In this document: positions 1-64,000 of the stretch, one piece after another
How the letters are laid out: each line of letters opens with the position of its first letter
Numbering within the stretch: the stretch's first letter is position 1
Origin: Agromyces mediolanus
Lineage (GTDB): Bacteria > Actinomycetota > Actinomycetes > Actinomycetales > Microbacteriaceae
DNA length: 64,000 bases
NCBI RefSeq assembly: GCF_014648575.1
Contig: NZ_BMRJ01000003.1
Span: 107,463 to 171,462, forward strand
Direction of reading: 5' to 3'
Notes under the pieces: generated by a model
The model's input: the letters and a program-made list of their open reading frames with translations, nothing else
Told to the model about the DNA's origin: nothing
Database searches by the model: none
Program-made: the position numbers and the translations under genes

Positions 1-1425
1 CGGGATCGCCGTCGTGATCGGGCGGATGCCGGAGAGCTTCGACGGCGAGAGCTGCCGCTCGACGTCTTCGCGGCTCATCAGCCCGGCCTCGACGACGAGG
101 TCGGCCACGGGGCGACCGGTCGCGAGCGCCAGCTTCGCGAGCGTCGCGGCCTCGGTGTAGCCGATGAACGGGATGAGTGCCGTGATGACGCCGACGCTCG
201 TCGAGACCATGTGCTCGAGCCGCTCGGTGTTGGCGGTGATGCCGTCGACGCAGTTCACCCGCAGCGTCCAGCAGGCCTGACGCATCCAGGTGATCGACTG
301 CAGCAGCGAGTGCGCGATGACCGGCTCGAAGGCGTTCAGTTGCAGCTGCCCGCTCTCGGCCGCCATCGTGACCGTGAGATCGGCGCCCGCGACGGCGTAC
401 GCGACCTGGCTGACCGCCTCGGGGATGACGGGGTTGACCTTGCCCGGCATGATCGACGAGCCCGCCTGCTTCGGCGGCAGGTTGATCTCGCCGAGGCCCG
501 CCTGCGGGCCCGAGGAGAGCAGGCGCAGGTCGTTGCAGATCTTCGAGAGCTTGATGGCGCTGCGCTTCAGCGCGCTCGAGAACGTCATGAAGACGCCGGT
601 GTCGCTCGTCGCCTCGATGAGGTCGGGCGCCGATTCGAGCGTGAGCCCGGTGATCTCGCTCAGCGTGCGGACCACGGCGGCGGTGTAGCCGGGCTCCGCG
701 GTGATGCCGGTGCCGATCGCGGTGGCGCCGAGGTTCACCTCGGACAGCAGCTTGATGGTCTCGCGGAGCCGGTCGACGTCCTCGCCGAGCGTGGTCGCGA
801 AGCCGTGGAACTCCTGCCCGAGCGTCATCGGCACGGCGTCCTGCAGCTGCGTGCGGCCGACCTTCAGCACCTCGTGGAACTCGCGCCCCTTCTTGCCGAA
901 GGCGATGCGCAGCAGATCGAGCTCGGTCAGCATCGTGCGCAGCGAGAACGCCATCGCGAGCTTCACCGCGGTCGGGTAGGTGTCGTTCGTCGACTGGCTG
1001 CGGTTGACGTCGTCGATCGGGTGCAGGACGTCGTAGCGCCCCTTCTCGTAGCCGCCGATCTCGAGCGCGAAGTTCGCGATGACCTCGTTCGCGTTCATGT
1101 TCGTCGAGGTGCCCGCGCCGCCCTGGATGACGCCGACGACGAACTGGTCGTGCAGCTCGCCGTCGATGATGCGCTGGCAGGCCTCGTCGATCCAGGCGGC
1201 CTTCTGCTCGGTGAGCACGCCGAGCTCGCGGTTCGCCCGGGCGGCCGCCTGCTTGACGGAGGCGAGGGCGACGACGAGCTCCGGGTAGACCGAGATGGGG
1301 CGCTTCGTGATCGGGAAGTTCTCGAGGGCGCGGAGCGTATGCACGCCCCAGTAGGCGTCGATGGGCACGTGGCCTTCGCCGAGCGAGTCCCGCTCGACTC
1401 GGGTGGGGACGTCGGGTCCGATCAT
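1..1425 (-). CDS. aspA: Aspartate ammonia-lyase, 3' end cut by window edge
   Basis: Converts L-aspartate to fumarate and ammonia in the cytosol. About 475 residues are visible, close to the full family length, so only the last few residues are missing. The fumarase/aspartase superfamily signature GSSIMPGKVNP is present, and the N-terminus carries the aspartase-type AYWGVHTLRALENFPI rather than the fumarase form. The ATG at 1425 follows GGAGG four bases upstream (minus strand). A TAGGCT -10 box about 120 bases upstream suggests its own promoter, separate from the permease gene behind it. It does not appear to be part of the amine cluster, although aspartate/glutamate metabolism is adjacent. 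Confidence 0.93.
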   Translation of the reverse strand, partial: MIGPDVPTRVERDSLGEGHVPIDAYWGVHTLRALENFPITKRPISVYPELVVALASVKQAAARANRELGVLTEQKAAWIDEACQRIIDGELHDQFVVGVIQGGAGTSTNMNANEVIANFALEIGGYEKGRYDVLHPIDDVNRSQSTNDTYPTAVKLAMAFSLRTMLTELDLLRIAFGKKGREFHEVLKVGRTQLQDAVPMTLGQEFHGFATTLGEDVDRLRETIKLLSEVNLGATAIGTGITAEPGYTAAVVRTLSEITGLTLESAPDLIEATSDTGVFMTFSSALKRSAIKLSKICNDLRLLSSGPQAGLGEINLPPKQAGSSIMPGKVNPVIPEAVSQVAYAVAGADLTVTMAAESGQLQLNAFEPVIAHSLLQSITWMRQACWTLRVNCVDGITANTERLEHMVSTSVGVITALIPFIGYTEAATLAKLALATGRPVADLVVEAGLMSREDVERQLSPSKLSGIRPITTAIP

Positions 1426-1544
1426 GTTCGCCTCCAGGCGGCGCTCGTGGGTCGGGTGTGCGGAGATCGACACGCTGGCTCCATCGCCTCGGCCGCCGGG
1501 GATCGCCCGGCGGGTGGTACCGGCGCGGTTCCGCGCCTCCCCCG

Positions 1545-1550
1545 AGCCTA
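1545..1550 (-). promoter_or_regulatory. Putative -10 box of aspA (TAGGCT)
   Basis: TAGGCT on the minus strand in the gap between the permease terminator and aspA. It would give a leader of about 110 bases. No convincing -35 was seen. Confidence 0.35.
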
Positions 1551-1559
1551 GCCCGAAGC

Positions 1560-1598
1560 GCCGAGCGGCGGAGCGCCCCCCGCGCCCCGCCGCTCGGC
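1560..1598 (-). terminator. Terminator after the amine permease gene
   Basis: Inverted repeat with 12-base arms (GCCGAGCGGCGG and its complement) around a 15-base C-rich loop, 38 bases after the permease stop. It separates the permease from aspA on the same strand. Confidence 0.6.
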
Positions 1599-1635
1599 TC
1601 CTCCCGGCACCCCCGCACCGGGATCCGTCGCCCGC

Positions 1636-3222
1636 TCAGCCGAGCGGGGCCGCACCGCCCGGTCCGCCCGGCGCCCGCCCCTCGGCGGGCTCGTCCACGC
1701 CGTCGCTCGCGAGCAGCTCCTCCTCGACCGTGCCGCCGTAGCCCTCGGCCTGCGGGTCGCCGTGCAGGCCGCCGGACACCGCGTACTCCTCCTCCGGGGA
1801 GAGCACCAGGCGGTGCCGGCCCCAGACGCCGAAGCCGATGAGCATCACGAGGTACACGACCGCGATCGCGATGATCGCGGGCACGAAGGTCGGGTTCAGC
1901 AGGAAGCCGACGAAGATGAGCCCGGCGATGACGGCCGCGGCGATGGCGCCCGGCACGCCCCAGGGGCTGCGGTACGGGCGGCTCGCGTTCGGGAACTTGC
2001 GGCGCAGCAGCACGAAGGCGACCATCTGCATGAGATAGGCGAGCACCGCGCCCCACACGGCGATGTTCAGCACGATCGCACCGGCGACACCGCCGGCACC
2101 GCCCGCGAGGTCCACGATGTTGAGCGCCACGAAGCCGATGACCGCCCCGGCGACGAGCGCCACCCACGGGGTCTGCCGCGATCCGGTGAGCGAGAGGAAC
2201 TTCGGGTAGTAGCCCGCACGGGACAGCGAGTACATGTTGCGGCCGTAGGCGAACATGATCCCCTGCAGCGAGGCGAGCAGGCCGACGAGGGCGAAGAGCG
2301 CGAGCACGGCGGCCGCGCCGTCGCCGACGATCGCCCGGAAGCCGTCGAGCAGCGGCTCGCCCGCGGTGCCTGTCGCCTCGGCGCCGATGACGCCCGTGTT
2401 GAGGAACAGCACGAGCAGGCCGGTGATGATGAGGGTCGCGCGGGCGATGAGCCCGGCGCGCGGGATGTCGCGGACCGGGTTGTGCGACTCCTCCGCGGCG
2501 AGCGGGAGCTCCTCGATGCCGAGGAAGAACCACATCGCGAACGGCAGCGCGAAGAGGATCGGCAGCACGCCGTGCGGCAGGAACGCCGTCTGGCCGGCGT
2601 CGGGCGCGATGTCCCAGAGCGCGTCCCAGGAGAACTGGCCGGAGAACAGCGCCATGGCCGAGAACACGAGGATGATCGCGATCGAGATGATCGACACGAC
2701 GATCGCGAACTTGAAGGAGATGCTCGCCCCGGCCGCGTTGAGCGCGATGAACGCGAGGTAGAGGATGGCCCACCAGATCGGCGCCGGCATCGAGAAGCCG
2801 AGCAGCTCGCTCGTGATGCCGTCGGCGTACGCGGCCGAGAAGTAGACGATCACCGCCGTGGTGGCGACGTACTCGATGGTCTCGGCGAGGCCCGTGATGA
2901 AGCCGCCCCAGGGGCCCATCGCCGCCCGCGAGAAGGAGTAGGCGCCGCCCGTGTGCGGCATCGCGGAGCTCATCTCGCCGATGGAGAAGATCAGGCCGTA
3001 GTACATGACGATGAGCACGGCGAAGGCGATCAGCATGCCGCCGAAGCCGGCGAAGTCGATGCCGAAGTTCCACCCCGAGAAGTCGCCGGAGATGACGGCG
3101 GCGACCGCGAGGCCCCAGAGCCCCCAGACGCCCGCCGAACGCTTGAGCCTGCGCTTCTCGAAGTACCCCTCGTCGGCCGTCGAGTACGTGACGCCCGACA
3201 CCTTGAGCGTGTCCTTGGCCAT
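1636..3222 (-). CDS. APC-family amino acid/amine permease, ethanolamine permease type
   Basis: Integral membrane importer of the amino acid-polyamine-organocation superfamily, 528 residues with about 12 hydrophobic segments. The N-terminal region (GVWGLWGLAVAAVISGDFSG, then GEMSSAMPHTGGAYSF) is typical of the Eat ethanolamine permease subgroup. The start is the ATG at 3222 because AGGGAG lies six bases upstream; an in-frame ATG at 3237 has no ribosome site. It is divergent from the glutamine-synthetase-like gene at 3445, with operator-like palindromes between them. The context supports an amine such as ethanolamine as substrate, but specificity cannot be read from sequence. The C-terminus has a long acidic/Gly-Pro-rich cytosolic tail. 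Confidence 0.82.
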   Translation of the reverse strand: MAKDTLKVSGVTYSTADEGYFEKRRLKRSAGVWGLWGLAVAAVISGDFSGWNFGIDFAGFGGMLIAFAVLIVMYYGLIFSIGEMSSAMPHTGGAYSFSRAAMGPWGGFITGLAETIEYVATTAVIVYFSAAYADGITSELLGFSMPAPIWWAILYLAFIALNAAGASISFKFAIVVSIISIAIILVFSAMALFSGQFSWDALWDIAPDAGQTAFLPHGVLPILFALPFAMWFFLGIEELPLAAEESHNPVRDIPRAGLIARATLIITGLLVLFLNTGVIGAEATGTAGEPLLDGFRAIVGDGAAAVLALFALVGLLASLQGIMFAYGRNMYSLSRAGYYPKFLSLTGSRQTPWVALVAGAVIGFVALNIVDLAGGAGGVAGAIVLNIAVWGAVLAYLMQMVAFVLLRRKFPNASRPYRSPWGVPGAIAAAVIAGLIFVGFLLNPTFVPAIIAIAVVYLVMLIGFGVWGRHRLVLSPEEEYAVSGGLHGDPQAEGYGGTVEEELLASDGVDEPAEGRAPGGPGGAAPLG

Positions 3223-3304
3223 GGTGCTCCCTTGCATTCATGGCGCGCGCCGTTCGGGGGCGAGCGCGGGGGTGCGGTGTATTGGCCACGATGATAGGGG
3301 CGTC

Positions 3305-3327
3305 AATGGTCGGCCGTACAGACCTTT
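3305..3327. promoter_or_regulatory. Candidate operator half-conserved palindrome (permease side)
   Basis: AATGGTCG followed after 7 bases by AGACCTTT. The left arm is identical to the left arm of the perfect palindrome at 3401-3423 and the right arm matches it at 5 of 8 positions with the same spacing. It lies about 85 bases upstream of the permease start. The likely binder is the FadR-type regulator at 7848; this is inference. Confidence 0.4.
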
Positions 3328-3400
3328 CGCGAAGAAATCTCTCGGAAACATCCAGATCGAGCGCGAGGCATCCATTCCCAGCGGCGCGCACTCGTGATGT

Positions 3401-3423
3401 AATGGTCGCCACAACCGACCATT
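3401..3423. promoter_or_regulatory. Candidate operator palindrome (ligase side)
   Basis: Perfect 8-base inverted repeat AATGGTCG-N7-CGACCATT, 21 bases upstream of the ATG at 3445 and overlapping a TGTAAT box (3398-3403) that could be the -10 of the ligase operon. A site here would block transcription or initiation when bound. Confidence 0.5.
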
Positions 3424-3444
3424 CCACTCGAGGAGGAGCATCGA

Positions 3445-4812
3445 ATGTCGGCACCCACGGGACCCCTCACGCTCGAGCAGCTGCGCCAGGCGATCGCCGA
3501 CGACCACGTCGACACGGTCATCGTCTCGTTCACCGACATGCAGGGGCGGCTCGTCGGCAAGCGGGTCTCGGCCCGGCTCTTCCTGGAGGACGCCGCCGCG
3601 CACGGCGTCGAGGCGTGCAACTACCTGCTCGCGGTCGACGTGGAGATGAACACCGTCGACGGCTACGCGATGTCGAGCTGGGAGCGCGGCTACGGCGACA
3701 TGGCGCTCATCCCGGACTTCGCGACGCTGCGGATGGCGCCCTGGCTGTCGCAGACCGCGATCGTCACCGCCGACCTCCGCTGGCTCGACGACTCCCCCGT
3801 CGAGCCGTCGCCCCGACGCATCCTGCAGCGCCAGCTCGAGCGCCTCGCCGAGCGCGGCCTCACCGCCTTCGTCGGCACCGAGCTCGAGTTCATCGTCTTC
3901 GACGACTCGTACCGCGAGGCCTGGCGCAAGGGCTATCGCGAGCTCACGGCGGCGAGCGATTACAACATCGACTACGCCCTGCTCGCCTCCACCCGCATGG
4001 AACCGCTCCTGCACGACATCCGCCGCTCGATGGAGGGCGCCGGCATGTACTGCGAGGGTGTGAAGGGCGAGTGCAACTTCGGCCAGCAGGAGATCGCGTT
4101 CCGCTACGCCGACGCGCTCACCACCTGCGACAACCACTCGCTCTACAAGAACGGCGCGAAGGAGATCGCCGACCGGCACGGCAAGGCGCTCACCTTCATG
4201 GCGAAGTACGACGAGCGCGAGGGCAACAGCTGCCACATCCACATCTCGCTCCGCGGCGCCGACGGCGAGGCGGTCTTCGCCGACGGGTCCGCCCCGCACG
4301 GCATGTCCAAGCTGTTCCGGCACTTCCTGGCCGGGCAGCTCGCCGCCATGCGCGAGCTCACCCTCTTCTCGGCGCCGAACATCAACTCCTACAAGCGCTA
4401 CGTCGCCGGCAGCTTCGCGCCGACCGCGATCGCCTGGGGACTCGACAACCGCACCTGCGCGCTCCGCGTCGTCGGCCACGGCCACGGCATGCGCGTCGAG
4501 AACCGGGTGCCGGGCGGCGATGTCAACCAGTACCTCGCGGTCGCCGCGCTCATCGCCGCCGGCCTGCACGGCATCGAGCAGGAGCTCGAGCCCGACGAGC
4601 TCTTCGCCGGCAACGCCTACGAGTCAGATGTCGCGCGGGTCCCGGCGACCCTCCGCGAGGCCGCCGAGCTCTTCGCGGACTCGACGATCGCGCGCGAGGC
4701 CTTCGGCGACGAGGTCGTCGAGCACTATCTCAACAATGCGCGGGTCGAGATCGCCGCCTACGACGCGGCCGTGACGGACTGGGAGCGGGTTCGTGGCTTC
4801 GAACGACTCTGA
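3445..4812 (+). CDS. Glutamine-synthetase-like gamma-glutamyl-amine ligase (GlnA4/PuuA type)
   Basis: Predicted ATP-dependent ligation of glutamate to an amine, forming a gamma-glutamyl amide as in PuuA (putrescine) or Streptomyces GlnA4 (ethanolamine). 455 residues: N-terminal beta-grasp about 1-105, then the GS catalytic domain with ELEFIVFDD (metal-binding strand), GVKGECNFGQQE, NSCHIHISL and the late RVENRVPGGDVN segment. It lacks the adenylylation-site loop expected of a central GlnA. GAGGAGGAG lies a few bases before the ATG, a strong ribosome site. It overlaps the next gene by 20 bases. Neighbours (permease, hydrolase, aldehyde dehydrogenase, SDR) fit amine catabolism rather than nitrogen assimilation. 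Ethanolamine is favoured over putrescine because no PuuB-type oxidase is present. Confidence 0.85.
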   Translation: MSAPTGPLTLEQLRQAIADDHVDTVIVSFTDMQGRLVGKRVSARLFLEDAAAHGVEACNYLLAVDVEMNTVDGYAMSSWERGYGDMALIPDFATLRMAPWLSQTAIVTADLRWLDDSPVEPSPRRILQRQLERLAERGLTAFVGTELEFIVFDDSYREAWRKGYRELTAASDYNIDYALLASTRMEPLLHDIRRSMEGAGMYCEGVKGECNFGQQEIAFRYADALTTCDNHSLYKNGAKEIADRHGKALTFMAKYDEREGNSCHIHISLRGADGEAVFADGSAPHGMSKLFRHFLAGQLAAMRELTLFSAPNINSYKRYVAGSFAPTAIAWGLDNRTCALRVVGHGHGMRVENRVPGGDVNQYLAVAALIAAGLHGIEQELEPDELFAGNAYESDVARVPATLREAAELFADSTIAREAFGDEVVEHYLNNARVEIAAYDAAVTDWERVRGFERL

Positions 4813-5644
4813 GCCGCAGCGCCCTCCCGCGGCGAGCGCGGACGCGCCCGTCATCGGCATCACCACCTACCTGGAGCAGGCCCGGACCGGGGTCTGGGAC
4901 GTGCCGGCGTCCTTCCTGCCGAAGGTCTACCTCGACGCCGTCACGGACGCGGGCGGCATCGCCGTGCTGCTGCCGCCCCAACCCGTGGACGCGCCGCTCG
5001 CGCGCCGGGTGCTCGCCTCGCTCGACGGGCTGATCGTCGCCGGCGGCGCCGACGTCGACCCGGCCCGCTACGGGCAGCCCGCCCACGAGCGCACGGGTGC
5101 GCCCAGGGGCGACCGCGACGATTGGGAGGACGCCCTGCTCACCGCCGCGATCGACGACGGCGTGCCCTTCCTCGGCATCTGCCGCGGCGCCCAGATGCTG
5201 AACGTCGCCCTCGGCGGCACCCTGCACCAGCACCTGCCCGACGTCGTCGGCTCCGAGGCCTACCAGCCGGCGCCCGCCGTGTTCGGCGAGACGACGGTGC
5301 GCGTCGCCCCGGGCTCGCGCCTCGCGGGGCTCGTCGGCGAGACGGACGCCCTGCCTGTGCACGTCTACCACCACCAGGCGCTCGACCGGGTCGCCGACGG
5401 CCTCGTCGTCACCGCGCGCAGCGATGACGGGGTCATCGAGGCCGTCGAGCTGCCCACCGCCCCGTTCGGCGTCGCCGTGCAGTGGCACCCGGAGGAGAAC
5501 GCCCGCGACCGCCGGCTGTTCGCCGGGCTCGTCGAGGCCGCCCGGGCGCACCGGGTCGCGCGCGAGCGGGCCGCCGCAGCGCCGCCCGCGGCCTCGGTTC
5601 CCGCATCCGCCGCATCCGTCGCCCCCGAGAGGACCGCGCCATGA
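4793..5644 (+). CDS. Gamma-glutamyl hydrolase, class I amidotransferase fold (PuuD-like)
   Basis: Predicted to release glutamate from a gamma-glutamyl amide after oxidation of the amine part. 283 residues of the peptidase C26 family. The triad is visible: Cys130 in FLGICRGAQ, His232 and Glu234 in VQWHPEE. Residues 81-90 (IVAGGADVDP) match the family loop. It begins inside the end of the ligase gene (20-base overlap) and ends in an ATGA overlap with the aldehyde dehydrogenase, so the three are translationally coupled. The last about 35 residues are an Ala/Pro-rich tail. In the E. coli Puu pathway the homologue cleaves gamma-glutamyl-GABA; here gamma-glutamyl-glycine is an alternative substrate. 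Confidence 0.85.
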   Translation: MASNDSEPQRPPAASADAPVIGITTYLEQARTGVWDVPASFLPKVYLDAVTDAGGIAVLLPPQPVDAPLARRVLASLDGLIVAGGADVDPARYGQPAHERTGAPRGDRDDWEDALLTAAIDDGVPFLGICRGAQMLNVALGGTLHQHLPDVVGSEAYQPAPAVFGETTVRVAPGSRLAGLVGETDALPVHVYHHQALDRVADGLVVTARSDDGVIEAVELPTAPFGVAVQWHPEENARDRRLFAGLVEAARAHRVARERAAAAPPAASVPASAASVAPERTAP

Positions 5645-6996
5645 CGCACACCATCGTGAACCCCGCCGACGAGGAGCTCGTCACCACCGTCGAAGGCGCC
5701 GACGTCGAGCAGACGGATGCCGCGATCGCCGCGGCCGCCGTGGCGCAGCGCGAGTGGGCCGCCGCGGCGCCCGCCGACCGGGCGCGGGCGCTCCGCCGCT
5801 TCGCCGAGGCCGTCGACGGCGCTGTCGAGGAACTCGCGGCGATCGAGGTGCGCAACTCGGGGCATCCGATCGGCCAGGCCCGCTGGGAGGCGGGCCACGT
5901 CCGCGACGTGCTCGAGTACTACTCGGCCGCCCCCGAGCGGCTGTTCGGGCGGCAGATCCCGGTCGCGGGTGGCCTGGACGTCACCTTCCAGGAGCCGCTC
6001 GGCGTCGTCGGCGTCATCACGCCGTGGAACTTCCCCATGACGATCGCCTCCTGGGGCTTCGCACCGGCGCTCGCCGCCGGCAACGCGGTGGTGCTGAAGC
6101 CCGCCGAGTGGACGCCGCTCACGAGCCTCCGGCTCGCCGAGCTCGCGCTCGAGTCCGGGCTGCCGGAGGGCCTGTTCCAGGTGATCCCGGGCCGGGGCTC
6201 GGTGGTGGGCGAGCGCTTCGTCACGAACGAGACGGTGCGGAAGGTCGTCTTCACGGGCTCCACCGAGGTCGGTCAGCGCATCATGGCCGGCTGCGCGGCG
6301 CAGGTGAAGCGGGTCACGCTCGAGCTCGGCGGCAAGAGCGCGAACCTCGTCTTCGCCGACGCCGACCTCGAGCGCGCCGCGGCCACCGCGCCGTACGGCG
6401 TGTTCGAGAACGCCGGCCAGGACTGCTGCGCCCGCAGCCGCATCCTCGTCGAACGGAGCGTGTACGAGCGCTTCATGGAGCTGCTCGAACCCGCCGTCCA
6501 GGGAGTGAAGGTCGGCGACCCGCGCGACGAGGCCACCGAGATGGGGCCCCTCGTCGCGGCGGCGCACCGCGAGCGGGTCCGGGAGTTTGTGCCCGACGAC
6601 CGCGACGTCGCGTTCCGCGGGAGCGCGCCCGAGGGCCCGGGGTTCTGGTTCCCGCCGACGGTGCTCACCCCCGCTCGCGACGCCCGCACCGCGACCGAGG
6701 AGATCTTCGGCCCGGTCGTGTCGGTCTTCCCCTTCGACGACGAGGCGGATGCCGTCGCGTTCGCCAACGCCGGCCGCTTCGGCCTGTCCGGCTCGATCTG
6801 GACGCGGGACATCGGCCGCGGCATCCGCGTCGCGCGCGGCATCGAGTCCGGCAACCTCTCCGTGAACTCGCACTCCTCCGTGCGCTACTCGACCCCGTTC
6901 GGCGGCTTCAAGCAGTCCGGGCTCGGCCGCGAGCTCGGCCCCGACGCGCCCGCCGCCTTCACCGAGACGAAGAACGTCTTCATCGCCGTCGACTGA
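5641..6996 (+). CDS. NAD(P)-dependent aldehyde dehydrogenase of the amine cluster
   Basis: Oxidises an aldehyde, probably a gamma-glutamyl-aminoaldehyde, to the acid. 451 residues, somewhat short for the family (about 480-500) because the N-terminus is compact. Key residues: Asn130 in PWNFP, Glu228 in LELGGK and catalytic Cys262 in GQDCCARSR; FGGFKQSGLGRE near the end is standard. ATG at 5641 overlaps the stop of the hydrolase gene (ATGA). The gene order hydrolase-ALDH mirrors PuuD-PuuC of polyamine pathways. Confidence 0.9.
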   Translation: MTHTIVNPADEELVTTVEGADVEQTDAAIAAAAVAQREWAAAAPADRARALRRFAEAVDGAVEELAAIEVRNSGHPIGQARWEAGHVRDVLEYYSAAPERLFGRQIPVAGGLDVTFQEPLGVVGVITPWNFPMTIASWGFAPALAAGNAVVLKPAEWTPLTSLRLAELALESGLPEGLFQVIPGRGSVVGERFVTNETVRKVVFTGSTEVGQRIMAGCAAQVKRVTLELGGKSANLVFADADLERAAATAPYGVFENAGQDCCARSRILVERSVYERFMELLEPAVQGVKVGDPRDEATEMGPLVAAAHRERVREFVPDDRDVAFRGSAPEGPGFWFPPTVLTPARDARTATEEIFGPVVSVFPFDDEADAVAFANAGRFGLSGSIWTRDIGRGIRVARGIESGNLSVNSHSSVRYSTPFGGFKQSGLGRELGPDAPAAFTETKNVFIAVD

Positions 6997-7048
6997 GCCG
7001 GCCCATCACGCATCGCCCCGATTCGACCACCGCAACCCAGGGAGCACC

Positions 7049-7837
7049 ATGACCGTCACCCCGCTCGACCTCACCCAGCGCCTCGCCGGCCGCGTCGCCG
7101 TCATCACCGGCGGCGCCTCCGGCATCGGCCTCGCCACCGCGCGCCGCCTCGCGGCGGAGGGCGCGAAGGTCGTCATCGGCGACCTCGACCCGAGGAGCGG
7201 CGCGGCCGCGGCGAGCGAGGTCGACGGCCTCTTCGTGCAGCTCGACGTCACCGAGGAGGCGCAGGTCGACCACCTCTTCGACGAGGCCGCCCGCGTCTAC
7301 GGCTCCGTGGACATCGCCTTCAACAACGCGGGCATCTCGCCGCCCGACGACGACTCCATCGAGACGACCGAGCTGCCGGCGTGGCAGAAGGTGCAGGACG
7401 TCAACCTGAAGAGCGTGTACCTGTGCTCGCGGGCGGCGCTGCGGCACATGGTCGCGCAGGGCCGCGGCTCGATCATCAACACCGCCTCCTTCGTCGCGGT
7501 GCTGGGCTCGGCCACCTCGCAGATCTCCTACACCGCGTCGAAGGGCGGCGTGCTCGCGATGAGCCGTGAGCTCGGCGTGCAGTTCGCGCGCCAGGGCATC
7601 CGGGTCAACGCGCTCTGCCCGGGCCCGGTCAACACACCGTTGCTGCAGGAGCTCTTCGCGAAGGACCCCGAGCGGGCGCAGCGCCGGCTCGTGCACGTGC
7701 CGGTCGGGCGCTTCGCGAACCCCGAGGAGCTCGCCGCGGCCGTCGCGTTCCTCGCGAGCGACGACGCCTCGTTCATCACGGGGTCGACCTTCCTCGTCGA
7801 CGGCGGCATCAGCGCCGCCTACGTCACGCCCCTCTAG
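7049..7837 (+). CDS. Short-chain dehydrogenase/reductase (SDR)
   Basis: Classical 262-residue SDR: TGGASGIG at 20-27 (NAD(P) binding), NNAG at 92-95, Ser147, and the catalytic Tyr161-x3-Lys165. C-terminus is the usual ITGSTFLVDGG type. AGGGAGCACC precedes the ATG, 52 bases after the aldehyde dehydrogenase stop, so it probably shares the transcript. In an ethanolamine route it would supply the missing alcohol-to-aldehyde step on gamma-glutamyl-ethanolamide. Sequence alone cannot exclude another alcohol or ketone substrate. Confidence 0.9.
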   Translation: MTVTPLDLTQRLAGRVAVITGGASGIGLATARRLAAEGAKVVIGDLDPRSGAAAASEVDGLFVQLDVTEEAQVDHLFDEAARVYGSVDIAFNNAGISPPDDDSIETTELPAWQKVQDVNLKSVYLCSRAALRHMVAQGRGSIINTASFVAVLGSATSQISYTASKGGVLAMSRELGVQFARQGIRVNALCPGPVNTPLLQELFAKDPERAQRRLVHVPVGRFANPEELAAAVAFLASDDASFITGSTFLVDGGISAAYVTPL

Positions 7838-7840
7838 GCT
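7835..7840 (+). promoter_or_regulatory. -10 box TAGGCT for leaderless regulator gene
   Basis: TAGGCT ends seven bases before the ATG at 7848 and shares its first three bases with the TAG stop codon of the SDR gene. This spacing would start the RNA at or next to the ATG. Confidence 0.5.
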
Positions 7841-7847
7841 CGGAAGC

Positions 7848-8582
7848 ATGGACGAGCGGGGAGCGGAGCAGCCGGGCGTGCTGGACGCCGGGCTGCTGCT
7901 GCGACCCGCCCGGCCGGCGAACGCCTTCGAGGAGACCGTGCAGCGGCTGCTGCAGACGATCCGGCTCGGGCTCATCGCCCCGGGCGAGCGGCTGCCGGCC
8001 GAGCGCGAACTCGCGGCGACCCTCGAGGTCAGCCGGGACACCCTCCGCGAGGCGATCGGCTCGCTCGCGGACGCCGGCTGGGTCGTCGCGCGGCGCGGCC
8101 GCTACGGCGGCACCTTCGTCTCCGATCCGCTGCCCGAACCCGGGCCGGGCGTGCCCCGACCGATCGAGCGGCGGAGCCTCGACGACACCCTGGCGCTGCG
8201 CGCCGTGGTCGAGGTCGGCGTCGCCCGGCGGGCGGCCGAGAGCGAGCTGAGCGCCGCCGACCGGGAACGCCTCTGGCAGGCGCACCTCGCCTGCGGGCAG
8301 GCCGATGAGGCGGGCTACCGGGTCGCGGACTCCCGCCTCCACCTCGTCATCGCCGAGGTGGTGGGGGCGGAGTCGGTGACCCCGCTCGTCGCCGAGGTGC
8401 GGATGCGCATCAACGAGCTGCTCGACGGCATCCCGCTGCTCGCGCCGAACATCGCGCACTCCGACGAGCAGCACGGCGCGATCGTGGCGGCGATCCTGAA
8501 GGGCAGCCCGGAGGAGGCGGCGCAGGCGATGGCCGAGCACCTCATCGGCACCGAGGCGCTGCTGCGCGGCTTCTACGGCTGA
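7848..8582 (+). CDS. FadR-subfamily GntR regulator (FCD domain)
   Basis: DNA-binding repressor or activator, 244 residues. N-terminal winged helix about 24-95 with PGERLPAERELAATLEVSRD; C-terminal FCD ligand domain about 110-240 with the metal-site residues Asp161, His165 (DSRLH), His209 (DEQHG) and His231 (AEHLI). Such domains usually bind small acids. It ends the amine operon and is the natural candidate to bind the palindromes at 3305 and 3401. The ATG at 7848 is chosen because the TAGGCT box sits seven bases upstream and no good ribosome site exists, suggesting leaderless autonomous transcription in addition to read-through. Confidence 0.85.
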   Translation: MDERGAEQPGVLDAGLLLRPARPANAFEETVQRLLQTIRLGLIAPGERLPAERELAATLEVSRDTLREAIGSLADAGWVVARRGRYGGTFVSDPLPEPGPGVPRPIERRSLDDTLALRAVVEVGVARRAAESELSAADRERLWQAHLACGQADEAGYRVADSRLHLVIAEVVGAESVTPLVAEVRMRINELLDGIPLLAPNIAHSDEQHGAIVAAILKGSPEEAAQAMAEHLIGTEALLRGFYG

Positions 8583-8597
8583 CCGCAGGCGACGCGG

Positions 8598-8627
8598 AAC
8601 GGGGCGCGCCCGACGGCGCGCCCCGTT
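8598..8627. terminator. Bidirectional terminator between the amine operon and the DUF4190 gene
   Basis: Perfect 13-base stem (AACGGGGCGCGCC and complement) with a CGAC loop, 15 bases past the regulator stop and 14 bases past the end of the convergent gene. Confidence 0.75.
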
Positions 8628-8640
8628 CGCGATGCGAGCG

Positions 8641-8988
8641 TCAGAAAGCGGTCGCGAAGAAGGGCAGGAACGGCAGCGTGAGCGCGCCGAAGGCGAGCAT
8701 GCCGAAGCCGACGAGCACGGTGCCGACGAGCATCACCGTGTTGAGCACGACGCCCCAGATGGCCATCGTGCGCGACGCCGGCTCGCGCTGGAGGCCGACG
8801 ATGCCGAGTACGAGACCGCCGATCGGCACCAGGAAGGTGAAGCCGGCGACGATCGACACGAGCCCGAGCACGAGGCTCGCGATCGAGAAGCCGTTCGTCT
8901 CGGCCGCCCGGGGCTGCGCCGGGGCGGGCTGCTGGGCCCCGCCCGCCGGGTGGACGGGAGTGACGGTGGGATCGATGGTGGTGGTCAT
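8641..8988 (-). CDS. DUF4190-type small membrane protein
   Basis: 115 residues. An N-terminal Pro/Ala/Gln-rich segment (1-30) is followed by the DUF4190 core: two hydrophobic segments about 34-68 and 76-112 separated by a short polar turn (LQREPASRT). Function is unknown; the family is common in actinobacteria, often beside other membrane proteins. The ATG at 8988 has GGAG close by, but TAGCGT seven bases upstream also fits leaderless transcription. Monocistronic, with a terminator 14 bases after the stop. Confidence 0.75.
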   Translation of the reverse strand: MTTTIDPTVTPVHPAGGAQQPAPAQPRAAETNGFSIASLVLGLVSIVAGFTFLVPIGGLVLGIVGLQREPASRTMAIWGVVLNTVMLVGTVLVGFGMLAFGALTLPFLPFFATAF

Positions 8989-8995
8989 GGCTCCA

Positions 8996-9001
8996 ACGCT
9001 A
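8996..9001 (-). promoter_or_regulatory. -10 box TAGCGT of the DUF4190 gene
   Basis: Seven bases upstream of the ATG at 8988 on the minus strand, the spacing seen at many starts in this window. Confidence 0.45.
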
Positions 9002-9025
9002 CGGATCGCGCCGCGGCGTCGGTAT

Positions 9026-9037
9026 GGGGATATCCCC
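9026..9037. promoter_or_regulatory. 12-base palindrome GGGGATATCCCC
   Basis: Perfect palindrome 25 bases upstream of the DUF4190 -10 box, so at about the -35 position. Its factor is unknown. Confidence 0.3.
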
Positions 9038-9077
9038 CGATTCCGGACCCCGAGCACCCCGAACGGGCCGAACGGGT

Positions 9078-10544
9078 TCACCCCTCGGCGAGCACCTCGG
9101 CGACGAGCTGCTCGACGACGGGCAGGCAGCGCGCGCGGTCGGCGGCGACGAAGCCGATCCTGGTGCGCCGGTCGAGCACATCGTCGGCGGTGAGCGCGCC
9201 CTCGACGCGCACGGCGTACTCGACGTCGGCGCGGCGCACGGCGACGCCCTCGGCGATCGGCACGGCCGGCTCGCTCAGACGGGTGCGGGCGAGGGCGTCG
9301 TCGATCCCGACGAGCCGCAGTCCGGCGGTGCGGCTCGGCGGCGCCGCGATGGTCCGGGTCGCGAGCGCGAGGTCGACGGCGTCCTCCGCCATCCGCCGGT
9401 ACGTGGTGAGCTTGCCGCCGAGCACGGAGACGAAGCCCGCGTCGGACACCGCGACGAGGTGGCGGCGCGAGAGGTCGGCCGTGCGGTCGGCCCCGCTGTC
9501 GATGAGCGGCCGCAGCCCGGCGAACGCACCGAGCAGCTGCTCGCGTCGCACCGGGGTCTCGACGACCCGGTTCAGGCTCGCGAGGAGGAAGGCGATCTCG
9601 GCCTCGCTCGGCTCCGGCACGTCCGGCACCGGCCCCGGGGCCTCCTCGTCGGTGAGGCCGACGACGACGCGGCCGGAGCGCTGCGGCAGGGCGAACACGT
9701 AGCGGCTGATCGAGCCCTCGTGCGGGATCGTCAGCGCCGCCGACGGCTGGCCGAGGAGCGCGCCGTCGAGCACGAGGTGCGTGCCGCGGCTCGGCCGAAC
9801 GGCGATGCCGCCGTCGAGGCCGCCGGCCCAGACGCCCGTCGCGTTCACGACGGCCCGCGCGCGGAGCTCGAAGCGCTCCCCGCTCAGCACGTCCGCCACC
9901 TCGGCCCCGTCGGCGCGGAGCCGGAGCGCGCGGACGCGGGTGAGGATCCACGCCCCGTGCGCGGCCGCGGTTCGGGCGACGGTGACGACGAGCTTCGCGT
10001 CGTCGACGAGCTGCCCGTCGTACGAGAGCATGCCGCCGCGGAGCCCCCGCCCCTCGAGCGCCGGCACGAGCCGCCGCGCCGTGCCGGCCGTGACCGGCCG
10101 GGGCGGCGGCAGCACCGCCCGCGGGGTGCGCGCCTGCACGCGGAGCAGATCGCCGAGGCCCATGCCGACGGCCCCGGCGGCGCGCTGACGGAGCGAGACG
10201 CCCGGCAGGAACGGGAGCAGTTGCGGCAGCGGGCGGATGAGGTGCGGCGCGATCGAGGTCATCAGCAGGTGGCGCTCGGCGGCGCTCTCCCTGGCGGTCG
10301 CGACGTCGCCGGTGGCGAGGTAGCGGAGGCCGCCGTGCACGAGCTTGGAGCTCCACCGGCTCGTGCCGAAGGCGAGGTCCTGGGCCTCGACGAGCACGAC
10401 GCGGAGCCCCCGCGAGGCCGCGTCGAGCGCGACTCCGGCCCCGGTGATGCCGCCGCCGACGACGAGCAGGTCCGCTGTCTCGGCGGCGGCGCGCTCCATC
10501 TCCCGCCCGCGGCGGGTGGCGTCGAGCGCGTCGGTGCCCGTCAT
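9078..10544 (-). CDS. glpD: FAD-dependent glycerol-3-phosphate dehydrogenase
   Basis: Oxidises sn-glycerol 3-phosphate to dihydroxyacetone phosphate at the membrane, passing electrons to quinone. 488 residues. FAD-binding DLLVVGGGITGAG lies at about 25-37, followed by the family segment SSKLVHGGLRYL; the C-terminal part has the GKLTTYRRMAE motif. The ATG at 10544 overlaps the stop of the TetR gene (ATGA), giving a TetR-glpD operon. Linkage to the divergent flavoprotein and lipid kinase suggests it serves phospholipid precursor balance, as with mycobacterial glpD1. Confidence 0.93.
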   Translation of the reverse strand: MTGTDALDATRRGREMERAAAETADLLVVGGGITGAGVALDAASRGLRVVLVEAQDLAFGTSRWSSKLVHGGLRYLATGDVATARESAAERHLLMTSIAPHLIRPLPQLLPFLPGVSLRQRAAGAVGMGLGDLLRVQARTPRAVLPPPRPVTAGTARRLVPALEGRGLRGGMLSYDGQLVDDAKLVVTVARTAAAHGAWILTRVRALRLRADGAEVADVLSGERFELRARAVVNATGVWAGGLDGGIAVRPSRGTHLVLDGALLGQPSAALTIPHEGSISRYVFALPQRSGRVVVGLTDEEAPGPVPDVPEPSEAEIAFLLASLNRVVETPVRREQLLGAFAGLRPLIDSGADRTADLSRRHLVAVSDAGFVSVLGGKLTTYRRMAEDAVDLALATRTIAAPPSRTAGLRLVGIDDALARTRLSEPAVPIAEGVAVRRADVEYAVRVEGALTADDVLDRRTRIGFVAADRARCLPVVEQLVAEVLAEG

Positions 10545-11149
10545 GGCCGCAGGTGCCCGTCGAGCGCCGCTCGGAGCTCGCGCTCCCAGGCCTCCTCGTC
10601 GATGAGCTCGGTCACGGTGCCGTGCGAGAGCACCGCCGACTGGGCGATGAGCAGCAGCATGACCGCGATCTCCTGCGGCGCCCCCTGGCGCACCGAGCCG
10701 TCCTCCTGCGCGGCCGCGATCGCCGTGGCGAGCCAGGCGAGGATCATCCGCTGGCTCGAGCCGACCCGCTGCAGGGTGTAGCGCGTGAAGGCCTCCGGCT
10801 CGTCGTCGAGCAGCCGCCCGTAGACCGCGTCGCTGCGGAAGCGGGCGGAGAAGCGCAGCACGTCGTCGACGAGGCCCGCGCGCGTGCTCGCGGGGGTCTC
10901 GAAGGAGGCGAGGATGCGGATGACGCGGCGCAGCAGCGCTGAACGGACCACGTCGTCGGCGTCGCTCCAGCTGCGGTAGACGGTCGGGCGGCTGAGGCCC
11001 GAACGGCGCGAGAGCTCGGCGATGGTCACCCCGCCGACGCCGCGGCGGCGGATGAGCTCGTCCGCGGCGTCGAGCACGCGCGACTGCGTGGCGTCCCACT
11101 CGGGGAGCTCGGCGCCGAAGGGCGGCAGCACTGCTTGACGTTCTTCCAT
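10541..11149 (-). CDS. TetR-family regulator
   Basis: 202 residues. Helix-turn-helix about 35-65 (VTIAELSRRSGLSRPTVYRSW); the rest is an all-helical ligand/dimer domain. Only 20 bases separate its ATG from the start of the divergent flavoprotein gene, so it likely controls both directions. A TACAGT box (11160-11165, minus strand) ten bases from the ATG implies a near-leaderless mRNA. It matches the position of mycobacterial Rv2250c next to glpD1. Its ligand is unknown; a lipid or glycerol metabolite is a reasonable guess. Confidence 0.85.
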   Translation of the reverse strand: MEERQAVLPPFGAELPEWDATQSRVLDAADELIRRRGVGGVTIAELSRRSGLSRPTVYRSWSDADDVVRSALLRRVIRILASFETPASTRAGLVDDVLRFSARFRSDAVYGRLLDDEPEAFTRYTLQRVGSSQRMILAWLATAIAAAQEDGSVRQGAPQEIAVMLLLIAQSAVLSHGTVTELIDEEAWERELRAALDGHLRP

Positions 11150-11169
11150 GATCTGTCACACTGTAATGC
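11150..11169. promoter_or_regulatory. Compact divergent promoter of the lipid cluster
   Basis: A 20-base gap holding TACAGT facing TetR and overlapping TGTAAT facing the flavoprotein gene. The TGTAAT is only two bases from the ATG at 11170, so either transcription starts elsewhere or the real start is the next in-frame ATG at 11209. Confidence 0.35.
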
Positions 11170-12822
11170 ATGAGCGATGCACGCGACAGGGTCGACGCGG
11201 ACCCGCCGATGCGGTGGAACGGCTGGGGCGACCCGGCCAAGGCGAAAGACCTGCCCCTCGCCGTGCGCACGCTCCTGCCGCTCCTGCTCGGCCGGGTGCG
11301 GCGACCGGCGCCGGCCGCGGAGCTCGACGCCGTGCGCGTTGCGCCGCCCGCGCTCACCGCCGAGGAGCTCGACGCGCTCCGCGCCGTCGTCGGCGAGGCG
11401 CACGTCGAGCTCTCCGCCGAGGCGCGGCTCCGGCACGCCGGCGGCCGATCCACGCCCGACCTGCTCCGTCGCAGAGCGCCGGAGCAGCTCGCGCCCGACG
11501 CCGTCGTGCGTCCCGCCGATCACGGCGAGGTGCTCGCCTGCCTCGAGCTTGCGCACGCCCGCGGCATCGCGGTCATCCCCTTCGGCGGCGGCACGAGCGT
11601 CGTCGGCGCCCTCGATCCCGAACGCGGCGCCCACCACGCCGTCGTGAGCCTCGACCTCCGCCGGCTCACTGGCCTCCTCGCGCTCGACGAGCTCAGCGGC
11701 GAGGCCGTCCTCGGCGCCGGCACGACCGGCCCCGAGGCGGAGGCGCTGCTCGCCGCGCACGGCTTCGAGCTCGGCCACTACCCGCAGAGCTTCCGCTACG
11801 CGACCATCGGCGGCTTCGCCGCGGCCCGCTCCTCCGGGCAGAACTCGGCCGGCTACGGCCGCTTCGACACCATGGTCACGGGACTCCGGGTCGCCACCCC
11901 CACCGGCGAGCTCGAGCTCGGCCGCTCCCCCGGCTCCGCCGCCGGCCCCGATCTCGTCCGGGTGTTCCTCGGCTCGGAGGGCATCTTCGGCGTCATCACC
12001 GAGGTCCGGCTGCGCGTGCACCCGGTGCCTCGCGAGCGCGTCTTCGAGGCCTGGACCTTCCCCGACTTCGCGGCGGGCGCCGAGGGGCTCCGCCGGGTCG
12101 CCCAGCACGGCGGCGGGCCCACCGTCATCCGCCTCTCCGACGAGGCGGAGACCGCCGTGAGCCTCGCACAGCTCGGCAAGCTCGGCAAGGCGCTCGCGAA
12201 AGGCGCGAGCGCCGTCACGGTCTACGAGGGCGACGGCATCGAGGAGCGCCGGGCGCGCACCTCGGAGCTGCTGCGCGCCGCGGCCGGCACCTCCTCCGGC
12301 GCGGGCGCCGCCGCCGACTGGCTCGCCGGCCGCTTCGACGGCCCCTACCTGCGCGACGCGCTCCTCGACGCCGGCGTGTTCTGCGAGACGCTCGAGACGG
12401 CCACCACCTGGTCGAAGCTGCCGGCGCTGCGCGAGGCCGTCGAGCGCACCCTCCGCGACGGCCTCGGCGCAGCCGGCGCGAAGTCGTACGTCATGTGCCA
12501 CGTCTCGCACATCTATCCCACCGGCGCCTCGCTCTACTTCACCGTCCTCGCGGGGATCCGCGAGGAGCCGCTCGGAGTCTGGGAGCGGGTGAAGGCCGAG
12601 GTGAACGACGCCATCCTCGCCGCCGGCGGCACCATCAGCCACCACCACGCCGTCGGCCGGGACCACGCCCCGTGGCTGCCGAGCGAGATCGGCGAGACCG
12701 GCATCCGCATCCTCCGGGCCATCAAGCGCGAACTCGACCCGCGCGCGATCCTGAACCCCGGCGCGGTCATCGCGGCCGAGCCGGCCGCGCACCCCGCGTC
12801 CGCACCAAGCCGGGAGGGATGA
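11170..12822 (+). CDS. FAD-linked oxidase, alkyl-DHAP synthase (AGPS)-like
   Basis: 550 residues. Segment PMRWNGWGDP at the N-terminus and a PCMH-type FAD domain (about 115-290: VIPFGGGTSVVGAL, then FRYATIGGFAAARSSGQNS) are characteristic of the alkylglycerone-phosphate synthase group. The His-rich segment ISHHHAVGRDH near 495-505 matches the AGPS active-site region. The eukaryotic enzyme swaps acyl for alkyl on acyl-DHAP; bacterial homologues such as Rv2251 and Rv3107c are less defined. ATGA overlap with the lipid kinase gene means coupled translation. An alternative start at 11209 would shorten it by 13 residues. Confidence 0.85.
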   Translation: MSDARDRVDADPPMRWNGWGDPAKAKDLPLAVRTLLPLLLGRVRRPAPAAELDAVRVAPPALTAEELDALRAVVGEAHVELSAEARLRHAGGRSTPDLLRRRAPEQLAPDAVVRPADHGEVLACLELAHARGIAVIPFGGGTSVVGALDPERGAHHAVVSLDLRRLTGLLALDELSGEAVLGAGTTGPEAEALLAAHGFELGHYPQSFRYATIGGFAAARSSGQNSAGYGRFDTMVTGLRVATPTGELELGRSPGSAAGPDLVRVFLGSEGIFGVITEVRLRVHPVPRERVFEAWTFPDFAAGAEGLRRVAQHGGGPTVIRLSDEAETAVSLAQLGKLGKALAKGASAVTVYEGDGIEERRARTSELLRAAAGTSSGAGAAADWLAGRFDGPYLRDALLDAGVFCETLETATTWSKLPALREAVERTLRDGLGAAGAKSYVMCHVSHIYPTGASLYFTVLAGIREEPLGVWERVKAEVNDAILAAGGTISHHHAVGRDHAPWLPSEIGETGIRILRAIKRELDPRAILNPGAVIAAEPAAHPASAPSREG

Positions 12823-13772
12823 CGGTGGGCGGGCACATCGCGGTGCTGGCCAATCCGTTCGCCGGAAAGGGGCGCGGACGCGCCGCCGCCGCCTCGGCCA
12901 TCGCCGGACTCCGCGCGCACGGCGTCGAGGTGCGCAGCTACGAGGGGGGCTCGGCCGCCGAGACCGCCGCGCTCGCGGCGCGGGCACTCGATGGCGCCCC
13001 GACCGCGCTCGTGGTCGTCGGCGGGGACGGCACCCTCTCCGGGATCCTCGAGCCCCTCCTCCGCGCGTCCGTGCCGATCGTGCTCGTGCCCGCGGGCACC
13101 GGCAACGACCTCGCCCGCGCGCTCGGACTCCCCCGTGACGACGCGGCGGCGGCCGCGGCGCTCGCCCTCACCGGCACCGCCCGGGTCATCGACGTCGGCG
13201 AGGTGCGCAGCGCCGGCCGGACGACCCCCTTCCTCACCGTCGCCGCCCTCGGCTTCGACGCGAAGGTCAGCGACCGCACGAACCGGCTGCGCTGGCCGCA
13301 CGGCGCGCTCCGCTACTACCTGGCCCTCGCGATCGAGCTCGTGCGGCTGCGCCCCATGGACTTCACCATCCGGATCGAGGACGAGGACGAGCTCCGCGCG
13401 CCCGGCACGCTCGTCGCGGTCGGCAACACCGAGAGCTACGGCGGCGGGATGCCCGTCTGCGTGGGCGCGCTCCCCGACGACGGGCTGCTCGACGTCGTGC
13501 ACGTCGCCCCGCTCACGCGGCTGCGGCTCGTGCGGCTCTTTCCGCTGCTGCTGCGCGGCCGGCACGACCACCGCCCCGAGGTGACCCACCGGCGCGCCCG
13601 CGAGGTGCGGGTCTCGGCCCCTGGACTCACCGTCTACGCCGACGGCGAGCGCGTCGGCAGCGGTGCCTGCGAGATCGTCTCGCGGGCGGGCGCGCTGCGC
13701 ATCATGGTGCCGCACGCCCAGGGCCGGCCGTCGGCCGCCGACGCGGCGCACGCGGCGGGCGGCCCGGCATGA
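12819..13772 (+). CDS. Diacylglycerol kinase-family lipid kinase (YegS/Rv2252/BmrU type)
   Basis: Predicted ATP-dependent phosphorylation of diacylglycerol or a related lipid, giving phosphatidate. 317 residues. NPFAGKGRG at 12-20 and GGDGT at 68-72 form the nucleotide site; PAGTGNDLARAL follows. A further conserved block is ESYGGGMPV in the C-terminal domain. GGGAGGG precedes the ATG at 12819, which overlaps the preceding stop (ATGA), and it ends in an ATGA overlap with the GMC gene. Rv2252 of M. tuberculosis, in the same order after an AGPS-like gene, is a characterised diacylglycerol kinase. Confidence 0.92.
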   Translation: MTVGGHIAVLANPFAGKGRGRAAAASAIAGLRAHGVEVRSYEGGSAAETAALAARALDGAPTALVVVGGDGTLSGILEPLLRASVPIVLVPAGTGNDLARALGLPRDDAAAAAALALTGTARVIDVGEVRSAGRTTPFLTVAALGFDAKVSDRTNRLRWPHGALRYYLALAIELVRLRPMDFTIRIEDEDELRAPGTLVAVGNTESYGGGMPVCVGALPDDGLLDVVHVAPLTRLRLVRLFPLLLRGRHDHRPEVTHRRAREVRVSAPGLTVYADGERVGSGACEIVSRAGALRIMVPHAQGRPSAADAAHAAGGPA

Positions 13773-15418
13773 ACGCGGCCACCGGCTTCGACGAGGACGT
13801 CGTCATCGTCGGCTCGGGCTTCGGCGGCTCGGTCGCGGCGCTGCGGCTGGCCGAGAAGGGCTACCGCGTCCGGGTCTACGAAGCCGGCCGGCGCTTCGCC
13901 GACGAGGACTTCGCGAAGACGAGCTGGAACCTGCGCCGCTACCTCTGGGCGCCCGCGCTCGGCTGCTACGGCGTGCAGCGCATCCACCGTCTGCCCCACG
14001 TGATGATCCTCGCGGGCGCCGGGGTCGGCGGCGGCTCGCTGAACTACGCGAACACCCTCTACGAACCCGGACCCGGCTTCTTCGCCGACCCGCAGTGGGA
14101 GGGCCTCGCGGACTGGGCGGGCGAGCTCGCCCCGCACTACGCGACGGCCAAGCGCATGCTCGGCGTCGTCGAGCGGTATCCGCACCGCGGCCCCGTCGAA
14201 CGGATCATGGCGGGCGCGGCGGAGGACCTCGGCGTCGGCGACACGTTCCGGCACGCGCCGGTCGGCGTCTGGTTCGGCCGCCCCGGCGAGCGCACGGCCG
14301 ACCCCTTCTTCGGCGGCGAGGGGCCCGAGCGCACCGGATGCACGCTCTGCGGCAACTGCATGGTCGGCTGCCGGGTCGGCGCGAAGAACACGCTCGTGAA
14401 GAACTACCTCGCGCTCGCCGAGCGCCGCGGCGTCGCCATCGAGCCGCTGCGCACCGTCACCGAGGTGCGCGAGCTGGCGGGCGGCGGCTTCGCCGTCACC
14501 ACCCGCCGCACCGACGGCCGCCTGCGCCGCGGCGAGCGCACCGTCACCGCGGAGCGGGTCGTGCTCGCCGCCGGCACCTGGGGCACGCAGCAGCTCCTGC
14601 ACCGGATGAAGCGCTCCGGCGCGCTGCCGGCCGTCTCCGACGCGCTCGGCCGGCTCACCCGCACGAACTCGGAGGCGCTCGACGGGGCCGTGGCCACCGC
14701 GGTGCCCGAGTCGCTCGGCCTCGCCCGCGGCGTCGCCATCACGACCTCCTTCCACGTCGACGACCGCACCCACGTCGAGAACGTGCGGTACGGGCCCGGT
14801 TCGAACCTGATGGGCGCCCTGGCCACCGTGCTGGTGCCGGGCGAGCTCCCGCTCGCCCGCCGCTTCGGCCGGGTCGTGCGGCTCGTGCTGCGCTCACCGG
14901 CGCGTCAGCTCCGGCTCGCCTCGCTGCGCCGCTGGAGCGAGCGCGGCATCATCGCCCTCGTCATGCAGACGGCCGACAACTCGCTGACCCTCTCGTTGCG
15001 CCGCCGCTTCGGCCGGCTTCGCCTCACGAGCGAGCAGGGGCACGGCGAGCCGAACCCGAGCCATCTGCCGGAGGCGCACCGTGCCGCCGAAGCCATCGCG
15101 GCCCGGATGGCCGTGGAGGGCGGCGTGCCCGCCGAGGCGCGCGGCTCGTGGCCGGAGGTGTTCGGCATCCCGCTGACGGCGCACTTCCTCGGCGGCGCCA
15201 CGATCTCGGCGTCGCCCGCCGACGGCGTCGTCGACGCCTACCACCGGGTGTGGGGCCATCCGGGGCTCTCCGTCGTCGACGGCGCAGCCGTGCCCGCGAA
15301 CCCCGGGGTGAACCCCTCGCTCACTATTACCGCGCTCGCCGAGCGCGCGCTGTCGCACTGGCCCATGGCCGGCGCGGCCGACGGTCGGCCGAGTCAGCAG
15401 CAGCTGCTCGACCGCTGA
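13769..15418 (+). CDS. GMC-family FAD oxidoreductase, cholesterol-oxidase-like branch
   Basis: 549 residues. GSGFGG at 15-20 binds FAD; GAGVGGGSLNYAN about 85-97 is the second GMC block; NPGVNPSLTITALAE near the C-terminus contains the conserved Asn-containing active-site strand. A cysteine group C-x2-C-x2-C-x3-C (CTLCGNCMVGC, about 192-202) resembles an iron-sulfur or zinc site and is known in the ChoD-like GMC branch. Coupled by ATGA overlap to the lipid kinase, so its substrate is probably a lipid alcohol or a lipid intermediate; a sterol is possible but nothing else here points to sterol catabolism. Confidence 0.85.
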   Translation: MNAATGFDEDVVIVGSGFGGSVAALRLAEKGYRVRVYEAGRRFADEDFAKTSWNLRRYLWAPALGCYGVQRIHRLPHVMILAGAGVGGGSLNYANTLYEPGPGFFADPQWEGLADWAGELAPHYATAKRMLGVVERYPHRGPVERIMAGAAEDLGVGDTFRHAPVGVWFGRPGERTADPFFGGEGPERTGCTLCGNCMVGCRVGAKNTLVKNYLALAERRGVAIEPLRTVTEVRELAGGGFAVTTRRTDGRLRRGERTVTAERVVLAAGTWGTQQLLHRMKRSGALPAVSDALGRLTRTNSEALDGAVATAVPESLGLARGVAITTSFHVDDRTHVENVRYGPGSNLMGALATVLVPGELPLARRFGRVVRLVLRSPARQLRLASLRRWSERGIIALVMQTADNSLTLSLRRRFGRLRLTSEQGHGEPNPSHLPEAHRAAEAIAARMAVEGGVPAEARGSWPEVFGIPLTAHFLGGATISASPADGVVDAYHRVWGHPGLSVVDGAAVPANPGVNPSLTITALAERALSHWPMAGAADGRPSQQQLLDR

Positions 15419-15474
15419 GCACGGCCCGCGCGGCAGCCCGTCCTCGCCACGTCGTCGCTTCTCCGCTCGAAGTC

Positions 15475-15504
15475 GCGACAGGGGCCCCTCCGCTTCGCTA
15501 TGCT
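15475..15504 (+). promoter_or_regulatory. Putative promoter of the uracil permease gene
   Basis: GCGACA, 18-base spacer, TATGCT. It would yield a leader of about 90 bases, long for this genome; no clear attenuator was recognised in it. Confidence 0.4.
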
Positions 15505-15599
15505 CCGATGCAGCGCACGGTCCCGACCGCGCCGCTCCAGCCCCGGCCCGCCGCGCGATCCGCGATGACGGGCACCCCCACCACGCGAAACGGAGCCCC

Positions 15600-16886
15600 A
15601 TGGCACTCCCCTGGACCCTTCACGGCGACGGCAAGACCGTCGCCCCGGGCGAGGTCGTCGCCCCCGGCGAACGCCTGAGCTGGCCGCGCACCATCGGCCT
15701 CGGCGCGCAGCACGTCGTCGCCATGTTCGGCGCCACCTTCCTCGTGCCCCTGCTCACCGGGTTCCCGCCGGCGACGACGGTGCTGTTCTCCGGCATCGGC
15801 ACGATCCTCTTCCTGCTGATCACCCAGAACCGGCTGCCGAGCTACCTCGGCTCCTCCTTCGCGTTCATCGCCCCGGTCACCGCCGCGCTCGCCTCCGAGC
15901 AGGCCGCCGACCCGATGGGGGCCGCGCTCTTCGGCATCGTCGCCGTCGGCGTGATGCTCGCCCTCATCGGCGCGCTCGTGATCTGGACGGGCACCGGCTG
16001 GATCGACGTGCTCATGCCGCCGGTCGTCGCGGGTGCGATCGTCGCGCTCATCGGTCTGAACCTCGCCCCGGCGGCGAAGTCCAACTTCGACCAGGCGCCG
16101 CTCACCGCGCTCATCACGCTCGCGGCGGTGCTGCTCACGACCGTGCTGTTCCGCGGCATCCTCGGCCGGATCTCGATCCTCATCGGCGTGCTCGTCGGCT
16201 ACATCGCGGCCGTGCTGCAGGGCCAGGTCGACTTCGAGGCGATCCAGCAGGCCGCCTGGCTGGGGCTGCCCGAGTTCCACCTCGCCGGCAACCCCTTCGC
16301 GGATGCCGCGCTCTGGGGCCTGCTGCCCGCGTTCCTGCCGATCGTGCTCGTGCTCATCGCCGAGAACGTGGGCCACGTGCGCGGCGTCGCGCAGATGACC
16401 GACCCCTCCGTCAACCGGCAGACGGGCCGCGCGCTCTTCGCCGACGGCGTCGCGACCACCATCGCGGGCTTCTTCGGCGGCTCGGGCACGACGACCTACG
16501 GCGAGAACATCGGCGTCATGGCCGCGACGCGCGTCTACTCGACGGCCGCCTACTGGGTGGCCGGCTTCGTCGCGATCCTGCTCGGCCTCTCGCCGAAGTT
16601 CGGCGCGCTCGTGAACACGATCCCCGCCGGCGTGCTCGGCGGGGCCACGGTCGCGCTGTACGGCCTCATCGGCATCATCGGCGTGAAGATCTGGGTCGAC
16701 AACAAGGTCGACTTCTCGCGCCCGGTGAACCAGTTCACGGCCGCGACGGCGCTCATCATCGGCATCGCGAACTTCACGATCGAGTTCGGCTCCGTGGTCT
16801 TCAACGGCATCGCCCTCGGCACCGTCGCCGCGATCGTCGTGTACCACGCGATGAACGCCATCGGGAAGGCGCGCGGCACGGCGTAG
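15600..16886 (+). CDS. Uracil permease, NCS2 family (UraA-like)
   Basis: Proton-coupled nucleobase importer in the cytoplasmic membrane, 428 residues with about 14 hydrophobic segments. The loop GTTTYGENIGVMAATRVYS (about 297-315) is the uracil-specific NCS2 signature, distinct from xanthine and purine members. GGAG lies six to nine bases before the ATG. It stands alone, with its own promoter and a long shared terminator. Salvage of exogenous uracil is the expected role. Confidence 0.88.
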   Translation: MALPWTLHGDGKTVAPGEVVAPGERLSWPRTIGLGAQHVVAMFGATFLVPLLTGFPPATTVLFSGIGTILFLLITQNRLPSYLGSSFAFIAPVTAALASEQAADPMGAALFGIVAVGVMLALIGALVIWTGTGWIDVLMPPVVAGAIVALIGLNLAPAAKSNFDQAPLTALITLAAVLLTTVLFRGILGRISILIGVLVGYIAAVLQGQVDFEAIQQAAWLGLPEFHLAGNPFADAALWGLLPAFLPIVLVLIAENVGHVRGVAQMTDPSVNRQTGRALFADGVATTIAGFFGGSGTTTYGENIGVMAATRVYSTAAYWVAGFVAILLGLSPKFGALVNTIPAGVLGGATVALYGLIGIIGVKIWVDNKVDFSRPVNQFTAATALIIGIANFTIEFGSVVFNGIALGTVAAIVVYHAMNAIGKARGTA

Positions 16887-16895
16887 GCCCGCTCG

Positions 16896-16942
16896 AACGA
16901 CGGATGCCCCGGGCAGCAGTGCTGCCCGGGGCATCCGTCGTT
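16896..16942. terminator. Bidirectional terminator between two convergent nucleobase permeases
   Basis: Perfect 22-base stem with a three-base AGT loop; the ends read AACGAC and GTCGTT so either strand ends in a short T run. It sits 9 bases past the uracil permease and 10 bases past the convergent NCS2 permease. Confidence 0.85.
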
Positions 16943-16952
16943 CCGGGGTCGA

Positions 16953-18416
16953 TCAGGCGAACAGCGCCTCCACCGGGCCGCGGGCGAAGTAGAGCAGGAA
17001 GCCGGCCGCGACGATCCACAGCAGCGGGCTGATCTCGCGCGCCTTGCCGCCGAGCGAGCGCACCACGACCCAGGCGATGAAGCCCGCGCCGATGCCGTTC
17101 GCGATCGAGTAGGTGAGCGGCATGACGGTGACCGCGAGGAACACCGGCAGCAGCACCGAGAAGTCGCTGAAGTCGATGTACCGGATCTGCGACATCATCA
17201 GCGCGCCGACGATGACGAGCGCGGCCGCCGCGACCTCGGTCGGCACGATCGACACGAGCGGTGTGAAGAACATCGCGAGCAGGAACAGCACGCCCGTCAC
17301 GACGTTCGCGAAGCCCGTGCGGGCCCCCTCGCCGATGCCGGCGCCCGACTCGATGAAGACCGTGTTCGAGGAGCCCGAGGTGAAGCCGCCCGCGACGGCG
17401 CCGACGCCCTCGACGACGAGGGCCGACTTGATGCGCGGGAAGTCGCCGCGCTCGTCGGCGAGACCGGCCTCCTTGGACAGGCCCGTCATGGTGCCCATCG
17501 CGTCGAAGAAGTTCGTGAAGACGAGGGTGAAGACGAGCATGAGCGCGGCGAGCACGCCGATGCGCTCGAAGGAGCCGAAGGAGACCTGGCCGACGAGCGA
17601 GAGGTCGGGCAGGCTCACGGGCGAGCCGGAGAGCTCCGGCACCGACAGGCCCCAGCCGTTCGGGTTCACGAGCTCGCCGTTCGCGATCTTCGGGCCGAGG
17701 TTCCAGATCGCCTCGATGACGACCGCGAGCACGGTGCCGGAGACGAGGCCGATGAGGATGCCGCCCTTCACCTTGCGCGCCACGAGCACGCCCGTGATGA
17801 GGAGGGTGAGGATGAAGACGAGGCTCGGCACGGTGGCGACCGAGCCGCCGGCGCCGAGGCCGACCGGCGGCGAGGCGACGCCCGTGGCGGTCACGAAGCC
17901 GGCGTCGACGAAGCCGATGAAGGCGATGAACAGGCCGATGCCGACCGTGATCGCGAGCTTCAGCTGGATCGGCACCGCGTTGAAGATCATGCGGCGCAGG
18001 CCGGTGGCCGCGAGCAGCACGATGATGAGGCCGTTCACGACGACGAGGCCCATCGCCTGGGGCCAGGTGACCTGCCCCACGACGGAGACCGCGAGGAAGG
18101 AGTTGATGCCGAGGCCCGCGGCGAAGCCGAACGGCAGCCGCGCGACGACGCCGAAGAGGATCGTCATCACGCCCGCGGTGAGGCCCGTGACCGCCGAGAG
18201 CTGGGCGAAGCCGAGCTGGTCGCCGTCGACGTCGACGCCGGAGGACAGGATGATCGGGTTCAGGATCACGATGTAGGCCATCGTCACGAAGGTGACGATG
18301 CCGCCTCGGATCTCGGTGCCGACGGAGGAGCCGCGGGCGGTGATCTCGAAGAAGCGGTCGAACGCGTTCTTGGGGGTCTGCTGCGGGGTGTCAGCAGTCG
18401 GGGTCGTGGTCGTCAT
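16953..18416 (-). CDS. NCS2 permease, AzgA-like (purine or related nucleobase)
   Basis: 487 residues, about 12-14 membrane segments. The N-terminal EIRGGIVTFVTMAYIVILNP and later GTMTGLSKEAGLAD, GSSNTVFIESGAGIGEGARTG mark the AzgA/PbuG branch, whose members move adenine, guanine or hypoxanthine. The ATG at 18416 has AGAAGG ten bases upstream. Convergent with the uracil permease, so the pair covers pyrimidine and purine base uptake. No purine riboswitch was recognised upstream. Confidence 0.85.
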   Translation of the reverse strand: MTTTTPTADTPQQTPKNAFDRFFEITARGSSVGTEIRGGIVTFVTMAYIVILNPIILSSGVDVDGDQLGFAQLSAVTGLTAGVMTILFGVVARLPFGFAAGLGINSFLAVSVVGQVTWPQAMGLVVVNGLIIVLLAATGLRRMIFNAVPIQLKLAITVGIGLFIAFIGFVDAGFVTATGVASPPVGLGAGGSVATVPSLVFILTLLITGVLVARKVKGGILIGLVSGTVLAVVIEAIWNLGPKIANGELVNPNGWGLSVPELSGSPVSLPDLSLVGQVSFGSFERIGVLAALMLVFTLVFTNFFDAMGTMTGLSKEAGLADERGDFPRIKSALVVEGVGAVAGGFTSGSSNTVFIESGAGIGEGARTGFANVVTGVLFLLAMFFTPLVSIVPTEVAAAALVIVGALMMSQIRYIDFSDFSVLLPVFLAVTVMPLTYSIANGIGAGFIAWVVVRSLGGKAREISPLLWIVAAGFLLYFARGPVEALFA

Positions 18417-18493
18417 TGGCTGCGCCTTCTGTGGGGTCGCCGAGCTCGCGCTCGGAGGTGGGGAATCCGAAGGGTGGAGCAGCGACTCGGGCG

Positions 18494-18844
18494 TCAGGCC
18501 CCGCCGACGAGCCGCGTGAGGTGCTCGCCGAGGATCAGGTAGATCCCGACGAGCACGGCGATCGCGCTCAGCGCGAAGCACCCCCACGCTCCGATGAGCG
18601 CGAGCCGCTTCTGGCCTTCCGTGAGCGGACTCTTCTTGGCCGCCTTCGCGGCGCGCTTCGCTGCGGCCTTGATCTCGGCGGGCGTGACGATGGTGATCGC
18701 GTCGGTGAACTCGGCGGGCGTGACGAGCGGGGTGCGACCGGACAGGGTGAGCAGGCGGATGCCGAGCGCGTAGGCGCTCACGACGACGCAGGCCCCGACG
18801 AGCGCGGAGACGAGCACGAGGAGGAAGTCGAGCCAGTCGATCAC
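18494..18844 (-). CDS. Small membrane protein coupled to the phosphate transporter
   Basis: 116 residues starting at a GTG whose GTGA overlaps the stop of the Pit gene. Two hydrophobic segments, about 4-28 and 83-106, flank a Lys/Ala-rich cytosolic stretch (AEIKAAAKRAAKAAKK). No known domain was recognised. Tight coupling suggests a partner or modulator of the Pit transporter; that is inference from position only. Confidence 0.7.
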   Translation of the reverse strand: MIDWLDFLLVLVSALVGACVVVSAYALGIRLLTLSGRTPLVTPAEFTDAITIVTPAEIKAAAKRAAKAAKKSPLTEGQKRLALIGAWGCFALSAIAVLVGIYLILGEHLTRLVGGA

Positions 18845-20019
18845 TTCTTCGCCTTCCGCTTGGGCTTCGGGTTGCGCTTGATCTTGACGGCGCGACCGGA
18901 GTCGGCGACCTCGGAGACCACGTTGTGGTGGGAGACCTCGCTGCGCCGGGACCACATGAAGATGCCGATGATCACGACGACGCCGACGACCGCGTCGATG
19001 ATGACGCCGCCGACGCCCAGGTGGGCGACGAGCGCGGCGAGCGCGCCGACGGCGCCCGCGGCGGGCAGCGTCAGCAGCCAGCCGACGCCGATGCGACCGG
19101 CCGTGCGCCAGCGCACCTTCGACCCCCGCCGGCCGAGGCCCGAGCCGATGACCGAGCCCGAGGCGACCTGCGTCGTCGAGAGCGCGAAGCCGACGTGGCT
19201 CGAGGCGAGGATCGTCGCGGCGGTCGCCGTCTCGGCGGCGAAGCCCTGCGCGGGCTTCACGTCGGTGAGGCCGGTGCCGAGCGTCTTGATGATGCGCCAG
19301 CCGCCCATGTACGTGCCGAGCGCGATCGCGACGGCGCAGGTGACGATGACCCACCACTGCACGTCGCTGCCGGGCGACTGCAGGTTCGCGGCGACGAGCG
19401 TGAGCGTGATGACGCCCATGGTCTTCTGCGCGTCGTTCGTGCCGTGCGCGAGCGCGACGAGCGAGGACGAGAAGATCTGCGCGTAGCGGAACCCGTCGCG
19501 GCCGTCGGGCTTGCCGTCGTAGCGCCGGGTGATCGCGTAGGCGAGCTTCGTGGCGGCGTAGGCCACGAGCCCCGCGGTGAGCGGCGCCAGGAGCGCCGGC
19601 AGGATGACCTTGGACACGACGACCGGGAAGTCGATCGCGCCGAGGCCGGCGCCCACGATCGCCGCGCCGATGAGGCCGCCGAACAGGGCGTGGCTCGACG
19701 AGGACGGGAGCCCGAGCAGCCAGGTGATCATGTTCCAGACCACGGCGCCGATGAGGCCCGCGAACACGAGCTCGGGGGTGATCAGCACGCCGCCGTCGCC
19801 CTCGCGGATGATGCCGCCCGAGATGGTCTTCGCGACCTCGGTGGAGAGGAACGCGCCGACGAGGTTCAGGATCGCGGCGAGCGTGACGGCGGCCTTGGGC
19901 CGGAGCGCGCCGGTGGCGATGGGCGTCGCCATGGCGTTCGCCGTGTCGTGGAAGCCGTTGGTGAAGTCGAAGAAGAGCGCCAGTGCGATGACCAGCACGA
20001 CGATGAGGGTGAGATCCAC
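18841..20019 (-). CDS. pit: Inorganic phosphate transporter, PiT family
   Basis: Metal-phosphate/proton symporter in the membrane, 392 residues. Both signature repeats are present: FDFTNGFHDTANAMA (about 17-31) and ALAHGTNDAQKTMG (second half). The C-terminus is a Lys/Arg-rich tail. A PHO-box-like direct repeat is about 50-65 bases upstream, pointing to PhoP control as in Streptomyces pit genes. Followed by a coupled small membrane protein. Confidence 0.92.
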   Translation of the reverse strand: MDLTLIVVLVIALALFFDFTNGFHDTANAMATPIATGALRPKAAVTLAAILNLVGAFLSTEVAKTISGGIIREGDGGVLITPELVFAGLIGAVVWNMITWLLGLPSSSSHALFGGLIGAAIVGAGLGAIDFPVVVSKVILPALLAPLTAGLVAYAATKLAYAITRRYDGKPDGRDGFRYAQIFSSSLVALAHGTNDAQKTMGVITLTLVAANLQSPGSDVQWWVIVTCAVAIALGTYMGGWRIIKTLGTGLTDVKPAQGFAAETATAATILASSHVGFALSTTQVASGSVIGSGLGRRGSKVRWRTAGRIGVGWLLTLPAAGAVGALAALVAHLGVGGVIIDAVVGVVVIIGIFMWSRRSEVSHHNVVSEVADSGRAVKIKRNPKPKRKAKK

Positions 20020-20056
20020 CGGCGCCTTTCTGTAGTGGACGCTGCCTCTTGTGATC

Positions 20057-20083
20057 GGTGAAGACGTTCACCAGAAGTTCATG
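20057..20083. promoter_or_regulatory. PHO-box-like repeat upstream of pit
   Basis: GTTCACC (20066-20072) and GTTCATG (20077-20083) on the plus strand are direct repeats at an 11-base pitch, the arrangement of Streptomyces PhoP sites. The first unit also forms an inverted repeat with GGTGAA at 20057-20062. Located about 38-64 bases upstream of the pit ATG. Confidence 0.5.
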
Positions 20084-20127
20084 GGGTATCGCTTGCGGCC
20101 TCCGGGGAGCCCGCGCACCCGTCGATC

Positions 20128-20610
20128 CTACGCGACGGACGGGCCCGGTTCCACCACGGTCGCGAGATCGTCGCCGAAGACGAAGGAGCGCTCCACCCGG
20201 CCGCCCGCGAGCACGCCCGGGAGCCAGCGCGAGGCGTCGTCCCACATGCGCTCGAGCGGCACCTCGTCGACCGGGAACCACTCGGGGTCGAGCTCGTCGG
20301 AGCCGCTCGCTTCGCCCCGCCACCGGCGGCAGACGAAGACGTGCGAGCGCTGGCTCCACGACTCCCGGCTCGGGAAGCGGTAGTCGATCACGCCCCGCGC
20401 CTCGAGGTCGGCCTGGTCGAGGTCGAGGCCGACCTCCTCGGCGACCTCGCGGACGCACGCGGCGGCCGGGGACTCTCCCGCCTCGAGCTTGCCGCCGGGC
20501 GCGACGAGCCGTCCCTCGCCGAGGCCGTGCTTCTTGCGCCCGAGCAGCACCTCGAGCCGCCCCTCCCGCTCGCGCAGCAGGTAGCAGACGCACACCTCTG
20601 GGTGCCGCAT
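20128..20610 (-). CDS. Nudix hydrolase (MutT/MTH1-like)
   Basis: 160 residues. A complete Nudix box: Gly40, Glu46, Arg54-Glu55, Glu58-Glu59, Gly61 (GGKLEAGES ... REVAEEVGL). The APGGKLEAGES form is typical of MTH1-like oxidised purine nucleotide hydrolases; the substrate cannot be fixed from sequence. Lies 16 bases after the phosphofructokinase gene on the same strand, so probably cotranscribed. Confidence 0.88.
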   Translation of the reverse strand: MRHPEVCVCYLLREREGRLEVLLGRKKHGLGEGRLVAPGGKLEAGESPAAACVREVAEEVGLDLDQADLEARGVIDYRFPSRESWSQRSHVFVCRRWRGEASGSDELDPEWFPVDEVPLERMWDDASRWLPGVLAGGRVERSFVFGDDLATVVEPGPSVA

Positions 20611-20626
20611 CCGGCGGGCCCGCCCC

Positions 20627-21658
20627 TCAGCCGAAGAGGATCCTGGCCTCGTCGTAGCGCGACTGCGGCACCGTGTTCAGGCTGCCGGTCGCCTCCGCGA
20701 TCGAGACCGTGCGGATGTCGGTGCCGCGGAGCGTCACCATGGAGCCCCAGGCCTCGTCGTAGACGGCCTCGACGGCGGCCATGCCGAGCCGGGTCGCGAG
20801 CACCCGGTCGTAGGCGCTCGGCTCACCGCCGCGCTGGATGTGGCCGAGCACGGTCGCGCGGGACTCGATGCCCGTACGCTCCTCGATCATCGGGGCGAGC
20901 ACGTCGGCGATGCCACCGAGGCGCGGCCGGTTGAAGGCGTCGAGGCCCTTGTGCGAGTGCGGCTCGTCCATGCCGGGCAGGGTGAAGCCCTCGGCGACGA
21001 CGACGAGCGGGGCGCGGCCGCGCGAGCGCACCGACTCCACCCACTCGCAGATCTGCTCGATCGACTGCGGCTGCTCGGGGATGAGGATGGCGTGGGCGCC
21101 ACCCGCCATGCCGGAGTGCAGCGCGATCCAGCCGACGTGCCGGCCCATGACCTCGAGCACCATGCAGCGGCCGTGCGAGTCGGCCGTGGTGCGGAGCCGG
21201 TCGATGGCCTCGGTGGCGATCTCGACGGCGGTGTCGAAGCCGAAGGAGTAGTCGGTCGCGGCGAGGTCGTTGTCGATCGTCTTCGGCACGCCGACGACCT
21301 TGATGCCGCCCTCGTCGTAGAGCCGGCGGGCGGCCGTGAGCGTGCCCTCGCCGCCGATCGCGATGATGGCGTCGATGCCGTGCTCGTCGAGGGTGCGCTG
21401 GATGTTCTCGGGGCCGCCGAGCTCGCCCTCGAAGGGGTTGGTGCGGCTGGAGTGCAGGATGGTGCCGCCCTGGCGGGCGAGGCCGCGCACGTCGTGCCGA
21501 GTGATGGGCACGATGTCGCGCTCCACGACGCCGCGCCAGCCCCAGCGGAAGCCGACGAACTCGGTGTCGTGGGAGATGACGCCTTTCAGCACGGCGCCGC
21601 GGATGACCGCGTTGAGGCCGGGGCAGTCGCCGCCTGAAGTGAGCAGGCCGATCTTCAT
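20627..21658 (-). CDS. pfkA: 6-phosphofructokinase
   Basis: Phosphorylates fructose 6-phosphate in glycolysis. 343 residues. The donor-site residues are mixed: GGEGT at 102-106 keeps the Gly of ATP-type enzymes at the position equivalent to E. coli 104, but Lys126 in VPKTIDND replaces E. coli Gly124, as in pyrophosphate-dependent and actinobacterial group III enzymes. Catalytic TIDND is intact. AGGAGA precedes the ATG. ATP use is more likely than pyrophosphate by analogy with Streptomyces Pfk. Confidence 0.9.
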   Translation of the reverse strand: MKIGLLTSGGDCPGLNAVIRGAVLKGVISHDTEFVGFRWGWRGVVERDIVPITRHDVRGLARQGGTILHSSRTNPFEGELGGPENIQRTLDEHGIDAIIAIGGEGTLTAARRLYDEGGIKVVGVPKTIDNDLAATDYSFGFDTAVEIATEAIDRLRTTADSHGRCMVLEVMGRHVGWIALHSGMAGGAHAILIPEQPQSIEQICEWVESVRSRGRAPLVVVAEGFTLPGMDEPHSHKGLDAFNRPRLGGIADVLAPMIEERTGIESRATVLGHIQRGGEPSAYDRVLATRLGMAAVEAVYDEAWGSMVTLRGTDIRTVSIAEATGSLNTVPQSRYDEARILFG

Positions 21659-21729
21659 AGGTGCACGTCTCCTGGGGAAGTGGGAAGGCGGGAAGGGTGC
21701 ATGACCACGTCGGCGGGGTCGAATCGGAG

Positions 21730-21735
21730 TCTATA
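21730..21735 (-). promoter_or_regulatory. Putative -10 box of pfkA (TATAGA)
   Basis: Minus-strand TATAGA, about 70 bases before the pfkA ATG, just after the helicase terminator. A -35 is not evident. Confidence 0.35.
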
Positions 21736-21761
21736 CGGTCGCCGGAGCCGTCCGGAGACGC

Positions 21762-21794
21762 CGACGGGGCCGGGGCGTCGCCCCGGCCCCGTCG
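21762..21794 (-). terminator. Terminator of the SNF2 helicase gene
   Basis: Perfect 14-base GC-rich stem with a 5-base loop, 13 bases past the helicase stop, separating it from pfkA. Confidence 0.7.
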
Positions 21795-21807
21795 TGCGCG
21801 GATCGCC

Positions 21808-23931
21808 TCAGAGCGCGCCGTCGAGCGCCTGCCGCAGGAGGTGCTGGAGCGCGTCGAGCTGCACCGAGTCCGCCGAGCCCGGCTCGACGTCCTGGCCGTC
21901 GAGGGCGCGGGCGGCGAGGCCCTGCTTCTGGTCGATGAGCTCGGCGATGCGGGCGTCGATCGTGTGCGCGGCGATGATCCGCCACGCGGTGACCGGCTCG
22001 TCCTGACCGATGCGGTGCACGCGGTCGATCGCCTGCGTCTGCTCGGCGCTCGTCCAGCTGAGCTCGGCGAGCACGACGTTCGAGGCCGCCTGCAGGTTGA
22101 CGCCGACGCCGGCCGCCGTGAGCGAGCAGACCGCGACGTGCACCTCGGGGTCCGAGTTGAACGCGTCGATCGCGGCCTGGCGGGCGAGCGCCGTCTGGTC
22201 GCCGCGCAGCGAGACGGTGCGGATCTCGCGCGCCGCGAACGCCGCCTCGGCCTGGTCCATGACGTCGATGTGCTTCGCGAAGAAGACGACCTTGCCGACC
22301 GAGCGGGCGAGCTGGGCGGCGTAGTCCGCCGCGAGCCCGGCCTTCGCCTGGCCGATGCGGCGCACCATCGTGAAGACGTTCTCGCCGGACTTCGCCTGCT
22401 TCGACTCCTCGAGCTCGGCGCTCGCGACCGCGCGGACGAACTGGTCGCGGGTGTCCTCGTCGAGGTCGCCCACGCGGAGGTCGCGCGCCTCGACGAGCGC
22501 CCGGAAGCGCTGCACGAGCCGGTTGCCGAGCTCGCGCTCGGCGGCCCGCACGGAGCGGCCCAGCTCGTCGTCGAGCTCCACCGGGAGGTCGGCGATGCGC
22601 TTGGCGGGCAGGTCCGCGGCGACGTCTACCTTGCGGCGGCGGACGATCCCGAGGTCGATGACCGCGCGGCGCGCCTCGGCGTAGAAGCCATGGTCGGCGG
22701 GCGTGAGCCCGATGCGCTCGAGCTCGGCGAGGAGCTGCGGGGCCGGCTTGTCGCCGTCGATCCAGCCGAGGAACTGCCAGATCGCCCGGAAGTCGTCGAC
22801 GTCGTTGATGAGCGGCGTCCCGGTGAGGGCGAGCAGCAGCGGGTCGCCGCCCGGGGCGCTGCGACGGATGCGCTCGGCGAGGGCGAGCACGTTCTTGGAG
22901 CGCTGCGAACCGAGGTTCTTGATGAAGTGCGCCTCGTCCACGACCATGCCGCGGAAGCCGAGGGTCGACAGCCACGACATGTGCCGGTCGAGCACGTCGT
23001 AGTTCACGACGACGACGTCGGCGAAGGCGTCGACGCTCTGGCCGTCGCCGTGGATGACCGTGGCTCGCCGCTGCGGCGTCCAGCGCTCGACCTCGCGCGC
23101 CCAGTTCATCTTCACGACGTTCGGCACCACCGCGAGCAGCGGGTAGGCGTCGGCGACGGAGGCCGCGAGCACGGACTGCGCCGTCTTGCCGAGGCCGGGC
23201 TCGTCGGCGAGCAGGAAGGTGCGGTGGCCGAGCCGGGCCGCCTCCACGAAGCGGGCCTGGTGCTTCATGAGCTCGAGGCCGCGCGGGGTGACCCGGTCGA
23301 TCTTCGGCGCCTCGGGCAGCGGCATCGTGGCCGACTGGCCGCCCGAGCCGAGCTCGAAGGCCTTGAACAGCGGGCTCAGCAGCTCCCAGTTCGCGAGCCG
23401 CCGGGCCGGGACGGCGGCCTGCGGCTGCCGCGAGAAGTCGGGTGCGAGGAACGGGCTCGCGAGCTGCCGCGACTTCACGGAGCGCGGCACGACCTGGTTC
23501 TCGGCGAGCATCGGCGCGGGCTCCGGCTCGCGCGTGATGATGAGCTCGTCGGCGCTGAGCTCGGCGCCGGACTCGAGCAGCCAGTCGCGGCGGAAGCGCT
23601 GCGCGACCGTGGAGATCGAGGCATCCGGTTCGAGCAGGGTGATGAGGCTGGTGTCGCGCGCCGCGGTCTTCGCGAGGATCTGCGCGATGCCGTCGAGGCG
23701 CTTCAGCAGCTCGGCGCGCTGGGCGTCGCTGAGCTCGGCATCGGCCTTCACGCGGGTGCGCTCCTCGCGCATGAGCAGGGCGATCACCTGGAACTTGGTC
23801 CGATTGGTCGGGCCGAGCTTGTTCTTCTGCGCCTTCTGCTCGACCTCGCGCACCTTGCGCGCGAGGATCGGGATGATGGGCGCGTCGTCGTCGCGGGAGC
23901 GCGTGCGGGAGCGCTGCCTGGTCTGGGCCAT
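21808..23931 (-). CDS. SNF2-family DNA-dependent ATPase/helicase
   Basis: 707 residues. An N-terminal region of about 200 residues has no recognised domain and begins with a basic, Arg-rich tail. The SNF2 ATPase follows: Walker A in DEPGLGKTAQ (about 240-250), DEAH box in VVDEAHFIKN (about 330), TGTPLIND, and the C-terminal helicase lobe with SLTAAGVGVNLQAAS and QAIDRVHRIGQ (motif VI). GGAGG lies before the ATG at 23931. It resembles the SMARCAL1/HARP-like bacterial group. No methylase, nuclease or other defence gene is adjacent, so a repair or fork-remodelling role is more likely than restriction. Confidence 0.88.
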   Translation of the reverse strand: MAQTRQRSRTRSRDDDAPIIPILARKVREVEQKAQKNKLGPTNRTKFQVIALLMREERTRVKADAELSDAQRAELLKRLDGIAQILAKTAARDTSLITLLEPDASISTVAQRFRRDWLLESGAELSADELIITREPEPAPMLAENQVVPRSVKSRQLASPFLAPDFSRQPQAAVPARRLANWELLSPLFKAFELGSGGQSATMPLPEAPKIDRVTPRGLELMKHQARFVEAARLGHRTFLLADEPGLGKTAQSVLAASVADAYPLLAVVPNVVKMNWAREVERWTPQRRATVIHGDGQSVDAFADVVVVNYDVLDRHMSWLSTLGFRGMVVDEAHFIKNLGSQRSKNVLALAERIRRSAPGGDPLLLALTGTPLINDVDDFRAIWQFLGWIDGDKPAPQLLAELERIGLTPADHGFYAEARRAVIDLGIVRRRKVDVAADLPAKRIADLPVELDDELGRSVRAAERELGNRLVQRFRALVEARDLRVGDLDEDTRDQFVRAVASAELEESKQAKSGENVFTMVRRIGQAKAGLAADYAAQLARSVGKVVFFAKHIDVMDQAEAAFAAREIRTVSLRGDQTALARQAAIDAFNSDPEVHVAVCSLTAAGVGVNLQAASNVVLAELSWTSAEQTQAIDRVHRIGQDEPVTAWRIIAAHTIDARIAELIDQKQGLAARALDGQDVEPGSADSVQLDALQHLLRQALDGAL

Positions 23932-24133
23932 GGTCCTCCGGTCTCTTGGCCGTCGCGCCGAGCGTCGGCCCGTTCGGAACGACGACTCCCCCTCGCGGCC
24001 CCCGGCTGACGGATGCCGCACGACCGGAACCGCGGACTGCGCGGTGTCGATCGTCGACTGCAGGGCGGCATCTGGGACGGCTGGCGCGGATCGCACCGCC
24101 TGCCCCTGAGCGGAATCGCCCGGCGCACCCGCC

Positions 24134-24139
24134 ATTCTA
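24134..24139 (-). promoter_or_regulatory. Putative -10 box (TAGAAT) upstream of the helicase gene
   Basis: Minus-strand TAGAAT about 200 bases before the helicase ATG, in the 255-base gap (23932-24186) that otherwise shows no gene I can support. It implies a long leader, or an N-terminal extension from an in-frame ATG at 24135 that would overlap the box itself. Confidence 0.35.
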
Positions 24140-24186
24140 GCGGGAATCGCGCCGAACAGGCGAGTTCGCGCGGATCGGCGCGGCGC

Positions 24187-24924
24187 TCAGCCGCCGAGCA
24201 CGTGCACGGTGTAGCTGAGCAGGAAGCCGGCGGTCGCGAGCAGGCCGGTCGCGGCGTGCGCCGTGCGGAACGCCTCGGGGATCATCGTGTCGCAGATCAT
24301 CGCCAGGATGGCGCCCGCCGCGATCGCGGTGACGATGGCGGTCGTCTCACCGCTCGCCCCGTCGAGCAGCATGAAGCCGGCGATCGCCGAGACGGCGCTC
24401 GCGATCGCGATGCCGGACCACAGCAGCAGCACGTAGCGGCGGCTGCGGCCGGCGGTCTTCAACTCGGCGGTGCTCGACAGCCCCTCCGGCAGGTTGGAGA
24501 TGAGGATGGCGACGAAGACGGGCACGCTGACGCCCGACCCGCCGACCATGCTGAGCCCGAGCACCGCGGACTCGGGGATGCCGTCGAGGAGCGCGCCGAC
24601 CGCGATGCCGGTGCCGGTGCCCGGGTCCTCGCCGCTGCCGGGCCGGTTGCGCTGATCGAGCCGGTCGAGGAGCTGGTTGAGCACGACGTAGACGACCGCG
24701 CCGCCGGCGAAGCCGAGCACCGTCGGCCAGAGCCCGCCCTGCTCCTGCGCCTCGAGCACGAGATCGAAGGCGAGCGCGGAGACGAGCACCCCGGCGCCGA
24801 ACGCCATGATGCCGGCGACGATCCGCTTCGGGACGTCGACGTACCAGGCCACGAGCGCGCCGACGAGGAGGGCGCCGCCGGCGAGCAGGCCGGCGACCCC
24901 CGGGGCGATCCACTCGGGGATCAC
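24187..24924 (-). CDS. ZIP-family divalent metal transporter
   Basis: 245 residues, eight hydrophobic segments. The ZIP core is visible: LLDGIPESAVLGLSM in one helix and ISNLPEGLSSTAEL in the next, with the metal-binding His replaced in part by Asp/Asn as in many bacterial members. Start is the GTG at 24924 with GGGAG nine bases upstream. Zinc or iron uptake is likely; direction and metal are not determinable. Confidence 0.82.
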   Translation of the reverse strand: MIPEWIAPGVAGLLAGGALLVGALVAWYVDVPKRIVAGIMAFGAGVLVSALAFDLVLEAQEQGGLWPTVLGFAGGAVVYVVLNQLLDRLDQRNRPGSGEDPGTGTGIAVGALLDGIPESAVLGLSMVGGSGVSVPVFVAILISNLPEGLSSTAELKTAGRSRRYVLLLWSGIAIASAVSAIAGFMLLDGASGETTAIVTAIAAGAILAMICDTMIPEAFRTAHAATGLLATAGFLLSYTVHVLGG

Positions 24925-24955
24925 CGCAGCGCTCCCGCGCCGCCCGCGGCCGGGC

Positions 24956-26821
24956 TCACAGTCCGCCGCCTCCGCCGCCGCCCCCGCCGCCGCCCGAGGC
25001 GCCGCCGCCGCCGGACCCGCTCGAGGAGGAGCTGGAGCTCGAGCCCGACCACGAGCTCGAGGCGGTCGTCGAGAACGCCGAGACCCCGGCGCTGAACGCG
25101 AGCGCATCGAACGGCCCGCGTCCCGCGTACCAGTCGGGCTGGGCGCCGCGCTCCGCGTACTCGGCGGCGAGCACCCGGCTCCACTCCCGCTCGATGCCGA
25201 AGAGCACCGCGTACGGCAGGAGCTTCTCGTGCAGCTTCAGCACGGCTTCGGGGCCGCCGGTGCGCAGCGCGCCCTCCGGGCTCTGCAGCATGCGGATGCG
25301 GTCGGCCTCGGCGAGCCGGAGGTAGACCCTGAGTCCCTCGAGGTGATCCTTCGCCGCGCGTCCCGGCTCGGTCAGCGGCCGCACGTCGATCACCGCGAAC
25401 GCCGCGGCGAGCACCGCGAGGATGCCGAGCACGAGGCCGAGCACCGGCCAGCCGCCGCCCATCGCCTGGTCGAGGGCCACGATGCCGAAGACGACGGCGA
25501 CGATGCCGCCGAGCAGGGCGAGCAGGCCGAGCAGCAGTCGCGGCCCGACGGCCGGCGTGCGGCGGAGCCCCTCGGTCACGACCCGGCTGCGCACGGCGCT
25601 GCGCAGCGCGAGCAGCTTCTTGCCGAGCGCGGTGTCCTGCTGCTTCAGCTCCCGCCGGCCGCTCGTGGCGAAGAGCTCGCGCAGCAGCCGGTCGGCATCC
25701 GGATCCGGCCCTTCGCCGCCCCCGTACTCGACCGCGAAGCGCTTCGGGCCGAGCTCGACGACTCGGAGCCGATGCTGCACCGCGAGCTGCAGGATCGTCG
25801 CGGTGACGCCCTTGCCCGGCTGTCCGACGAGCTCCGCGGCCTCCATCACGCTCAGCCCGGGCGGCGGCTCGTACTGGGCGATGATCGTGCCGCGTCCCGG
25901 ATGATCCCGCCACCGCGTGGCCCGGGCGACGATGGCCGCGCCCGCCGCGCCGAGGGCGAGGAGGGCTCCCCCGGCCCCGGCGAGCGCCGCCGGCGAGGAG
26001 GTGAAGGCGTCGTCGCGCGGCACGAAGGTGCCGGGCTCGAAGGCGAGCGCGACGGTGAGGTTCTCGTACGGCCCGAGCCCCTCGGCCGTCGCGAGGGCCC
26101 CTTCGTCGCCGAGCTCGAGCGCGGTGCACGGCGTGGCGGAGCCGGACGGGCCCTGATAGCAGGCGCCCTCCCGCGTGAATCCCGCGGCCGCGGCCCCGGA
26201 GAGCCGCACCTCGGCGCTCACCCGTCCGAAGGGCTGCGCCCAGCCCGTGCCGTTCACGTCCCAGTAGAACTCGTCGATCGGCCGGTCGTCGGGCACGTGG
26301 GTCACGTTGTGCTGGCGGTACTCGATGACGTAGCTCTGCCGGCCGTGCACATACTCGTCGCCCGCGATGGAGACGAGGAGGAACTCGTCGTCGTCGTCCG
26401 GCTCGGTCGAGTAGGCGCGCGGCGTGCCGTTCTCGTCGGTCACGGAGCGCACCTCGAGGTCGACCGGGTGGCCGTCGTAGGAGAGCGGGATGGCCCGGCG
26501 GATGCCGCGGTTCTGGTCGAACTCGGGGAACACCGCGACGAGCGTCTCGGTGGTGTCGAGCACGGATCGGCCGTCCGCGTCGGTGCCGAGCTCGTACACG
26601 GCGTCGAAGGAGTCGAAGACGAAGTCGTCGGTGCCGGTGGGCAGCACGGACACGCCGGCCGGCGGGGCGGGGGCGAGCGCGGCCGGGCCGAGCGCGGCCG
26701 CGGGGGCCGCCGAGCCGCCCGGCTCCGCGAACGCGAGCGGGGCGCCGGCGAGCGCGAGCCCGGCACCGGCGAGGAGGCCGGCCACGAGGGCGGCGGCGGT
26801 GCGGGGCATCCGGCGGCTCAT
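24956..26821 (-). CDS. DUF2207 membrane protein with a poly-Ser/Gly tail
   Basis: 621 residues. Signal peptide about 1-32 ending ALAGAPLAFAEP; extracytoplasmic DUF2207 domain about 55-260; one hydrophobic segment about 280-300 and two more about 425-475; a cytosolic C-terminal region; and a low-complexity tail of mostly Ser then Gly (about 585-621). YciQ-like proteins of this kind are of unknown function. The tail is typical of the family but unusually pure in glycine. Start chosen at the first ATG, preceded by GGTGG. 31 bases separate it from the ZIP gene, so they may be cotranscribed. Confidence 0.82.
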   Translation of the reverse strand: MSRRMPRTAAALVAGLLAGAGLALAGAPLAFAEPGGSAAPAAALGPAALAPAPPAGVSVLPTGTDDFVFDSFDAVYELGTDADGRSVLDTTETLVAVFPEFDQNRGIRRAIPLSYDGHPVDLEVRSVTDENGTPRAYSTEPDDDDEFLLVSIAGDEYVHGRQSYVIEYRQHNVTHVPDDRPIDEFYWDVNGTGWAQPFGRVSAEVRLSGAAAAGFTREGACYQGPSGSATPCTALELGDEGALATAEGLGPYENLTVALAFEPGTFVPRDDAFTSSPAALAGAGGALLALGAAGAAIVARATRWRDHPGRGTIIAQYEPPPGLSVMEAAELVGQPGKGVTATILQLAVQHRLRVVELGPKRFAVEYGGGEGPDPDADRLLRELFATSGRRELKQQDTALGKKLLALRSAVRSRVVTEGLRRTPAVGPRLLLGLLALLGGIVAVVFGIVALDQAMGGGWPVLGLVLGILAVLAAAFAVIDVRPLTEPGRAAKDHLEGLRVYLRLAEADRIRMLQSPEGALRTGGPEAVLKLHEKLLPYAVLFGIEREWSRVLAAEYAERGAQPDWYAGRGPFDALAFSAGVSAFSTTASSSWSGSSSSSSSSGSGGGGASGGGGGGGGGGGL

Positions 26822-26861
26822 GCTGCCACCGTAGCGAACCCGGCCGACTCGGCGGCGCTGA

Positions 26862-26898
26862 ATACCCCGGTCGGTACCGGATTCGCAGGCGCTATCCT
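26862..26898 (+). promoter_or_regulatory. Promoter and candidate operator of the metal sensor
   Basis: TATCCT at 26893-26898 is the -10, six bases before the GTG start. Upstream, TACC-N6-GGTA (26863-26876) and CCGGT-N4-ACCGG (26867-26880) overlap as inverted repeats in the -35 region, resembling GC-rich CsoR-type operators. Confidence 0.45.
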
Positions 26899-26904
26899 GA
26901 GGGG

Positions 26905-27183
26905 GTGATCGAGGACATCAAGAAGCGCGCGCTGCACCGCACGAAGATCATCGAGGGCCAACTGCGCGGCATCGAGAAGATGATCGAGAACGAGGACTAC
27001 TGCGTCGACATCATCACGCTGTCGCTCGCCGTGCAGAAGTCCCTCGGCTCGCTGAACAAGCTGCTCGTCGAGAACCACCTGCGCACGCACGTGAGCCACC
27101 AGTACGAGGCCGGCGGCGAGGAGCGCGAGGCCGCCGTCGCCGAGCTGATCCGCATCTTCGAGCTGTCGAACAACCGCAGCTGA
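26905..27183 (+). CDS. CsoR/RcnR-family metal-sensing repressor
   Basis: 92-residue all-helical DUF156 protein. The family ligand positions are Cys33, His58 and His62 (DYC, then NHLRTH). This C-H-H set equals RcnR (Cys35, His60, His64; nickel/cobalt) and differs from CsoR (C-H-C; copper) and FrmR (C-H-E; formaldehyde). GTG start at 26905 with a -10 box six bases upstream indicates leaderless translation. It is monocistronic; no exporter or metallochaperone is next to it, though the ZIP gene lies 2 kb away. Metal specificity is inference. Confidence 0.88.
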   Translation: MIEDIKKRALHRTKIIEGQLRGIEKMIENEDYCVDIITLSLAVQKSLGSLNKLLVENHLRTHVSHQYEAGGEEREAAVAELIRIFELSNNRS

Positions 27184-27190
27184 TCCCCGC

Positions 27191-27226
27191 GAACGGCGCC
27201 GGGGCTCAGCCCCGGCCGCGCCGTTC
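27191..27226. terminator. Bidirectional terminator between the sensor and deo operon ends
   Basis: Two nested stems (GAACGGCGC outer, CCGGGGC inner). It overlaps the last codons and stop of the convergent 86-residue gene. Confidence 0.6.
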
Positions 27227-27466
27227 GTTCCCACGGCGGTAGTTGCCGGTCGCGCGGGCGAGCAGGTGCTGCACCGCGGGCTCGTCGCCGGCCGACTCGG
27301 CCCGCTCCAGGCGCGCGAGGAGGCGCGCGGCCTCCGCTCCCCCGACGGTCACGACGTGGCGGCCGCCACGGGAGACGAGCAGCTGGCCGGCCGCCGTGGC
27401 GCGCCACGCGAACGGGTCGTCGACGAGACGACCGCGTTCGTCGGAGGCGCCCCGGCGACCGGCCAC
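27206..27466 (-). CDS. Small hypothetical protein at the end of the deo operon
   Basis: 86 residues from a GTG two bases after the stop of the truncated aldehyde dehydrogenase. Contains DPFAWRATAAGQLLVSRGGR, then an Arg/Ala/Glu helix and the C-terminal ARATGNYRRGNERR. I recognise no domain, but the C-terminal pattern and position look conserved and the strand agrees with the operon. No ribosome site, consistent with translational re-initiation. Confidence 0.6.
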   Translation of the reverse strand: MAGRRGASDERGRLVDDPFAWRATAAGQLLVSRGGRHVVTVGGAEAARLLARLERAESAGDEPAVQHLLARATGNYRRGNERRGRG

Positions 27467-27468
27467 GC

Positions 27469-28329
27469 TCAGCGCAGGCTCTTCGTGTGCCAGACCGTCT
27501 TCGTCTCGGTGAAGCCGACGATCCGCTCGAGGCTCGGCGCCGCGGCATCCGCGCCCTGCTCGGGGCGGTGCACCCGCTTCAGGGTGTCGGCCGCCGCGAT
27601 CTCGAGGTCGATCCAGTCGAGCGCGCCCGCGCCGACGAGGTCGAGCGCATTGACGTCGGCGTGGCTCGCGAGCCACGGCGCGATCTCGGCGGGCGAGCCC
27701 GTGAGCACGTTGACGACGCCCTTCGGCACGTCGCTCGTGGCGAGCACCTCGGCCAGCGAGATCGCCGAGAGCGGGAAGCGCTCGCTCGCGACGACGACGA
27801 CCGCGTTGCCCGCGACGAGCGCGGGGGCGACGGCCGAGACGAGGCCGAGCAGCGCGGAGTCCTGCGGCGCGACGATGGCGACGACGCCGGTCGGCTCCGG
27901 CACGGAGAGGTTGAAGTAGGGCCCGGCGACCGGGTTGGCGTTGCCGGCGACCTGGGCGAACTTGTCGGCCCAGCCCGCGTACCAGACCCAGCGGTCGATG
28001 GCCTCGTCGACCTGCGCGCCCGCGGCGGCGCGGGAGACGCCCTCGGCCTCCTCGATCTCGGCGACGAACTGCGCCCGGCGGCCCTCGAGCAGCTCCGCGA
28101 TGCGGTAGAGCACCTGGCCGCGGTTGTAGGCGGTCGCGCCGGCCCAGCCCGCGACGGCGCCGCGGGCCGCGACGACCGCGTCCCTGGCGTCCTTGCGCGA
28201 GGCCTTCGCCGCGTTGGCGAGGAAGCCGCCCGAGGCGCTCGTCACCTCGTAGGTGCGGCCCGACTCGCTGCGGGGGAAGGCCCCGCCGATGAACAGCTTG
28301 TACGTCTTCGGCACGGTGAGGCGGCTCAC
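27469..28329 (-). CDS. Truncated aldehyde dehydrogenase-like protein lacking the catalytic half
   Basis: 286 residues. Matches the N-terminal NAD-binding half of aldehyde dehydrogenases (LFIGGAFPRSESGRTYEV; WVWYAGWADKFAQVAG; VAPALVAGNAVVVVASE; VPKGVVNVLTG) and ends around the first-half boundary. The catalytic PWNF motif is replaced by APQDSALLG, and the general-base ELGG and Cys segments are absent. It ends with GFTETKTVWHTKSLR, which resembles the last strand of a full enzyme, so the gene looks like an internally shortened but finished protein rather than a fresh frameshift. ATGA overlap with the full-length enzyme upstream suggests a subunit or modulator. Confidence 0.8.
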   Translation of the reverse strand: MSRLTVPKTYKLFIGGAFPRSESGRTYEVTSASGGFLANAAKASRKDARDAVVAARGAVAGWAGATAYNRGQVLYRIAELLEGRRAQFVAEIEEAEGVSRAAAGAQVDEAIDRWVWYAGWADKFAQVAGNANPVAGPYFNLSVPEPTGVVAIVAPQDSALLGLVSAVAPALVAGNAVVVVASERFPLSAISLAEVLATSDVPKGVVNVLTGSPAEIAPWLASHADVNALDLVGAGALDWIDLEIAAADTLKRVHRPEQGADAAAPSLERIVGFTETKTVWHTKSLR

Positions 28330-29915
28330 TTCGCGGCTCCCTTCTCAGCGGACTTGCTCGTTCGGCGGCTCCGCTTCGCGGGGGCCGGCTTCGCCTCGGC
28401 ATCCGCCTTCGCGGCGGGGCGCGTCTTCGCGGCGGGCGCGGCGGATGCCTCGACGGCGCGCGCGGCACGCGCGCTGCGGCTCGCGGCGGGCGCGAGGTAG
28501 GCGCCGAGCCCGTGCCGACCGCCCTCGCGGCCGTAGCCGGACTCCTTGTAGCCGCCGAACGGGCTCGCCGGGTCGAAGCGGTTGAAGGTGTTCGCCCAGA
28601 TGACGCCCGCGCGGAGCTGGTCGGCGACCGCGAGGATGCGGCTGCCCTTGTCGCTCCAGATGCCGGCCGAAAGGCCGTACGGCGTGTTGTTCGCCTTGGC
28701 GATCGCCTCCTGCGGGGTGCGGAAGCTCAGCACCGAGAGCACCGGGCCGAACACCTCCTCGCGGGCGATGCGGTGGCTCGTCTCGACGCCCGTGAAGATC
28801 GTCGGCGCGAACCAGAAGCCCTCGGCGGGCAGTTCGCACGGCGCGCTCCAGCGCTCGGCGCCCTCGGCCACGCCGACGTCGCTGAGCTCGCGGATGCGGG
28901 CGAGCTGCGCCGCGGAGTTGATCGCCCCGATGTCGGTGTTCTTGTCGAGCGGGTCGCCGAGACGGAGCGTCGAGAGGCGCTGCTTCAGCCGATCGACGAC
29001 CTCGTCGTGGATGCTCTCCTGCACGAGCAGGCGGCTGCCGGCGCAGCACACGTGGCCCTGGTTGAAGAAGATGCCGTTGACGATGCCCTCGATGGCCTGG
29101 TCGATGGGCGCGTCGTCGAAGACGATGTTCGCCGCCTTGCCGCCGAGCTCGAGGGTGACCTTCTTCTGCGTGCCCGCGACCTGCTTCGCGATCGCCCGGC
29201 CGACGCCCGTCGAGCCGGTGAAGGCGACCTTGTCGACGTCGGCGGCGACGAGCGCCGCGCCCGTCTCGCCCGCGCCGGTGACGATGTTCACGACGCCGGC
29301 GGGCAGCTCGGCCTGCTGCAGGATCTCGGCGAACAGCAGTGCCGTGAGCGGCGTGGTCTCGGCCGGCTTCAGCACGACCGTGTTGCCCGCGGCGAGCGCC
29401 GGGGCGATCTTCCAGGCGAGCATGAGCAGCGGGAAGTTCCACGGGATGACCTGCCCGGCCACGCCGAGGGCGCGCGGGTCGGCGCCGAGGCCGGCGTGGT
29501 CGAGCTTGTCGGCCCAGCCCGCGTAGTAGAAGAACCAGGCGGCGACGAGCGGCACGTCGACGTCGCGCGACTCCTTGATCGGCTTGCCGTTGTCGAGGGA
29601 CTCGGCGACGGCGAGCTCGCGGGCGCGCTCCTGCACGAGGCGCGCGATGCGGAAGAGGTACTTGCCGCGGTCGCGGCCGCTCATCTTGGACCAGACCCGC
29701 TCGTAGGCGCGGCGGGCCGCGGCGACGGCGTCGGCCACGTCCTCCGCGTTCGCGGAGGCGATCTCGGCGATCCGCTCCTCGTTCGCCGGGGAGATGGTCT
29801 GGAAGGGCGTGCCGCGTCCGTCGACGAACTCGCCGTCGATGAAGAGGCCGTATCGGTCGCGCAGCGACAGGATGGCCCGGGACTCCGGGGCCGGTGCGTA
29901 TTCGAGGAAGCTCAT
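28326..29915 (-). CDS. Aldehyde dehydrogenase of the deoxyribose operon
   Basis: 529 residues. Full catalytic set: PWNFP, ELGGKAANIVF, and Cys in GQVCCAGSR; FGGYKESGYGRE near the end. An extra C-terminal tail of about 50 residues rich in Ala, Lys and Arg follows. Most likely oxidises acetaldehyde released by DeoC to acetate. Starts 17 bases after deoC and overlaps the truncated paralogue by ATGA. The basic tail is not needed for catalysis and may bind nucleic acid or a partner. Confidence 0.9.
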   Translation of the reverse strand: MSFLEYAPAPESRAILSLRDRYGLFIDGEFVDGRGTPFQTISPANEERIAEIASANAEDVADAVAAARRAYERVWSKMSGRDRGKYLFRIARLVQERARELAVAESLDNGKPIKESRDVDVPLVAAWFFYYAGWADKLDHAGLGADPRALGVAGQVIPWNFPLLMLAWKIAPALAAGNTVVLKPAETTPLTALLFAEILQQAELPAGVVNIVTGAGETGAALVAADVDKVAFTGSTGVGRAIAKQVAGTQKKVTLELGGKAANIVFDDAPIDQAIEGIVNGIFFNQGHVCCAGSRLLVQESIHDEVVDRLKQRLSTLRLGDPLDKNTDIGAINSAAQLARIRELSDVGVAEGAERWSAPCELPAEGFWFAPTIFTGVETSHRIAREEVFGPVLSVLSFRTPQEAIAKANNTPYGLSAGIWSDKGSRILAVADQLRAGVIWANTFNRFDPASPFGGYKESGYGREGGRHGLGAYLAPAASRSARAARAVEASAAPAAKTRPAAKADAEAKPAPAKRSRRTSKSAEKGAAK

Positions 29916-29932
29916 TGCAGGTCTCGTCTCGG

Positions 29933-30940
29933 TCAGTCGATGGTCACGTAGTCGGCGCCGGAGTAGTGCCCGCTCGCGAGCTTCTGGCGCTGCAGCAGCA
30001 CGTCGTTCAGCAGGCTGGAGGCGCCGAAGCGGAAGAGGTGCGGCACGAGCCACTCCTCGCCCACGGTCTCGGCGACGGTGACGAGGTACTTGATGGCGTC
30101 CTTCGAGGTGCGGATGCCGCCGGCGGGCTTCACGCCCACCTTGTGCCCGGTGAGCCGGTGCCAGTCGCGGACGACCTCGAGCATCAGCAGGGTCACGGGC
30201 AGGGTCGCGGCGGGCTGCACCTTGCCGGTCGAGGTCTTGATGAAGTCGCCGCCGGCGAGGATCGAGAGCCACGAGGCGCGGCGCACGTTGTCGTACGTCA
30301 CGAGCTCGCCGGTCTCGAGGATCACCTTGAGGCTCGCGCTCGTGCCGTCGGGGCGGCGGCAGGCGTCTTTCACGGCGGCGATCTGGTCGAAGACGAGGCC
30401 GTAGCGGCCGGCGAGGAACGCCCCGCGATCGATCACCATGTCGATCTCGTCGGCGCCGGCCGCGACGGCCTCGGCGGTGTCCGCGAGCTTGATGTCGAGC
30501 GAGGAGCGGCCGGACGGGAAGGCGGTCGCGACGGCCGCGACCGAGATGCCGCCGTCGTCGGGGTCGCCGTGCGCGGCGCCGAGCGCCTCGACCGCGTACG
30601 GGACCATGTCGCCGTAGACGCAGACGGCGGCGACCCGCGGAGTGGCGGGGTCTGCGGGGTCGGGGTTCTGCGCCTTCGCGACGAGCGAGCGCACCTTGCC
30701 GGGGGTGTCGGCGCCCTCGAGCGTGGTCAGGTCGATGAGCGAGATGATCCGGTCGAGCGCCCAGGCCTTGGAGCTGGTCTTGACGGAGCGGGTGCCGAGC
30801 GCGGCGGCCCGCTGTTCGAGGCCGACCGCGTCGACGCCGGGGATGCCGTGCAGATAGCGGCGGAGCGTCGCGTCGTCGGGGTCGCCGCCGAGCACGGCGA
30901 GCGCGCGCTCGCGGGCGGTGACGAGGGTGGTGCCAGTCAT
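29933..30940 (-). CDS. deoC: Deoxyribose-phosphate aldolase
   Basis: Splits 2-deoxyribose 5-phosphate into glyceraldehyde 3-phosphate and acetaldehyde. 335 residues, longer than E. coli DeoC because of an N-terminal extension of about 60. Schiff-base Lys235 in GGDFIKTSTGK and the second active-site Lys in GVKPAGG are present. ATG at 30940 is preceded by GGAAGGCAGG. It lies 62 bases after the SorC regulator on the same strand and leads into the aldehyde dehydrogenases. Confidence 0.93.
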   Translation of the reverse strand: MTGTTLVTARERALAVLGGDPDDATLRRYLHGIPGVDAVGLEQRAAALGTRSVKTSSKAWALDRIISLIDLTTLEGADTPGKVRSLVAKAQNPDPADPATPRVAAVCVYGDMVPYAVEALGAAHGDPDDGGISVAAVATAFPSGRSSLDIKLADTAEAVAAGADEIDMVIDRGAFLAGRYGLVFDQIAAVKDACRRPDGTSASLKVILETGELVTYDNVRRASWLSILAGGDFIKTSTGKVQPAATLPVTLLMLEVVRDWHRLTGHKVGVKPAGGIRTSKDAIKYLVTVAETVGEEWLVPHLFRFGASSLLNDVLLQRQKLASGHYSGADYVTID

Positions 30941-31002
30941 TCTGGGTGACCTGCCTTCCGGCTGTTGTGGCGATACGTGGTTCGTGGGGAGGTGCGCGGC
31001 GT

Positions 31003-31947
31003 TCAGCCGTCGAGGAGGTGGAGCGCCGTGGCCTCGTCGGTGACGAGCACGGTGCACAGCCCGCTGCGCACGACCGCGTCGGCGACGGGATGCTTCGCCT
31101 GGCCGGCGATGACGGCGATCGCGAGCGGGGCCTGGCGCAGTTCGTCGAGGGTGAGCCCGACGGTGCGCGCGTCGAGGGCGGGGTCGACGATGTTGCCGTC
31201 GGAGTCGAGATAGCGGCCGACGACGTCGCCGACGGCCCCCTTCGCGACGAGGAGATCGACGTCGGAGACGGAGAGGTAGCCGCTCTCGACGTGCACCGAG
31301 CTCTCGTCGGCGGCGCCGGCGCTGAAGAGGTAGGCGTCGGCGGAGCGGGCGAGCTCGATCACGCCCGCGACGACGCGGTCGGACTCGATGGCCTGCTTCG
31401 TCTCGAGCCGTTCCAGGATGGCGGGGCTCGGCAGCAGGGTGGCCTGCCCGCCGCCCTTCTGGGCGATGCCGACGGCGGTGGCCGCGGCGGTGCCCGGCCG
31501 CCGGTTGAGGCTCACACCGCCGTTGATCTGCACGACGTTCACGCCCGTGGCCCAGCCGTTGCGGAGGTGCTGCGAGATCTCGTAGAGCGTGCGCCCCCAG
31601 CTCACGCCGAGGGTGCGCGGCACCGGGCGGAGCGCGGTGAGGTAGTCGGCGGCGGCCTGGGCCGTTCGCGCCTGCAGCTCCTCGGGGCCGGCGACGCCGG
31701 CGGAGGACACGACGATCGCGTCGCTCAGCCCGCGCTCCTCGCGCAGGCGCCGCTCGATCGGCAGGCGCCGGGCGCGCGGGTGCAGGATCTCGATGCGGAT
31801 GAACCCGCGCTGCTTGGCCTGGGCGAGCAGCCGCCCGACCTTCCAGCGGGTCAGGCGCAGCGCCTGACCGATCTCGTCCTGGGTCTTGTTCTCTTCGTAG
31901 TAGAGCTCAGCGGCCCGGATCGACAGCAGCTCATCGGTCTCGTCCAT
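31003..31947 (-). CDS. SorC/DeoR-type sugar-binding transcriptional regulator
   Basis: 314 residues. N-terminal helix-turn-helix about 10-50 (NKTQDEIGQALRLTRWKVGR), then a SorC sugar-phosphate-binding domain about 65-312 containing VSWGRTLYEIS, GGVSLNRR and TVGLTLDELR. AAGGAG precedes the ATG. It heads the deoC operon and is expected to respond to deoxyribose 5-phosphate as B. subtilis DeoR does. Confidence 0.9.
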   Translation of the reverse strand: MDETDELLSIRAAELYYEENKTQDEIGQALRLTRWKVGRLLAQAKQRGFIRIEILHPRARRLPIERRLREERGLSDAIVVSSAGVAGPEELQARTAQAAADYLTALRPVPRTLGVSWGRTLYEISQHLRNGWATGVNVVQINGGVSLNRRPGTAAATAVGIAQKGGGQATLLPSPAILERLETKQAIESDRVVAGVIELARSADAYLFSAGAADESSVHVESGYLSVSDVDLLVAKGAVGDVVGRYLDSDGNIVDPALDARTVGLTLDELRQAPLAIAVIAGQAKHPVADAVVRSGLCTVLVTDEATALHLLDG

Positions 31948-32012
31948 CCGTCTCCTTCCCCTCGTTCCAGGGTAGGCACCGGATCCGCGCCCAGCAACAC
32001 TCGCAGGCGATT

Positions 32013-32028
32013 CTGCTCAGATGAGCAG
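32013..32028. promoter_or_regulatory. Candidate operator CTGCTCA-GA-TGAGCAG
   Basis: Seven-base perfect inverted repeat with a two-base gap, 66 bases upstream of the SorC regulator start. Probable autoregulatory site; it lies in the 155-base gap (31948-32102) otherwise without a gene. Confidence 0.4.
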
Positions 32029-32102
32029 CCGGGCCCCGCGGTGCACGCGCGCGAGCACCGCGAGGAGGCATCCGCGCGCGAGGCGCCCGAGCGATCCGGC
32101 GC

Positions 32103-33320
32103 TCAGCGCCGCTCGTCCTCCAGGAACCGCGATCGCGCCACGACGGCGCCCGCGACCGCGGCCGGCAGCGCAGACGCGAGCAGCAGTAGCAGCGGCCACC
32201 TCCAGCCCCCGCTCGCCTCGTGCAGCAGACCGACCGCGAGCGGGCCCGCGGCGACCACGAGATAGCCCGCCGACTGCACGAAGCCGCTCAGCGCGACCGC
32301 CCCGTCGTGGCTCCGCGTGCGGAGGTTGATGAGCACGAGCGAGAGCGGGAACAGCATCGGACCGCAGCCGACGAGCGCGACCCAGAGCCAGGTGACGTGG
32401 CCGGGGGCGAGGAGGAGACCCAGGTACCCGATCACGAACGCCAGCACCGCGAACCAGACGAGCGGCCGCACCCAGCCGAACCGCACCGCGAGCACCGGCA
32501 CGAAGAGCCCCGCCGGGATCCCCATCGCCGCGTACAGCGAGAGCAGGGCCCCAGCCTCCGCCGGAGCGGACCCCGCGAGGTCGTGCAGGATCTCGGGTAG
32601 CCACGCGAACGCCGAGTACGCGTTGAAGCCGGCCGCCGCGAAGACGACGAGCAGTGCCCAGCCGAGCGGCGAGCGCGCGGCGAGCGCGAGCAGTCCCGCC
32701 GCCGGCTCGTCGGAGCCCCCTGGGGCCCGGCTCGCCGGCCGCGCGAGGAGCATCGCCCACGGCACGAGCGCGACGGCCGCCACGACCGCCCACTCCCCCA
32801 CCGACACCCGCCAGCCGGCCGCCTCGGCCACCGGCTCGGCGAGGAGCGGCGGCACGAGCGTGCTCACCGACATCGCCGTGACGTAGACCGTCGTCAGCAG
32901 CCCGATCCGTTCCGGGAAGTAGCGCTTCACGAGCGGCGGCAGCAGCACGTTGCCGACCCCCATCGCCGCGAACGTCACGACGCTCGCCAAGACGAGCTGC
33001 GCGGCGTCCGCGGCGAGCCCGCGCCACGCCAGCCCGCCTGTCAGCAGCAGGAGCGAGCCGACGAGCGTGCGCTCGAGCCCGAACCGGCGGGCCACGGACG
33101 GCGTCAGGATGCCGAAGGCCGCGTAGCAGAGCGGCGGCAGCATGCCGAGGAAGCCGACGAACGCCGGGCTCAGCGCGATGTCCTCGCCGACCCGGCCGAG
33201 CACCGGCGAGAGTGCGGCGACGGCCGTGCGCAGGTTGAACGCGACGAGCACGATGCCGAGGAGCGCGAGCAGCCGGCCGCGCCACGGGGCTCTGGGCGAG
33301 GCCGGACCCGCGGGGGCCAC
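32103..33320 (-). CDS. MFS transporter, CynX/NimT-like
   Basis: 405 residues, 12 hydrophobic segments in two sixes with a cytosolic loop around 195-215. NLRTAVAALSPVLGRVGEDI near the N-terminus is the CynX/NimT (cyanate, nitroimidazole) branch signature. GTG start two bases after the ribF stop, so it terminates the truB-ribF operon. Substrate unknown. No terminator was recognised behind it. Confidence 0.82.
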   Translation of the reverse strand: MAPAGPASPRAPWRGRLLALLGIVLVAFNLRTAVAALSPVLGRVGEDIALSPAFVGFLGMLPPLCYAAFGILTPSVARRFGLERTLVGSLLLLTGGLAWRGLAADAAQLVLASVVTFAAMGVGNVLLPPLVKRYFPERIGLLTTVYVTAMSVSTLVPPLLAEPVAEAAGWRVSVGEWAVVAAVALVPWAMLLARPASRAPGGSDEPAAGLLALAARSPLGWALLVVFAAAGFNAYSAFAWLPEILHDLAGSAPAEAGALLSLYAAMGIPAGLFVPVLAVRFGWVRPLVWFAVLAFVIGYLGLLLAPGHVTWLWVALVGCGPMLFPLSLVLINLRTRSHDGAVALSGFVQSAGYLVVAAGPLAVGLLHEASGGWRWPLLLLLASALPAAVAGAVVARSRFLEDERR

Positions 33321-33322
33321 GC

Positions 33323-34258
33323 TCAGCCCAGCAGGATGGTGCGGATGCGGTCGACGTCGTCCTGGATCGTCGCGATCAGGTCGGGGATGGTCGTGAACGC
33401 CACCATGCCGCGGATCCGCTCGACGAACTCGACGTCGACGAGGTGGTCGTACAGGTCGAGCTCGCGGTCGAGCACGTACGCCTCGACCTGCTTCTTCGGC
33501 ACGCCCTCGAACGTCGGGTTGTCGCCGACGGAGATCGCCGCCGGATACCGCACGCCGGCGTCGGTCAGCCAGCCCGCGTACACCCCGTCGCCGGGGATGA
33601 GCCCCTCCGACTCCGGCGAGAGGTTCGCCGTCGGGAAGCCGAGCTCGCGCCCGCGCGCGGCGCCGTGCACCACGACGCCGCTCACCGTCGGCCGGTGGCC
33701 GCCGAGCAGCTCCGCGGCGCGGGCGACGTCGCCCTCGTCGAGCAGCTCGCGCACCCAGGTCGAGGAGACCCGGCGTTCGCCGTCGGGCCGGATGTCGCCC
33801 AGCACCTCGACCGTGAACCCGTGGCGTTCGCCGAGGCGTTCGAGGAGCGCGACATCGCCCGCGCCCCTGGCGCCGAAGCGGAAGTCGTCACCGACGAGCA
33901 GCGCCTTCGCGCCGAGCGCGCCGACCAGGATGCGCTCGACGAACTCCTCGGCGGGCACCGAGGCCAGCACCCGGTCGAAGTGCAGCAGCAGGGTCGCGTC
34001 GAGCCCCGTCGTCGCGAGCAGCTCGAGCTTCTGCCTCGTGCTCACGAGCGAATCCGGGCACTTGTCGGGTGCGAGCAGCGCGAGCGGGTTACGGTCGAAG
34101 GTGACCGCGACCGCCGAGAGCTGCCGTTCGGCCGCGATCTCGCGCAGCCGGCCGATGACCGCGCGGTGGCCGACGTGCACGCCGTCGAACTTGCCGATCG
34201 TGACCGCAGCGGGGCCGAACCCCGCCGGCACGCCGGCGAGGTCGTCGAAGACCCTCAC
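33323..34258 (-). CDS. ribF: Bifunctional riboflavin kinase/FAD synthetase
   Basis: Makes FMN from riboflavin and then FAD. 311 residues: nucleotidyltransferase domain about 15-170 with GKFDGVHVGH at 22-31 and SSTWVR; kinase domain about 185-305 with GRELGFPTANL. GTG at 34258 overlaps the upstream stop (GTGA). It belongs to the truB-membrane-membrane-ribF-MFS run. Confidence 0.94.
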   Translation of the reverse strand: MRVFDDLAGVPAGFGPAAVTIGKFDGVHVGHRAVIGRLREIAAERQLSAVAVTFDRNPLALLAPDKCPDSLVSTRQKLELLATTGLDATLLLHFDRVLASVPAEEFVERILVGALGAKALLVGDDFRFGARGAGDVALLERLGERHGFTVEVLGDIRPDGERRVSSTWVRELLDEGDVARAAELLGGHRPTVSGVVVHGAARGRELGFPTANLSPESEGLIPGDGVYAGWLTDAGVRYPAAISVGDNPTFEGVPKKQVEAYVLDRELDLYDHLVDVEFVERIRGMVAFTTIPDLIATIQDDVDRIRTILLG

Positions 34259-34728
34259 GAGGCCGGCCGTTCGGCGGCGGCGAGGGGCGATTCGGCCGGG
34301 GCGGCGTCGGGGCGGTGCTTCGCGAGCCACCACATGCCGAGCACCGGCAGCACGAGCGGGATGAACAGGTAGCCGCGGCCGTACCAGGACCACACCGTGT
34401 CGTGCGGGAAGAGGCCGGGGAGCACGACGCTCAGCGTGCCGACGACGATGACGCCGGTGAACTCGAACACGATCGTCGCCCAGGCGACGCGGTACCAGCC
34501 GCGCCCCGAGCGGACGAGGGCGACCGTGGCGATGACGTAGACGACCGCGGCGAGCGCCGAGAGGGCGTACGCGAGCGGCGCCTCGTCGAACTTCTGCACG
34601 ATCTGCACGAAGGAGCGGCCGAGGGCCGCGAGGGCGAGCACGCCGTAGACGGCGACGAGGACGCGGCCGATGCCGCTCATCCGCCGACGCGCGGAGGGCG
34701 CGTCCGGGCTCTGGGGTGCGCTGTTCAT
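34255..34728 (-). CDS. Hypothetical integral membrane protein
   Basis: 157 residues with four hydrophobic segments (about 20-40, 55-72, 84-105, 120-138) and a Pro/Ala tail. No domain recognised. Coupled to ribF by GTGA overlap. Upstream gene is another small membrane protein, 46 bases away. Confidence 0.75.
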   Translation of the reverse strand: MNSAPQSPDAPSARRRMSGIGRVLVAVYGVLALAALGRSFVQIVQKFDEAPLAYALSALAAVVYVIATVALVRSGRGWYRVAWATIVFEFTGVIVVGTLSVVLPGLFPHDTVWSWYGRGYLFIPLVLPVLGMWWLAKHRPDAAPAESPLAAAERPAS

Positions 34729-34774
34729 GTCGCTTCGATTCTCTCAGACGCGCCGGGCGTTGCGGCGCGCGGGG

Positions 34775-35143
34775 TCAGAGCCCCTGGACGGTCCAGATCT
34801 GCAGCATCCGGTACACCATGACGCCCACGGCGAAGGCGGCGACGCCGAGCACCACCGTCGACCAGCGGTTGCGCTCCAGCAGCGCCCACAGCGCGGCCGC
34901 CGGCGGCAGCAGCAGGGCGCTCACGAGGTAGGTGTAGAACTCGAGCACGCTGCCGCTCGGGGCGTTGCCGAACGCGGGCGCCAGGAGCGCGACGACGAGC
35001 TGCGCGACGAGCAGCAGCTCGACGAGGGCGAGCGCGCCGATGGTGAGGTCGCTGGGCTGGCGCCCGGCGAGGCCCAGGACGAGGCAGAGCAGGCCAGCCG
35101 CGACGGCGACGCCGAGCTGCACCCAGGTGTACCACTCGATCAT
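34775..35143 (-). CDS. Hypothetical four-helix membrane protein
   Basis: 122 residues with four hydrophobic segments (about 8-28, 34-55, 68-88, 95-115). No domain recognised. Its ATG overlaps the truB stop (ATGA), so it is translated from the same mRNA. Linkage to truB and ribF seems organisational rather than functional. Confidence 0.75.
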   Translation of the reverse strand: MIEWYTWVQLGVAVAAGLLCLVLGLAGRQPSDLTIGALALVELLLVAQLVVALLAPAFGNAPSGSVLEFYTYLVSALLLPPAAALWALLERNRWSTVVLGVAAFAVGVMVYRMLQIWTVQGL

Positions 35144-36036
35144 GGGGTCGTCTCCTCGTTCGGGAAGCCGGTGACGACGCGGAGCTCCTCGCCGCGGCGC
35201 TCGACGATGGCGACGAGCCGGTCGGCGGGCCCGATCGCGGCGAGCGGCTGCTTCGTCGGGGCGTCGCCCGCGGGGATGCGCTTGCCGTGACCGAGGTCGA
35301 TCGCCTGCTGCGCGTCGATCGCGACGACCGGCAGCGCGCGGCTCGCCGCATCGGCGGGGCTCAGGATGCGCGCGGCGACGTCCAGCCCCTCGAGCGGCGC
35401 GGCCTGCTCGACCGGGAAGCTCCCGATCCTGGTGCGCCGGAGCGCCGTCAAGTGCCCGCCGACGCCGAGGCCGGCGCCCAGGTCGCGAGCGAGCGCGCGG
35501 ATGTACGTGCCCGAGCTGCAGTCGACGCGCACATCGAGGTCGAGGTGGTCGTCCGCGCGCCGGGTCTCCAGCAGCTCGAACGCCGAGACGGTGACGCGGC
35601 GGGGCGCGAGCTCGACCTGCTCGCCCGCGCGGACGCGGTCGTAGGCGCGTCGCCCGTCGACCTTCACGGCGCTCACGGAGCTCGGCACCTGCTCGATCTC
35701 GCCGGAGAGCGCCGACATTCCGGCGGCGATCGCCGCGTCGGTGACGGCCGCGATGCGGCTCGGATCGGTCGCCGGGTGCGGCTCGCCCTCGGCGTCGTCG
35801 CTCGTGGTGCCCCAGCCGAGACGGATGGTCGCGAGGTACTGCTTGTCGAGCCCGACGAGGTAGTGCAGCAGCCGGGTGGAGCCGCCGACGCCGAGCAGGA
35901 GGAGTCCGGTCGCCATCGGGTCGAGCGTGCCGGCGTGGCCCACCCGACGGGTGCCGGCGAGGCGGCGGACGCGCGCGACGACGTCGTGGCTGGTGATCCC
36001 CTGCGGCTTGTCGACGAGAAGGATGCCGCTGTTCAC
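35140..36036 (-). CDS. truB: tRNA pseudouridine(55) synthase
   Basis: Isomerises U55 in the T-loop of tRNAs. 298 residues with catalytic Asp39 in HAGTLDPMATG and the C-terminal PUA-like region. GTG start at 36036, seven bases after a TAGCCT box, no ribosome site: a leaderless mRNA is predicted. In many actinobacteria truB directly follows rbfA; here about 3.6 kb of other genes separates them. Confidence 0.94.
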   Translation of the reverse strand: MNSGILLVDKPQGITSHDVVARVRRLAGTRRVGHAGTLDPMATGLLLLGVGGSTRLLHYLVGLDKQYLATIRLGWGTTSDDAEGEPHPATDPSRIAAVTDAAIAAGMSALSGEIEQVPSSVSAVKVDGRRAYDRVRAGEQVELAPRRVTVSAFELLETRRADDHLDLDVRVDCSSGTYIRALARDLGAGLGVGGHLTALRRTRIGSFPVEQAAPLEGLDVAARILSPADAASRALPVVAIDAQQAIDLGHGKRIPAGDAPTKQPLAAIGPADRLVAIVERRGEELRVVTGFPNEETTP

Positions 36037-36043
36037 GCCGACC

Positions 36044-36049
36044 AGGCTA
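36044..36049 (-). promoter_or_regulatory. -10 box TAGCCT of truB
   Basis: Seven bases before the GTG start; back to back with the panE promoter in a 55-base gap. Confidence 0.5.
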
Positions 36050-36079
36050 ACAGTCGCCCGCGGGCCGGGGCGCCGCCCC

Positions 36080-36085
36080 TACGCT
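36080..36085 (+). promoter_or_regulatory. -10 box TACGCT of panE
   Basis: Six bases before the ATG at 36092. The expected -35 lies next to the opposing truB -10 box. Confidence 0.5.
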
Positions 36086-36091
36086 GGTGGG

Positions 36092-37087
36092 ATGCGGATC
36101 GGGATCATCGGCGCCGGCGCCCTGGGCGGCACCTTCGCCGCGCTCCTCGCCCGCGCGGGCCACGAGGTCGAAGTGACCGCGCGCGGCGCCGGGCTCGAGG
36201 CCATCCGCGCCGGCGGCATCCGCCTGTCCGGCGGCTACGGCGAGGCCGCCGTCGAGGTCGCGGCGAACCCCCGGCTCACCCGCCGCCCGGAGCTCGTGCT
36301 CGTCTGCACGAAGGCGCAGGATGCCGAGGCCGCGATCACCGCGAACGCGCAGTCGATCGAGGGCCTGCCGACCGTCGTCGTGCAGAACGGGCTCGACGGC
36401 GTCGCCACGGCCGAGCGCCTGCTGCCCGGCACACCGTGCTTCGGCGTGCTGTCGATCATCGCCGCGAACTACACGGAGCCGGGCGTCGTGCGCGTGACGA
36501 CCACGGCCACGAGCTACCTCGGCCGCGGCGAGGGGCCGGCCGACGCCGAGAGCCGGCGCATCGCGGCACTGCTCAGCGACGCCGTGCCGGTCACGGCGAT
36601 CGGCAACTTCCGCGGCGCGCAGTGGTCGAAGCTCGTCGTCAACATGGTCAACGCGGTGCCCGCGATCCTCGGCCGCCCCGTGCAGGACGTCCTCCGCCAC
36701 GGCCCGACCCGCCGGGTCGTCGCCCGCTCGATGCGCGAGACCGTGCGGGTGGGCGTGGCGCGCGGCGTGCGGTTCGGCGCGCTGCAGGGACTCGGCGACC
36801 GACGGCTGCGGTGCTTCGCCGCGCTCCCCGTCGTGCTCGGCCAGGTGCTGCCGTGGCTGATGGGCGTGCGCATGGGTCAGGTGCCGAACCTCGGCTCCAC
36901 CCAGCAGAGCCTCCGCCGCGGGCAGCCGACCGAGGTCGACTACCTGAACGGCGCGGTCGTGCGCGAGGCTGGGGCGGCCGGGCTCGCCGCACCGGTGAAC
37001 GCGGCGCTCGTCGAGCTCGTGCACCGCGTCGAGCGCGCCGGCGCGCCGCTCGACGAGCGCGAGCTGCTCGCGGCCATCCCGAGCTGA
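36092..37087 (+). CDS. panE: 2-dehydropantoate 2-reductase family protein
   Basis: NADPH-dependent reduction of ketopantoate to pantoate for coenzyme A synthesis, or a related ketoacid. 331 residues. Rossmann motif GAGALGG at 7-13; Lys180 and Asn184 in WSKLVVN are the expected catalytic and substrate residues. No other pantothenate gene is nearby, and the family has paralogues of other specificity, so the symbol is provisional. Leaderless start predicted. Confidence 0.82.
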   Translation: MRIGIIGAGALGGTFAALLARAGHEVEVTARGAGLEAIRAGGIRLSGGYGEAAVEVAANPRLTRRPELVLVCTKAQDAEAAITANAQSIEGLPTVVVQNGLDGVATAERLLPGTPCFGVLSIIAANYTEPGVVRVTTTATSYLGRGEGPADAESRRIAALLSDAVPVTAIGNFRGAQWSKLVVNMVNAVPAILGRPVQDVLRHGPTRRVVARSMRETVRVGVARGVRFGALQGLGDRRLRCFAALPVVLGQVLPWLMGVRMGQVPNLGSTQQSLRRGQPTEVDYLNGAVVREAGAAGLAAPVNAALVELVHRVERAGAPLDERELLAAIPS

Positions 37088-37109
37088 GCGCGGCGTCGCC
37101 CGGCCAGGC

Positions 37110-37451
37110 TCAGGCGGCCGGGACCGCCGCCGCGTCGAACGAGGCGGTGAGGGCGCGGTGCTCCTCCTCGCTCAGCGAGTCCCGGAAGCGGTCGGCGAGG
37201 AGCGCCCAGCGGATGGTCGCGAGCGCGGTGTTCCGGCCGCCGGTGTAGCCCACCCGGTCCATGAGCTCCATGATCTCCTCGGTGAACTCGGCGGAGGCCT
37301 GGGCGAACTCGGGGGCACCGGCGATCGTGACCCGGGCGCGCAGGTACTCCGCGCTGAAGCGGGCGCGCTTGGCGGCCTCGTGCGCGACGACGATCCGGTG
37401 CAGCTGCTCGGCGTCGAGGCTGGCGAGACGGTCGGTGGTGGTGGTGGCCAT
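37110..37451 (-). CDS. Hypothetical helical protein
   Basis: 113 residues, no signal peptide or membrane segment, predicted largely helical; contains ALATIRWALLADRFRDSLSE. AAAGGA lies eight bases before the ATG at 37451. No family recognised. Convergent with panE, 22 bases apart with no clear terminator. Confidence 0.6.
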   Translation of the reverse strand: MATTTTDRLASLDAEQLHRIVVAHEAAKRARFSAEYLRARVTIAGAPEFAQASAEFTEEIMELMDRVGYTGGRNTALATIRWALLADRFRDSLSEEEHRALTASFDAAAVPAA

Positions 37452-37500
37452 GGTCGTGGTCCTTTCTGCGGTCGGACGGCGGTGGACGGCGGGGACGGAG

Positions 37501-37531
37501 AACGCCACCCGGTCGTCGACCGGGTGGCGTT
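37501..37531. terminator. Hairpin between small genes
   Basis: Perfect inverted repeat, 15-base arms AACGCCACCCGGTCG around a single T (so a loop of a few bases forms). It lies after the possible 26-residue gene and 50 bases before the 113-residue gene on the minus strand. Confidence 0.55.
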
Positions 37532-37550
37532 GAGCGTCTGGGTGTCCGGC

Positions 37551-37631
37551 TCAGCTGCCTGGCGGTCGGGCGGGGCGGTCGGGGGTGACGACGCGGTCGC
37601 GCAGCAGCGCGTCCGCGGTGCGGTGAACCAT
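37551..37631 (-). CDS. Possible 26-residue peptide
   Basis: ATG at 37631 follows AGGGAGGG by seven bases, a strong ribosome site, in a locally AT-richer stretch, and the frame is followed by a hairpin. The product is Arg/Asp/Pro-rich with no hydrophobic segment. It may also be a leader peptide or chance. Confidence 0.3.
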   Translation of the reverse strand: MVHRTADALLRDRVVTPDRPARPPGS

Positions 37632-37758
37632 CACGACTGCCCTCCCTGCAAAGATTCCGATTGAACTGACTATCATCCCAGATTCCCTGGTGAACGGCAA
37701 TTCCCGGCGCCGCGAGCGGTGCTGACCACCCCGGGCCACCCTCGCACAGAAAATGGAC

Positions 37759-37764
37759 TATGGT
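37759..37764 (+). promoter_or_regulatory. -10 box TATGGT of the 40-residue gene
   Basis: Lies 41 bases before the ATG at 37806, giving a normal leader that carries the ribosome site. The 174-base gap 37632-37805 holds this promoter and no gene. Confidence 0.4.
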
Positions 37765-37805
37765 GTCCGGAAGCCCGCCAGCTGACGAAGGGAAGCGAGC
37801 TCATC

Positions 37806-37928
37806 ATGGCCGGAAAGTCACCCAAGGCAAGCACGTCGAAGAAGCAGCCTCAGCTCTCGCTGAAGGAGAAGCGAGCGCAGAAGCGCGAGAAGGCCGACGA
37901 GGGCATCATCAAGGCGCGCAAGCGCTGA
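37806..37928 (+). CDS. Small basic Lys-rich protein, 40 residues
   Basis: Begins MAGKSPKASTSKKQPQLSLK and ends IIKARKR; about a third of residues are Lys or Arg, none hydrophobic in runs. GAAGGGAAGCGAG precedes the ATG, and promoter and terminator frame it as an independent gene. Comparable small basic proteins occur in related actinobacteria from memory, without known function; nucleic-acid or ribosome binding is plausible. Confidence 0.65.
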   Translation: MAGKSPKASTSKKQPQLSLKEKRAQKREKADEGIIKARKR

Positions 37929-37933
37929 GCCCG

Positions 37934-37962
37934 GCCGGGTGCGGGCGGCCGCCGCACCCGGC
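37934..37962. terminator. Terminator after the 40-residue gene
   Basis: 11-base stem GCCGGGTGCGG with a 7-base loop, starting 5 bases past the stop; convergent with the P-loop kinase gene 44 bases away. Confidence 0.65.
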
Positions 37963-38006
37963 GATACCGCCCCATGACCGGACCGTCGCGATGCGACCGT
38001 CGCGAC

Positions 38007-38594
38007 TCAGAGCGCTCGCGGCCTCGCCGGGTCCGCGAGGTCGACGACCACGTCCGCGACGCGGCGCGGGTCGCACCTGGCATAGGCGATCGCGTCGGCG
38101 GGGTCGACCGGATCACCGGCGATCGCGATCGAGAAGTCCCAGAGCGGGCGGAGCCGGTCGCGCAGCAGGAAGCGGCCGTCGAGGAGGAGCAGCGCGTCCT
38201 CGGGCCCCGTGAGCCACTTCGGCTCCACCCAGGCATCCCGTCCGACGTCGCGAACCCGCGTGACGAACCCCGTCGAGCCCGCGAGCCGGAACGGCTCGAC
38301 GAGCACCCGGCGCAGCGCCGACTCGTCGAAGCCGTAGTCCACGTACCGTTCGGCCGTGTCAGGACCGAACGCCGCTTGCGCTTCGCGCGAGCGGTGGAAG
38401 CCCTCCATGCGCGCCCGGAACACCGTCGCACCGCGCTCCTCGAGCACCGCGCCGAGGTCGTCGGCGAATGCGGTCTTGCCCGAGCGCAGCGGACCGTCGA
38501 CCGCGAGCACCACCCGGCCCCGGGCGGTGCGCAGCTGCACGAGGTCGGCGAGGTCCCGCAGGAACGTCACTCGCGGGGTCGTCACGAGTCGCAT
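38007..38594 (-). CDS. P-loop NTPase, uridine kinase-like
   Basis: 195 residues. Walker A GPLRSGKT at 34-41 (VVLAVDGPLRSGKTAF), a uridine/pantothenate kinase-like fold afterwards with RARMEGFHRSREAQ and a LLLDGRFLLR strand. The normal G-x4-GK-S/T is preserved. Phosphate acceptor unknown. Leaderless ATG with TAGGCT six bases upstream, divergent from mutY. Confidence 0.75.
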   Translation of the reverse strand: MRLVTTPRVTFLRDLADLVQLRTARGRVVLAVDGPLRSGKTAFADDLGAVLEERGATVFRARMEGFHRSREAQAAFGPDTAERYVDYGFDESALRRVLVEPFRLAGSTGFVTRVRDVGRDAWVEPKWLTGPEDALLLLDGRFLLRDRLRPLWDFSIAIAGDPVDPADAIAYARCDPRRVADVVVDLADPARPRAL

Positions 38595-38600
38595 ACTGCG

Positions 38601-38606
38601 AGCCTA
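38601..38606 (-). promoter_or_regulatory. -10 box TAGGCT of the kinase gene
   Basis: Six bases before the ATG at 38594. Confidence 0.5.
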
Positions 38607-38633
38607 ACCGCCGCGGCCCGCCTCGGCACGGCC

Positions 38634-38639
38634 TAGGCT
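38634..38639 (+). promoter_or_regulatory. -10 box TAGGCT of mutY
   Basis: Seven bases before the ATG at 38647, the same hexamer as the opposing promoter, 27 bases away. Confidence 0.5.
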
Positions 38640-38646
38640 CGAGAGG

Positions 38647-39531
38647 ATGCCACACCCCACCGAGCCGAGCTTCGCCGAGCTCGTCGACGACTGGTTCGCC
38701 GACGCCGCGCGGCCCCTGCCCTGGCGCGCCGCCGAGGTGTCGCCCTGGGCGGTGCTCGTGAGCGAGTTCATGCTGCAGCAGACGCAGGTCTCGCGCGTGC
38801 TCCCCCGCTGGACGGCGTGGATGGAGCGCTGGCCGACGCCCGCCGCCCTCGCCTCAGCTCCCCCGGCCGAGGCCGTGCGGGCCTGGGACCGCCTCGGCTA
38901 CCCCAGGCGCGCGCTCTGGCTGCACGAGGCCGCGACGGAGATCGTGGAGCGCCACGGCGGCGAGGTGCCGTCCGGCCTCGACGAGCTGCTCGCCCTCAAG
39001 GGCATCGGCCCGTACACGGCACGGGCGGTCGCCGCCTTCGCCTTCGGTGAGCGCCATCCCGTCGTGGACACGAACACCCGCCGGGTGCTCGCCCGCGCGA
39101 TCGACGGCCGCGCCCACGCCGGCGCGCCCTCGACGGCGCGCGACCTCGCCGCCATGTCGGCGCAGCTGCCCGTCGAGCGCGACGCGGCACGCCGCTTCAA
39201 CGCCGGGGCGATGGAGCTCGGGGCGACCGTGTGCACGGCGCGCACGCCGGACTGCGACGGCTGCCCCGTGCGCTCGCGCTGCGCCTGGCTCGCCGCAGGG
39301 CGCCCCGACGACGGCGCACCGAAGCGGAGGCAGGCGCGCTACGAGGGCTCCGACCGCCAGGTGCGCGGCATCGTGCTCGCGGAGCTGCGCGCCGCGCACG
39401 CGCCCGTCGACCGGGCGCTGCTCGACGCCCGCTGGAGCGATGCGGCGCAGCTCGAGCGCGCGCTCGGCACGCTCGTCGCCGACGGCCTCGCGGTCGTCGG
39501 CGACGAGGGGTACTCGTTGCCTGACGCCTGA
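38647..39531 (+). CDS. mutY: A/G-specific adenine glycosylase
   Basis: Removes adenine mispaired with 8-oxoguanine. 294 residues: Glu40 in SEFMLQQTQVSR, helix-hairpin-helix LKGIGPYTA about 117-125, catalytic Asp141 in HPVVDTN, and the 4Fe-4S loop C-x6-C-x2-C-x5-C (CTARTPDCDGCPVRSRC). The C-terminal Nudix-like 8-oxoG reader of E. coli MutY is replaced by about 75 residues of winged-helix-like sequence, as usual in actinobacteria. The Nudix gene at 20128 is not linked. Confidence 0.92.
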   Translation: MPHPTEPSFAELVDDWFADAARPLPWRAAEVSPWAVLVSEFMLQQTQVSRVLPRWTAWMERWPTPAALASAPPAEAVRAWDRLGYPRRALWLHEAATEIVERHGGEVPSGLDELLALKGIGPYTARAVAAFAFGERHPVVDTNTRRVLARAIDGRAHAGAPSTARDLAAMSAQLPVERDAARRFNAGAMELGATVCTARTPDCDGCPVRSRCAWLAAGRPDDGAPKRRQARYEGSDRQVRGIVLAELRAAHAPVDRALLDARWSDAAQLERALGTLVADGLAVVGDEGYSLPDA

Positions 39532-39555
39532 CGCCCGCCTGCGGGCGGAGACGCC

Positions 39556-39580
39556 GAACGCCCGGCGGCGCCGGGCGTTC
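39556..39580. terminator. Bidirectional terminator between mutY and rbfA
   Basis: Perfect 11-base stem GAACGCCCGGC with a GGC loop, 24 bases past mutY and 31 bases past the convergent rbfA. Confidence 0.75.
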
Positions 39581-39611
39581 AGCGACGCAGGGCCAGAGGG
39601 CCGGATGCGGC

Positions 39612-40076
39612 TCAGTCGCGAGCGGCGGCGGGGGCCTCGTCCTCGTCGTCCTCGTCCACGCGGGGCTTCACGTAGGGGTCTGCCTCCCCCGCGAAGCTCG
39701 CGCCCGAGGCGAGCGCCGTGGTCTCCGCGTCGCGCTCGCGCGCCTCGCGGAGCAGCTCCTCGATGTGCTCGGCGTTCTCGGGGATCGCGTCGGCGATGAA
39801 CTCGAGCGACGGCGTGAGCCGAGCGGTGATGTTGCGACCGACCTCGGTGCGCAGCATCCCGGTCGCCGCCTTGAGGGCGAGCGCCGAGTCGCGACGCTCC
39901 TCCTCGCTGCCGTAGACCGTGTAGAAGATGCTGGCGTGCTGCAGGTCGCCCGTCACGCGGACGTCGGTGATCGTCACGAAGCCGAGGCGCGGGTCGCGCA
40001 GCCCCTTCTCGAGCCGACGGGCGACGATCTCGCGGATCCGGTCCGCCATCTTCCTGGCGCGCTGGGGATCAGCCAT
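39612..40076 (-). CDS. rbfA: 30S ribosome-binding factor
   Basis: Aids late 30S maturation near the 16S 5' end. 154 residues: KH-like core about 1-110 (MADRIREIVARRLEKGLRDP; GFVTITDVRVTGDL) and an acidic C-terminal tail. AAGGAGA precedes the ATG at 40076. It follows infB, but a hairpin lies between them. Its upstream neighbours nusA-ylxR-infB are conserved; the usual downstream truB is displaced. Confidence 0.93.
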   Translation of the reverse strand: MADPQRARKMADRIREIVARRLEKGLRDPRLGFVTITDVRVTGDLQHASIFYTVYGSEEERRDSALALKAATGMLRTEVGRNITARLTPSLEFIADAIPENAEHIEELLREARERDAETTALASGASFAGEADPYVKPRVDEDDEDEAPAAARD

Positions 40077-40097
40077 GATGCAGGGTCTCCTTTCGAA

Positions 40098-40134
40098 CGA
40101 AAGGCCGGGGCGGCGAACCGCCCCGGCCGTTTCG
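40098..40134 (-). terminator. Hairpin between infB and rbfA
   Basis: 11-base stem GGCCGGGGCGG with a four-base loop, extended by CGAAA/TTTCG with one bulge. It begins a few bases after the infB stop, 22 bases before rbfA. Partial terminator or attenuator for rbfA. Confidence 0.55.
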
Positions 40135-40135
40135 A

Positions 40136-42925
40136 TCAGACGCGAGGCTTCTCGCGCAGCTCCACGGTCTCGATCTCGTCGCCGACCTGGATGTCGTTGT
40201 ACTTGCCGAGGCCGATACCGCACTCGAAGTCCGTGCGGACCTCGGTGACGTCGTCCTTGAACCGGCGCAGCGACTCGATGGCGAGCCCGTCCGCGAGGAC
40301 GACGCCGTCGCGGATGACGCGCGCCTTCGCGTTGCGGGTGATCGTGCCCGAACGGACGATGACACCGGCGATGTTGCCGAACTTCGAGGAGCGGAACACC
40401 TCGCGGATCTCGGCGACACCCGACTGGACCTCTTCGTACTCGGGCTTGAGCATGCCCTTGAGCGAGTTCTCGATGTCGTCGATCGCGTTGTAGATGACCG
40501 AGTAGAAGCGCACGTCGACGCCCTCGCGGGCGGCGCGCTCGCGCGCCTTCACGTCGGGCCGCACGTTGAAGCCGATCACGATCGCGTTGTCGATGGTGGC
40601 CAGGTCGATGTCCGACTCCGTGATCGCACCGACGCCGCGGTGCAGGATGCGGAGCTGGACCGAGTCGTCGACCTCGATCTTCATCAGGGACTCCTCGAGC
40701 GCCTCCACGGCACCCGACACGTCGCCCTTGATGATGAGGTTGAGCGCCTCGACCTTGCCCTCCTCGAGGGCCCGGGTGAAGTCCTCGAGCGAGATGCGCT
40801 TGCGGGCCTTCGCGAGCTGCGCGTTCCGCTGGGCGGCCTCGCGCTTCTCGGCGATCTGGCGCGCCGTGCGGTCGTCCTCGGTCACGAGGAAGGTGTCGCC
40901 GGCGCGGGGCACCGAGGACAGACCCTGCACCTGGACCGGACGCGACGGCAGCGCGGCCTCGACCGGCTCGCCGTTCTCGTCGCTCATCGCCCGGACGCGG
41001 CCGTACGCCGTGCCCGCGACGATCGCGTCGCCGACCTTGAGCGTGCCCGACTGGATGAGCACGGTCGCCACGGCGCCGCGGCCCTTGTCGAGCTTCGCCT
41101 CGATCGCGACACCGCGGGCGTCCTTGTCGGGGTTGGCCCGCAGGTCGAGCCCGGCGTCGGCCGTGAGCAGCACCGCGTCGAGCAGGTCCTGGATGCCGAT
41201 GCCCTCGCGAGCCGAGACGTCGACGAACATGACGTCGCCGCCGTACTCCTCGGCCACGAGGCCGAACTCGGTGAGCTGCTGGCGCACCTTGGCGGGGTTC
41301 GCCTCGGGCTTGTCGATCTTGTTCACCGCGACCACGATCGGCACGTTCGCCGACTGCGCGTGGTTCAGCGCCTCGACCGTCTGCGGCATGATGCCGTCGT
41401 CGGCCGCGACCACGAGGATCGCGATGTCGGTGACCTGCGCACCACGGGCACGCATGGCGGTGAACGCCTCGTGACCCGGGGTGTCGATGAAGGTGATCGC
41501 GCGGTCGATGCCCTCGTGCTGGGTGTGCACCTGGTAGGCACCGATGTGCTGGGTGATGCCGCCGGCCTCGCCCGCCACGACGTTCGCGTTGCGGATGGCG
41601 TCGAGCAGTCGGGTCTTACCGTGGTCGACGTGACCCATGACGGTGACGACCGGGGGCCGCTGGGCCAGGTCTTCGTCGGTCTCGTCCTCGAGCTCCTGGT
41701 CGAGGTCGATGTCGAAGCCCTCGAGGAGCTCGCGGTCCTCGTCCTCGGGCGAGACGATCTGGATCTTGTAGCCGAGCTCCTCGCCGAGCACCTGGAAGGT
41801 GGCCTCGTCGAGCGACTCGGTCGCCGTCGCCATCTCACCGAGGTGGAACAGCACGGTCACGAGCGAACCGGGGTTCGCATCGATCTTGTCGGCGAAGTCC
41901 GAGATGGAGGCGCCGCGGCGCAGACGGATCGGGGTCGAGCCGTCGCCGCGGGGCACGCTCACGCCGCCGAGCGACGGAGCCTCCCGCATCTCGAATTCTG
42001 CCCGCTTCGTCCGCTTCGACTTGCGCGCCTTGCTCTTGCCGCCACCGCGGCCGAACGCGCCGGCCGTGCCGCCGCCGGGGCCACGGCCACGGCCGCCGCC
42101 ACCCGCGGGACGCGGGCCGCCGAAGCCGCCGCCGGGGCGCTGGAAGCCGCCGGCACCTGCACCGGGACCGCCCGGACGGCCTGCGCCGCCGGGAGCGCCG
42201 CCGGGGCGGAAGCCGCCGCCACCGCCGGGACGACCTGCGCCGCCCGGACGACCGGGGCCGCCGGGACGCGGGGCGCCGGGGCGCGGCGAACCGGGACGGG
42301 GCGCCTGCGGGCGCGGGATGTTGCCGGGGCTCGGGCGCTGGCCCATGCCCTGCGAGCTCGAGAACGGGTTGTTGCCCGGGCGGGGCTGCGCGGGGCGCTG
42401 GCCCATGCCCTGCGAGCTCGAGAAGGGGTTGTTGCCCGGACGCGAGGAGGCGGGCTTCGGGCCGGCCGGACGCGGCGCGCCGGGCTTCGGTGCGCCACCG
42501 GGCTTGACGGCGTCGCCGGCGGGCTGCTCGGCGGCGGGCGCCTGCGGGGCGCCGCCCTGCTCGGCGGCGGCCTTCTCGGCAGCAGCCTTCTCGGCGGCGG
42601 CCTTCTCGGCCTGCGCCTGGCGCTCGGCGACCGTCAGCGGGGCCTCGCCAGCGGGGGCGGGTGCCGGCGCGGGAGCCGCAGCGGGCTTCGGACCCGGCTT
42701 GGGGCCGGGCTTCGCCGCCGCCGGCTTCGGTGCCGCGGCGGGCGCCGCGGTGCCAGCGGCTCCGGCGGCCTCGAGGGCGGCCTTGAGCTTGCGGGCGACG
42801 GGGGGTTCGATCGACGAGGACGGGCCCTTGACGTATTCGCCCAGTTCCTTCAGCTTCTCGAGGGCGATCTTGGTGTCGACCCCGAGCTCGCTGGCGATCT
42901 CGTGTACGCGTGGTTTGGCAGCCAC
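40136..42925 (-). CDS. infB: Translation initiation factor IF-2
   Basis: GTPase that places initiator tRNA on the 30S subunit. 929 residues: N-terminal helix-turn ([19 protein letters not shown]), a low-complexity Ala/Pro/Gly region about 50-300 with a duplicated 20-residue unit, then the G domain (GHVDHGKT at about 430, DTPGHE, NKID) and domains II-IV. GTG start preceded by AGGAGAG. Follows ylxR by 85 bases; the mRNA probably begins before nusA. Confidence 0.95.
42334..42439. repeat. Direct repeat in the IF-2 linker
   Basis: Two copies of about 46 bases (42334-42379 and 42394-42439) at an exact 60-base pitch with one mismatch, encoding a duplicated [16 protein letters not shown] unit. Confidence 0.85.
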
Positions 42926-43010
42926 AACTCTCCTGTTCCGGGTCTGCGCCCGGACAGGGGCAGACCGATTAGTGGACGGGTCTCATTTCGAGCCGCTCAT
43001 CAGTGGTCCA

Positions 43011-43256
43011 TTAGCCGTTCAGCCTGTTCTGTACGTCGCTGGTGTCCAGCGAGCCCGTGAATCGGAGCGCGCGTCCGAAGGCACGGCGCCGGTCAGCGAG
43101 CAGGAAGCACTCGCGCGTCGGATGCAGCCACGCGCCCCGCCCAGGACGCACCGCTGCCGCATCTGCGACGAGGTGGGAATCTTGGAGAACGACCCTCAGA
43201 AGTGAGGATCGTGGGGCACGCGCACGGCAAGCGATGCACGTTCTGACGGGTTCCAT
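43011..43256 (-). CDS. ylxR: YlxR (DUF448) RNA-binding protein
   Basis: 81 residues. The conserved CIACRARAPRSSLLRVV replaces the more common CxGCR core but keeps the fold; GRGAWLHP is the second block. Known structures suggest RNA binding, and related proteins influence RNase P and transcription. Sits between nusA and infB as in most Gram-positive genomes, 63 bases after nusA. Confidence 0.88.
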   Translation of the reverse strand: MEPVRTCIACRARAPRSSLLRVVLQDSHLVADAAAVRPGRGAWLHPTRECFLLADRRRAFGRALRFTGSLDTSDVQNRLNG

Positions 43257-43319
43257 GTTACACCCCCGGGCCGCATCCTTCGTCGCGCCGGGACGCGACG
43301 GAGCCGCCGGCGCGGTTCC

Positions 43320-44309
43320 CTACTCTGCCGTGTCCGGCTGGATGTCGATCTTCGCGCCCGTGAGCTTCGCCGCGAGGCGCGCGTTCTGCCCCTCCTTGCC
43401 GATGGCGAGGGAGAGCTGGTAGTCGGGCACGAGCGCGCGCACCGCGCGCAGGGTCTCGTCGACGACGTACGCCCGGGTCACCTTCGCGGGCGACAGGGCC
43501 GAGGCGACGAAGGTCGCGAGGTCGTCGGAGAAGTCGACGATGTCGATCTTCTCGTTGCCGAGCTCGGCGGTGACCGCGCGCACGCGCTGGCCGAGCTCGC
43601 CGATCGCGGCCCCCTTCGCGTTCACGCCGGGCTGGGTGGCGCGGACCGCGATCTTCGTGCGGTGCCCCGCCTCGCGGGCGAGCGAGACGATCTCGACCAC
43701 GCCCGAAGCGATCTCGGGCACCTCGAGGGCGAACAGCTTGCGCACGAGCGCCGGGTGCGTGCGGGACACCGTGATCGAGGGGCCCTTCGCGCCCTTCGCG
43801 ACACTCGTCACGTAGACGCGGATGCGCTGACCGTGCGGGTACTCCTCGCCCGGCACCTGCTCCTCGGGCGGCAGGATCGCCTCGACGGTGCCGAGGTCGA
43901 TGTGCACCATCTTGGGGTTCGGGCCCTGCTGGATGACGCCGGCGACGATGTCGCCCTCGCGGCCCCGGAACTCGCCGAGCACTGCGTCGTCGGCGATGTC
44001 GCGCAGCCGCTGACTGATGACCTGCTTGGCCGCGTAGGCCGCGATGCGGCCGAAGTCGTCGGGGGTGTCCTCGGCCTCGCCCAGGACGTTGCCCTCCTCG
44101 TCGAGCTCGGGCACGAAGATCGCGACGTGCCCGCTCTTGCGGTCGAGCTCGGCGCGCGCGCCGTTCGGATTGGCGTGCCCGTGCTGATTCGGATTGCTGT
44201 GCTTGAGGTAGGCCATCAGGATCGCCTGCTCGATGATCTGCACCAGTTCGTCGAACGGGATCTCTTTCTCGCGCTCCACCATGCGGAGCATGCTGAGGTC
44301 GATATCCAT
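43320..44309 (-). CDS. nusA: Transcription termination/antitermination factor NusA
   Basis: 329 residues, the short actinobacterial type without the C-terminal acidic repeats. N-terminal polymerase-binding domain about 1-105, S1 about 108-180 (GDIVAGVIQQGPNPKMVHIDLG), two KH domains about 180-325 ending NARLAAKLTGAKIDI. GAGGAGG lies before the ATG. The usual upstream partner rimP is missing; a LOG-family gene is there instead. Confidence 0.94.
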   Translation of the reverse strand: MDIDLSMLRMVEREKEIPFDELVQIIEQAILMAYLKHSNPNQHGHANPNGARAELDRKSGHVAIFVPELDEEGNVLGEAEDTPDDFGRIAAYAAKQVISQRLRDIADDAVLGEFRGREGDIVAGVIQQGPNPKMVHIDLGTVEAILPPEEQVPGEEYPHGQRIRVYVTSVAKGAKGPSITVSRTHPALVRKLFALEVPEIASGVVEIVSLAREAGHRTKIAVRATQPGVNAKGAAIGELGQRVRAVTAELGNEKIDIVDFSDDLATFVASALSPAKVTRAYVVDETLRAVRALVPDYQLSLAIGKEGQNARLAAKLTGAKIDIQPDTAE

Positions 44310-44357
44310 CGCCGGCCTCCTCTATTCAGCTCTTCCCGCCGATTCGGCGGAGATCCC

Positions 44358-44386
44358 AGGGTACCGGATCGACCGGCCGGTCAGTA
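44358..44386 (-). promoter_or_regulatory. Promoter of the nusA-ylxR-infB operon
   Basis: TGACCG, 17-base spacer, TACCCT on the minus strand, with a leader of about 42 bases. The spacer contains the perfect palindrome GACCGGCCGGTC (44371-44382), a possible operator. Confidence 0.5.
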
Positions 44387-44416
44387 CCGCCCGATCCCAC
44401 CCGGCGGCGCCGCCGC

Positions 44417-45484
44417 TCAGACGCCGAGCGGCGGCTCCGTCGGCGCGCTGGGCAGTTCGTCGATGGCGCGGATGAGCCGGTGCAGCTCCCCCACCTGCCG
44501 GGGCACGAGTTCGAGCGCCAGTCGCGGCAGCTCGAGCCGGTCGTCGTCGTTGCGCTCGACGGCGAACGGGGCGACCCGTTCGATCCGGCCTCCCGCGAGA
44601 AGCCCGGCGAAGCGCTCGTTGAGCCCGGCGATCTCGGCGTCGCTCGGCTCGGCCCGAAGGCGCAGCACGAGCCGCCCGCCCACCCAGCGGAGCGAGTCGT
44701 AGTTGCGCCAGAAGCCGACGATCTCGTCGACCGCCCGCACCGGGTCCTCGGTGATCAGCACCCGCTCGAGGTCGTCGCTCGCGATGAAGCCGCCGCCCGC
44801 GAGCTCGGTCTCGACGAAGTCCGCCAGTCCGCGCCAGTAGTGGCCGCCCGGCCGGTCGAGCAGGACGATCGGCACCGGCTCGGCCTTGCCCGTCTGCTGC
44901 AGGGTCAGCAGCTCGAACGTCTCGTCGAGCGTGCCGAAGCCCCCAGGGAGGCAGACGAAGCCGCGCGACTCCTTCACGAGCATGAGCTTGCGGGTGAAGA
45001 AGTACTTCATCGCGACGCGGTTCGGGTCGACGAGCACCGGGTTCGGGCTCTCCTCGAACGGCAGCCGGATCGAGACGCCGAGCGAGCGGCGCGGCCCGGC
45101 GCCCTTCGTGGCGGCCTCCATGATGCCGGGACCGGCGCCGGTCACGACCATCCAGCCCTGTTCGGCGAGCGCGGCGGCGACCTGCTCCGCCTGCGCGTAG
45201 CCCGGATCGTCGGGCCGCGTCCGTGCCGAGCCGAAGACGGTCACCTTCGGCACGTCCGCGTACGGCGCGAAGAGCCGGAACGCCGCCCGCATCTCCTCGA
45301 GCGCGGCCGCGGTGATCTTGAGGTCGAGCCGATCGGTGGGATCGGTGCCGAGGTGGAGGCCCGTGACGAGGATCCGCTCGATCAGCGAGCGGTTCGCGGA
45401 GATGCCCGCCTCGGCGATCAGCTCGTCGACGGCGCCCTGCAGCTCGGGCGGAAGACTCGGGGTGTCGGCGGGCGTGAGACTCAT
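44417..45484 (-). CDS. LOG-family protein (TIGR00730 type)
   Basis: 355 residues. The phosphoribohydrolase core about 80-250 has GSART, VVTGAGPGIMEAATKGA and PGGFGTLDE, the latter being the LOG signature; core enzymes release the base from cytokinin-like nucleoside monophosphates or hydrolyse nucleotides. The N-terminal 80 and C-terminal 100 residues are extra to the small LOG proteins and match the long form. Lies between proS and nusA where rimP is expected. Start at the ATG with GAGGCT six bases upstream. Confidence 0.82.
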   Translation of the reverse strand: MSLTPADTPSLPPELQGAVDELIAEAGISANRSLIERILVTGLHLGTDPTDRLDLKITAAALEEMRAAFRLFAPYADVPKVTVFGSARTRPDDPGYAQAEQVAAALAEQGWMVVTGAGPGIMEAATKGAGPRRSLGVSIRLPFEESPNPVLVDPNRVAMKYFFTRKLMLVKESRGFVCLPGGFGTLDETFELLTLQQTGKAEPVPIVLLDRPGGHYWRGLADFVETELAGGGFIASDDLERVLITEDPVRAVDEIVGFWRNYDSLRWVGGRLVLRLRAEPSDAEIAGLNERFAGLLAGGRIERVAPFAVERNDDDRLELPRLALELVPRQVGELHRLIRAIDELPSAPTEPPLGV

Positions 45485-45542
45485 GCCCCCAGCCTCGCAC
45501 GGGGCGCGGCGATCCTCGCCCGCCGCGCCCGCGCGATCCGGC

Positions 45543-47312
45543 TCAGTCGGCGTCGAGCGCGGCGACGACGCCGTCGATCGGCAGCTGCACGCGGTCGCCG
45601 CTCGCACGGTCCCACAGCTCGACGACGCCCTCGGCGACGCCGCGGCCGGCGATGACGATCTTCGGCACGCCGATGAGCTCGGCATCGGCGAACTTCACGC
45701 CGGGCGAGAGCTTCGGGCGGTCGTCGTAGAGCACTTCGCGTCCGCTCTCCTCGAGCTCGGCGACGATGCGCTCCGCGGCGTCGAAGGCGGCCTGGTCCTT
45801 GCCCGTCGCGAGGACGTGCACGTCGAACGGCGCGACCGCGGCGGGCCAGACGAGGCCCTTCTCGTCGTTGTTGAGCTCGGCGATGATCGCGAGGATGCGG
45901 GTGACGCCGATGCCGTACGAGCCCATCGTCACGGTGGCGAGCTTGCCGTTCTCGTCGAGCACCTTGAGGCCGAGCGCCTCCGCGTACTTGCGGCCGAGCT
46001 GGAAGACGTGGCCGATCTCCATGCCGCGGGCGATCTCGACCGGGCCGGAGCCGTCGGGGGCGGGGTCGCCGTCGCGGACGTCGGAGGCCTCGACCGTGCC
46101 GTCGGCGACGAAGTCCCGACCGGCCACGAGCCCGAAGACGTGCTTCTGGTCGACGTTGGCGCCGGTGATCCACTCGGTGCCGTCGACGACGCGCGGGTCG
46201 AGCAGGTAGCGGATGCCGGTGGCCGACTCCTCGCCGAGCACCGGGCCGTCCTCCGACCAGGGGCCGATGTAGCCCTTGACGAGACCGGGGTGCTTGGCGA
46301 AATAGGCCTCGGTGGCGGGCTCGACCTCGGCCGGCGCGAACGCGACCTCGACGCGCTTCATCTCGACCTCGCGGTCGCCGGGCACGCCGACGACGACGAG
46401 CTCGCGGCTGCCGTCGAGCTGGGTCAGCGCGAGCACGACGTTCTTCAGCGTGTCGGCCGCGGTCCAGTCGCGACCGTCGGGCCGGGGCACCTCCGCGTTC
46501 GCCAGGTCGACGAGCGTCTGGATGGTCGGCGTGTTCGGCGAGTCGACCACGACGGGGGCGGGCAGGCCGTCGAAGGGGATGGGATCCGGCACCACGGTCG
46601 TGAACGCCTCGACGTTGGCCGCGTAGCCGCCGGCGGAGCGCACGAAGGTGTCCTCGCCGACCGGCGTCGGGTGCAGGAACTCCTCGCTCTTCGAGCCGCC
46701 CATCGCGCCGGCGTCGGCCTGCACGATGACGTACTCGAGGCCGAGCCGCGTGAAGATGCGCTCGTAGGCGTCGCGCTGCGCCTGGTACGAGGCATCCAGC
46801 CCCTCGTCGCTGACATCGAAGGAGTAGGCGTCCTTCATCGTGAACTCGCGGCCGCGGAGGAGGCCCGCGCGCGGCCGGGCCTCGTCGCGGTACTTGTCCT
46901 GGATCTGGAAGATCGTGAGCGGCAGATCCTTGTACGAGGAGTACAGGTCCTTCACGAGCAGCGTGAAGGACTCCTCGTGCGTCGGCGCGAGGAGGTAGTC
47001 GGCGCCCTTGCGGTCCTGCAGGCGGAACAGTGCGTCGCCGTACTCGGTCCAGCGATTCGTGAGCTCGTAAGGCTCGCGCGGCAGCAGCGCGGGGAAGTGC
47101 ACCTCGTGGGCCCCGGCCGCGGTCATCTCCTCGCGGACGATGCGCTCGATCTTCGCCTTCACCCGCAGGCCCAGCGGCAGCCACGCGAAGATGCCCGGCG
47201 CCTGGCGCCGGATGTAGCCGGCGCGGACGAGCAGCTTGTGGCTCGTGACCTCGGCGTCGGCGGGGTCTTCACGGAGGGTGCGGAGGAAGAAGTTCGTAAG
47301 ACGTGTGGGCAC
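45543..47312 (-). CDS. proS: Prolyl-tRNA synthetase
   Basis: Class II aminoacyl-tRNA synthetase, 589 residues of the bacterial type with an inserted editing domain about 225-400. Motif-type segments include [25 protein letters not shown] and [20 protein letters not shown]; the C-terminal anticodon domain has [15 protein letters not shown] start with TAGACT six bases upstream, so leaderless. Divergent from the RNB ribonuclease gene. Confidence 0.95.
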
Positions 47313-47318
47313 GCGACG

Positions 47319-47324
47319 AGTCTA
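47319..47324 (-). promoter_or_regulatory. -10 box TAGACT of proS
   Basis: Six bases before the GTG at 47312. Confidence 0.5.
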
Positions 47325-47362
47325 GTTGCGAGCGGCGGACCCCTCCGCGCGCGGGCGGCTCG

Positions 47363-47368
47363 TAGGCT
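47363..47368 (+). promoter_or_regulatory. -10 box TAGGCT of the RNB gene
   Basis: Six bases before the ATG at 47375; back to back with the proS promoter in a 62-base gap. Confidence 0.5.
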
Positions 47369-47374
47369 GGCTGC

Positions 47375-48841
47375 ATGCCGGCCCGACGCACGCACCTCGC
47401 CCTGTCCACCGCGCAGAGCGAGCTCGGCGAGGCCCTCGCGGCGCTGCGCACGGAGCTCGAGCTGCCGGGCGAGTTCTCTCCCGAGGTGCTCACCGAGGCC
47501 GAGGCGGCGCGCGCCGCGGAGCCCCCGCCCGCGCGCGACCTCCGCGAGCTGGCGTTCGTCACGCTCGATCCGGCCGGAGCGCGCGATCTCGATCAGGCGT
47601 TCCTGATCGAGCCGCGGGCGGGTGGCGGATGGCTCGTCCGCTACGCGATCGCCGACGTGCCGTCGTTCGTCCGCCCGGGCGGCGCGGTCGACGCCGAAGC
47701 CCGCCGCCGCGGGCAGAGCCTGTACGCGGCGGACGGCATGATCCCGCTGCATCCGCCCGTCATCGGGGTGGACCACGCGTCCCTCCTGCCGGGCGAGGAC
47801 CGCACCGCCTACGTCTGGTCCTTCGAGCTCGACGACCGCGGCGCCGTGCAGCGGAGCGGTCTCGAGCGCGCGCTCGTCCGCTCGCGGGCCCAGCTCGACT
47901 ACGAGTCGGCGCAGCGCGCCGTCGACGGCGGCGAGCACGACGGACCGCTCGCCGAGCTGCCCGCCTTCGGGGCGGCCCGGCTCGAGCAGGAACGGCTCCG
48001 CGGCGGTGCGAGCCTGGACCTGCCCGACGAGGAGGTGGTGCGGGACGAGCACGGCGGCTACCGCATCGAGCGGCGACTGCCCCTGCCGGTGGAGACCTGG
48101 AACGCGCAGCTCTCGATCCTGACGGGCATCGAAGCCGCCCGGCTCATGCTCGAGGGCGGGGTCGGGGTGCTGCGGACCATGCCGCCGCCCGCCCCCGATG
48201 CGATCGCGGCGTTCCGCACCCGGGCGGCCGCGCTCGGGCTGCCATGGCCGGAGCGGATGGCGTACGGCGACTACCTGCGCGGCCTCGATCGGCGGGACCC
48301 GCGCACCGGACCGGTGCTGCGGGCCGCCGCCTCGCTCTTCCGCGGCGCCGGCTACGAGGTGTTCGACGGCACCGCGCCCGCCGATCCCGGGCAGGCCGCG
48401 ATCGCCGCGCCGTACGCGCATGTCACCGCGCCGATCCGGCGGCTCGTCGACCGCTGGGGACTCGTCGCGAGCCTCGCGATCGCCGAGGGCCGGCCGGTGC
48501 CCGCCTGGCTCCGCGAGAGCCTGCCCGAGCTGCCGCCGCTCATGCAGGCCGCCGCCGCCCGCGCGAGCCGGCTCGAGCAGGCGACCCTCGACCGGGTCGA
48601 GGCGGCGCTCCTGGCCGACCGGGTGGGCGAGGTCTTCGAGGCGACCGTCGTCGAGGCGCGCGGCGAGGACCGCCTCGTCGTCCAGCTTGACGAGCCGGCG
48701 GTCACCGCGAACTGCCAGGCGCCGGCCGGACGGCCGATGCCGCGAGCCGGCGAGCGGATGCCGATCGTGCTGGAGCACGCCGACATCCGCTCTGGCTCGA
48801 TCGGATTCAGGCCCGGCGGCGGCGCAGCGCTGCCGTCGTGA
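47375..48841 (+). CDS. RNB-domain 3'-5' exoribonuclease, minimal RNase II/R type
   Basis: 488 residues. Catalytic Asp cluster DPAGARDLDQA about 68-79, TAPIRRLVDRW in the core and a short C-terminal beta-rich part. Cold-shock and classical S1 domains are absent or minimal, making it shorter than RNase R (about 700-800) and RNase II (about 640). It overlaps the 3' end of the LASTG gene by 35 bases on opposite strands. Role in RNA turnover; the missing domains would change substrate choice. Confidence 0.88.
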   Translation: MPARRTHLALSTAQSELGEALAALRTELELPGEFSPEVLTEAEAARAAEPPPARDLRELAFVTLDPAGARDLDQAFLIEPRAGGGWLVRYAIADVPSFVRPGGAVDAEARRRGQSLYAADGMIPLHPPVIGVDHASLLPGEDRTAYVWSFELDDRGAVQRSGLERALVRSRAQLDYESAQRAVDGGEHDGPLAELPAFGAARLEQERLRGGASLDLPDEEVVRDEHGGYRIERRLPLPVETWNAQLSILTGIEAARLMLEGGVGVLRTMPPPAPDAIAAFRTRAAALGLPWPERMAYGDYLRGLDRRDPRTGPVLRAAASLFRGAGYEVFDGTAPADPGQAAIAAPYAHVTAPIRRLVDRWGLVASLAIAEGRPVPAWLRESLPELPPLMQAAAARASRLEQATLDRVEAALLADRVGEVFEATVVEARGEDRLVVQLDEPAVTANCQAPAGRPMPRAGERMPIVLEHADIRSGSIGFRPGGGAALPS

Positions 48842-50312
48842 CGAGCCCGATCCCCGCGAACGCGAGGAGCGCCGCGGCGAGCAGGCCACCGGCGGGTTCC
48901 GCCCCGGTCGACGCGAGCTCGTCGCCGGAGACCGCGGCGGGCTCCAGGTCCGCGACGACGACGGACGCGGCGGGTGCCGCGGCCGGAGCGGGCGCCGGCG
49001 CCGCCGGCTCCTCCCCCTCGTTCGGGAAAATCGGCGCACCGCCGACGTTCCCGAAGGCGAAGATGAAGGTGTTCGGCGTGCCGCCGCTCGGGTCGCTGCT
49101 CGTCTGGCCGAAGGAGTAGGCCTCGGCGCCGACCGCGGCGAGGGCGGCCCGCGCCTCCGCCTCGTTCGCGGCCGCCCCGTAGAAGATCACGAAGCCGAGC
49201 GAGGCACCGGGCCCGAGCGGACCGAAGGCGAAGTCGAACAGCGCCCCGTGATCGGCGGGACCGTCGTCGACGGCGTTGCCCTCGAAGCGGATCGAGCTCG
49301 GTCCCGCCAGCGGGTTCGGGCTCGCGAAGCCGTCGTCGCTCGAGTAGGCGAGCGCGCTCGCCGAGCCGCCGTCGATCGTGACGAACTCGTTGAACGCCGT
49401 CGGCTCGATGTCCCAGTCCATGACGCGGCGGTACTTCACGGTGGCGATGGTCTCCCCCGTCAGGTTCTCGATCGTCACGTTCACCTGGTAGAGGTTGCTC
49501 GTCGCCGTCGAGGGCACGTACTGATGGGTGACGCGGAACACCGGTCGGGCCTCCGCGTCCTGGATCACGACGACGGACGTCGCCGTCGAGGCGGTGTGCG
49601 TGAAGGACTCGAGCACGAGGTTGGTGCCGCCCGGTCCTTCGGTGTCGAGGTTCGCGCCGCCCCAGACCCCGCTCGCCGGGTCTGCGACGCCCCAGCCCTC
49701 GCAGAGGCATCCCGGCGAGGTGGCGTCGTTGTTCGTCGGCAGGAAGTCGAGCCCGGCGTCGCCCGGTCCGGCCTTCGAGCCGGCGGCGTTCGAGGTGTTG
49801 AGCTCGCCCGTCGGGTTCACGGCGAGCAGGATCGTGCCGTTGTCGATGCAGACCGCGGGGTAGCACGGGTCGCCGGGCTCGGGGACGGCCAGCGGGAGCA
49901 GTGCCGACGCCTCGGTGGCGCCGAAGAGCGTCACGATGGGTTCCGTCGCCGGTTCGGCGAAGGAGTCCGCCGCGCTCGTGCCGGGTTCGGCGACGACCAC
50001 CGCGGGCGGAACGGGCGCCGGCTCGGGTGCGGCGGCGGGATCGGACTCGTCGGATGCCGCGTCGACCGGTGCCGTGGCAGGGTCGGGTGCCGGCTCGGGT
50101 TCCGGCGTGGGTTCGGCGGGCGCCGGGGCGGGTTCGGGCGCCGGCTCGGCGGCCGCGGGATCTGCCGGGGCGGTGACGGCCGCGGGATCGGCCGGAGCCG
50201 GCTCCTCGGCCTGCGCCGCGAGCGGCGCGATCAGGAGGCTCAGCGCGGCGAGCGCGGCACCGGCACCGAGGCCGGCGCCGAGCCGCGCGCGAGCGCGCGT
50301 TCGGATGGACAT
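48807..50312 (-). CDS. Sortase-anchored surface protein with LASTG sorting signal
   Basis: 501 residues. Signal peptide about 1-36 (IAPLAAQAEE); Ala/Pro/Glu-rich stalk about 37-110 made mostly of acidic PAP/PEP units; a folded domain about 130-440 with paired cysteines (CYPAVC, CLCEG) and beta-rich composition; a second Ala/Pro stretch; LASTG at 466-470, hydrophobic helix, then RRRR. LAXTG is the class E sortase motif of high-GC Gram-positives. No sortase gene is present in the window. Ligand of the folded domain unknown. Confidence 0.82.
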   Translation of the reverse strand: MSIRTRARARLGAGLGAGAALAALSLLIAPLAAQAEEPAPADPAAVTAPADPAAAEPAPEPAPAPAEPTPEPEPAPDPATAPVDAASDESDPAAAPEPAPVPPAVVVAEPGTSAADSFAEPATEPIVTLFGATEASALLPLAVPEPGDPCYPAVCIDNGTILLAVNPTGELNTSNAAGSKAGPGDAGLDFLPTNNDATSPGCLCEGWGVADPASGVWGGANLDTEGPGGTNLVLESFTHTASTATSVVVIQDAEARPVFRVTHQYVPSTATSNLYQVNVTIENLTGETIATVKYRRVMDWDIEPTAFNEFVTIDGGSASALAYSSDDGFASPNPLAGPSSIRFEGNAVDDGPADHGALFDFAFGPLGPGASLGFVIFYGAAANEAEARAALAAVGAEAYSFGQTSSDPSGGTPNTFIFAFGNVGGAPIFPNEGEEPAAPAPAPAAAPAASVVVADLEPAAVSGDELASTGAEPAGGLLAAALLAFAGIGLVTTAALRRRRA

Positions 50313-50425
50313 GGGTATCGCTCCATTCGTGCAGCCGCCCGGGCAGGCGGCAGTCGGGTTCGGCGATTCCCGGAACGGGGCGGAGGCGGTACCGGCGCGG
50401 CGTCCCGGTTCACGCCATCACGGTA

Positions 50426-50452
50426 CTGATCTGTGAGGTTTTCTCAGATCAG
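50426..50452. promoter_or_regulatory. Imperfect inverted repeat upstream of the LASTG gene
   Basis: CTGATCTG(TG)AG and CTCAGATCAG with a GTTTT loop, one two-base bulge. About 115 bases upstream of the surface-protein start. May be an operator or a weak terminator. Confidence 0.3.
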
Positions 50453-50489
50453 GGAGTGCCCCGATTCTCCACCCCTGGCGCACACGGAG

Positions 50490-50523
50490 CGACCCCCAGC
50501 TCGGGGCACCCGAGTGGGGGTCG
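50490..50523 (-). terminator. Terminator of ispG
   Basis: Stem of 15 pairs with one bulged G (CGACCCCCA-G-CTCGGG) and a three-base loop, 19 bases after the ispG stop. Confidence 0.7.
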
Positions 50524-50541
50524 TTCGACGCGGAGCTCGGA

Positions 50542-51693
50542 TCAGACGGTGACGACCGTCGGGGCGCCCGTCGGGGCGTCCCCGCCCATCTCGTCCGCGA
50601 TGCGCTGCGCCTCGGCGATGAGCGTCTGCACGATCTCCGCCTCGGGCACCGTCTTGATCACCTCGCCCTTGACGAAGATCTGGCCCTTGCCGTTGCCGCT
50701 GGCGACGCCGAGGTCGGCCTCGCGCGCCTCGCCGGGGCCGTTCACGACGCAGCCCATGACGGCGACGCGGAGCGGGACGGTGACGTCCTTGAGGCCCTCG
50801 GTCACGTCGTTCGCGAGGGTGTAGACGTCGACCTGCGCGCGCCCGCAGGACGGGCAGGACACGATCTCGAGCTTGCGCTCGCGGAGGTTCAGCGACTGCA
50901 GGATCTGCAGGCCCACCTTGACCTCCTCGACCGGCGGGGCCGACAGGGAGACGCGGATGGTGTCTCCGATGCCCTCCCCGAGGAGGATGCCGAAGGCCGT
51001 CGCGCTCTTGATGGTGCCCTGGAACGCCGGACCCGCCTCGGTCACGCCCAGGTGGAGCGGCCAGTCGCCGCGCTCGGCGAGCAGTCGGTACGCCTTCACC
51101 ATGACGATGGGGTCGTTGTGCTTCACGGAGATCTTGAAGTCGTGGAAGTCGTGCTCCTCGAAGAGCGAGGCCTCCCACACCGCCGACTCGACGAGCGCCT
51201 CCGGCGTCGCCTTGCCGTACTTCTCGAGCAGCCGCGGGTCGAGCGACCCGGCGTTCACGCCGATGCGCAGCGAGACGCCGGCGGCCTTCGCCGCGGCCGC
51301 GATCTCGCCCACCCGGTCGTCGAACTTGCGGATGTTGCCGGGGTTCACCCGCACGGCCGCGCAGCCGGCGTCGATCGCGGCGAACACGTAGTTCGGCTGG
51401 AAGTGGATGTCGGCGATGACCGGGATCTGGCTCTTCTTCGCGATGATCGGCAGCGCCTCGGCGTCGTCGCGGCTCGGCACCGCGACGCGCACGATGTCGC
51501 AGCCCGAGGCGGTGAGCTCGGCGATCTGCTGCAGTGTCGCGTTGATGTTCGTGGTGGGCGTCGTGGTCATCGACTGCACGCTCACCGGGGCGTTGCCGCC
51601 GACGAGCACCTTGCCCACCTTGATCTGGCGGGACTTGCGTCGCGGGGCCAGGACTTCGGGGACCTTCGGCATTCCGAGATTCACTGCAGGCAC
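50542..51693 (-). CDS. ispG: 4-hydroxy-3-methylbut-2-enyl-diphosphate synthase
   Basis: Iron-sulfur enzyme of the MEP isoprenoid pathway, 383 residues. TIM barrel part with [10 protein letters not shown] and GVNAGSLD; C-terminal cluster cysteines in CPSCGRAQ and GCVVNGPGE, the Glu being catalytic. GTG start at 51693 is chosen because TAGACT ends seven bases upstream; internal ATG at 51672 would lose conserved N-terminal VNLGMPK. The pathway partner dxr is at 62315, with rseP; ispG is separated from them by about 9 kb. Confidence 0.94.
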
Positions 51694-51700
51694 GTCTTGC

Positions 51701-51706
51701 AGTCTA
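51701..51706 (-). promoter_or_regulatory. -10 box TAGACT of ispG
   Basis: Seven bases before the GTG at 51693; same hexamer as proS. Confidence 0.5.
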
Positions 51707-51766
51707 GTTCCGCCCGGCTGGGTCGCGGCCGAGTGGGGCGAAGTCCCGACGTGTCCCGTGGTCGCG

Positions 51767-52468
51767 CTACGCGCAGCCGTCCGCCTCCATCTCGGGAGCG
51801 CCGATCCAGCGCACGGTGCCGTCGTCCTCGTTCTCCGTCGCCACCACGTTCGCCCGGTCGGGCGAGTCGCCGGGCACCTGGATCGTCTCCGCCTCGATCG
51901 ACGTGCCGACGCACACCCGGAGCTCGGGGTCGAACGACGGCAGCTCCGCGAGCACCGCCCACTCCTCCCCGGCCTGCGAGCCGTCGTGCGCCCGAAGGGC
52001 GATGCCTTCTGCGACCGGACCGTCGAAGTAGACCGCGAACCGCGGCCAGATGAGCCAGTCGTAGCCATCGCGCTGCCGGCGATCCTCGTCGTAGAACCGC
52101 TCATCGAGGACGAAGTCGCCCCACGCGTGGCGGATGCCGTCGGGCCGGTGGTTGCCGCCGTCGTAGGGTTCTTCGGCGGCCGGGCGACCGAACAGCGCGG
52201 TGAGCACGGCAACGGCCTCACTCGGGTCGGACATGTAGTCGAGCGACTCGACCACTTCCTCGCCGGCGCGGAGCTCGAGCACGGTCGGCCGGACGACGAG
52301 CGCGTCGACGGCGGCCAGCGGGTCGGCGCTGGGAGTGGGGGTCGGCGAGACGGGCGGCGCCGCCGAAGGGCTCGGAGTCGGGGTCGGAGCCGGCTCCGCC
52401 GCGCATCCCGTCAACACCAGCGCGGTCGCCACGACGGCCCCGAGGATCCCCACACGCGTGCGGCGCAT
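51767..52468 (-). CDS. Secreted lipoprotein, paralogue 2
   Basis: 233 residues. Signal peptide with lipobox LTGC, Cys22, then a Pro/Thr/Ser linker about 26-50 and a mixed fold about 52-230 with [20 protein letters not shown]. Start is the ATG at 52468 whose ATGA overlaps the previous stop; a GTG at 52477 is possible. No Pfam domain recognised. Paired with the similar gene behind it. Confidence 0.78.
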
Positions 52469-53187
52469 CAGGCGCACCCGGCCGTCACGGCGATCGGCGC
52501 ACGAACGGCCGCCACGGTCAGTCCGTCCTCGGACTCCACGAAGTCCACGCCCGTACGCGACACGTATGCCTCTCCGTCGGCGTTGACCGCCGGTTCATCC
52601 AGGAAATCGACGTAGGGACCGGAGCAGCCGGACGGGTTGGTCTGAAGCTCCGGCAGTTCCTCGAGGTCCGTCCATGCCGCCCCCGCCCCGATCCCGGATA
52701 TCGTCTCGAGCCGAACACCTGCGGCTTCGGGCCCGGTGAAGCGAACGAGGAAGCTGGGCTTGACGAACGAGCGCTCGTCGTCCGCGAAGCTCTCCCAACG
52801 GTCCACGTAGCGCTGCTCCCAGAGCTCGAATCCGCCCCAGCGGTGCATCGTGCTCGGCGGGAAGTGGCTCGTCCCGCGAGCTTCCTCCGTCTCCTCGGCT
52901 GCGCCGAGCACCGTTTCGAGCTCGGCCTTGACCTGGTCGAAGTCGCTGCGGTAGTCGAGCCGCTCGAGCACCTCCCCGGCCTCGTTGCGCAGCTCGAGCT
53001 CCGTCGGACGCAGGACCAGCGCGACGACCGATGCCGACGGATCTGCACTCGGGGCGGACTCGCTCGGTGTCGGCGCGGCTTCACTCGCCGACGGAATCGG
53101 GGTCGGAACCGGCTCCGCCGCGCATCCTGTCAACACCAGCGCAGCCGCCACGACGGCCCCGAACATCCCCACGCGCATCCGGCGCAT
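52382..53187. repeat. Tandem gene duplication of lipoprotein signal regions
   Basis: The 87-base stretches 52382-52468 and 53101-53187, 719 bases apart, are largely identical, covering the signal peptides of the two lipoproteins. The mature parts have diverged much more. Confidence 0.75.
52468..53187 (-). CDS. Secreted lipoprotein, paralogue 1
   Basis: 239 residues. Lipobox LTGC with Cys22, linker about 26-50, then LVLRPTELELRNEAGEVLERL and a FELWEQRYVDRW segment aligned with [11 protein letters not shown] of its neighbour. Same length of signal peptide and almost the same signal DNA as paralogue 2. Start at 53187 is preferred to the ATG at 53211 because it gives the Arg-rich signal peptide start. 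Function unknown. Confidence 0.78.
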   Translation of the reverse strand: MRRMRVGMFGAVVAAALVLTGCAAEPVPTPIPSASEAAPTPSESAPSADPSASVVALVLRPTELELRNEAGEVLERLDYRSDFDQVKAELETVLGAAEETEEARGTSHFPPSTMHRWGGFELWEQRYVDRWESFADDERSFVKPSFLVRFTGPEAAGVRLETISGIGAGAAWTDLEELPELQTNPSGCSGPYVDFLDEPAVNADGEAYVSRTGVDFVESEDGLTVAAVRAPIAVTAGCA

Positions 53188-53287
53188 TCCCCACCATGCC
53201 TCTCCGGGCATCCCCCGCCCGTCGAGTACATTCTGCTGGACGCATCCACCCCTGCGCAGCGAGCGGAGAGTACGATCCGGTAACGAG

Positions 53288-54283
53288 CTACTCGCCGGCG
53301 TCGCGGCGCAGCCGCCGGGCCCGCTCCCGTTCGGCAGCGATCCGCTCGGCGTTCCGCGCCATGCGCGTCGTGTCGCGCGGCTCCAGGAGGATCCGATCCT
53401 CGGCGTGCGCCCCCGCCTGAAGTTCGCGTGCACGCTCGAGCTCGGCGTCGAAGGCGGCACCGATCAGTAGACCGCCGTTCACCAGCCAGAGCCACACCAG
53501 GAAGACCACGGCGCCGGCGAGCGAGCCGTACACCCGGTCGTAGTCGGCGAACGCCGTGAGGTACCAGGCGAAGGCCGCCGAGGCGCCCGCGACCACCACG
53601 ATCGCCAGGACGGCACCGACGCTCAACCAGCGGAACCTCGGCTGCCGAACGTTCGGCGTCGCCCGGTAGAGCAGCGCGATGAGGCAGACGAGCACCGCGA
53701 ACATGAGCGGCCAGCGCGCGATCGCCCAGGTGAGTTGAACTGCCTCGCCCGCGCCGAGCTGCTCGGCGACCGCCGTGGCGATCCCGCCGCCGAGGAGGAG
53801 GAGCAGCACGATGATCGAGACGAGGGCCAGGAACCCCGCCGTGACGAGCAGCTGGATGCCCCGCAGCTTCCAGACGGGCCGCCCCTCGTCGACGCCGTAG
53901 ACGTCGTTCATGGCTCGGCCGAACGCCGTCACGTACGCGGAGGCGGTCCAGAGCGCCACGACTGCACCCGTCACCACGCCGAGCGTCGCCGCCGGCGAGA
54001 CCGCGAACTCGCCGAGCCGCTCCCTGAGGAATTCGACCGTCTCACGAGGCAGCACGTCGCCCGCGAGGTCGATCGCCGCGCCGAGTGCGCGGCCCTCCTG
54101 CCCGGCGAGGGCGAGGATCGACGCGGTCACGAGGATCGCCGGGAAGAGCGCGAGCACGCTGAAGAAGGCGAGCGCCGCTGCGCGGTCGATGCCGTTGCCC
54201 TCGAAGAAGGTCCGCGCCGTGCGACGGGCGGCGACCCACCACGCGGCACGGCTCAGCTGCACGGGCGATGCTGGGCGTTCCAC
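53288..54283 (-). CDS. YihY/BrkB-family inner membrane protein
   Basis: 331 residues, six hydrophobic segments. GIDRAAALAFFSVLALFPAIL near the start and GRAMNDVYGVDEGRP are the YihY/virulence-factor BrkB signature; the C-terminus is a basic helix. Role uncertain: once called RNase BN, since shown otherwise. GTG start at 54283 with AGG before it and CAGAAT six bases upstream, near-leaderless. Confidence 0.85.
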   Translation of the reverse strand: MERPASPVQLSRAAWWVAARRTARTFFEGNGIDRAAALAFFSVLALFPAILVTASILALAGQEGRALGAAIDLAGDVLPRETVEFLRERLGEFAVSPAATLGVVTGAVVALWTASAYVTAFGRAMNDVYGVDEGRPVWKLRGIQLLVTAGFLALVSIIVLLLLLGGGIATAVAEQLGAGEAVQLTWAIARWPLMFAVLVCLIALLYRATPNVRQPRFRWLSVGAVLAIVVVAGASAAFAWYLTAFADYDRVYGSLAGAVVFLVWLWLVNGGLLIGAAFDAELERARELQAGAHAEDRILLEPRDTTRMARNAERIAAERERARRLRRDAGE

Positions 54284-54345
54284 CCTGCGATTCTGGCCGA
54301 ACGCGGCGGGATGCCGCAGCCCCTTCCGCCGTCGCCGGATCCGCG

Positions 54346-54990
54346 CTAGTGCGCGACGGCCGTGACGTCGAGCGGGGGCTCGGTCGCGGCGACGACCTCC
54401 TCGACCCCGACGCCCGGTGCGAGTTCCACCAGCCGCAGCCCGGCCGGCGTGACGTCGATGACGGCGAGATCGCTGATGATCCGGTCGACCACGCCGCGGC
54501 CGGTCAGGGGCAGCGAGCACTCGCGCACGATCTTGGGCGAGCCGTCCTTCGCGACGTGCTCCATCAGCACGATCCGCCGACGGGCGCCGTGCACGAGATC
54601 CATCGCCCCGCCCGGGCCCTTCACCATCTTGCCGGGGATCATCCAGTTCGCGAGGTCGCCCGTGGCGGACACCTGCATCGCACCGAGGATCGCGGCGTCG
54701 ACCTTGCCGCCGCGGATCATGCCGAAGCTGGTCGCCGAGTCGAAGAAGGCCGCGCCGGGCAGCACCGTCACGGTCTCCTTCCCCGCGTTGATGAGGTCGG
54801 GATCGACCTCGTCCTCGCGCGGGTACGGGCCGACACCGAGGATGCCGTTCTCGGACTGCAGCACCACGGTGACACCGTCGGGCACGTAGTTCGGCACCAG
54901 GGTCGGCAGTCCGATGCCGAGGTTCACGTACGAGCCGTCGGCGAGCTCCTTCGCGGCTCGCGCCGCCATCTCCAGTCGGCTGAGCGCCAT
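54346..54990 (-). CDS. 3-oxoacid CoA-transferase subunit B
   Basis: 214 residues. The class I CoA-transferase beta subunit with the catalytic Glu in [12 protein letters not shown] and [10 protein letters not shown] upstream. Together with subunit A it moves CoA from succinyl-CoA to a 3-oxo acid such as acetoacetate or 3-oxoadipate. One base separates it from subunit A, and both are divergent from a thiolase, fitting acetoacetate or ketoadipate breakdown. Substrate cannot be fixed; no aromatic ring-cleavage genes are near, favouring acetoacetate. Confidence 0.9.
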
Positions 54991-54991
54991 C

Positions 54992-55765
54992 TCAGTGCTC
55001 CTCTCGCACGGTGCGACGTTCGATGCGCTTCTCGACGTCGGCGCCCACTTCGACGACCCGGTCGACGAAGATCCCGGGCAGGTGCACCGCGTCCGGATCG
55101 ATCTCGCCGGGCTCGACGAGCTCCTCCACCTCGGCGATGCAGATCCGCCCGGCCATCGCGGCGAGCGGCGAGAAGTTGCGAGCCGACTTCTCGAAGACGA
55201 GGTTGCCGTGCCGGTCGCCGCGCTGCGCGTGCACGAGCGCGAAGTCGGTCGTGATGGCCTCCTCGAGCACGAAGTCGCGCAGCTCGCCGCGGACCTCGAA
55301 GCGCTGCACCGGTTTCGGGGCGGATGCCACGGCGATCCCGCCGTCCACGGCGTACCGCTGCGGCAGCCCGCCCTCGGCGACCTGCGTTCCGACTCCGGTC
55401 TGCGTGAAGAAGGCGGCGATGCCCGCTCCCCCGGCGCGGAGCTTCTCGGCGAGGGTGCCCTGCGGGGTCAGCTCGAGCTCCAGCTCACCGGACAGGTACT
55501 GCCGTTCGAACTCCTTGTTCTCGCCCACATACGAGGAGGTCATCTTGCGGATGCGTCCGGCGGCGAGCAGCACGCCGAGCCCCCAGTCGTCGACGCCGCA
55601 GTTGTTCGACACCACCGCGAGCTCGCGGGACCCGCGCGCGAGCAGCGCGTCGATGAGCACCATCGGGATGCCGCAGAGGCCGAAGCCGCCGACGGCGAGC
55701 GAGGCGCCGTCGGGGATGTCGGCGACCGCCGTCGCGGCATCGGGCACGGTCTTGTCGAGCGTCAT
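54992..55765 (-). CDS. 3-oxoacid CoA-transferase subunit A
   Basis: 257 residues. Alpha subunit with [11 protein letters not shown] (CoA-binding turn) and [17 protein letters not shown] precedes the ATG at 55765. Heads a two-gene unit transcribed away from the thiolase with a shared 132-base promoter region. Confidence 0.9.
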
Positions 55766-55821
55766 GTCGCGACCTCCTCGTCACGTCGACCGCCGGGAAT
55801 CGGGCCGCTCGCCGCGATTCC

Positions 55822-55851
55822 GGTGAATCACCGTTAACTGAACCGTAGAAT
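55822..55851 (+). promoter_or_regulatory. Divergent promoter with operator-like palindromes, thiolase side
   Basis: TAGAAT at 55846-55851 is a strong -10. The palindromes GGTGA-A-TCACC (55822-55832) and GTTAAC (55833-55838) fill the -35 region and would block both directions when bound. No cognate regulator is adjacent. Confidence 0.5.
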
Positions 55852-55897
55852 GGTGAGGTCGCGCAAGCCCGCGCCCCGACGAAGGAGTCCACCCACC

Positions 55898-57082
55898 ATG
55901 AGCACCGAAGACGTCGTCATCATCGCCGGCGCCCGCACCCCGTTCGCCCGCATCAACGGCAATCTCGCGAGCCGCACGGCCGTCGAGCTCGGCACGGCCG
56001 CGATCCGCGGGGCCCTCGAGCGCGCCGGCGTCGCCCCGGAGGACGTCGACGCGGTCATCATGGGCCAGGTGCTGCAGGCCGGCGCCGGGCAGAACCCCGC
56101 CCGGCAGTCCGCCGTCGCCGCGGGCATCCCCTGGAGCGTGCCGGCGACGACGCTGAACAAGGTGTGCCTGTCCGGCCTCGTCGCGATCACCGATGCGGCG
56201 CGCCTGATCCGCCTCGGCGAGGCGAGCGTCGTCGTCGCCGGCGGGCAGGAGTCCATGACCAAGGCGCCGCACCTGCTCCCGGGCTCCCGCGCCGGGCACA
56301 CGTACGGCAGCATCGAGCTCATCGACCACGCCGCGCACGACGGGCTCACCGACGCCTTCGACCGCGAGTCGATGGGGGCCTCCACCGAGCGGGTCAACGG
56401 CCGCTACGGCATCGGCCGCCCCGAGCAGGACGAGATCGCCGCCGCCTCCCACGTGCGGGCGGGCCGCGCCCAGGCGGAGGGCGTCTTCACCGACGAGATC
56501 GTGCCCGTCGAGATCCCGCAGCGCAAGGGCGAGCCGGTCACCGTGTCCGCCGACGAGGGCGTCCGCCCGGACTCCTCCGTCGAGGTGCTCGCGAAGCTCC
56601 GCCCGGCGTTCGCCGCCGAGGGCACGATCACGGCCGGCAACTCCTCGCCGCTGTCGGACGGCGCGGCGGCGGTCGTCGTCGCGAGCCGCAGCTGGGCCGA
56701 GGAGCGGGGACTCAGCTGGCTCGCCGTGATTGGCGCCGCTGGACAGGTCGCGGGTCCCGACAACTCATTGCACTCCCAGCCGTCGAACGCGATCCAGGCG
56801 GCGCTGACGCGTGCGGGCTGGACGGCCGAGGAGCTCGACCTCGTCGAGATCAACGAGGCCTTCGCCGCCGTCTCCCTGCAGTCCGCCCGCGACCTCGGCC
56901 TCGACCACGAGCGGGTCAACGTGCACGGCGGCGCGATCGCCCTCGGCCACCCGATCGGCGCCTCCGGCGCCCGGCTCGCACTGCACGCCGCGCTCGAACT
57001 CTCGCGCCGTGGCGGCGGGCGGGCGGCCGTCGCGCTCTGCGGCGGCGGCGGCCAGGGCGAGGCGCTGCTGCTGTCCCGCTGA
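55898..57082 (+). CDS. Acetyl-CoA C-acetyltransferase (thiolase)
   Basis: 394 residues of the biosynthetic/degradative thiolase family. Cys in NKVCLSGL, His in NEAFAAVS and GHPIGASG, and CGGGGQGEA near the end are present. AAGGAG before the ATG at 55898 decides the start. Divergent from the CoA transferase genes: acetoacetate activated by the transferase is cleaved here to two acetyl-CoA, or 3-oxoadipyl-CoA to succinyl-CoA plus acetyl-CoA. Confidence 0.93.
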
Positions 57083-57096
57083 CCTTCCGACCACCC

Positions 57097-57134
57097 CGAC
57101 AGCCCCCGGATCGCCGCCGATCCGGGGGCTGTCG
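57097..57134 (+). terminator. Terminator of the thiolase gene
   Basis: Perfect 17-base stem CGACAGCCCCCGGATCG with a four-base loop, 15 bases after the stop. Confidence 0.8.
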
Positions 57135-57165
57135 CCGTTCCCGCCCGCCGTGCGACGATGTGCGC

Positions 57166-58419
57166 ATGACCTCGACCGCGCATCCGCCGCTCGACCATCG
57201 GCTGCGCCGCATGGTCGGCCGCGACCCGGAGGAGCAGCACCGGGCGGCGACGCCGCTCGAACTGCTCTACGACCTCACCCTCGTCGTCGCGTTCAGCCAG
57301 GCCGGCTCGCAAGCGGCGCACCTGCTCGGCATCGGCAGCTTCGGCCCGGCGCTCCTGGCCTTCTGCCTCGCGATCTTCGCCATCTGCTGGGCCTGGATCA
57401 ACTACTCCTGGCTCGCCAGCGCCTTCGACAACGACGACGTGTTCGTGCGCATCGCCACGATGGTGCAGATGCTCGGCGTGCTGGTGCTCGCGCTCGGCCT
57501 CCCGCCGCTGTTCCACTCGATCGAGGAGGGCGCGCACGTCGAGAACGGGATCATGATCGCGGGATACGTCGTGATGCGGGTCTCGACGATCGCGCTCTGG
57601 CTGCGGGTCGCCCGGCACGATCCGCGGTACCGTCGCACGGCGCTCCGCTACGCGGGACTCCTCGGCATCGTGCAGATCGCCTGGATCGTGCAGATCGTCG
57701 TGTACCCGCCGTTCGGGGTCGCGATCTGGCTCATGGTGCTCTTCGGCGCGGCCGAGATGCTCGTGCCGCTCCTGGCCGAGCGTCGCGGCGGGACCACCCC
57801 GTGGCATCCGCATCACATCGCCGAGCGCTACTCGCTGCTCGTCATCATCACCCTCGGCGAGATCGTGCTCGGCACGATCCTCGCCATCTCCGCCGTGGTC
57901 GAGGAGCAGGGCTGGTCGGCCGATGCCGTGATCGTCGCCTTCGGCGGGGTGCTCCTCGCCTTCGGCCTCTGGTGGAGCTACTTCACCATGCCGTCCGGCA
58001 CGCTGCTCGCGAGATTCCCGCGACGCTCCTTCGTGTGGGGATACGGGCACATGATCGTCTTCGGCTCGCTCGCCGCGAGCGGTGCGGGCCTGCACGTCGC
58101 CGCGAACGCGATCGCCGGCGACGTGGCCATCTCCGAGCTCGCCGCGCTCGCGACGGTCGTCGTGCCCGTCGCCGTCTTCCTGACGATGCTGTTCGCCCTG
58201 TACTCGTTCCTGCTCGGCCGCTTCGACCCGTTCCACATCGGCCTGTACCTCGGCAGCCTCGTGGTGCTGGCACTCGCCGTCGCGGCCGTCGCGGCTGGGG
58301 CGAGCTTGCCCGTCGGCATCCTGATCGCGGCGCTCGCGCCGCTCGTCGTCGTGATCGGCTACGAGACCGTCGGTCACCGCCACCAGCGCCGCGCGCTCGA
58401 GGAGATCCTCGGGCGCTGA
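57166..58419 (+). CDS. Low temperature requirement protein A (LtrA) family
   Basis: 417 residues with about 12 hydrophobic segments. [18 protein letters not shown] near the N-terminus and [20 protein letters not shown] are the LtrA signature. Function unknown; named for a Listeria cold-growth mutant. GACGAT six bases before the ATG suggests a leaderless start. Confidence 0.85.
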
Positions 58420-58426
58420 GGCGGAG

Positions 58427-58459
58427 CGGATGGCGGGCGCCCGCGGCGCCCGCCATCCG
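58427..58459. terminator. Bidirectional terminator between ltrA and the SHOCT gene
   Basis: Perfect 15-base stem CGGATGGCGGGCGCC with a CGC loop, in the 43-base gap of a convergent pair. Confidence 0.8.
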
Positions 58460-58462
58460 GGC

Positions 58463-58765
58463 TCAGCCGGCGGGCCGGTTCGCGCGCAGCACCTCGAGCC
58501 GGGCGCGGTACTCCTGCTCGTCGATGTCGCCCTTGGCGAAGCGCTCGGCGAGCGTCTGCTCGGCGCTCGCCCCGCGCGCCCAGGGCGGCCCGTAGCCGCC
58601 GTCCTGCGCCCACGCGGCGCGGCGCCAGCGGCGACCGAGCACCCCGAACAGGAGCACGAAGACGAGGATCCAGAACAGCGGGATGAGGAAGAACACCCAG
58701 CCGAATCCGGCGGCCCAGGGGCCGGCGTGCGCGGCCACGGCCGCTGCGAGAGTGGTGGAGAGCAT
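58463..58765 (-). CDS. Small membrane protein with SHOCT domain
   Basis: 100 residues. One hydrophobic segment about 18-42 ([20 protein letters not shown]) after a short lumenal N-terminus, and a C-terminal SHOCT helix pair about 68-96 ([20 protein letters not shown]). AAAGGA before the ATG. Lies downstream of the two-component system on the opposite end of a 150-base gap; function unknown. Confidence 0.78.
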
Positions 58766-58917
58766 GGTGCGGTCCTTTGCGATCCGGTCGGCCCCGGACG
58801 GGCCGATCCGATCCGAGCCTCCTCGTCGAAGGCGTCCCGCGAATCCGCCGGCGGGAGACACCTCGACTGCTCCCCCGGGAGCAGGCCCGAGGGGCGAGGC
58901 GCGCCGCGCGGCGAAGC

Positions 58918-59628
58918 TCAGCCGGCCGGGTCCTGCCAGCCCGGCGCGACGAGTCCGGTCTCATAGGCGAGCACGACGAGATGCACCCGGTCGCGGGCGT
59001 GCACCTTCGACATGATGCGGGAGACGTGCGTCTTCGCGGTCAGCGGGCTGAGCACGAGCCGTGCCGCGATCTCCTCGTTCGTGAGGCCCAGTCCGACGAG
59101 GCGCAGCACTTCGCGCTCGCGCTCGGTGAGCACCTCGAGCTCGGCCCTCCGTGGGGATTCGCGGAGGCCCCTGGAGAGCCGCTCCAGCAGCCGTCGCGTG
59201 ACCCCGGGCGAGAGCAGCCCCTCGCCCGCGGCGACGACGCGCACGGCGCGGATGAGGTCGACCGGCTCGATGTCCTTCACGAGGAAGCCGCTCGCCCCGG
59301 CCCGCACCGCCCGCGCCACGTACTCGTCGAGTTCGAAGGTCGTGACGATGACGACCCGCACGTCCGCGAGCGCCGGGTCGGCGGCGATCTGCTCCGTCGC
59401 CCAGAGGCCGTCGCCGTCCGGCATCCGGATGTCCATCAGCACGACGTCAACCGGCCGCTCGCGGATCCGAGCGAGGAGCTCCCGGCCGCCGGCCGCCTCG
59501 GCCACCACCTCGACGTCGGGCTCGGCGTCGAGCAACGCCCGGAAGCCGGCGCGCACGAGCAGCTGGTCGTCCGCGAGCGCGACGCGGATCGTCGGGGGCG
59601 CGACGTCCCCCTCGGCGTGCACGCTCAT
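58918..59628 (-). CDS. Response regulator, NarL/LuxR type
   Basis: 236 residues. Receiver about 14-130 with phospho-acceptor Asp66 (VVLMDIRMPDG) and the Lys in GFLVKD; LuxR helix-turn-helix about 165-225 (LTEREREVLRLVGLGLTNEE). ATGA overlap with the sensor kinase gene. Target genes unknown; the divergently placed SHOCT/LtrA genes are candidates only by nearness. Confidence 0.9.
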   Translation of the reverse strand: MSVHAEGDVAPPTIRVALADDQLLVRAGFRALLDAEPDVEVVAEAAGGRELLARIRERPVDVVLMDIRMPDGDGLWATEQIAADPALADVRVVIVTTFELDEYVARAVRAGASGFLVKDIEPVDLIRAVRVVAAGEGLLSPGVTRRLLERLSRGLRESPRRAELEVLTEREREVLRLVGLGLTNEEIAARLVLSPLTAKTHVSRIMSKVHARDRVHLVVLAYETGLVAPGWQDPAG

Positions 59629-60815
59629 GGCGGCGCTCCCCAGGGCAGGCGCGCGGTGAGCCGCGTGCCGCCGAACGGCGAGCCCGCGAAGTCGACGGTG
59701 CCGCCGAGCAGCGCCGCCCGCTCGCGCATGCCGAGGATGCCGCGGCCGGCCTCCAGCCCGTCGCCGAGCGCGATGGCGCCCGTCGTCGCCTCGGCGGCGG
59801 CGGGCAACCCGACCCCGTCGTCGTCGACCGTGAGCACGAAGACGTTCCCGTCGCGCTCGAGGCGCAGCTCGACCCGCGTCGCCTCGGCGTGCCGCGCGAC
59901 GTTCGTCAGCGCCTCCTGCGCGATGCGGTAGGCGGCGAACTGCGTGGGTCGGGCCGGCACCTCGCCGCCGAGCCGGTCGTCGATGCCTGCGGCGAGCCCG
60001 GGCACGGCGAACTCCGAGACGAGGCGCGGCAGCTGCGCGAGCTCGGCCTGGGGCGCGAGCGGCGCCTCGCCCTCGCGGAGCACACCGAGCACGCTCCGCA
60101 CCTCTTCGAGCGCGGTCTTCGAGGCGCCCTTGATGCTCGCGAGTGCGCTGCGCGCCTGCTCGGGGTCGCGGTCCATGAGGTGCAGCCCCACGCTCGCCTG
60201 TACGTTGATCTGCGAGAGCGCGTGGCCGAGCACGTCGTGCAGCTCGCGCGCGATCCGCACGCGCTCGCGTTCCTCGGCGCTCCGCCGGCGCCGCGCCATC
60301 GCCTCCCGGAAGGCGCTCGCCCGCTCCCGACGACGACGCGCGAACCAGCCGATCGCGAAGCAGAGCCCGAGGCCCGCGGTGGTCGCGGCGACTCGGAACG
60401 GCGACCAGCCGTGCCCCGTCGCCGGCCCCAGGGCGACGGCGGCCACCCAGGCGACGCCGACCGAACTCGCGGCCCAGACCGCCGCCCCGCGCACGATCGC
60501 CAGCACGATCGCGAAGGCGAGCGCGAGGTACGGGGGACCAACGTCGGGGCCGGTGAGCACCGCGGCGAGCGCGAGCAGCGCGACGAGCGCGACGGTCGGG
60601 CCGGGCCAGCGCCGTGAGCCGAGCAGGGCGAGCGCGCCGGCTACGGCGAGCGCGATCTGCAGCGCGGCGAGCGCCGGCGGGGCGGCCGTCCAGACGGCGA
60701 TGCCGATCGCCGCCGGCACCTGCACGAGCAGGCTGAGCACGACGGGCAGGACCAGCGCGACGGCGGGCGGCGGACCCTGCCGCGCAGCCGGGTCGTCCCA
60801 CGGGGGCACGGGCAT
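59625..60815 (-). CDS. Sensor histidine kinase, HisKA_3 type
   Basis: 396 residues. Five hydrophobic segments in the first 160 residues, no large extracellular loop, so an intramembrane-sensing type. His193 in RELHDVLGHAL is the phosphorylated residue; HATPase_c motifs DDDGVGLP and GRGILGMRERAALLGG are present. ATG at 60815 chosen over 60839 because TACGAT ends six bases upstream (leaderless). Confidence 0.88.
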   Translation of the reverse strand: MPVPPWDDPAARQGPPPAVALVLPVVLSLLVQVPAAIGIAVWTAAPPALAALQIALAVAGALALLGSRRWPGPTVALVALLALAAVLTGPDVGPPYLALAFAIVLAIVRGAAVWAASSVGVAWVAAVALGPATGHGWSPFRVAATTAGLGLCFAIGWFARRRRERASAFREAMARRRRSAEERERVRIARELHDVLGHALSQINVQASVGLHLMDRDPEQARSALASIKGASKTALEEVRSVLGVLREGEAPLAPQAELAQLPRLVSEFAVPGLAAGIDDRLGGEVPARPTQFAAYRIAQEALTNVARHAEATRVELRLERDGNVFVLTVDDDGVGLPAAAEATTGAIALGDGLEAGRGILGMRERAALLGGTVDFAGSPFGGTRLTARLPWGAPP

Positions 60816-60821
60816 GTCCCG

Positions 60822-60827
60822 ATCGTA
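60822..60827 (-). promoter_or_regulatory. -10 box TACGAT of the sensor kinase
   Basis: Six bases before the ATG at 60815, decides the start. Confidence 0.5.
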
Positions 60828-60943
60828 GCCCCGCGGCATCCCGCCCGGATCCGCCCACGGGAGTCGGCCGCCGTACTCCCCGCGGCGTAGCCAGCGCGGC
60901 GCCCGGCGCCGGGCCGGACGTGCTGCTGCGCGGTCGGGCCGGC

Positions 60944-62269
60944 TCAGAGCAGCGTCACCGGCTTCACGAGGTCGGCGTAGATGAGGAGCGCGCTCATCGC
61001 CCCGACGACGACCACGACGCCGAGGGTGAGCGGCATGAGCTTCGCGAGGTCCACGGGCCCCGGGTCGGGGCGGCGGAACAGCTTCGCGAAGCCGCGGCGG
61101 ATCGCCTCCCACAGCGCTCCCGCGATGTGGCCGCCGTCGAGCGGCAGGAGCGGGATGAGGTTGAAGACGAACAGCGCGACGTTGAGGGACCCGAGGATGC
61201 CGATCATGCCGGCCGCCTTGTCGACGAGCGGGATCGTGTCGATCGTCGCGATCTCCCCCGCGACGCGGCCGACGCCGACGACCGAGATCGGCCCGTTCGG
61301 GTCGCGCTCCCCCGGCCCGAACGCCGCGTTCGCGACGTCGATCATGCGCTGCGGCAGGTTCACGATGATGCCGGCGACGCCGGAGATCTGCTGACCGACC
61401 GCCTCGAGGGTCGTGCCGGGCGACTGGGCGACGCGCTCGTTCGCGGCGCCGATGCCGACGAAGCCGGCGGAGATGGTCTCGGGCTGGCCGTCCGTTCCCG
61501 TGATGACCTCGCCCCGCTCGTCGAGCGCGTAGCGCTCGCTCAGCATGGGGGTGACGGTGAGCTCGCGCTCGGCGCCGTCGCGCTCGACGACGAAGGTCAT
61601 CGCCTCGTTCGGGTGCTCCCGGATGAGTGCCGTCGACTGGGCCCAGCTGGTGATCGGGGTGCCGTCGATCGAGACGATGCGGTCGCCGGGCTTCAGCCCC
61701 GCCTCGGCGCCGGGCGCCTGCGGGTCGCCGCTCTCGCACGTCTGCCGCTCGCTCGTGGCGGGGAGCGCGCAGGCGTTCACGCTGCCGATCGTGGTCGAGG
61801 GCTGCGGCATGCCGAGCCCCATGAAGAGGATGCCGAAGAAGAGCACGGCGAGCAGCAGGTTCATGAACGGGCCGCCGAACATGACGATGATGCGCTTCCA
61901 CACCGGCAGCCGGTAGAAGGCGCGGTCCTCGTCGCCCGGCGTGATCGACTCCGCGCTGGAGTCGCGCGCGTCCTGCACGAGGCCGCGGAAGAACCCGGTG
62001 GAGTCGGCCTTCGCCTGCCCGCCCTTGCCGGGCGGGAACATGCCGATCATCGAGATGTAGCCGCCGAGCGGGATCGCCTTCACCCCGTACTCGGTCTCGC
62101 CCTTGCGGCGGGAGAAGATGGTCGGCCCGAAGCCGATCATGTACTGGGTGACCTTCACCTTGAAGAGCTTCGCGGGCACCAGGTGCCCGATCTCGTGCAG
62201 GCCGATCGACAGACCGAGGCCGATCACGATGATGACGACGCCGATCACGAAGGCGAGCACGGATTCCAC
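60944..62269 (-). CDS. rseP: Site-2 protease, RseP/Rip family (M50)
   Basis: Intramembrane metalloprotease that cleaves anti-sigma factors or similar. 441 residues. HEIGH at 25-29 in the first transmembrane segment binds zinc; a PDZ domain about 175-265 contains AGLKPGDRIVSIDG; the second active-site motif LPLDGGHI is near 380. GTG start with TACGCT seven bases upstream. Follows dxr on the same strand with 45 bases between. Confidence 0.92.
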   Translation of the reverse strand: MESVLAFVIGVVIIVIGLGLSIGLHEIGHLVPAKLFKVKVTQYMIGFGPTIFSRRKGETEYGVKAIPLGGYISMIGMFPPGKGGQAKADSTGFFRGLVQDARDSSAESITPGDEDRAFYRLPVWKRIIVMFGGPFMNLLLAVLFFGILFMGLGMPQPSTTIGSVNACALPATSERQTCESGDPQAPGAEAGLKPGDRIVSIDGTPITSWAQSTALIREHPNEAMTFVVERDGAERELTVTPMLSERYALDERGEVITGTDGQPETISAGFVGIGAANERVAQSPGTTLEAVGQQISGVAGIIVNLPQRMIDVANAAFGPGERDPNGPISVVGVGRVAGEIATIDTIPLVDKAAGMIGILGSLNVALFVFNLIPLLPLDGGHIAGALWEAIRRGFAKLFRRPDPGPVDLAKLMPLTLGVVVVVGAMSALLIYADLVKPVTLL

Positions 62270-62276
62270 GGGGTGA

Positions 62277-62282
62277 AGCGTA
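62277..62282 (-). promoter_or_regulatory. -10 box TACGCT of rseP
   Basis: Seven bases before the GTG at 62269, in the 45-base gap after dxr. Confidence 0.5.
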
Positions 62283-62314
62283 CTGCGATCCGCTCGGAGG
62301 CCGCTGGGCGGCGG

Positions 62315-63409
62315 CTATCGATCCGCTGAGCGGCGTGCGATGCGCGCGTCGGCCGAGCGGCGGGCGGATGCCTCGGCCGCGGCGAGCGACTCGAGGGTCA
62401 GCGTGCCGGCGGCCTCGTGCTGCCCGACGACCTCTCGCACGGTGTCGACGATGTCGAGGAAGCCGATGCGGCCGGCGTGGAACGCCGCGACCGCCTGTTC
62501 GTTCGCCGCGTTGTACACGGCCGGGTACTCGCCGCCCGCGCGCCCCACCTGCTTGGCGAGCCGCACGGCGGGGAACGCCTCGTCGTCGAGCGGTTCGAAG
62601 GTCCAGCTCTGCGCCTGCGTCCAGTCGAGCGGCCGGCCGACCGCCCCCACCCGGTTCGGCCAGTCGAGCCCGAGGGAGATCGGCAGCCGCATGTCGGGCG
62701 GCGAGGCCTGCGCGACCGTCGAGCCGTCGATGAACTCCACCATCGAGTGCACGATCGACTGCGGGTGCACCACCACGTCGATCCGTTCGTAGTCGACGTC
62801 GAAGAGCAGGTGCGCCTCGATGACCTCGAGGCCCTTGTTCACGAGCGTCGCGGAGTTCGTCGTGACGACGAGCCCCATGTCCCAGGTCGGGTGCGCGAGC
62901 GCCTCCGCCGGCGTGACCGCTTCGAGCTGCTCGCGCGTCCGGCCACGGAACGGCCCGCCGGACGCGGTGAGCACGAGCCGGCGCACCTCGTCATCGGTGC
63001 CGCAGCGCAGCGCCTGCGCGATGGCGGAGTGCTCGGAGTCCACCGGCACGATCTGCCCGGGGGCCGCGAGCCCCGTCACGAGATCGCCGCCCACGATGAG
63101 CGACTCCTTGTTCGCGAGCGCGAGGGTCGTGCCCCGCCGGAGGGTCGCCAGGGTCGGGCCGAGCCCGACCGAGCCGGTGATGCCGTTCAGCACGACGTCG
63201 GCGTCGACGTCGCGCACGAGCTGCACGGCCTCCTCGATGCCGACCGCCGTGTGCTCGACGCCGAACTCCGCGGCCTGCCGCTCGAGGGTCGCCCGGTCGG
63301 AGCCGACCGCGAGGCCGACGACCTCGAAACGCCGCGGATTCGCGCGGATGACGTCGAGCGCCTGGGTGCCGATGGAACCGGATGAGCCGAGGACGATCAC
63401 GCTGCGCAC
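62315..63409 (-). CDS. dxr: 1-deoxy-D-xylulose 5-phosphate reductoisomerase
   Basis: Second step of the MEP pathway. 364 residues. NADPH motif [10 protein letters not shown] about 7-16; the metal/substrate segments NKESLI and SEHSAI are present. GTG start at 63409, TAGGGT six bases upstream. Together with ispG in the window it marks the MEP isoprenoid route; the actinobacterial dxr-rseP-ispG order is broken here. Confidence 0.94.
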
Positions 63410-63415
63410 GCCTCC

Positions 63416-63421
63416 ACCCTA
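63416..63421 (-). promoter_or_regulatory. -10 box TAGGGT of dxr
   Basis: Six bases before the GTG. The gap also reads GGAGG, but only one base before the GTG, too close for a ribosome site. Confidence 0.45.
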
Positions 63422-63483
63422 GGGCCGACGACGCCTCGCCGCCCGGGGTTCCGGGTATGCCGTCAGCCGCATACGGCTGGCCC

Positions 63484-63489
63484 TACGCT
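63484..63489 (+). promoter_or_regulatory. -10 box TACGCT of the acyltransferase gene
   Basis: Six bases before the GTG at 63496, back to back with dxr. Confidence 0.5.
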
Positions 63490-63495
63490 CGTCTG

Positions 63496-64000
63496 GTGAG
63501 CGAGATCGAGGCCGAAGCCGTCCCTGCTGCGCCGAAGCGCCCTGGCCCCCTGTACACGATCGTGCGAGGCATCCTCCGTCCCCTGGTGGCGATCGTCTAC
63601 CGGCCGAAGATCACGGGCCGCGAGCACGTGCCCCGACGCGGGCCGGTCATCCTGGCCTCGAATCATCTCTCGTTCATCGACAGCATCGTGATCCCGCTCG
63701 CCGCGCCCCGCCCCGTGCAGTTCCTCGCGAAGTCGCACTACTTCACCGGCAAGGGACTGAAGGGGTGGGTCTCGCGCACCTTCTTCGGCTCGATCGGCGC
63801 CGTGAGCGTCGAGCGCGGCGCCGGCTCCCAGGCCCAAGAGGCCCTCGATCTCGGCCGTCGCATCCTGGAGGGCGGCAACGCCTTCGCGCTCTACCCGGAG
63901 GGCACCCGCTCGCTCGACGGCCGGCTGTACAAGGGCCGCACGGGCGTCGCCTGGCTCGCGCTCACCACCGGGGCGACCGTCGTGCCGGTCGGGCTCGTCG
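63496..64000 (+). CDS. 1-acylglycerol-3-phosphate acyltransferase family (PlsC-like), 3' end cut
   Basis: About 168 residues visible. The acyltransferase box H-x4-D (NHLSFID, His57 and Asp62) and the phosphate-binding EGTRS at about 135-139 are present. Adds an acyl chain to lysophosphatidate or a related lipid at the membrane face. GTG start with a leaderless -10. The gene runs off the window; usual length is about 230-260. Confidence 0.9.
   Translation, partial: MSEIEAEAVPAAPKRPGPLYTIVRGILRPLVAIVYRPKITGREHVPRRGPVILASNHLSFIDSIVIPLAAPRPVQFLAKSHYFTGKGLKGWVSRTFFGSIGAVSVERGAGSQAQEALDLGRRILEGGNAFALYPEGTRSLDGRLYKGRTGVAWLALTTGATVVPVGLV

What the first reader, a model, noticed from the sequence alone, without database searches (positions are those of the whole stretch)
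1636..8582. A compact gamma-glutamylation pathway that could convert ethanolamine to glycine
Seen: an Eat-type permease, a GlnA4/PuuA-like ligase, a C26 hydrolase with Cys130-His232-Glu234, an aldehyde dehydrogenase, an SDR with Tyr161/Lys165 and a FadR regulator, nearly all coupled. Known: Streptomyces GlnA4 makes gamma-glutamyl-ethanolamide, and E. coli PuuA-B-C-D degrades putrescine via gamma-glutamyl intermediates. Inferred: SDR oxidises gamma-glutamyl-ethanolamide to the aldehyde, ALDH gives gamma-glutamyl-glycine, the hydrolase releases glutamate plus glycine. The amine oxidase PuuB is absent and an SDR takes its place, which suits an alcohol rather than a second amine. This avoids the B12/EutBC route.
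Basis: partly seen in the sequence, partly recalled or inferred. Interest (0 to 1): 0.75.

Follow-up and report, generated by a model that had tools for sequence, protein, structure and literature searches.

The report
Known gamma-glutamyl ethanolamine pathway cluster
A soil bacterium carries a six-gene set that probably breaks ethanolamine down to glycine by first attaching it to glutamate; the route was already proposed in 2019 for the matching genes of Streptomyces, so this is a conserved, ordinary member of a known pathway.

Summary
The window (an Agromyces; ligase 97% identical to A. soli's) holds a permease, GlnA4-type ligase, C26 hydrolase, aldehyde dehydrogenase, SDR and FadR-type regulator at the stated places, with the stated catalytic residues.

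Krysenko et al. 2019 (PMC6529630, passages) proposed the same four steps for the S. coelicolor glnA4 cluster (SCO1610-SCO1615) and showed the ligase step.

Tree, gene content and primer-encoded peptides link the two clusters. C26 accompanies the ligase in 80 of 80 named loci, the SDR in 75 of 80. EutB is absent from the genome.

Two small points go beyond the passages I saw. Four of six proteobacterial plasmid loci examined have an iron alcohol dehydrogenase and an N-formylglutamate amidohydrolase instead, so two of four steps use different protein families. A palindrome in the divergent promoter, with a related site in 8 of 8 Streptomyces-like promoters examined, is a candidate operator. Substrate, SDR, ALDH and C26 steps are untested here. 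Interest is low.

The parts
1636..3237 (-). APC-type permease, best NCBIfam match ethanolamine permease TIGR00908 (below the curated cut-off)
   Evidence: within 6 kb of the ligase in 64 of 80 named loci
3305..3327 (+). Second operator-like site, AATGGTCG-N7-AGACCTTT (2 mismatches to the palindrome)
3401..3423 (+). Perfect palindrome AATGGTCG-N7-CGACCATT, candidate operator of the FadR-type regulator
   Evidence: 2 matches in the window, 0.13 expected; only exact copy in the genome
3445..4812 (+). GlnA4-type gamma-glutamylamide ligase (glutamine synthetase family), predicted gamma-glutamylethanolamide synthetase
4793..5644 (+). Class C26 hydrolase (Cys130, His232, Glu234), predicted gamma-glutamylglycine hydrolase; GTG start, true start could lie further in
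5641..6996 (+). Aldehyde dehydrogenase, predicted to oxidise the gamma-glutamyl aldehyde to gamma-glutamylglycine
7049..7837 (+). SDR of NCBIfam NF004713/PRK06057 (501 bits, cut-off 404), predicted gamma-glutamylethanolamide dehydrogenase; Tyr161, Lys165
7848..8582 (+). GntR/FadR-family regulator with FCD domain, counterpart of Streptomyces EpuRI

Best explanation
This is the Agromyces member of the actinobacterial GlnA4 ethanolamine cluster. Ethanolamine enters by the Eat-like permease. The ligase spends ATP to join it to glutamate as gamma-glutamylethanolamide. The SDR oxidises the alcohol to the gamma-glutamyl aldehyde, the ALDH oxidises that to gamma-glutamylglycine, and the C26 hydrolase releases glycine and regenerates glutamate. 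The FadR-type protein probably represses both divergent promoters through the sites at 3401-3423 and 3305-3327 and lets go when substrate or an intermediate is present. Shown here: gene identities, catalytic residues, conserved association, kinship with the Streptomyces-like clusters, a palindrome in the shared promoter. Shown elsewhere for S. coelicolor (passages of PMC6529630 and PMC8998196): GlnA4 activity on ethanolamine, the glnA4 mutant phenotype, repression of glnA4 by EpuRI and binding of EpuRI to the glnA4 promoter. Inferred: substrate in Agromyces, the SDR, ALDH and C26 steps, operator function.
For: The ligase falls in a 37-row clade (support 100/100) with the Streptomyces-like rows, apart from the proteobacterial iron-ADH ligases (63 rows chosen by me). 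In 8 of 9 long loci fetched from the Streptomyces-like genus g8, SDR-ALDH-ligase lies divergent from a FadR regulator and a C26 gene, with the permease in 3 of those 8; the gene list is that of the published Fig. 2 legend. The ninth (L126) is a lone ligase copy. Peptides encoded by published SCO1612, SCO1613 and SCO1614 primers recur in the ALDH, ligase and regulator there, some exactly, some partly. C26, ALDH and SDR accompany the ligase in 80, 79 and 75 of 80 named loci; the six loci without an SDR hit end inside or within 250 bases after ALDH, or before it. EutB: no match in the genome, control rings in E. coli only. PMC6529630 passages give the same pathway; PMC8998196 passages report EpuRI binding at the glnA4 and epuRI promoters. 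Glycine cleavage P-protein is present in the genome.
Against: The permease is under the ethanolamine permease cut-off and 40-44% identical to the Streptomyces-like ones; the two of those that I scanned pass it. Ligases 47-51% identical sit beside aminotransferases in three other plasmid loci, so the family alone does not fix the substrate. No substrate was tested. S. coelicolor's own sequence was not found in the 392 genomes searched. A residue-number fingerprint from the paper matched only 2 to 8 of 12 positions. C26 was found near the ligase in only 21 of 40 chosen long loci of the wider phylum. In gel shifts S. coelicolor EpuRI bound eight promoters, so its regulon there is wider than this cluster.
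Confidence: 0.82

Rival explanations
1. The cluster degrades a different amino alcohol, for example 1-amino-2-propanol or alaninol, through the same chemistry, with the divergent permease tuned to that substrate.
For: The permease scores below the TIGR00908 cut-off whereas the two Streptomyces-like ones scanned pass it; 15 of 16 mycobacterial named loci keep the enzymes without this permease.
Against: Ligase, SDR, ALDH and regulator all have counterparts in the Streptomyces-like set, and the S. coelicolor ligase acts on ethanolamine. A secondary alcohol would give a ketone that an ALDH could not use (chemistry, recalled).
Confidence: 0.11
2. A Puu-type polyamine pathway, with the ligase acting on putrescine and the SDR on something unrelated.
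For: Same superfamilies as PuuA, PuuC and PuuD; the best ALDH models are aminobutyraldehyde and betaine aldehyde dehydrogenases, both below their cut-offs.
Against: The Puu equivalog cut-offs are missed by wide margins: 206.7 of 650, 332 of 850, 112.7 of 266. There is no amine oxidase among the six genes. In S. coelicolor the glnA4 mutant still grows on polyamines (PMC6529630 passages).
Confidence: 0.04
3. The SDR is not part of the pathway; an alcohol dehydrogenase elsewhere does step two and the SDR serves another metabolism.
For: SDR family names are generic, and 26 SDR-like places match in this genome.
Against: An SDR lies within 6 kb and on the ligase's strand in 75 of 80 named loci, and this SDR is far from the genome's next best (501 against 207 bits for NF004713).
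Confidence: 0.03

Closest known systems
Streptomyces coelicolor glnA4 ethanolamine cluster, SCO1610-SCO1615 (Krysenko et al. 2019, PMC6529630)
   Same: Same enzyme set and same proposed steps, FadR-like regulator, ethanolamine permease gene in some Streptomyces species.
   Different: In Streptomyces-like loci C26 and regulator lie on the other strand from ligase-ALDH-SDR. In Agromyces C26 sits between ligase and ALDH, the regulator ends the operon, and the permease is divergent and only 40-44% identical.
Proteobacterial ethanolamine gamma-glutamylation operon (Phaeobacter sp. MED193, PMC10132767; Chromohalobacter salexigens)
   Same: Same four-step chemistry; homologous ligase and ALDH family.
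   Different: Iron-containing alcohol dehydrogenase instead of SDR, N-formylglutamate amidohydrolase instead of C26; TRAP transporter and RpiR regulator in the Phaeobacter-like layouts (without TRAP).
E. coli PuuA-B-C-D putrescine pathway
   Same: Logic of gamma-glutamyl protection; ligase, ALDH and C26 superfamilies.
   Different: PuuB oxidase missing, an SDR present; the PuuA, PuuC and PuuD cut-offs are not met.
Eut (EutBC) ethanolamine ammonia-lyase route
   Same: Same likely substrate.
   Different: Different chemistry; EutB absent from this genome.

Membership tests
Actinobacterial GlnA4 gamma-glutamylethanolamide cluster | Ligase in one clade with Streptomyces-like GlnA4 | tested here: met
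   37-row clade at 100/100; 63-66% identity to the g8 ligases.
Actinobacterial GlnA4 gamma-glutamylethanolamide cluster | SDR, ALDH and C26/glutamine-amidotransferase-like gene in the cluster | tested here: met
Actinobacterial GlnA4 gamma-glutamylethanolamide cluster | EpuRI-like regulator | tested here: met
   FadR hits of 45-49% identity at the SCO1614 position in 8 of 9 long g8 loci; primer peptides partly matched
Actinobacterial GlnA4 gamma-glutamylethanolamide cluster | Ligase acts on ethanolamine and not on ammonium or polyamines | not testable with these tools
   reported for S. coelicolor (PMC6529630 passages)
TIGR00908 ethanolamine permease | Score over the curated cut-off of 381.75 | tested here: not met
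   324.8 bits, best family by far; two Streptomyces-like permeases score 474.9 and 487.9
Puu putrescine pathway | PuuA, PuuC, PuuD equivalog scores; PuuB oxidase present | tested here: not met
   206.7/650, 332/850, 112.7/266; no oxidase among the six genes
Proteobacterial iron-ADH ethanolamine operon | Iron-containing alcohol dehydrogenase and N-formylglutamate amidohydrolase | tested here: not met
   the genes are SDR and C26 instead; compare
EutBC route | EutB (PF06751) in the genome | tested here: not met
   0 matches; of 14 control genomes it rings in E. coli only

The most novel reading that the evidence does not exclude
Bacteria assembled the gamma-glutamyl ethanolamine route twice around a related ligase and ALDH. 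Actinobacteria filled the alcohol-oxidation and hydrolysis steps with an SDR and a C26 enzyme, Proteobacteria with an iron alcohol dehydrogenase and an N-formylglutamate amidohydrolase; and an EpuRI operator of the form AATGGT-N10/11-ACCwTw is kept from Streptomyces to Agromyces.
Probability: 0.6. Interest if true: 0.35.

Novelty: already known. Interest (0 to 1): 0.2.

Why it matters
The pathway is a way to use ethanolamine, the head group of a common membrane lipid, without the B12-dependent lyase, and its genes are widespread in Actinobacteria. The finding itself repeats a published proposal. What it adds is a gene-family contrast with the proteobacterial version and a candidate operator, both easy to test.

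Tried and rejected
Searched for S. coelicolor itself with 21 bases at the start of epuRI taken from published primers: 0 of 392 genomes of genus g8 (drawn from a larger group). A residue-number fingerprint from the paper's GlnA4 model matched 2 to 8 of 12 positions in the eight Streptomyces-like ligases and 7 of 12 in the window's, shifted by 10; inconclusive. The first ligase tree used two own-genome rows picked as longest frames; both had extreme branches and one is probably a wrong frame. It was redone without them and without two long plasmid rows, L168 and L172. In one search L172 (aminotransferase context, branch length 1) fell inside the GlnA4 clade, which speaks against reading the substrate from the clade alone. 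Downstream genes (GlpD-like, TetR, FAD-linked oxidase, DAG kinase, GMC oxidoreductase) were considered as part of the system: GlpD, TetR and FAD-linked oxidase homologues were found in 1 of 80 named loci (L009; 58 of the 80 are over 17 kb), so rejected. A second locus with a glycine-cleavage-P-like frame was fetched and not pursued. The operator pattern was loosened after seeing the Streptomyces-like sequences, so the 8 of 8 there is not an independent test; with the loosened pattern 30 of 80 named loci have a site within 400 bases upstream of the ligase, against 1 of 1600 block shuffles, and 50 of 80 do not, 15 of the 16 mycobacterial ones included. No structure prediction was run.
Full report
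Observation. The six genes exist at the stated places as open frames. Five run on the plus strand in the order ligase, C26 hydrolase, ALDH, SDR, FadR regulator; the permease is divergent. Ligase and C26 overlap by 20 bases if C26 starts at its GTG, C26 and ALDH by four; the other gaps are 52 and 10 bases. C26 Cys130, His232, Glu234 and SDR Tyr161, Lys165 are as described. Across the 80 named loci the C26 motif G-I/V-C-R-G was found in 77 of 80, its His-Pro-Glu motif in 79 of 80, the SDR Tyr-Lys motif in 72 of 74 with an SDR hit, the ALDH Gly-Gln-x-Cys motif in 79 of 79, and in the ligase the metal-site ELE-type motif in 80 of 80 but the narrower HIH(I/V)S in 55 of 80. The genome is an Agromyces: the nearest named ligase is that of A. 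soli at 97%.

Conservation. In the 80 named loci kept (ligase 72-97% identical), and within 6 kb of the ligase, C26 is present in 80, ALDH in 79, SDR in 75, FadR in 68 and the permease in 64. The six loci without an SDR hit (L026, L039, L043, L054, L060, L074) end inside or within 250 bases after ALDH, or before it. Of the 16 without the permease, 15 are mycobacterial and one (L080) starts 1.4 kb before the ligase. FadR is missing from some loci with room for it (L041, L063, L071, L082). In 40 long loci that I chose from a 396-genome sample of the phylum, an SDR hit is near in 34, ALDH in 29, C26 in 21, permease in 13 and FadR in 12; at 46-55% identity some of these SDR hits may be other SDRs.

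Identity with the published cluster. Krysenko et al. 2019 (PMC6529630; passages) describe SCO1610-SCO1615; the Fig. 2 legend lists a membrane protein, a short-chain dehydrogenase, an aldehyde dehydrogenase, glnA4, a regulator, a putative ethanolamine transporter and a glutamine amidotransferase. They propose ethanolamine to gamma-glutamylethanolamide (GlnA4), to gamma-glutamylacetaldehyde (SCO1611), to gamma-glutamylglycine (SCO1612), to glycine plus glutamate (SCO1615, which their discussion puts in the formylglutamate amidohydrolase family). GlnA4 activity on ethanolamine, the mutant phenotype and repression by EpuRI are experimental there; the later steps are stated as predictions. In 8 of 9 long loci fetched from genus g8, which I take to be Streptomyces, the same set occurs as SDR-ALDH-ligase divergent from regulator and C26; the ninth is a lone ligase copy. 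Peptides encoded by the paper's primers recur there: in the ligase AWDANY is exact in 4 of 8 and KEIAAQ in 6 of 8, 80 residues apart in all 8; in the ALDH NIVFAD is exact in 7 of 8 but TLLEPL in 1 of 8; in the regulator NDLLDC is exact in 5 of 8, DTMLHL in 2 of 8 and the N-terminal MTDRLAP in 0 of 8 (best 6 of 7 letters). The window ligase and these ligases fall in one 37-row clade with support 100/100. So the pathway reading is orthology to a published proposal.

Contrast with Proteobacteria. I looked at nine plasmid regions out of 684 records with a match. Of the six proteobacterial ones, four (two Ruegeria, Aminobacter, Paracoccus) have ALDH, an iron-containing alcohol dehydrogenase and an N-formylglutamate amidohydrolase beside the ligase, two of them with a TRAP transporter and an RpiR regulator; this last is the gene order given for the Phaeobacter ethanolamine operon in PMC10132767 (passages). 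The other two differ: Rhizobium CB3171 has an aminotransferase with the amidohydrolase, and Paraburkholderia neither dehydrogenase. A review (PMC9397018, passages) tabulates PF00465 and PF05013 proteins of C. salexigens beside SCO1611 and SCO1615 as orthologues. The SDR and C26 found here are other Pfam families, so these look like two non-orthologous solutions of the same steps. The split is not strictly by phylum: a Deinococcota plasmid has a gene annotated glucose 1-dehydrogenase (an SDR name, by recall) and an aminotransferase. In Aminobacter the operon adjoins bhcR-bhcABC genes of glyoxylate metabolism, which fits glycine as product; this is a single case. Ligases 47-51% identical beside aminotransferases warn that the family handles more than one amine.

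Rest of the genome. EutB has no match. The genome has three glutamine-synthetase-like genes, one SDR above the NF004713 cut-off and three C26-like places, of which this is by far the best. Glycine cleavage P-protein is present.

Candidate operator. The divergent promoter holds AATGGTCG-N7-CGACCATT exactly at 3401-3423 and with two mismatches at 3305-3327; 2 matches in the window against 0.13 expected. In the genome it is the only exact copy; with up to three mismatches there are 15 places against 1 for the reversed control pattern, and two of the three places with at most two mismatches lie here. AATGGTC occurs in 46 of 64 divergent promoters, window included, against 0.7 in single-base shuffles. 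In 8 of 8 Streptomyces-like intergenic regions between ligase and regulator a related AATGGT-N10-ACCTTA is present. EpuRI binds the glnA4 and epuRI promoters in gel shifts, and six others (PMC8998196, passages). The passages I saw there and in PMC6529630 give no EpuRI site; supplements were not read. The pattern was loosened after seeing the sequences, 50 of 80 named loci lack it in that form, and nothing here shows binding.

Verdict. Real, well conserved, most likely ethanolamine catabolism by gamma-glutamylation, already in print (paper searches kept returning the same few papers). Interest is low; the open parts are the untested SDR and C26 steps, the substrate of the permease and the operator.

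Noticed in passing
window 1-1473 (-): A fumarase/aspartase-family lyase (PF00206, PF10415), probably aspartate ammonia-lyase, lies downstream of the permease on the same strand; a homologue is in the locus in 17 of 80 named loci.
   Followed up: partly
L055-L081 (mycobacterial loci among them): 15 of 16 mycobacterial named loci show no hit to the Eat-like permease while keeping the ligase and C26 and, where the contig reaches, ALDH and SDR; uptake there may differ.
   Followed up: no
L165 (Arthrobacter sp. U41 plasmid) 560-10281: The ligase-C26-ALDH-SDR set sits on a plasmid typed as conjugative, near a choline kinase family gene, an amidase and an inositol monophosphatase family gene.
   Followed up: no
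L172 (Paenarthrobacter sp. YJN-5 plasmid) 1915-13344: A ligase about 51% identical sits with a class III aminotransferase, an ALDH and a PxpA gene in an inverted duplicate, suggesting gamma-glutamylation of another amine.
   Followed up: no
L169 (Aminobacter aminovorans pAA03) 5172-13347: The iron-ADH ethanolamine-type operon directly adjoins bhcR-bhcABC, the beta-hydroxyaspartate cycle genes.
   Followed up: no
window 9078-15418: Next to the cluster lie a GlpD-like oxidoreductase and a TetR regulator divergent from an FAD-linked oxidase (alkyl-DHAP-synthase-like by recall), a DAG kinase and a GMC oxidoreductase; GlpD, TetR and FAD-oxidase homologues were found in 1 of 80 named loci, A. soli.
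   Followed up: partly
L187 6833-11495: A second frame matching glycine cleavage P-protein (207 bits) is followed by a frame with NAD kinase domains, near the genome's second-best NF004713-like SDR.
   Followed up: no
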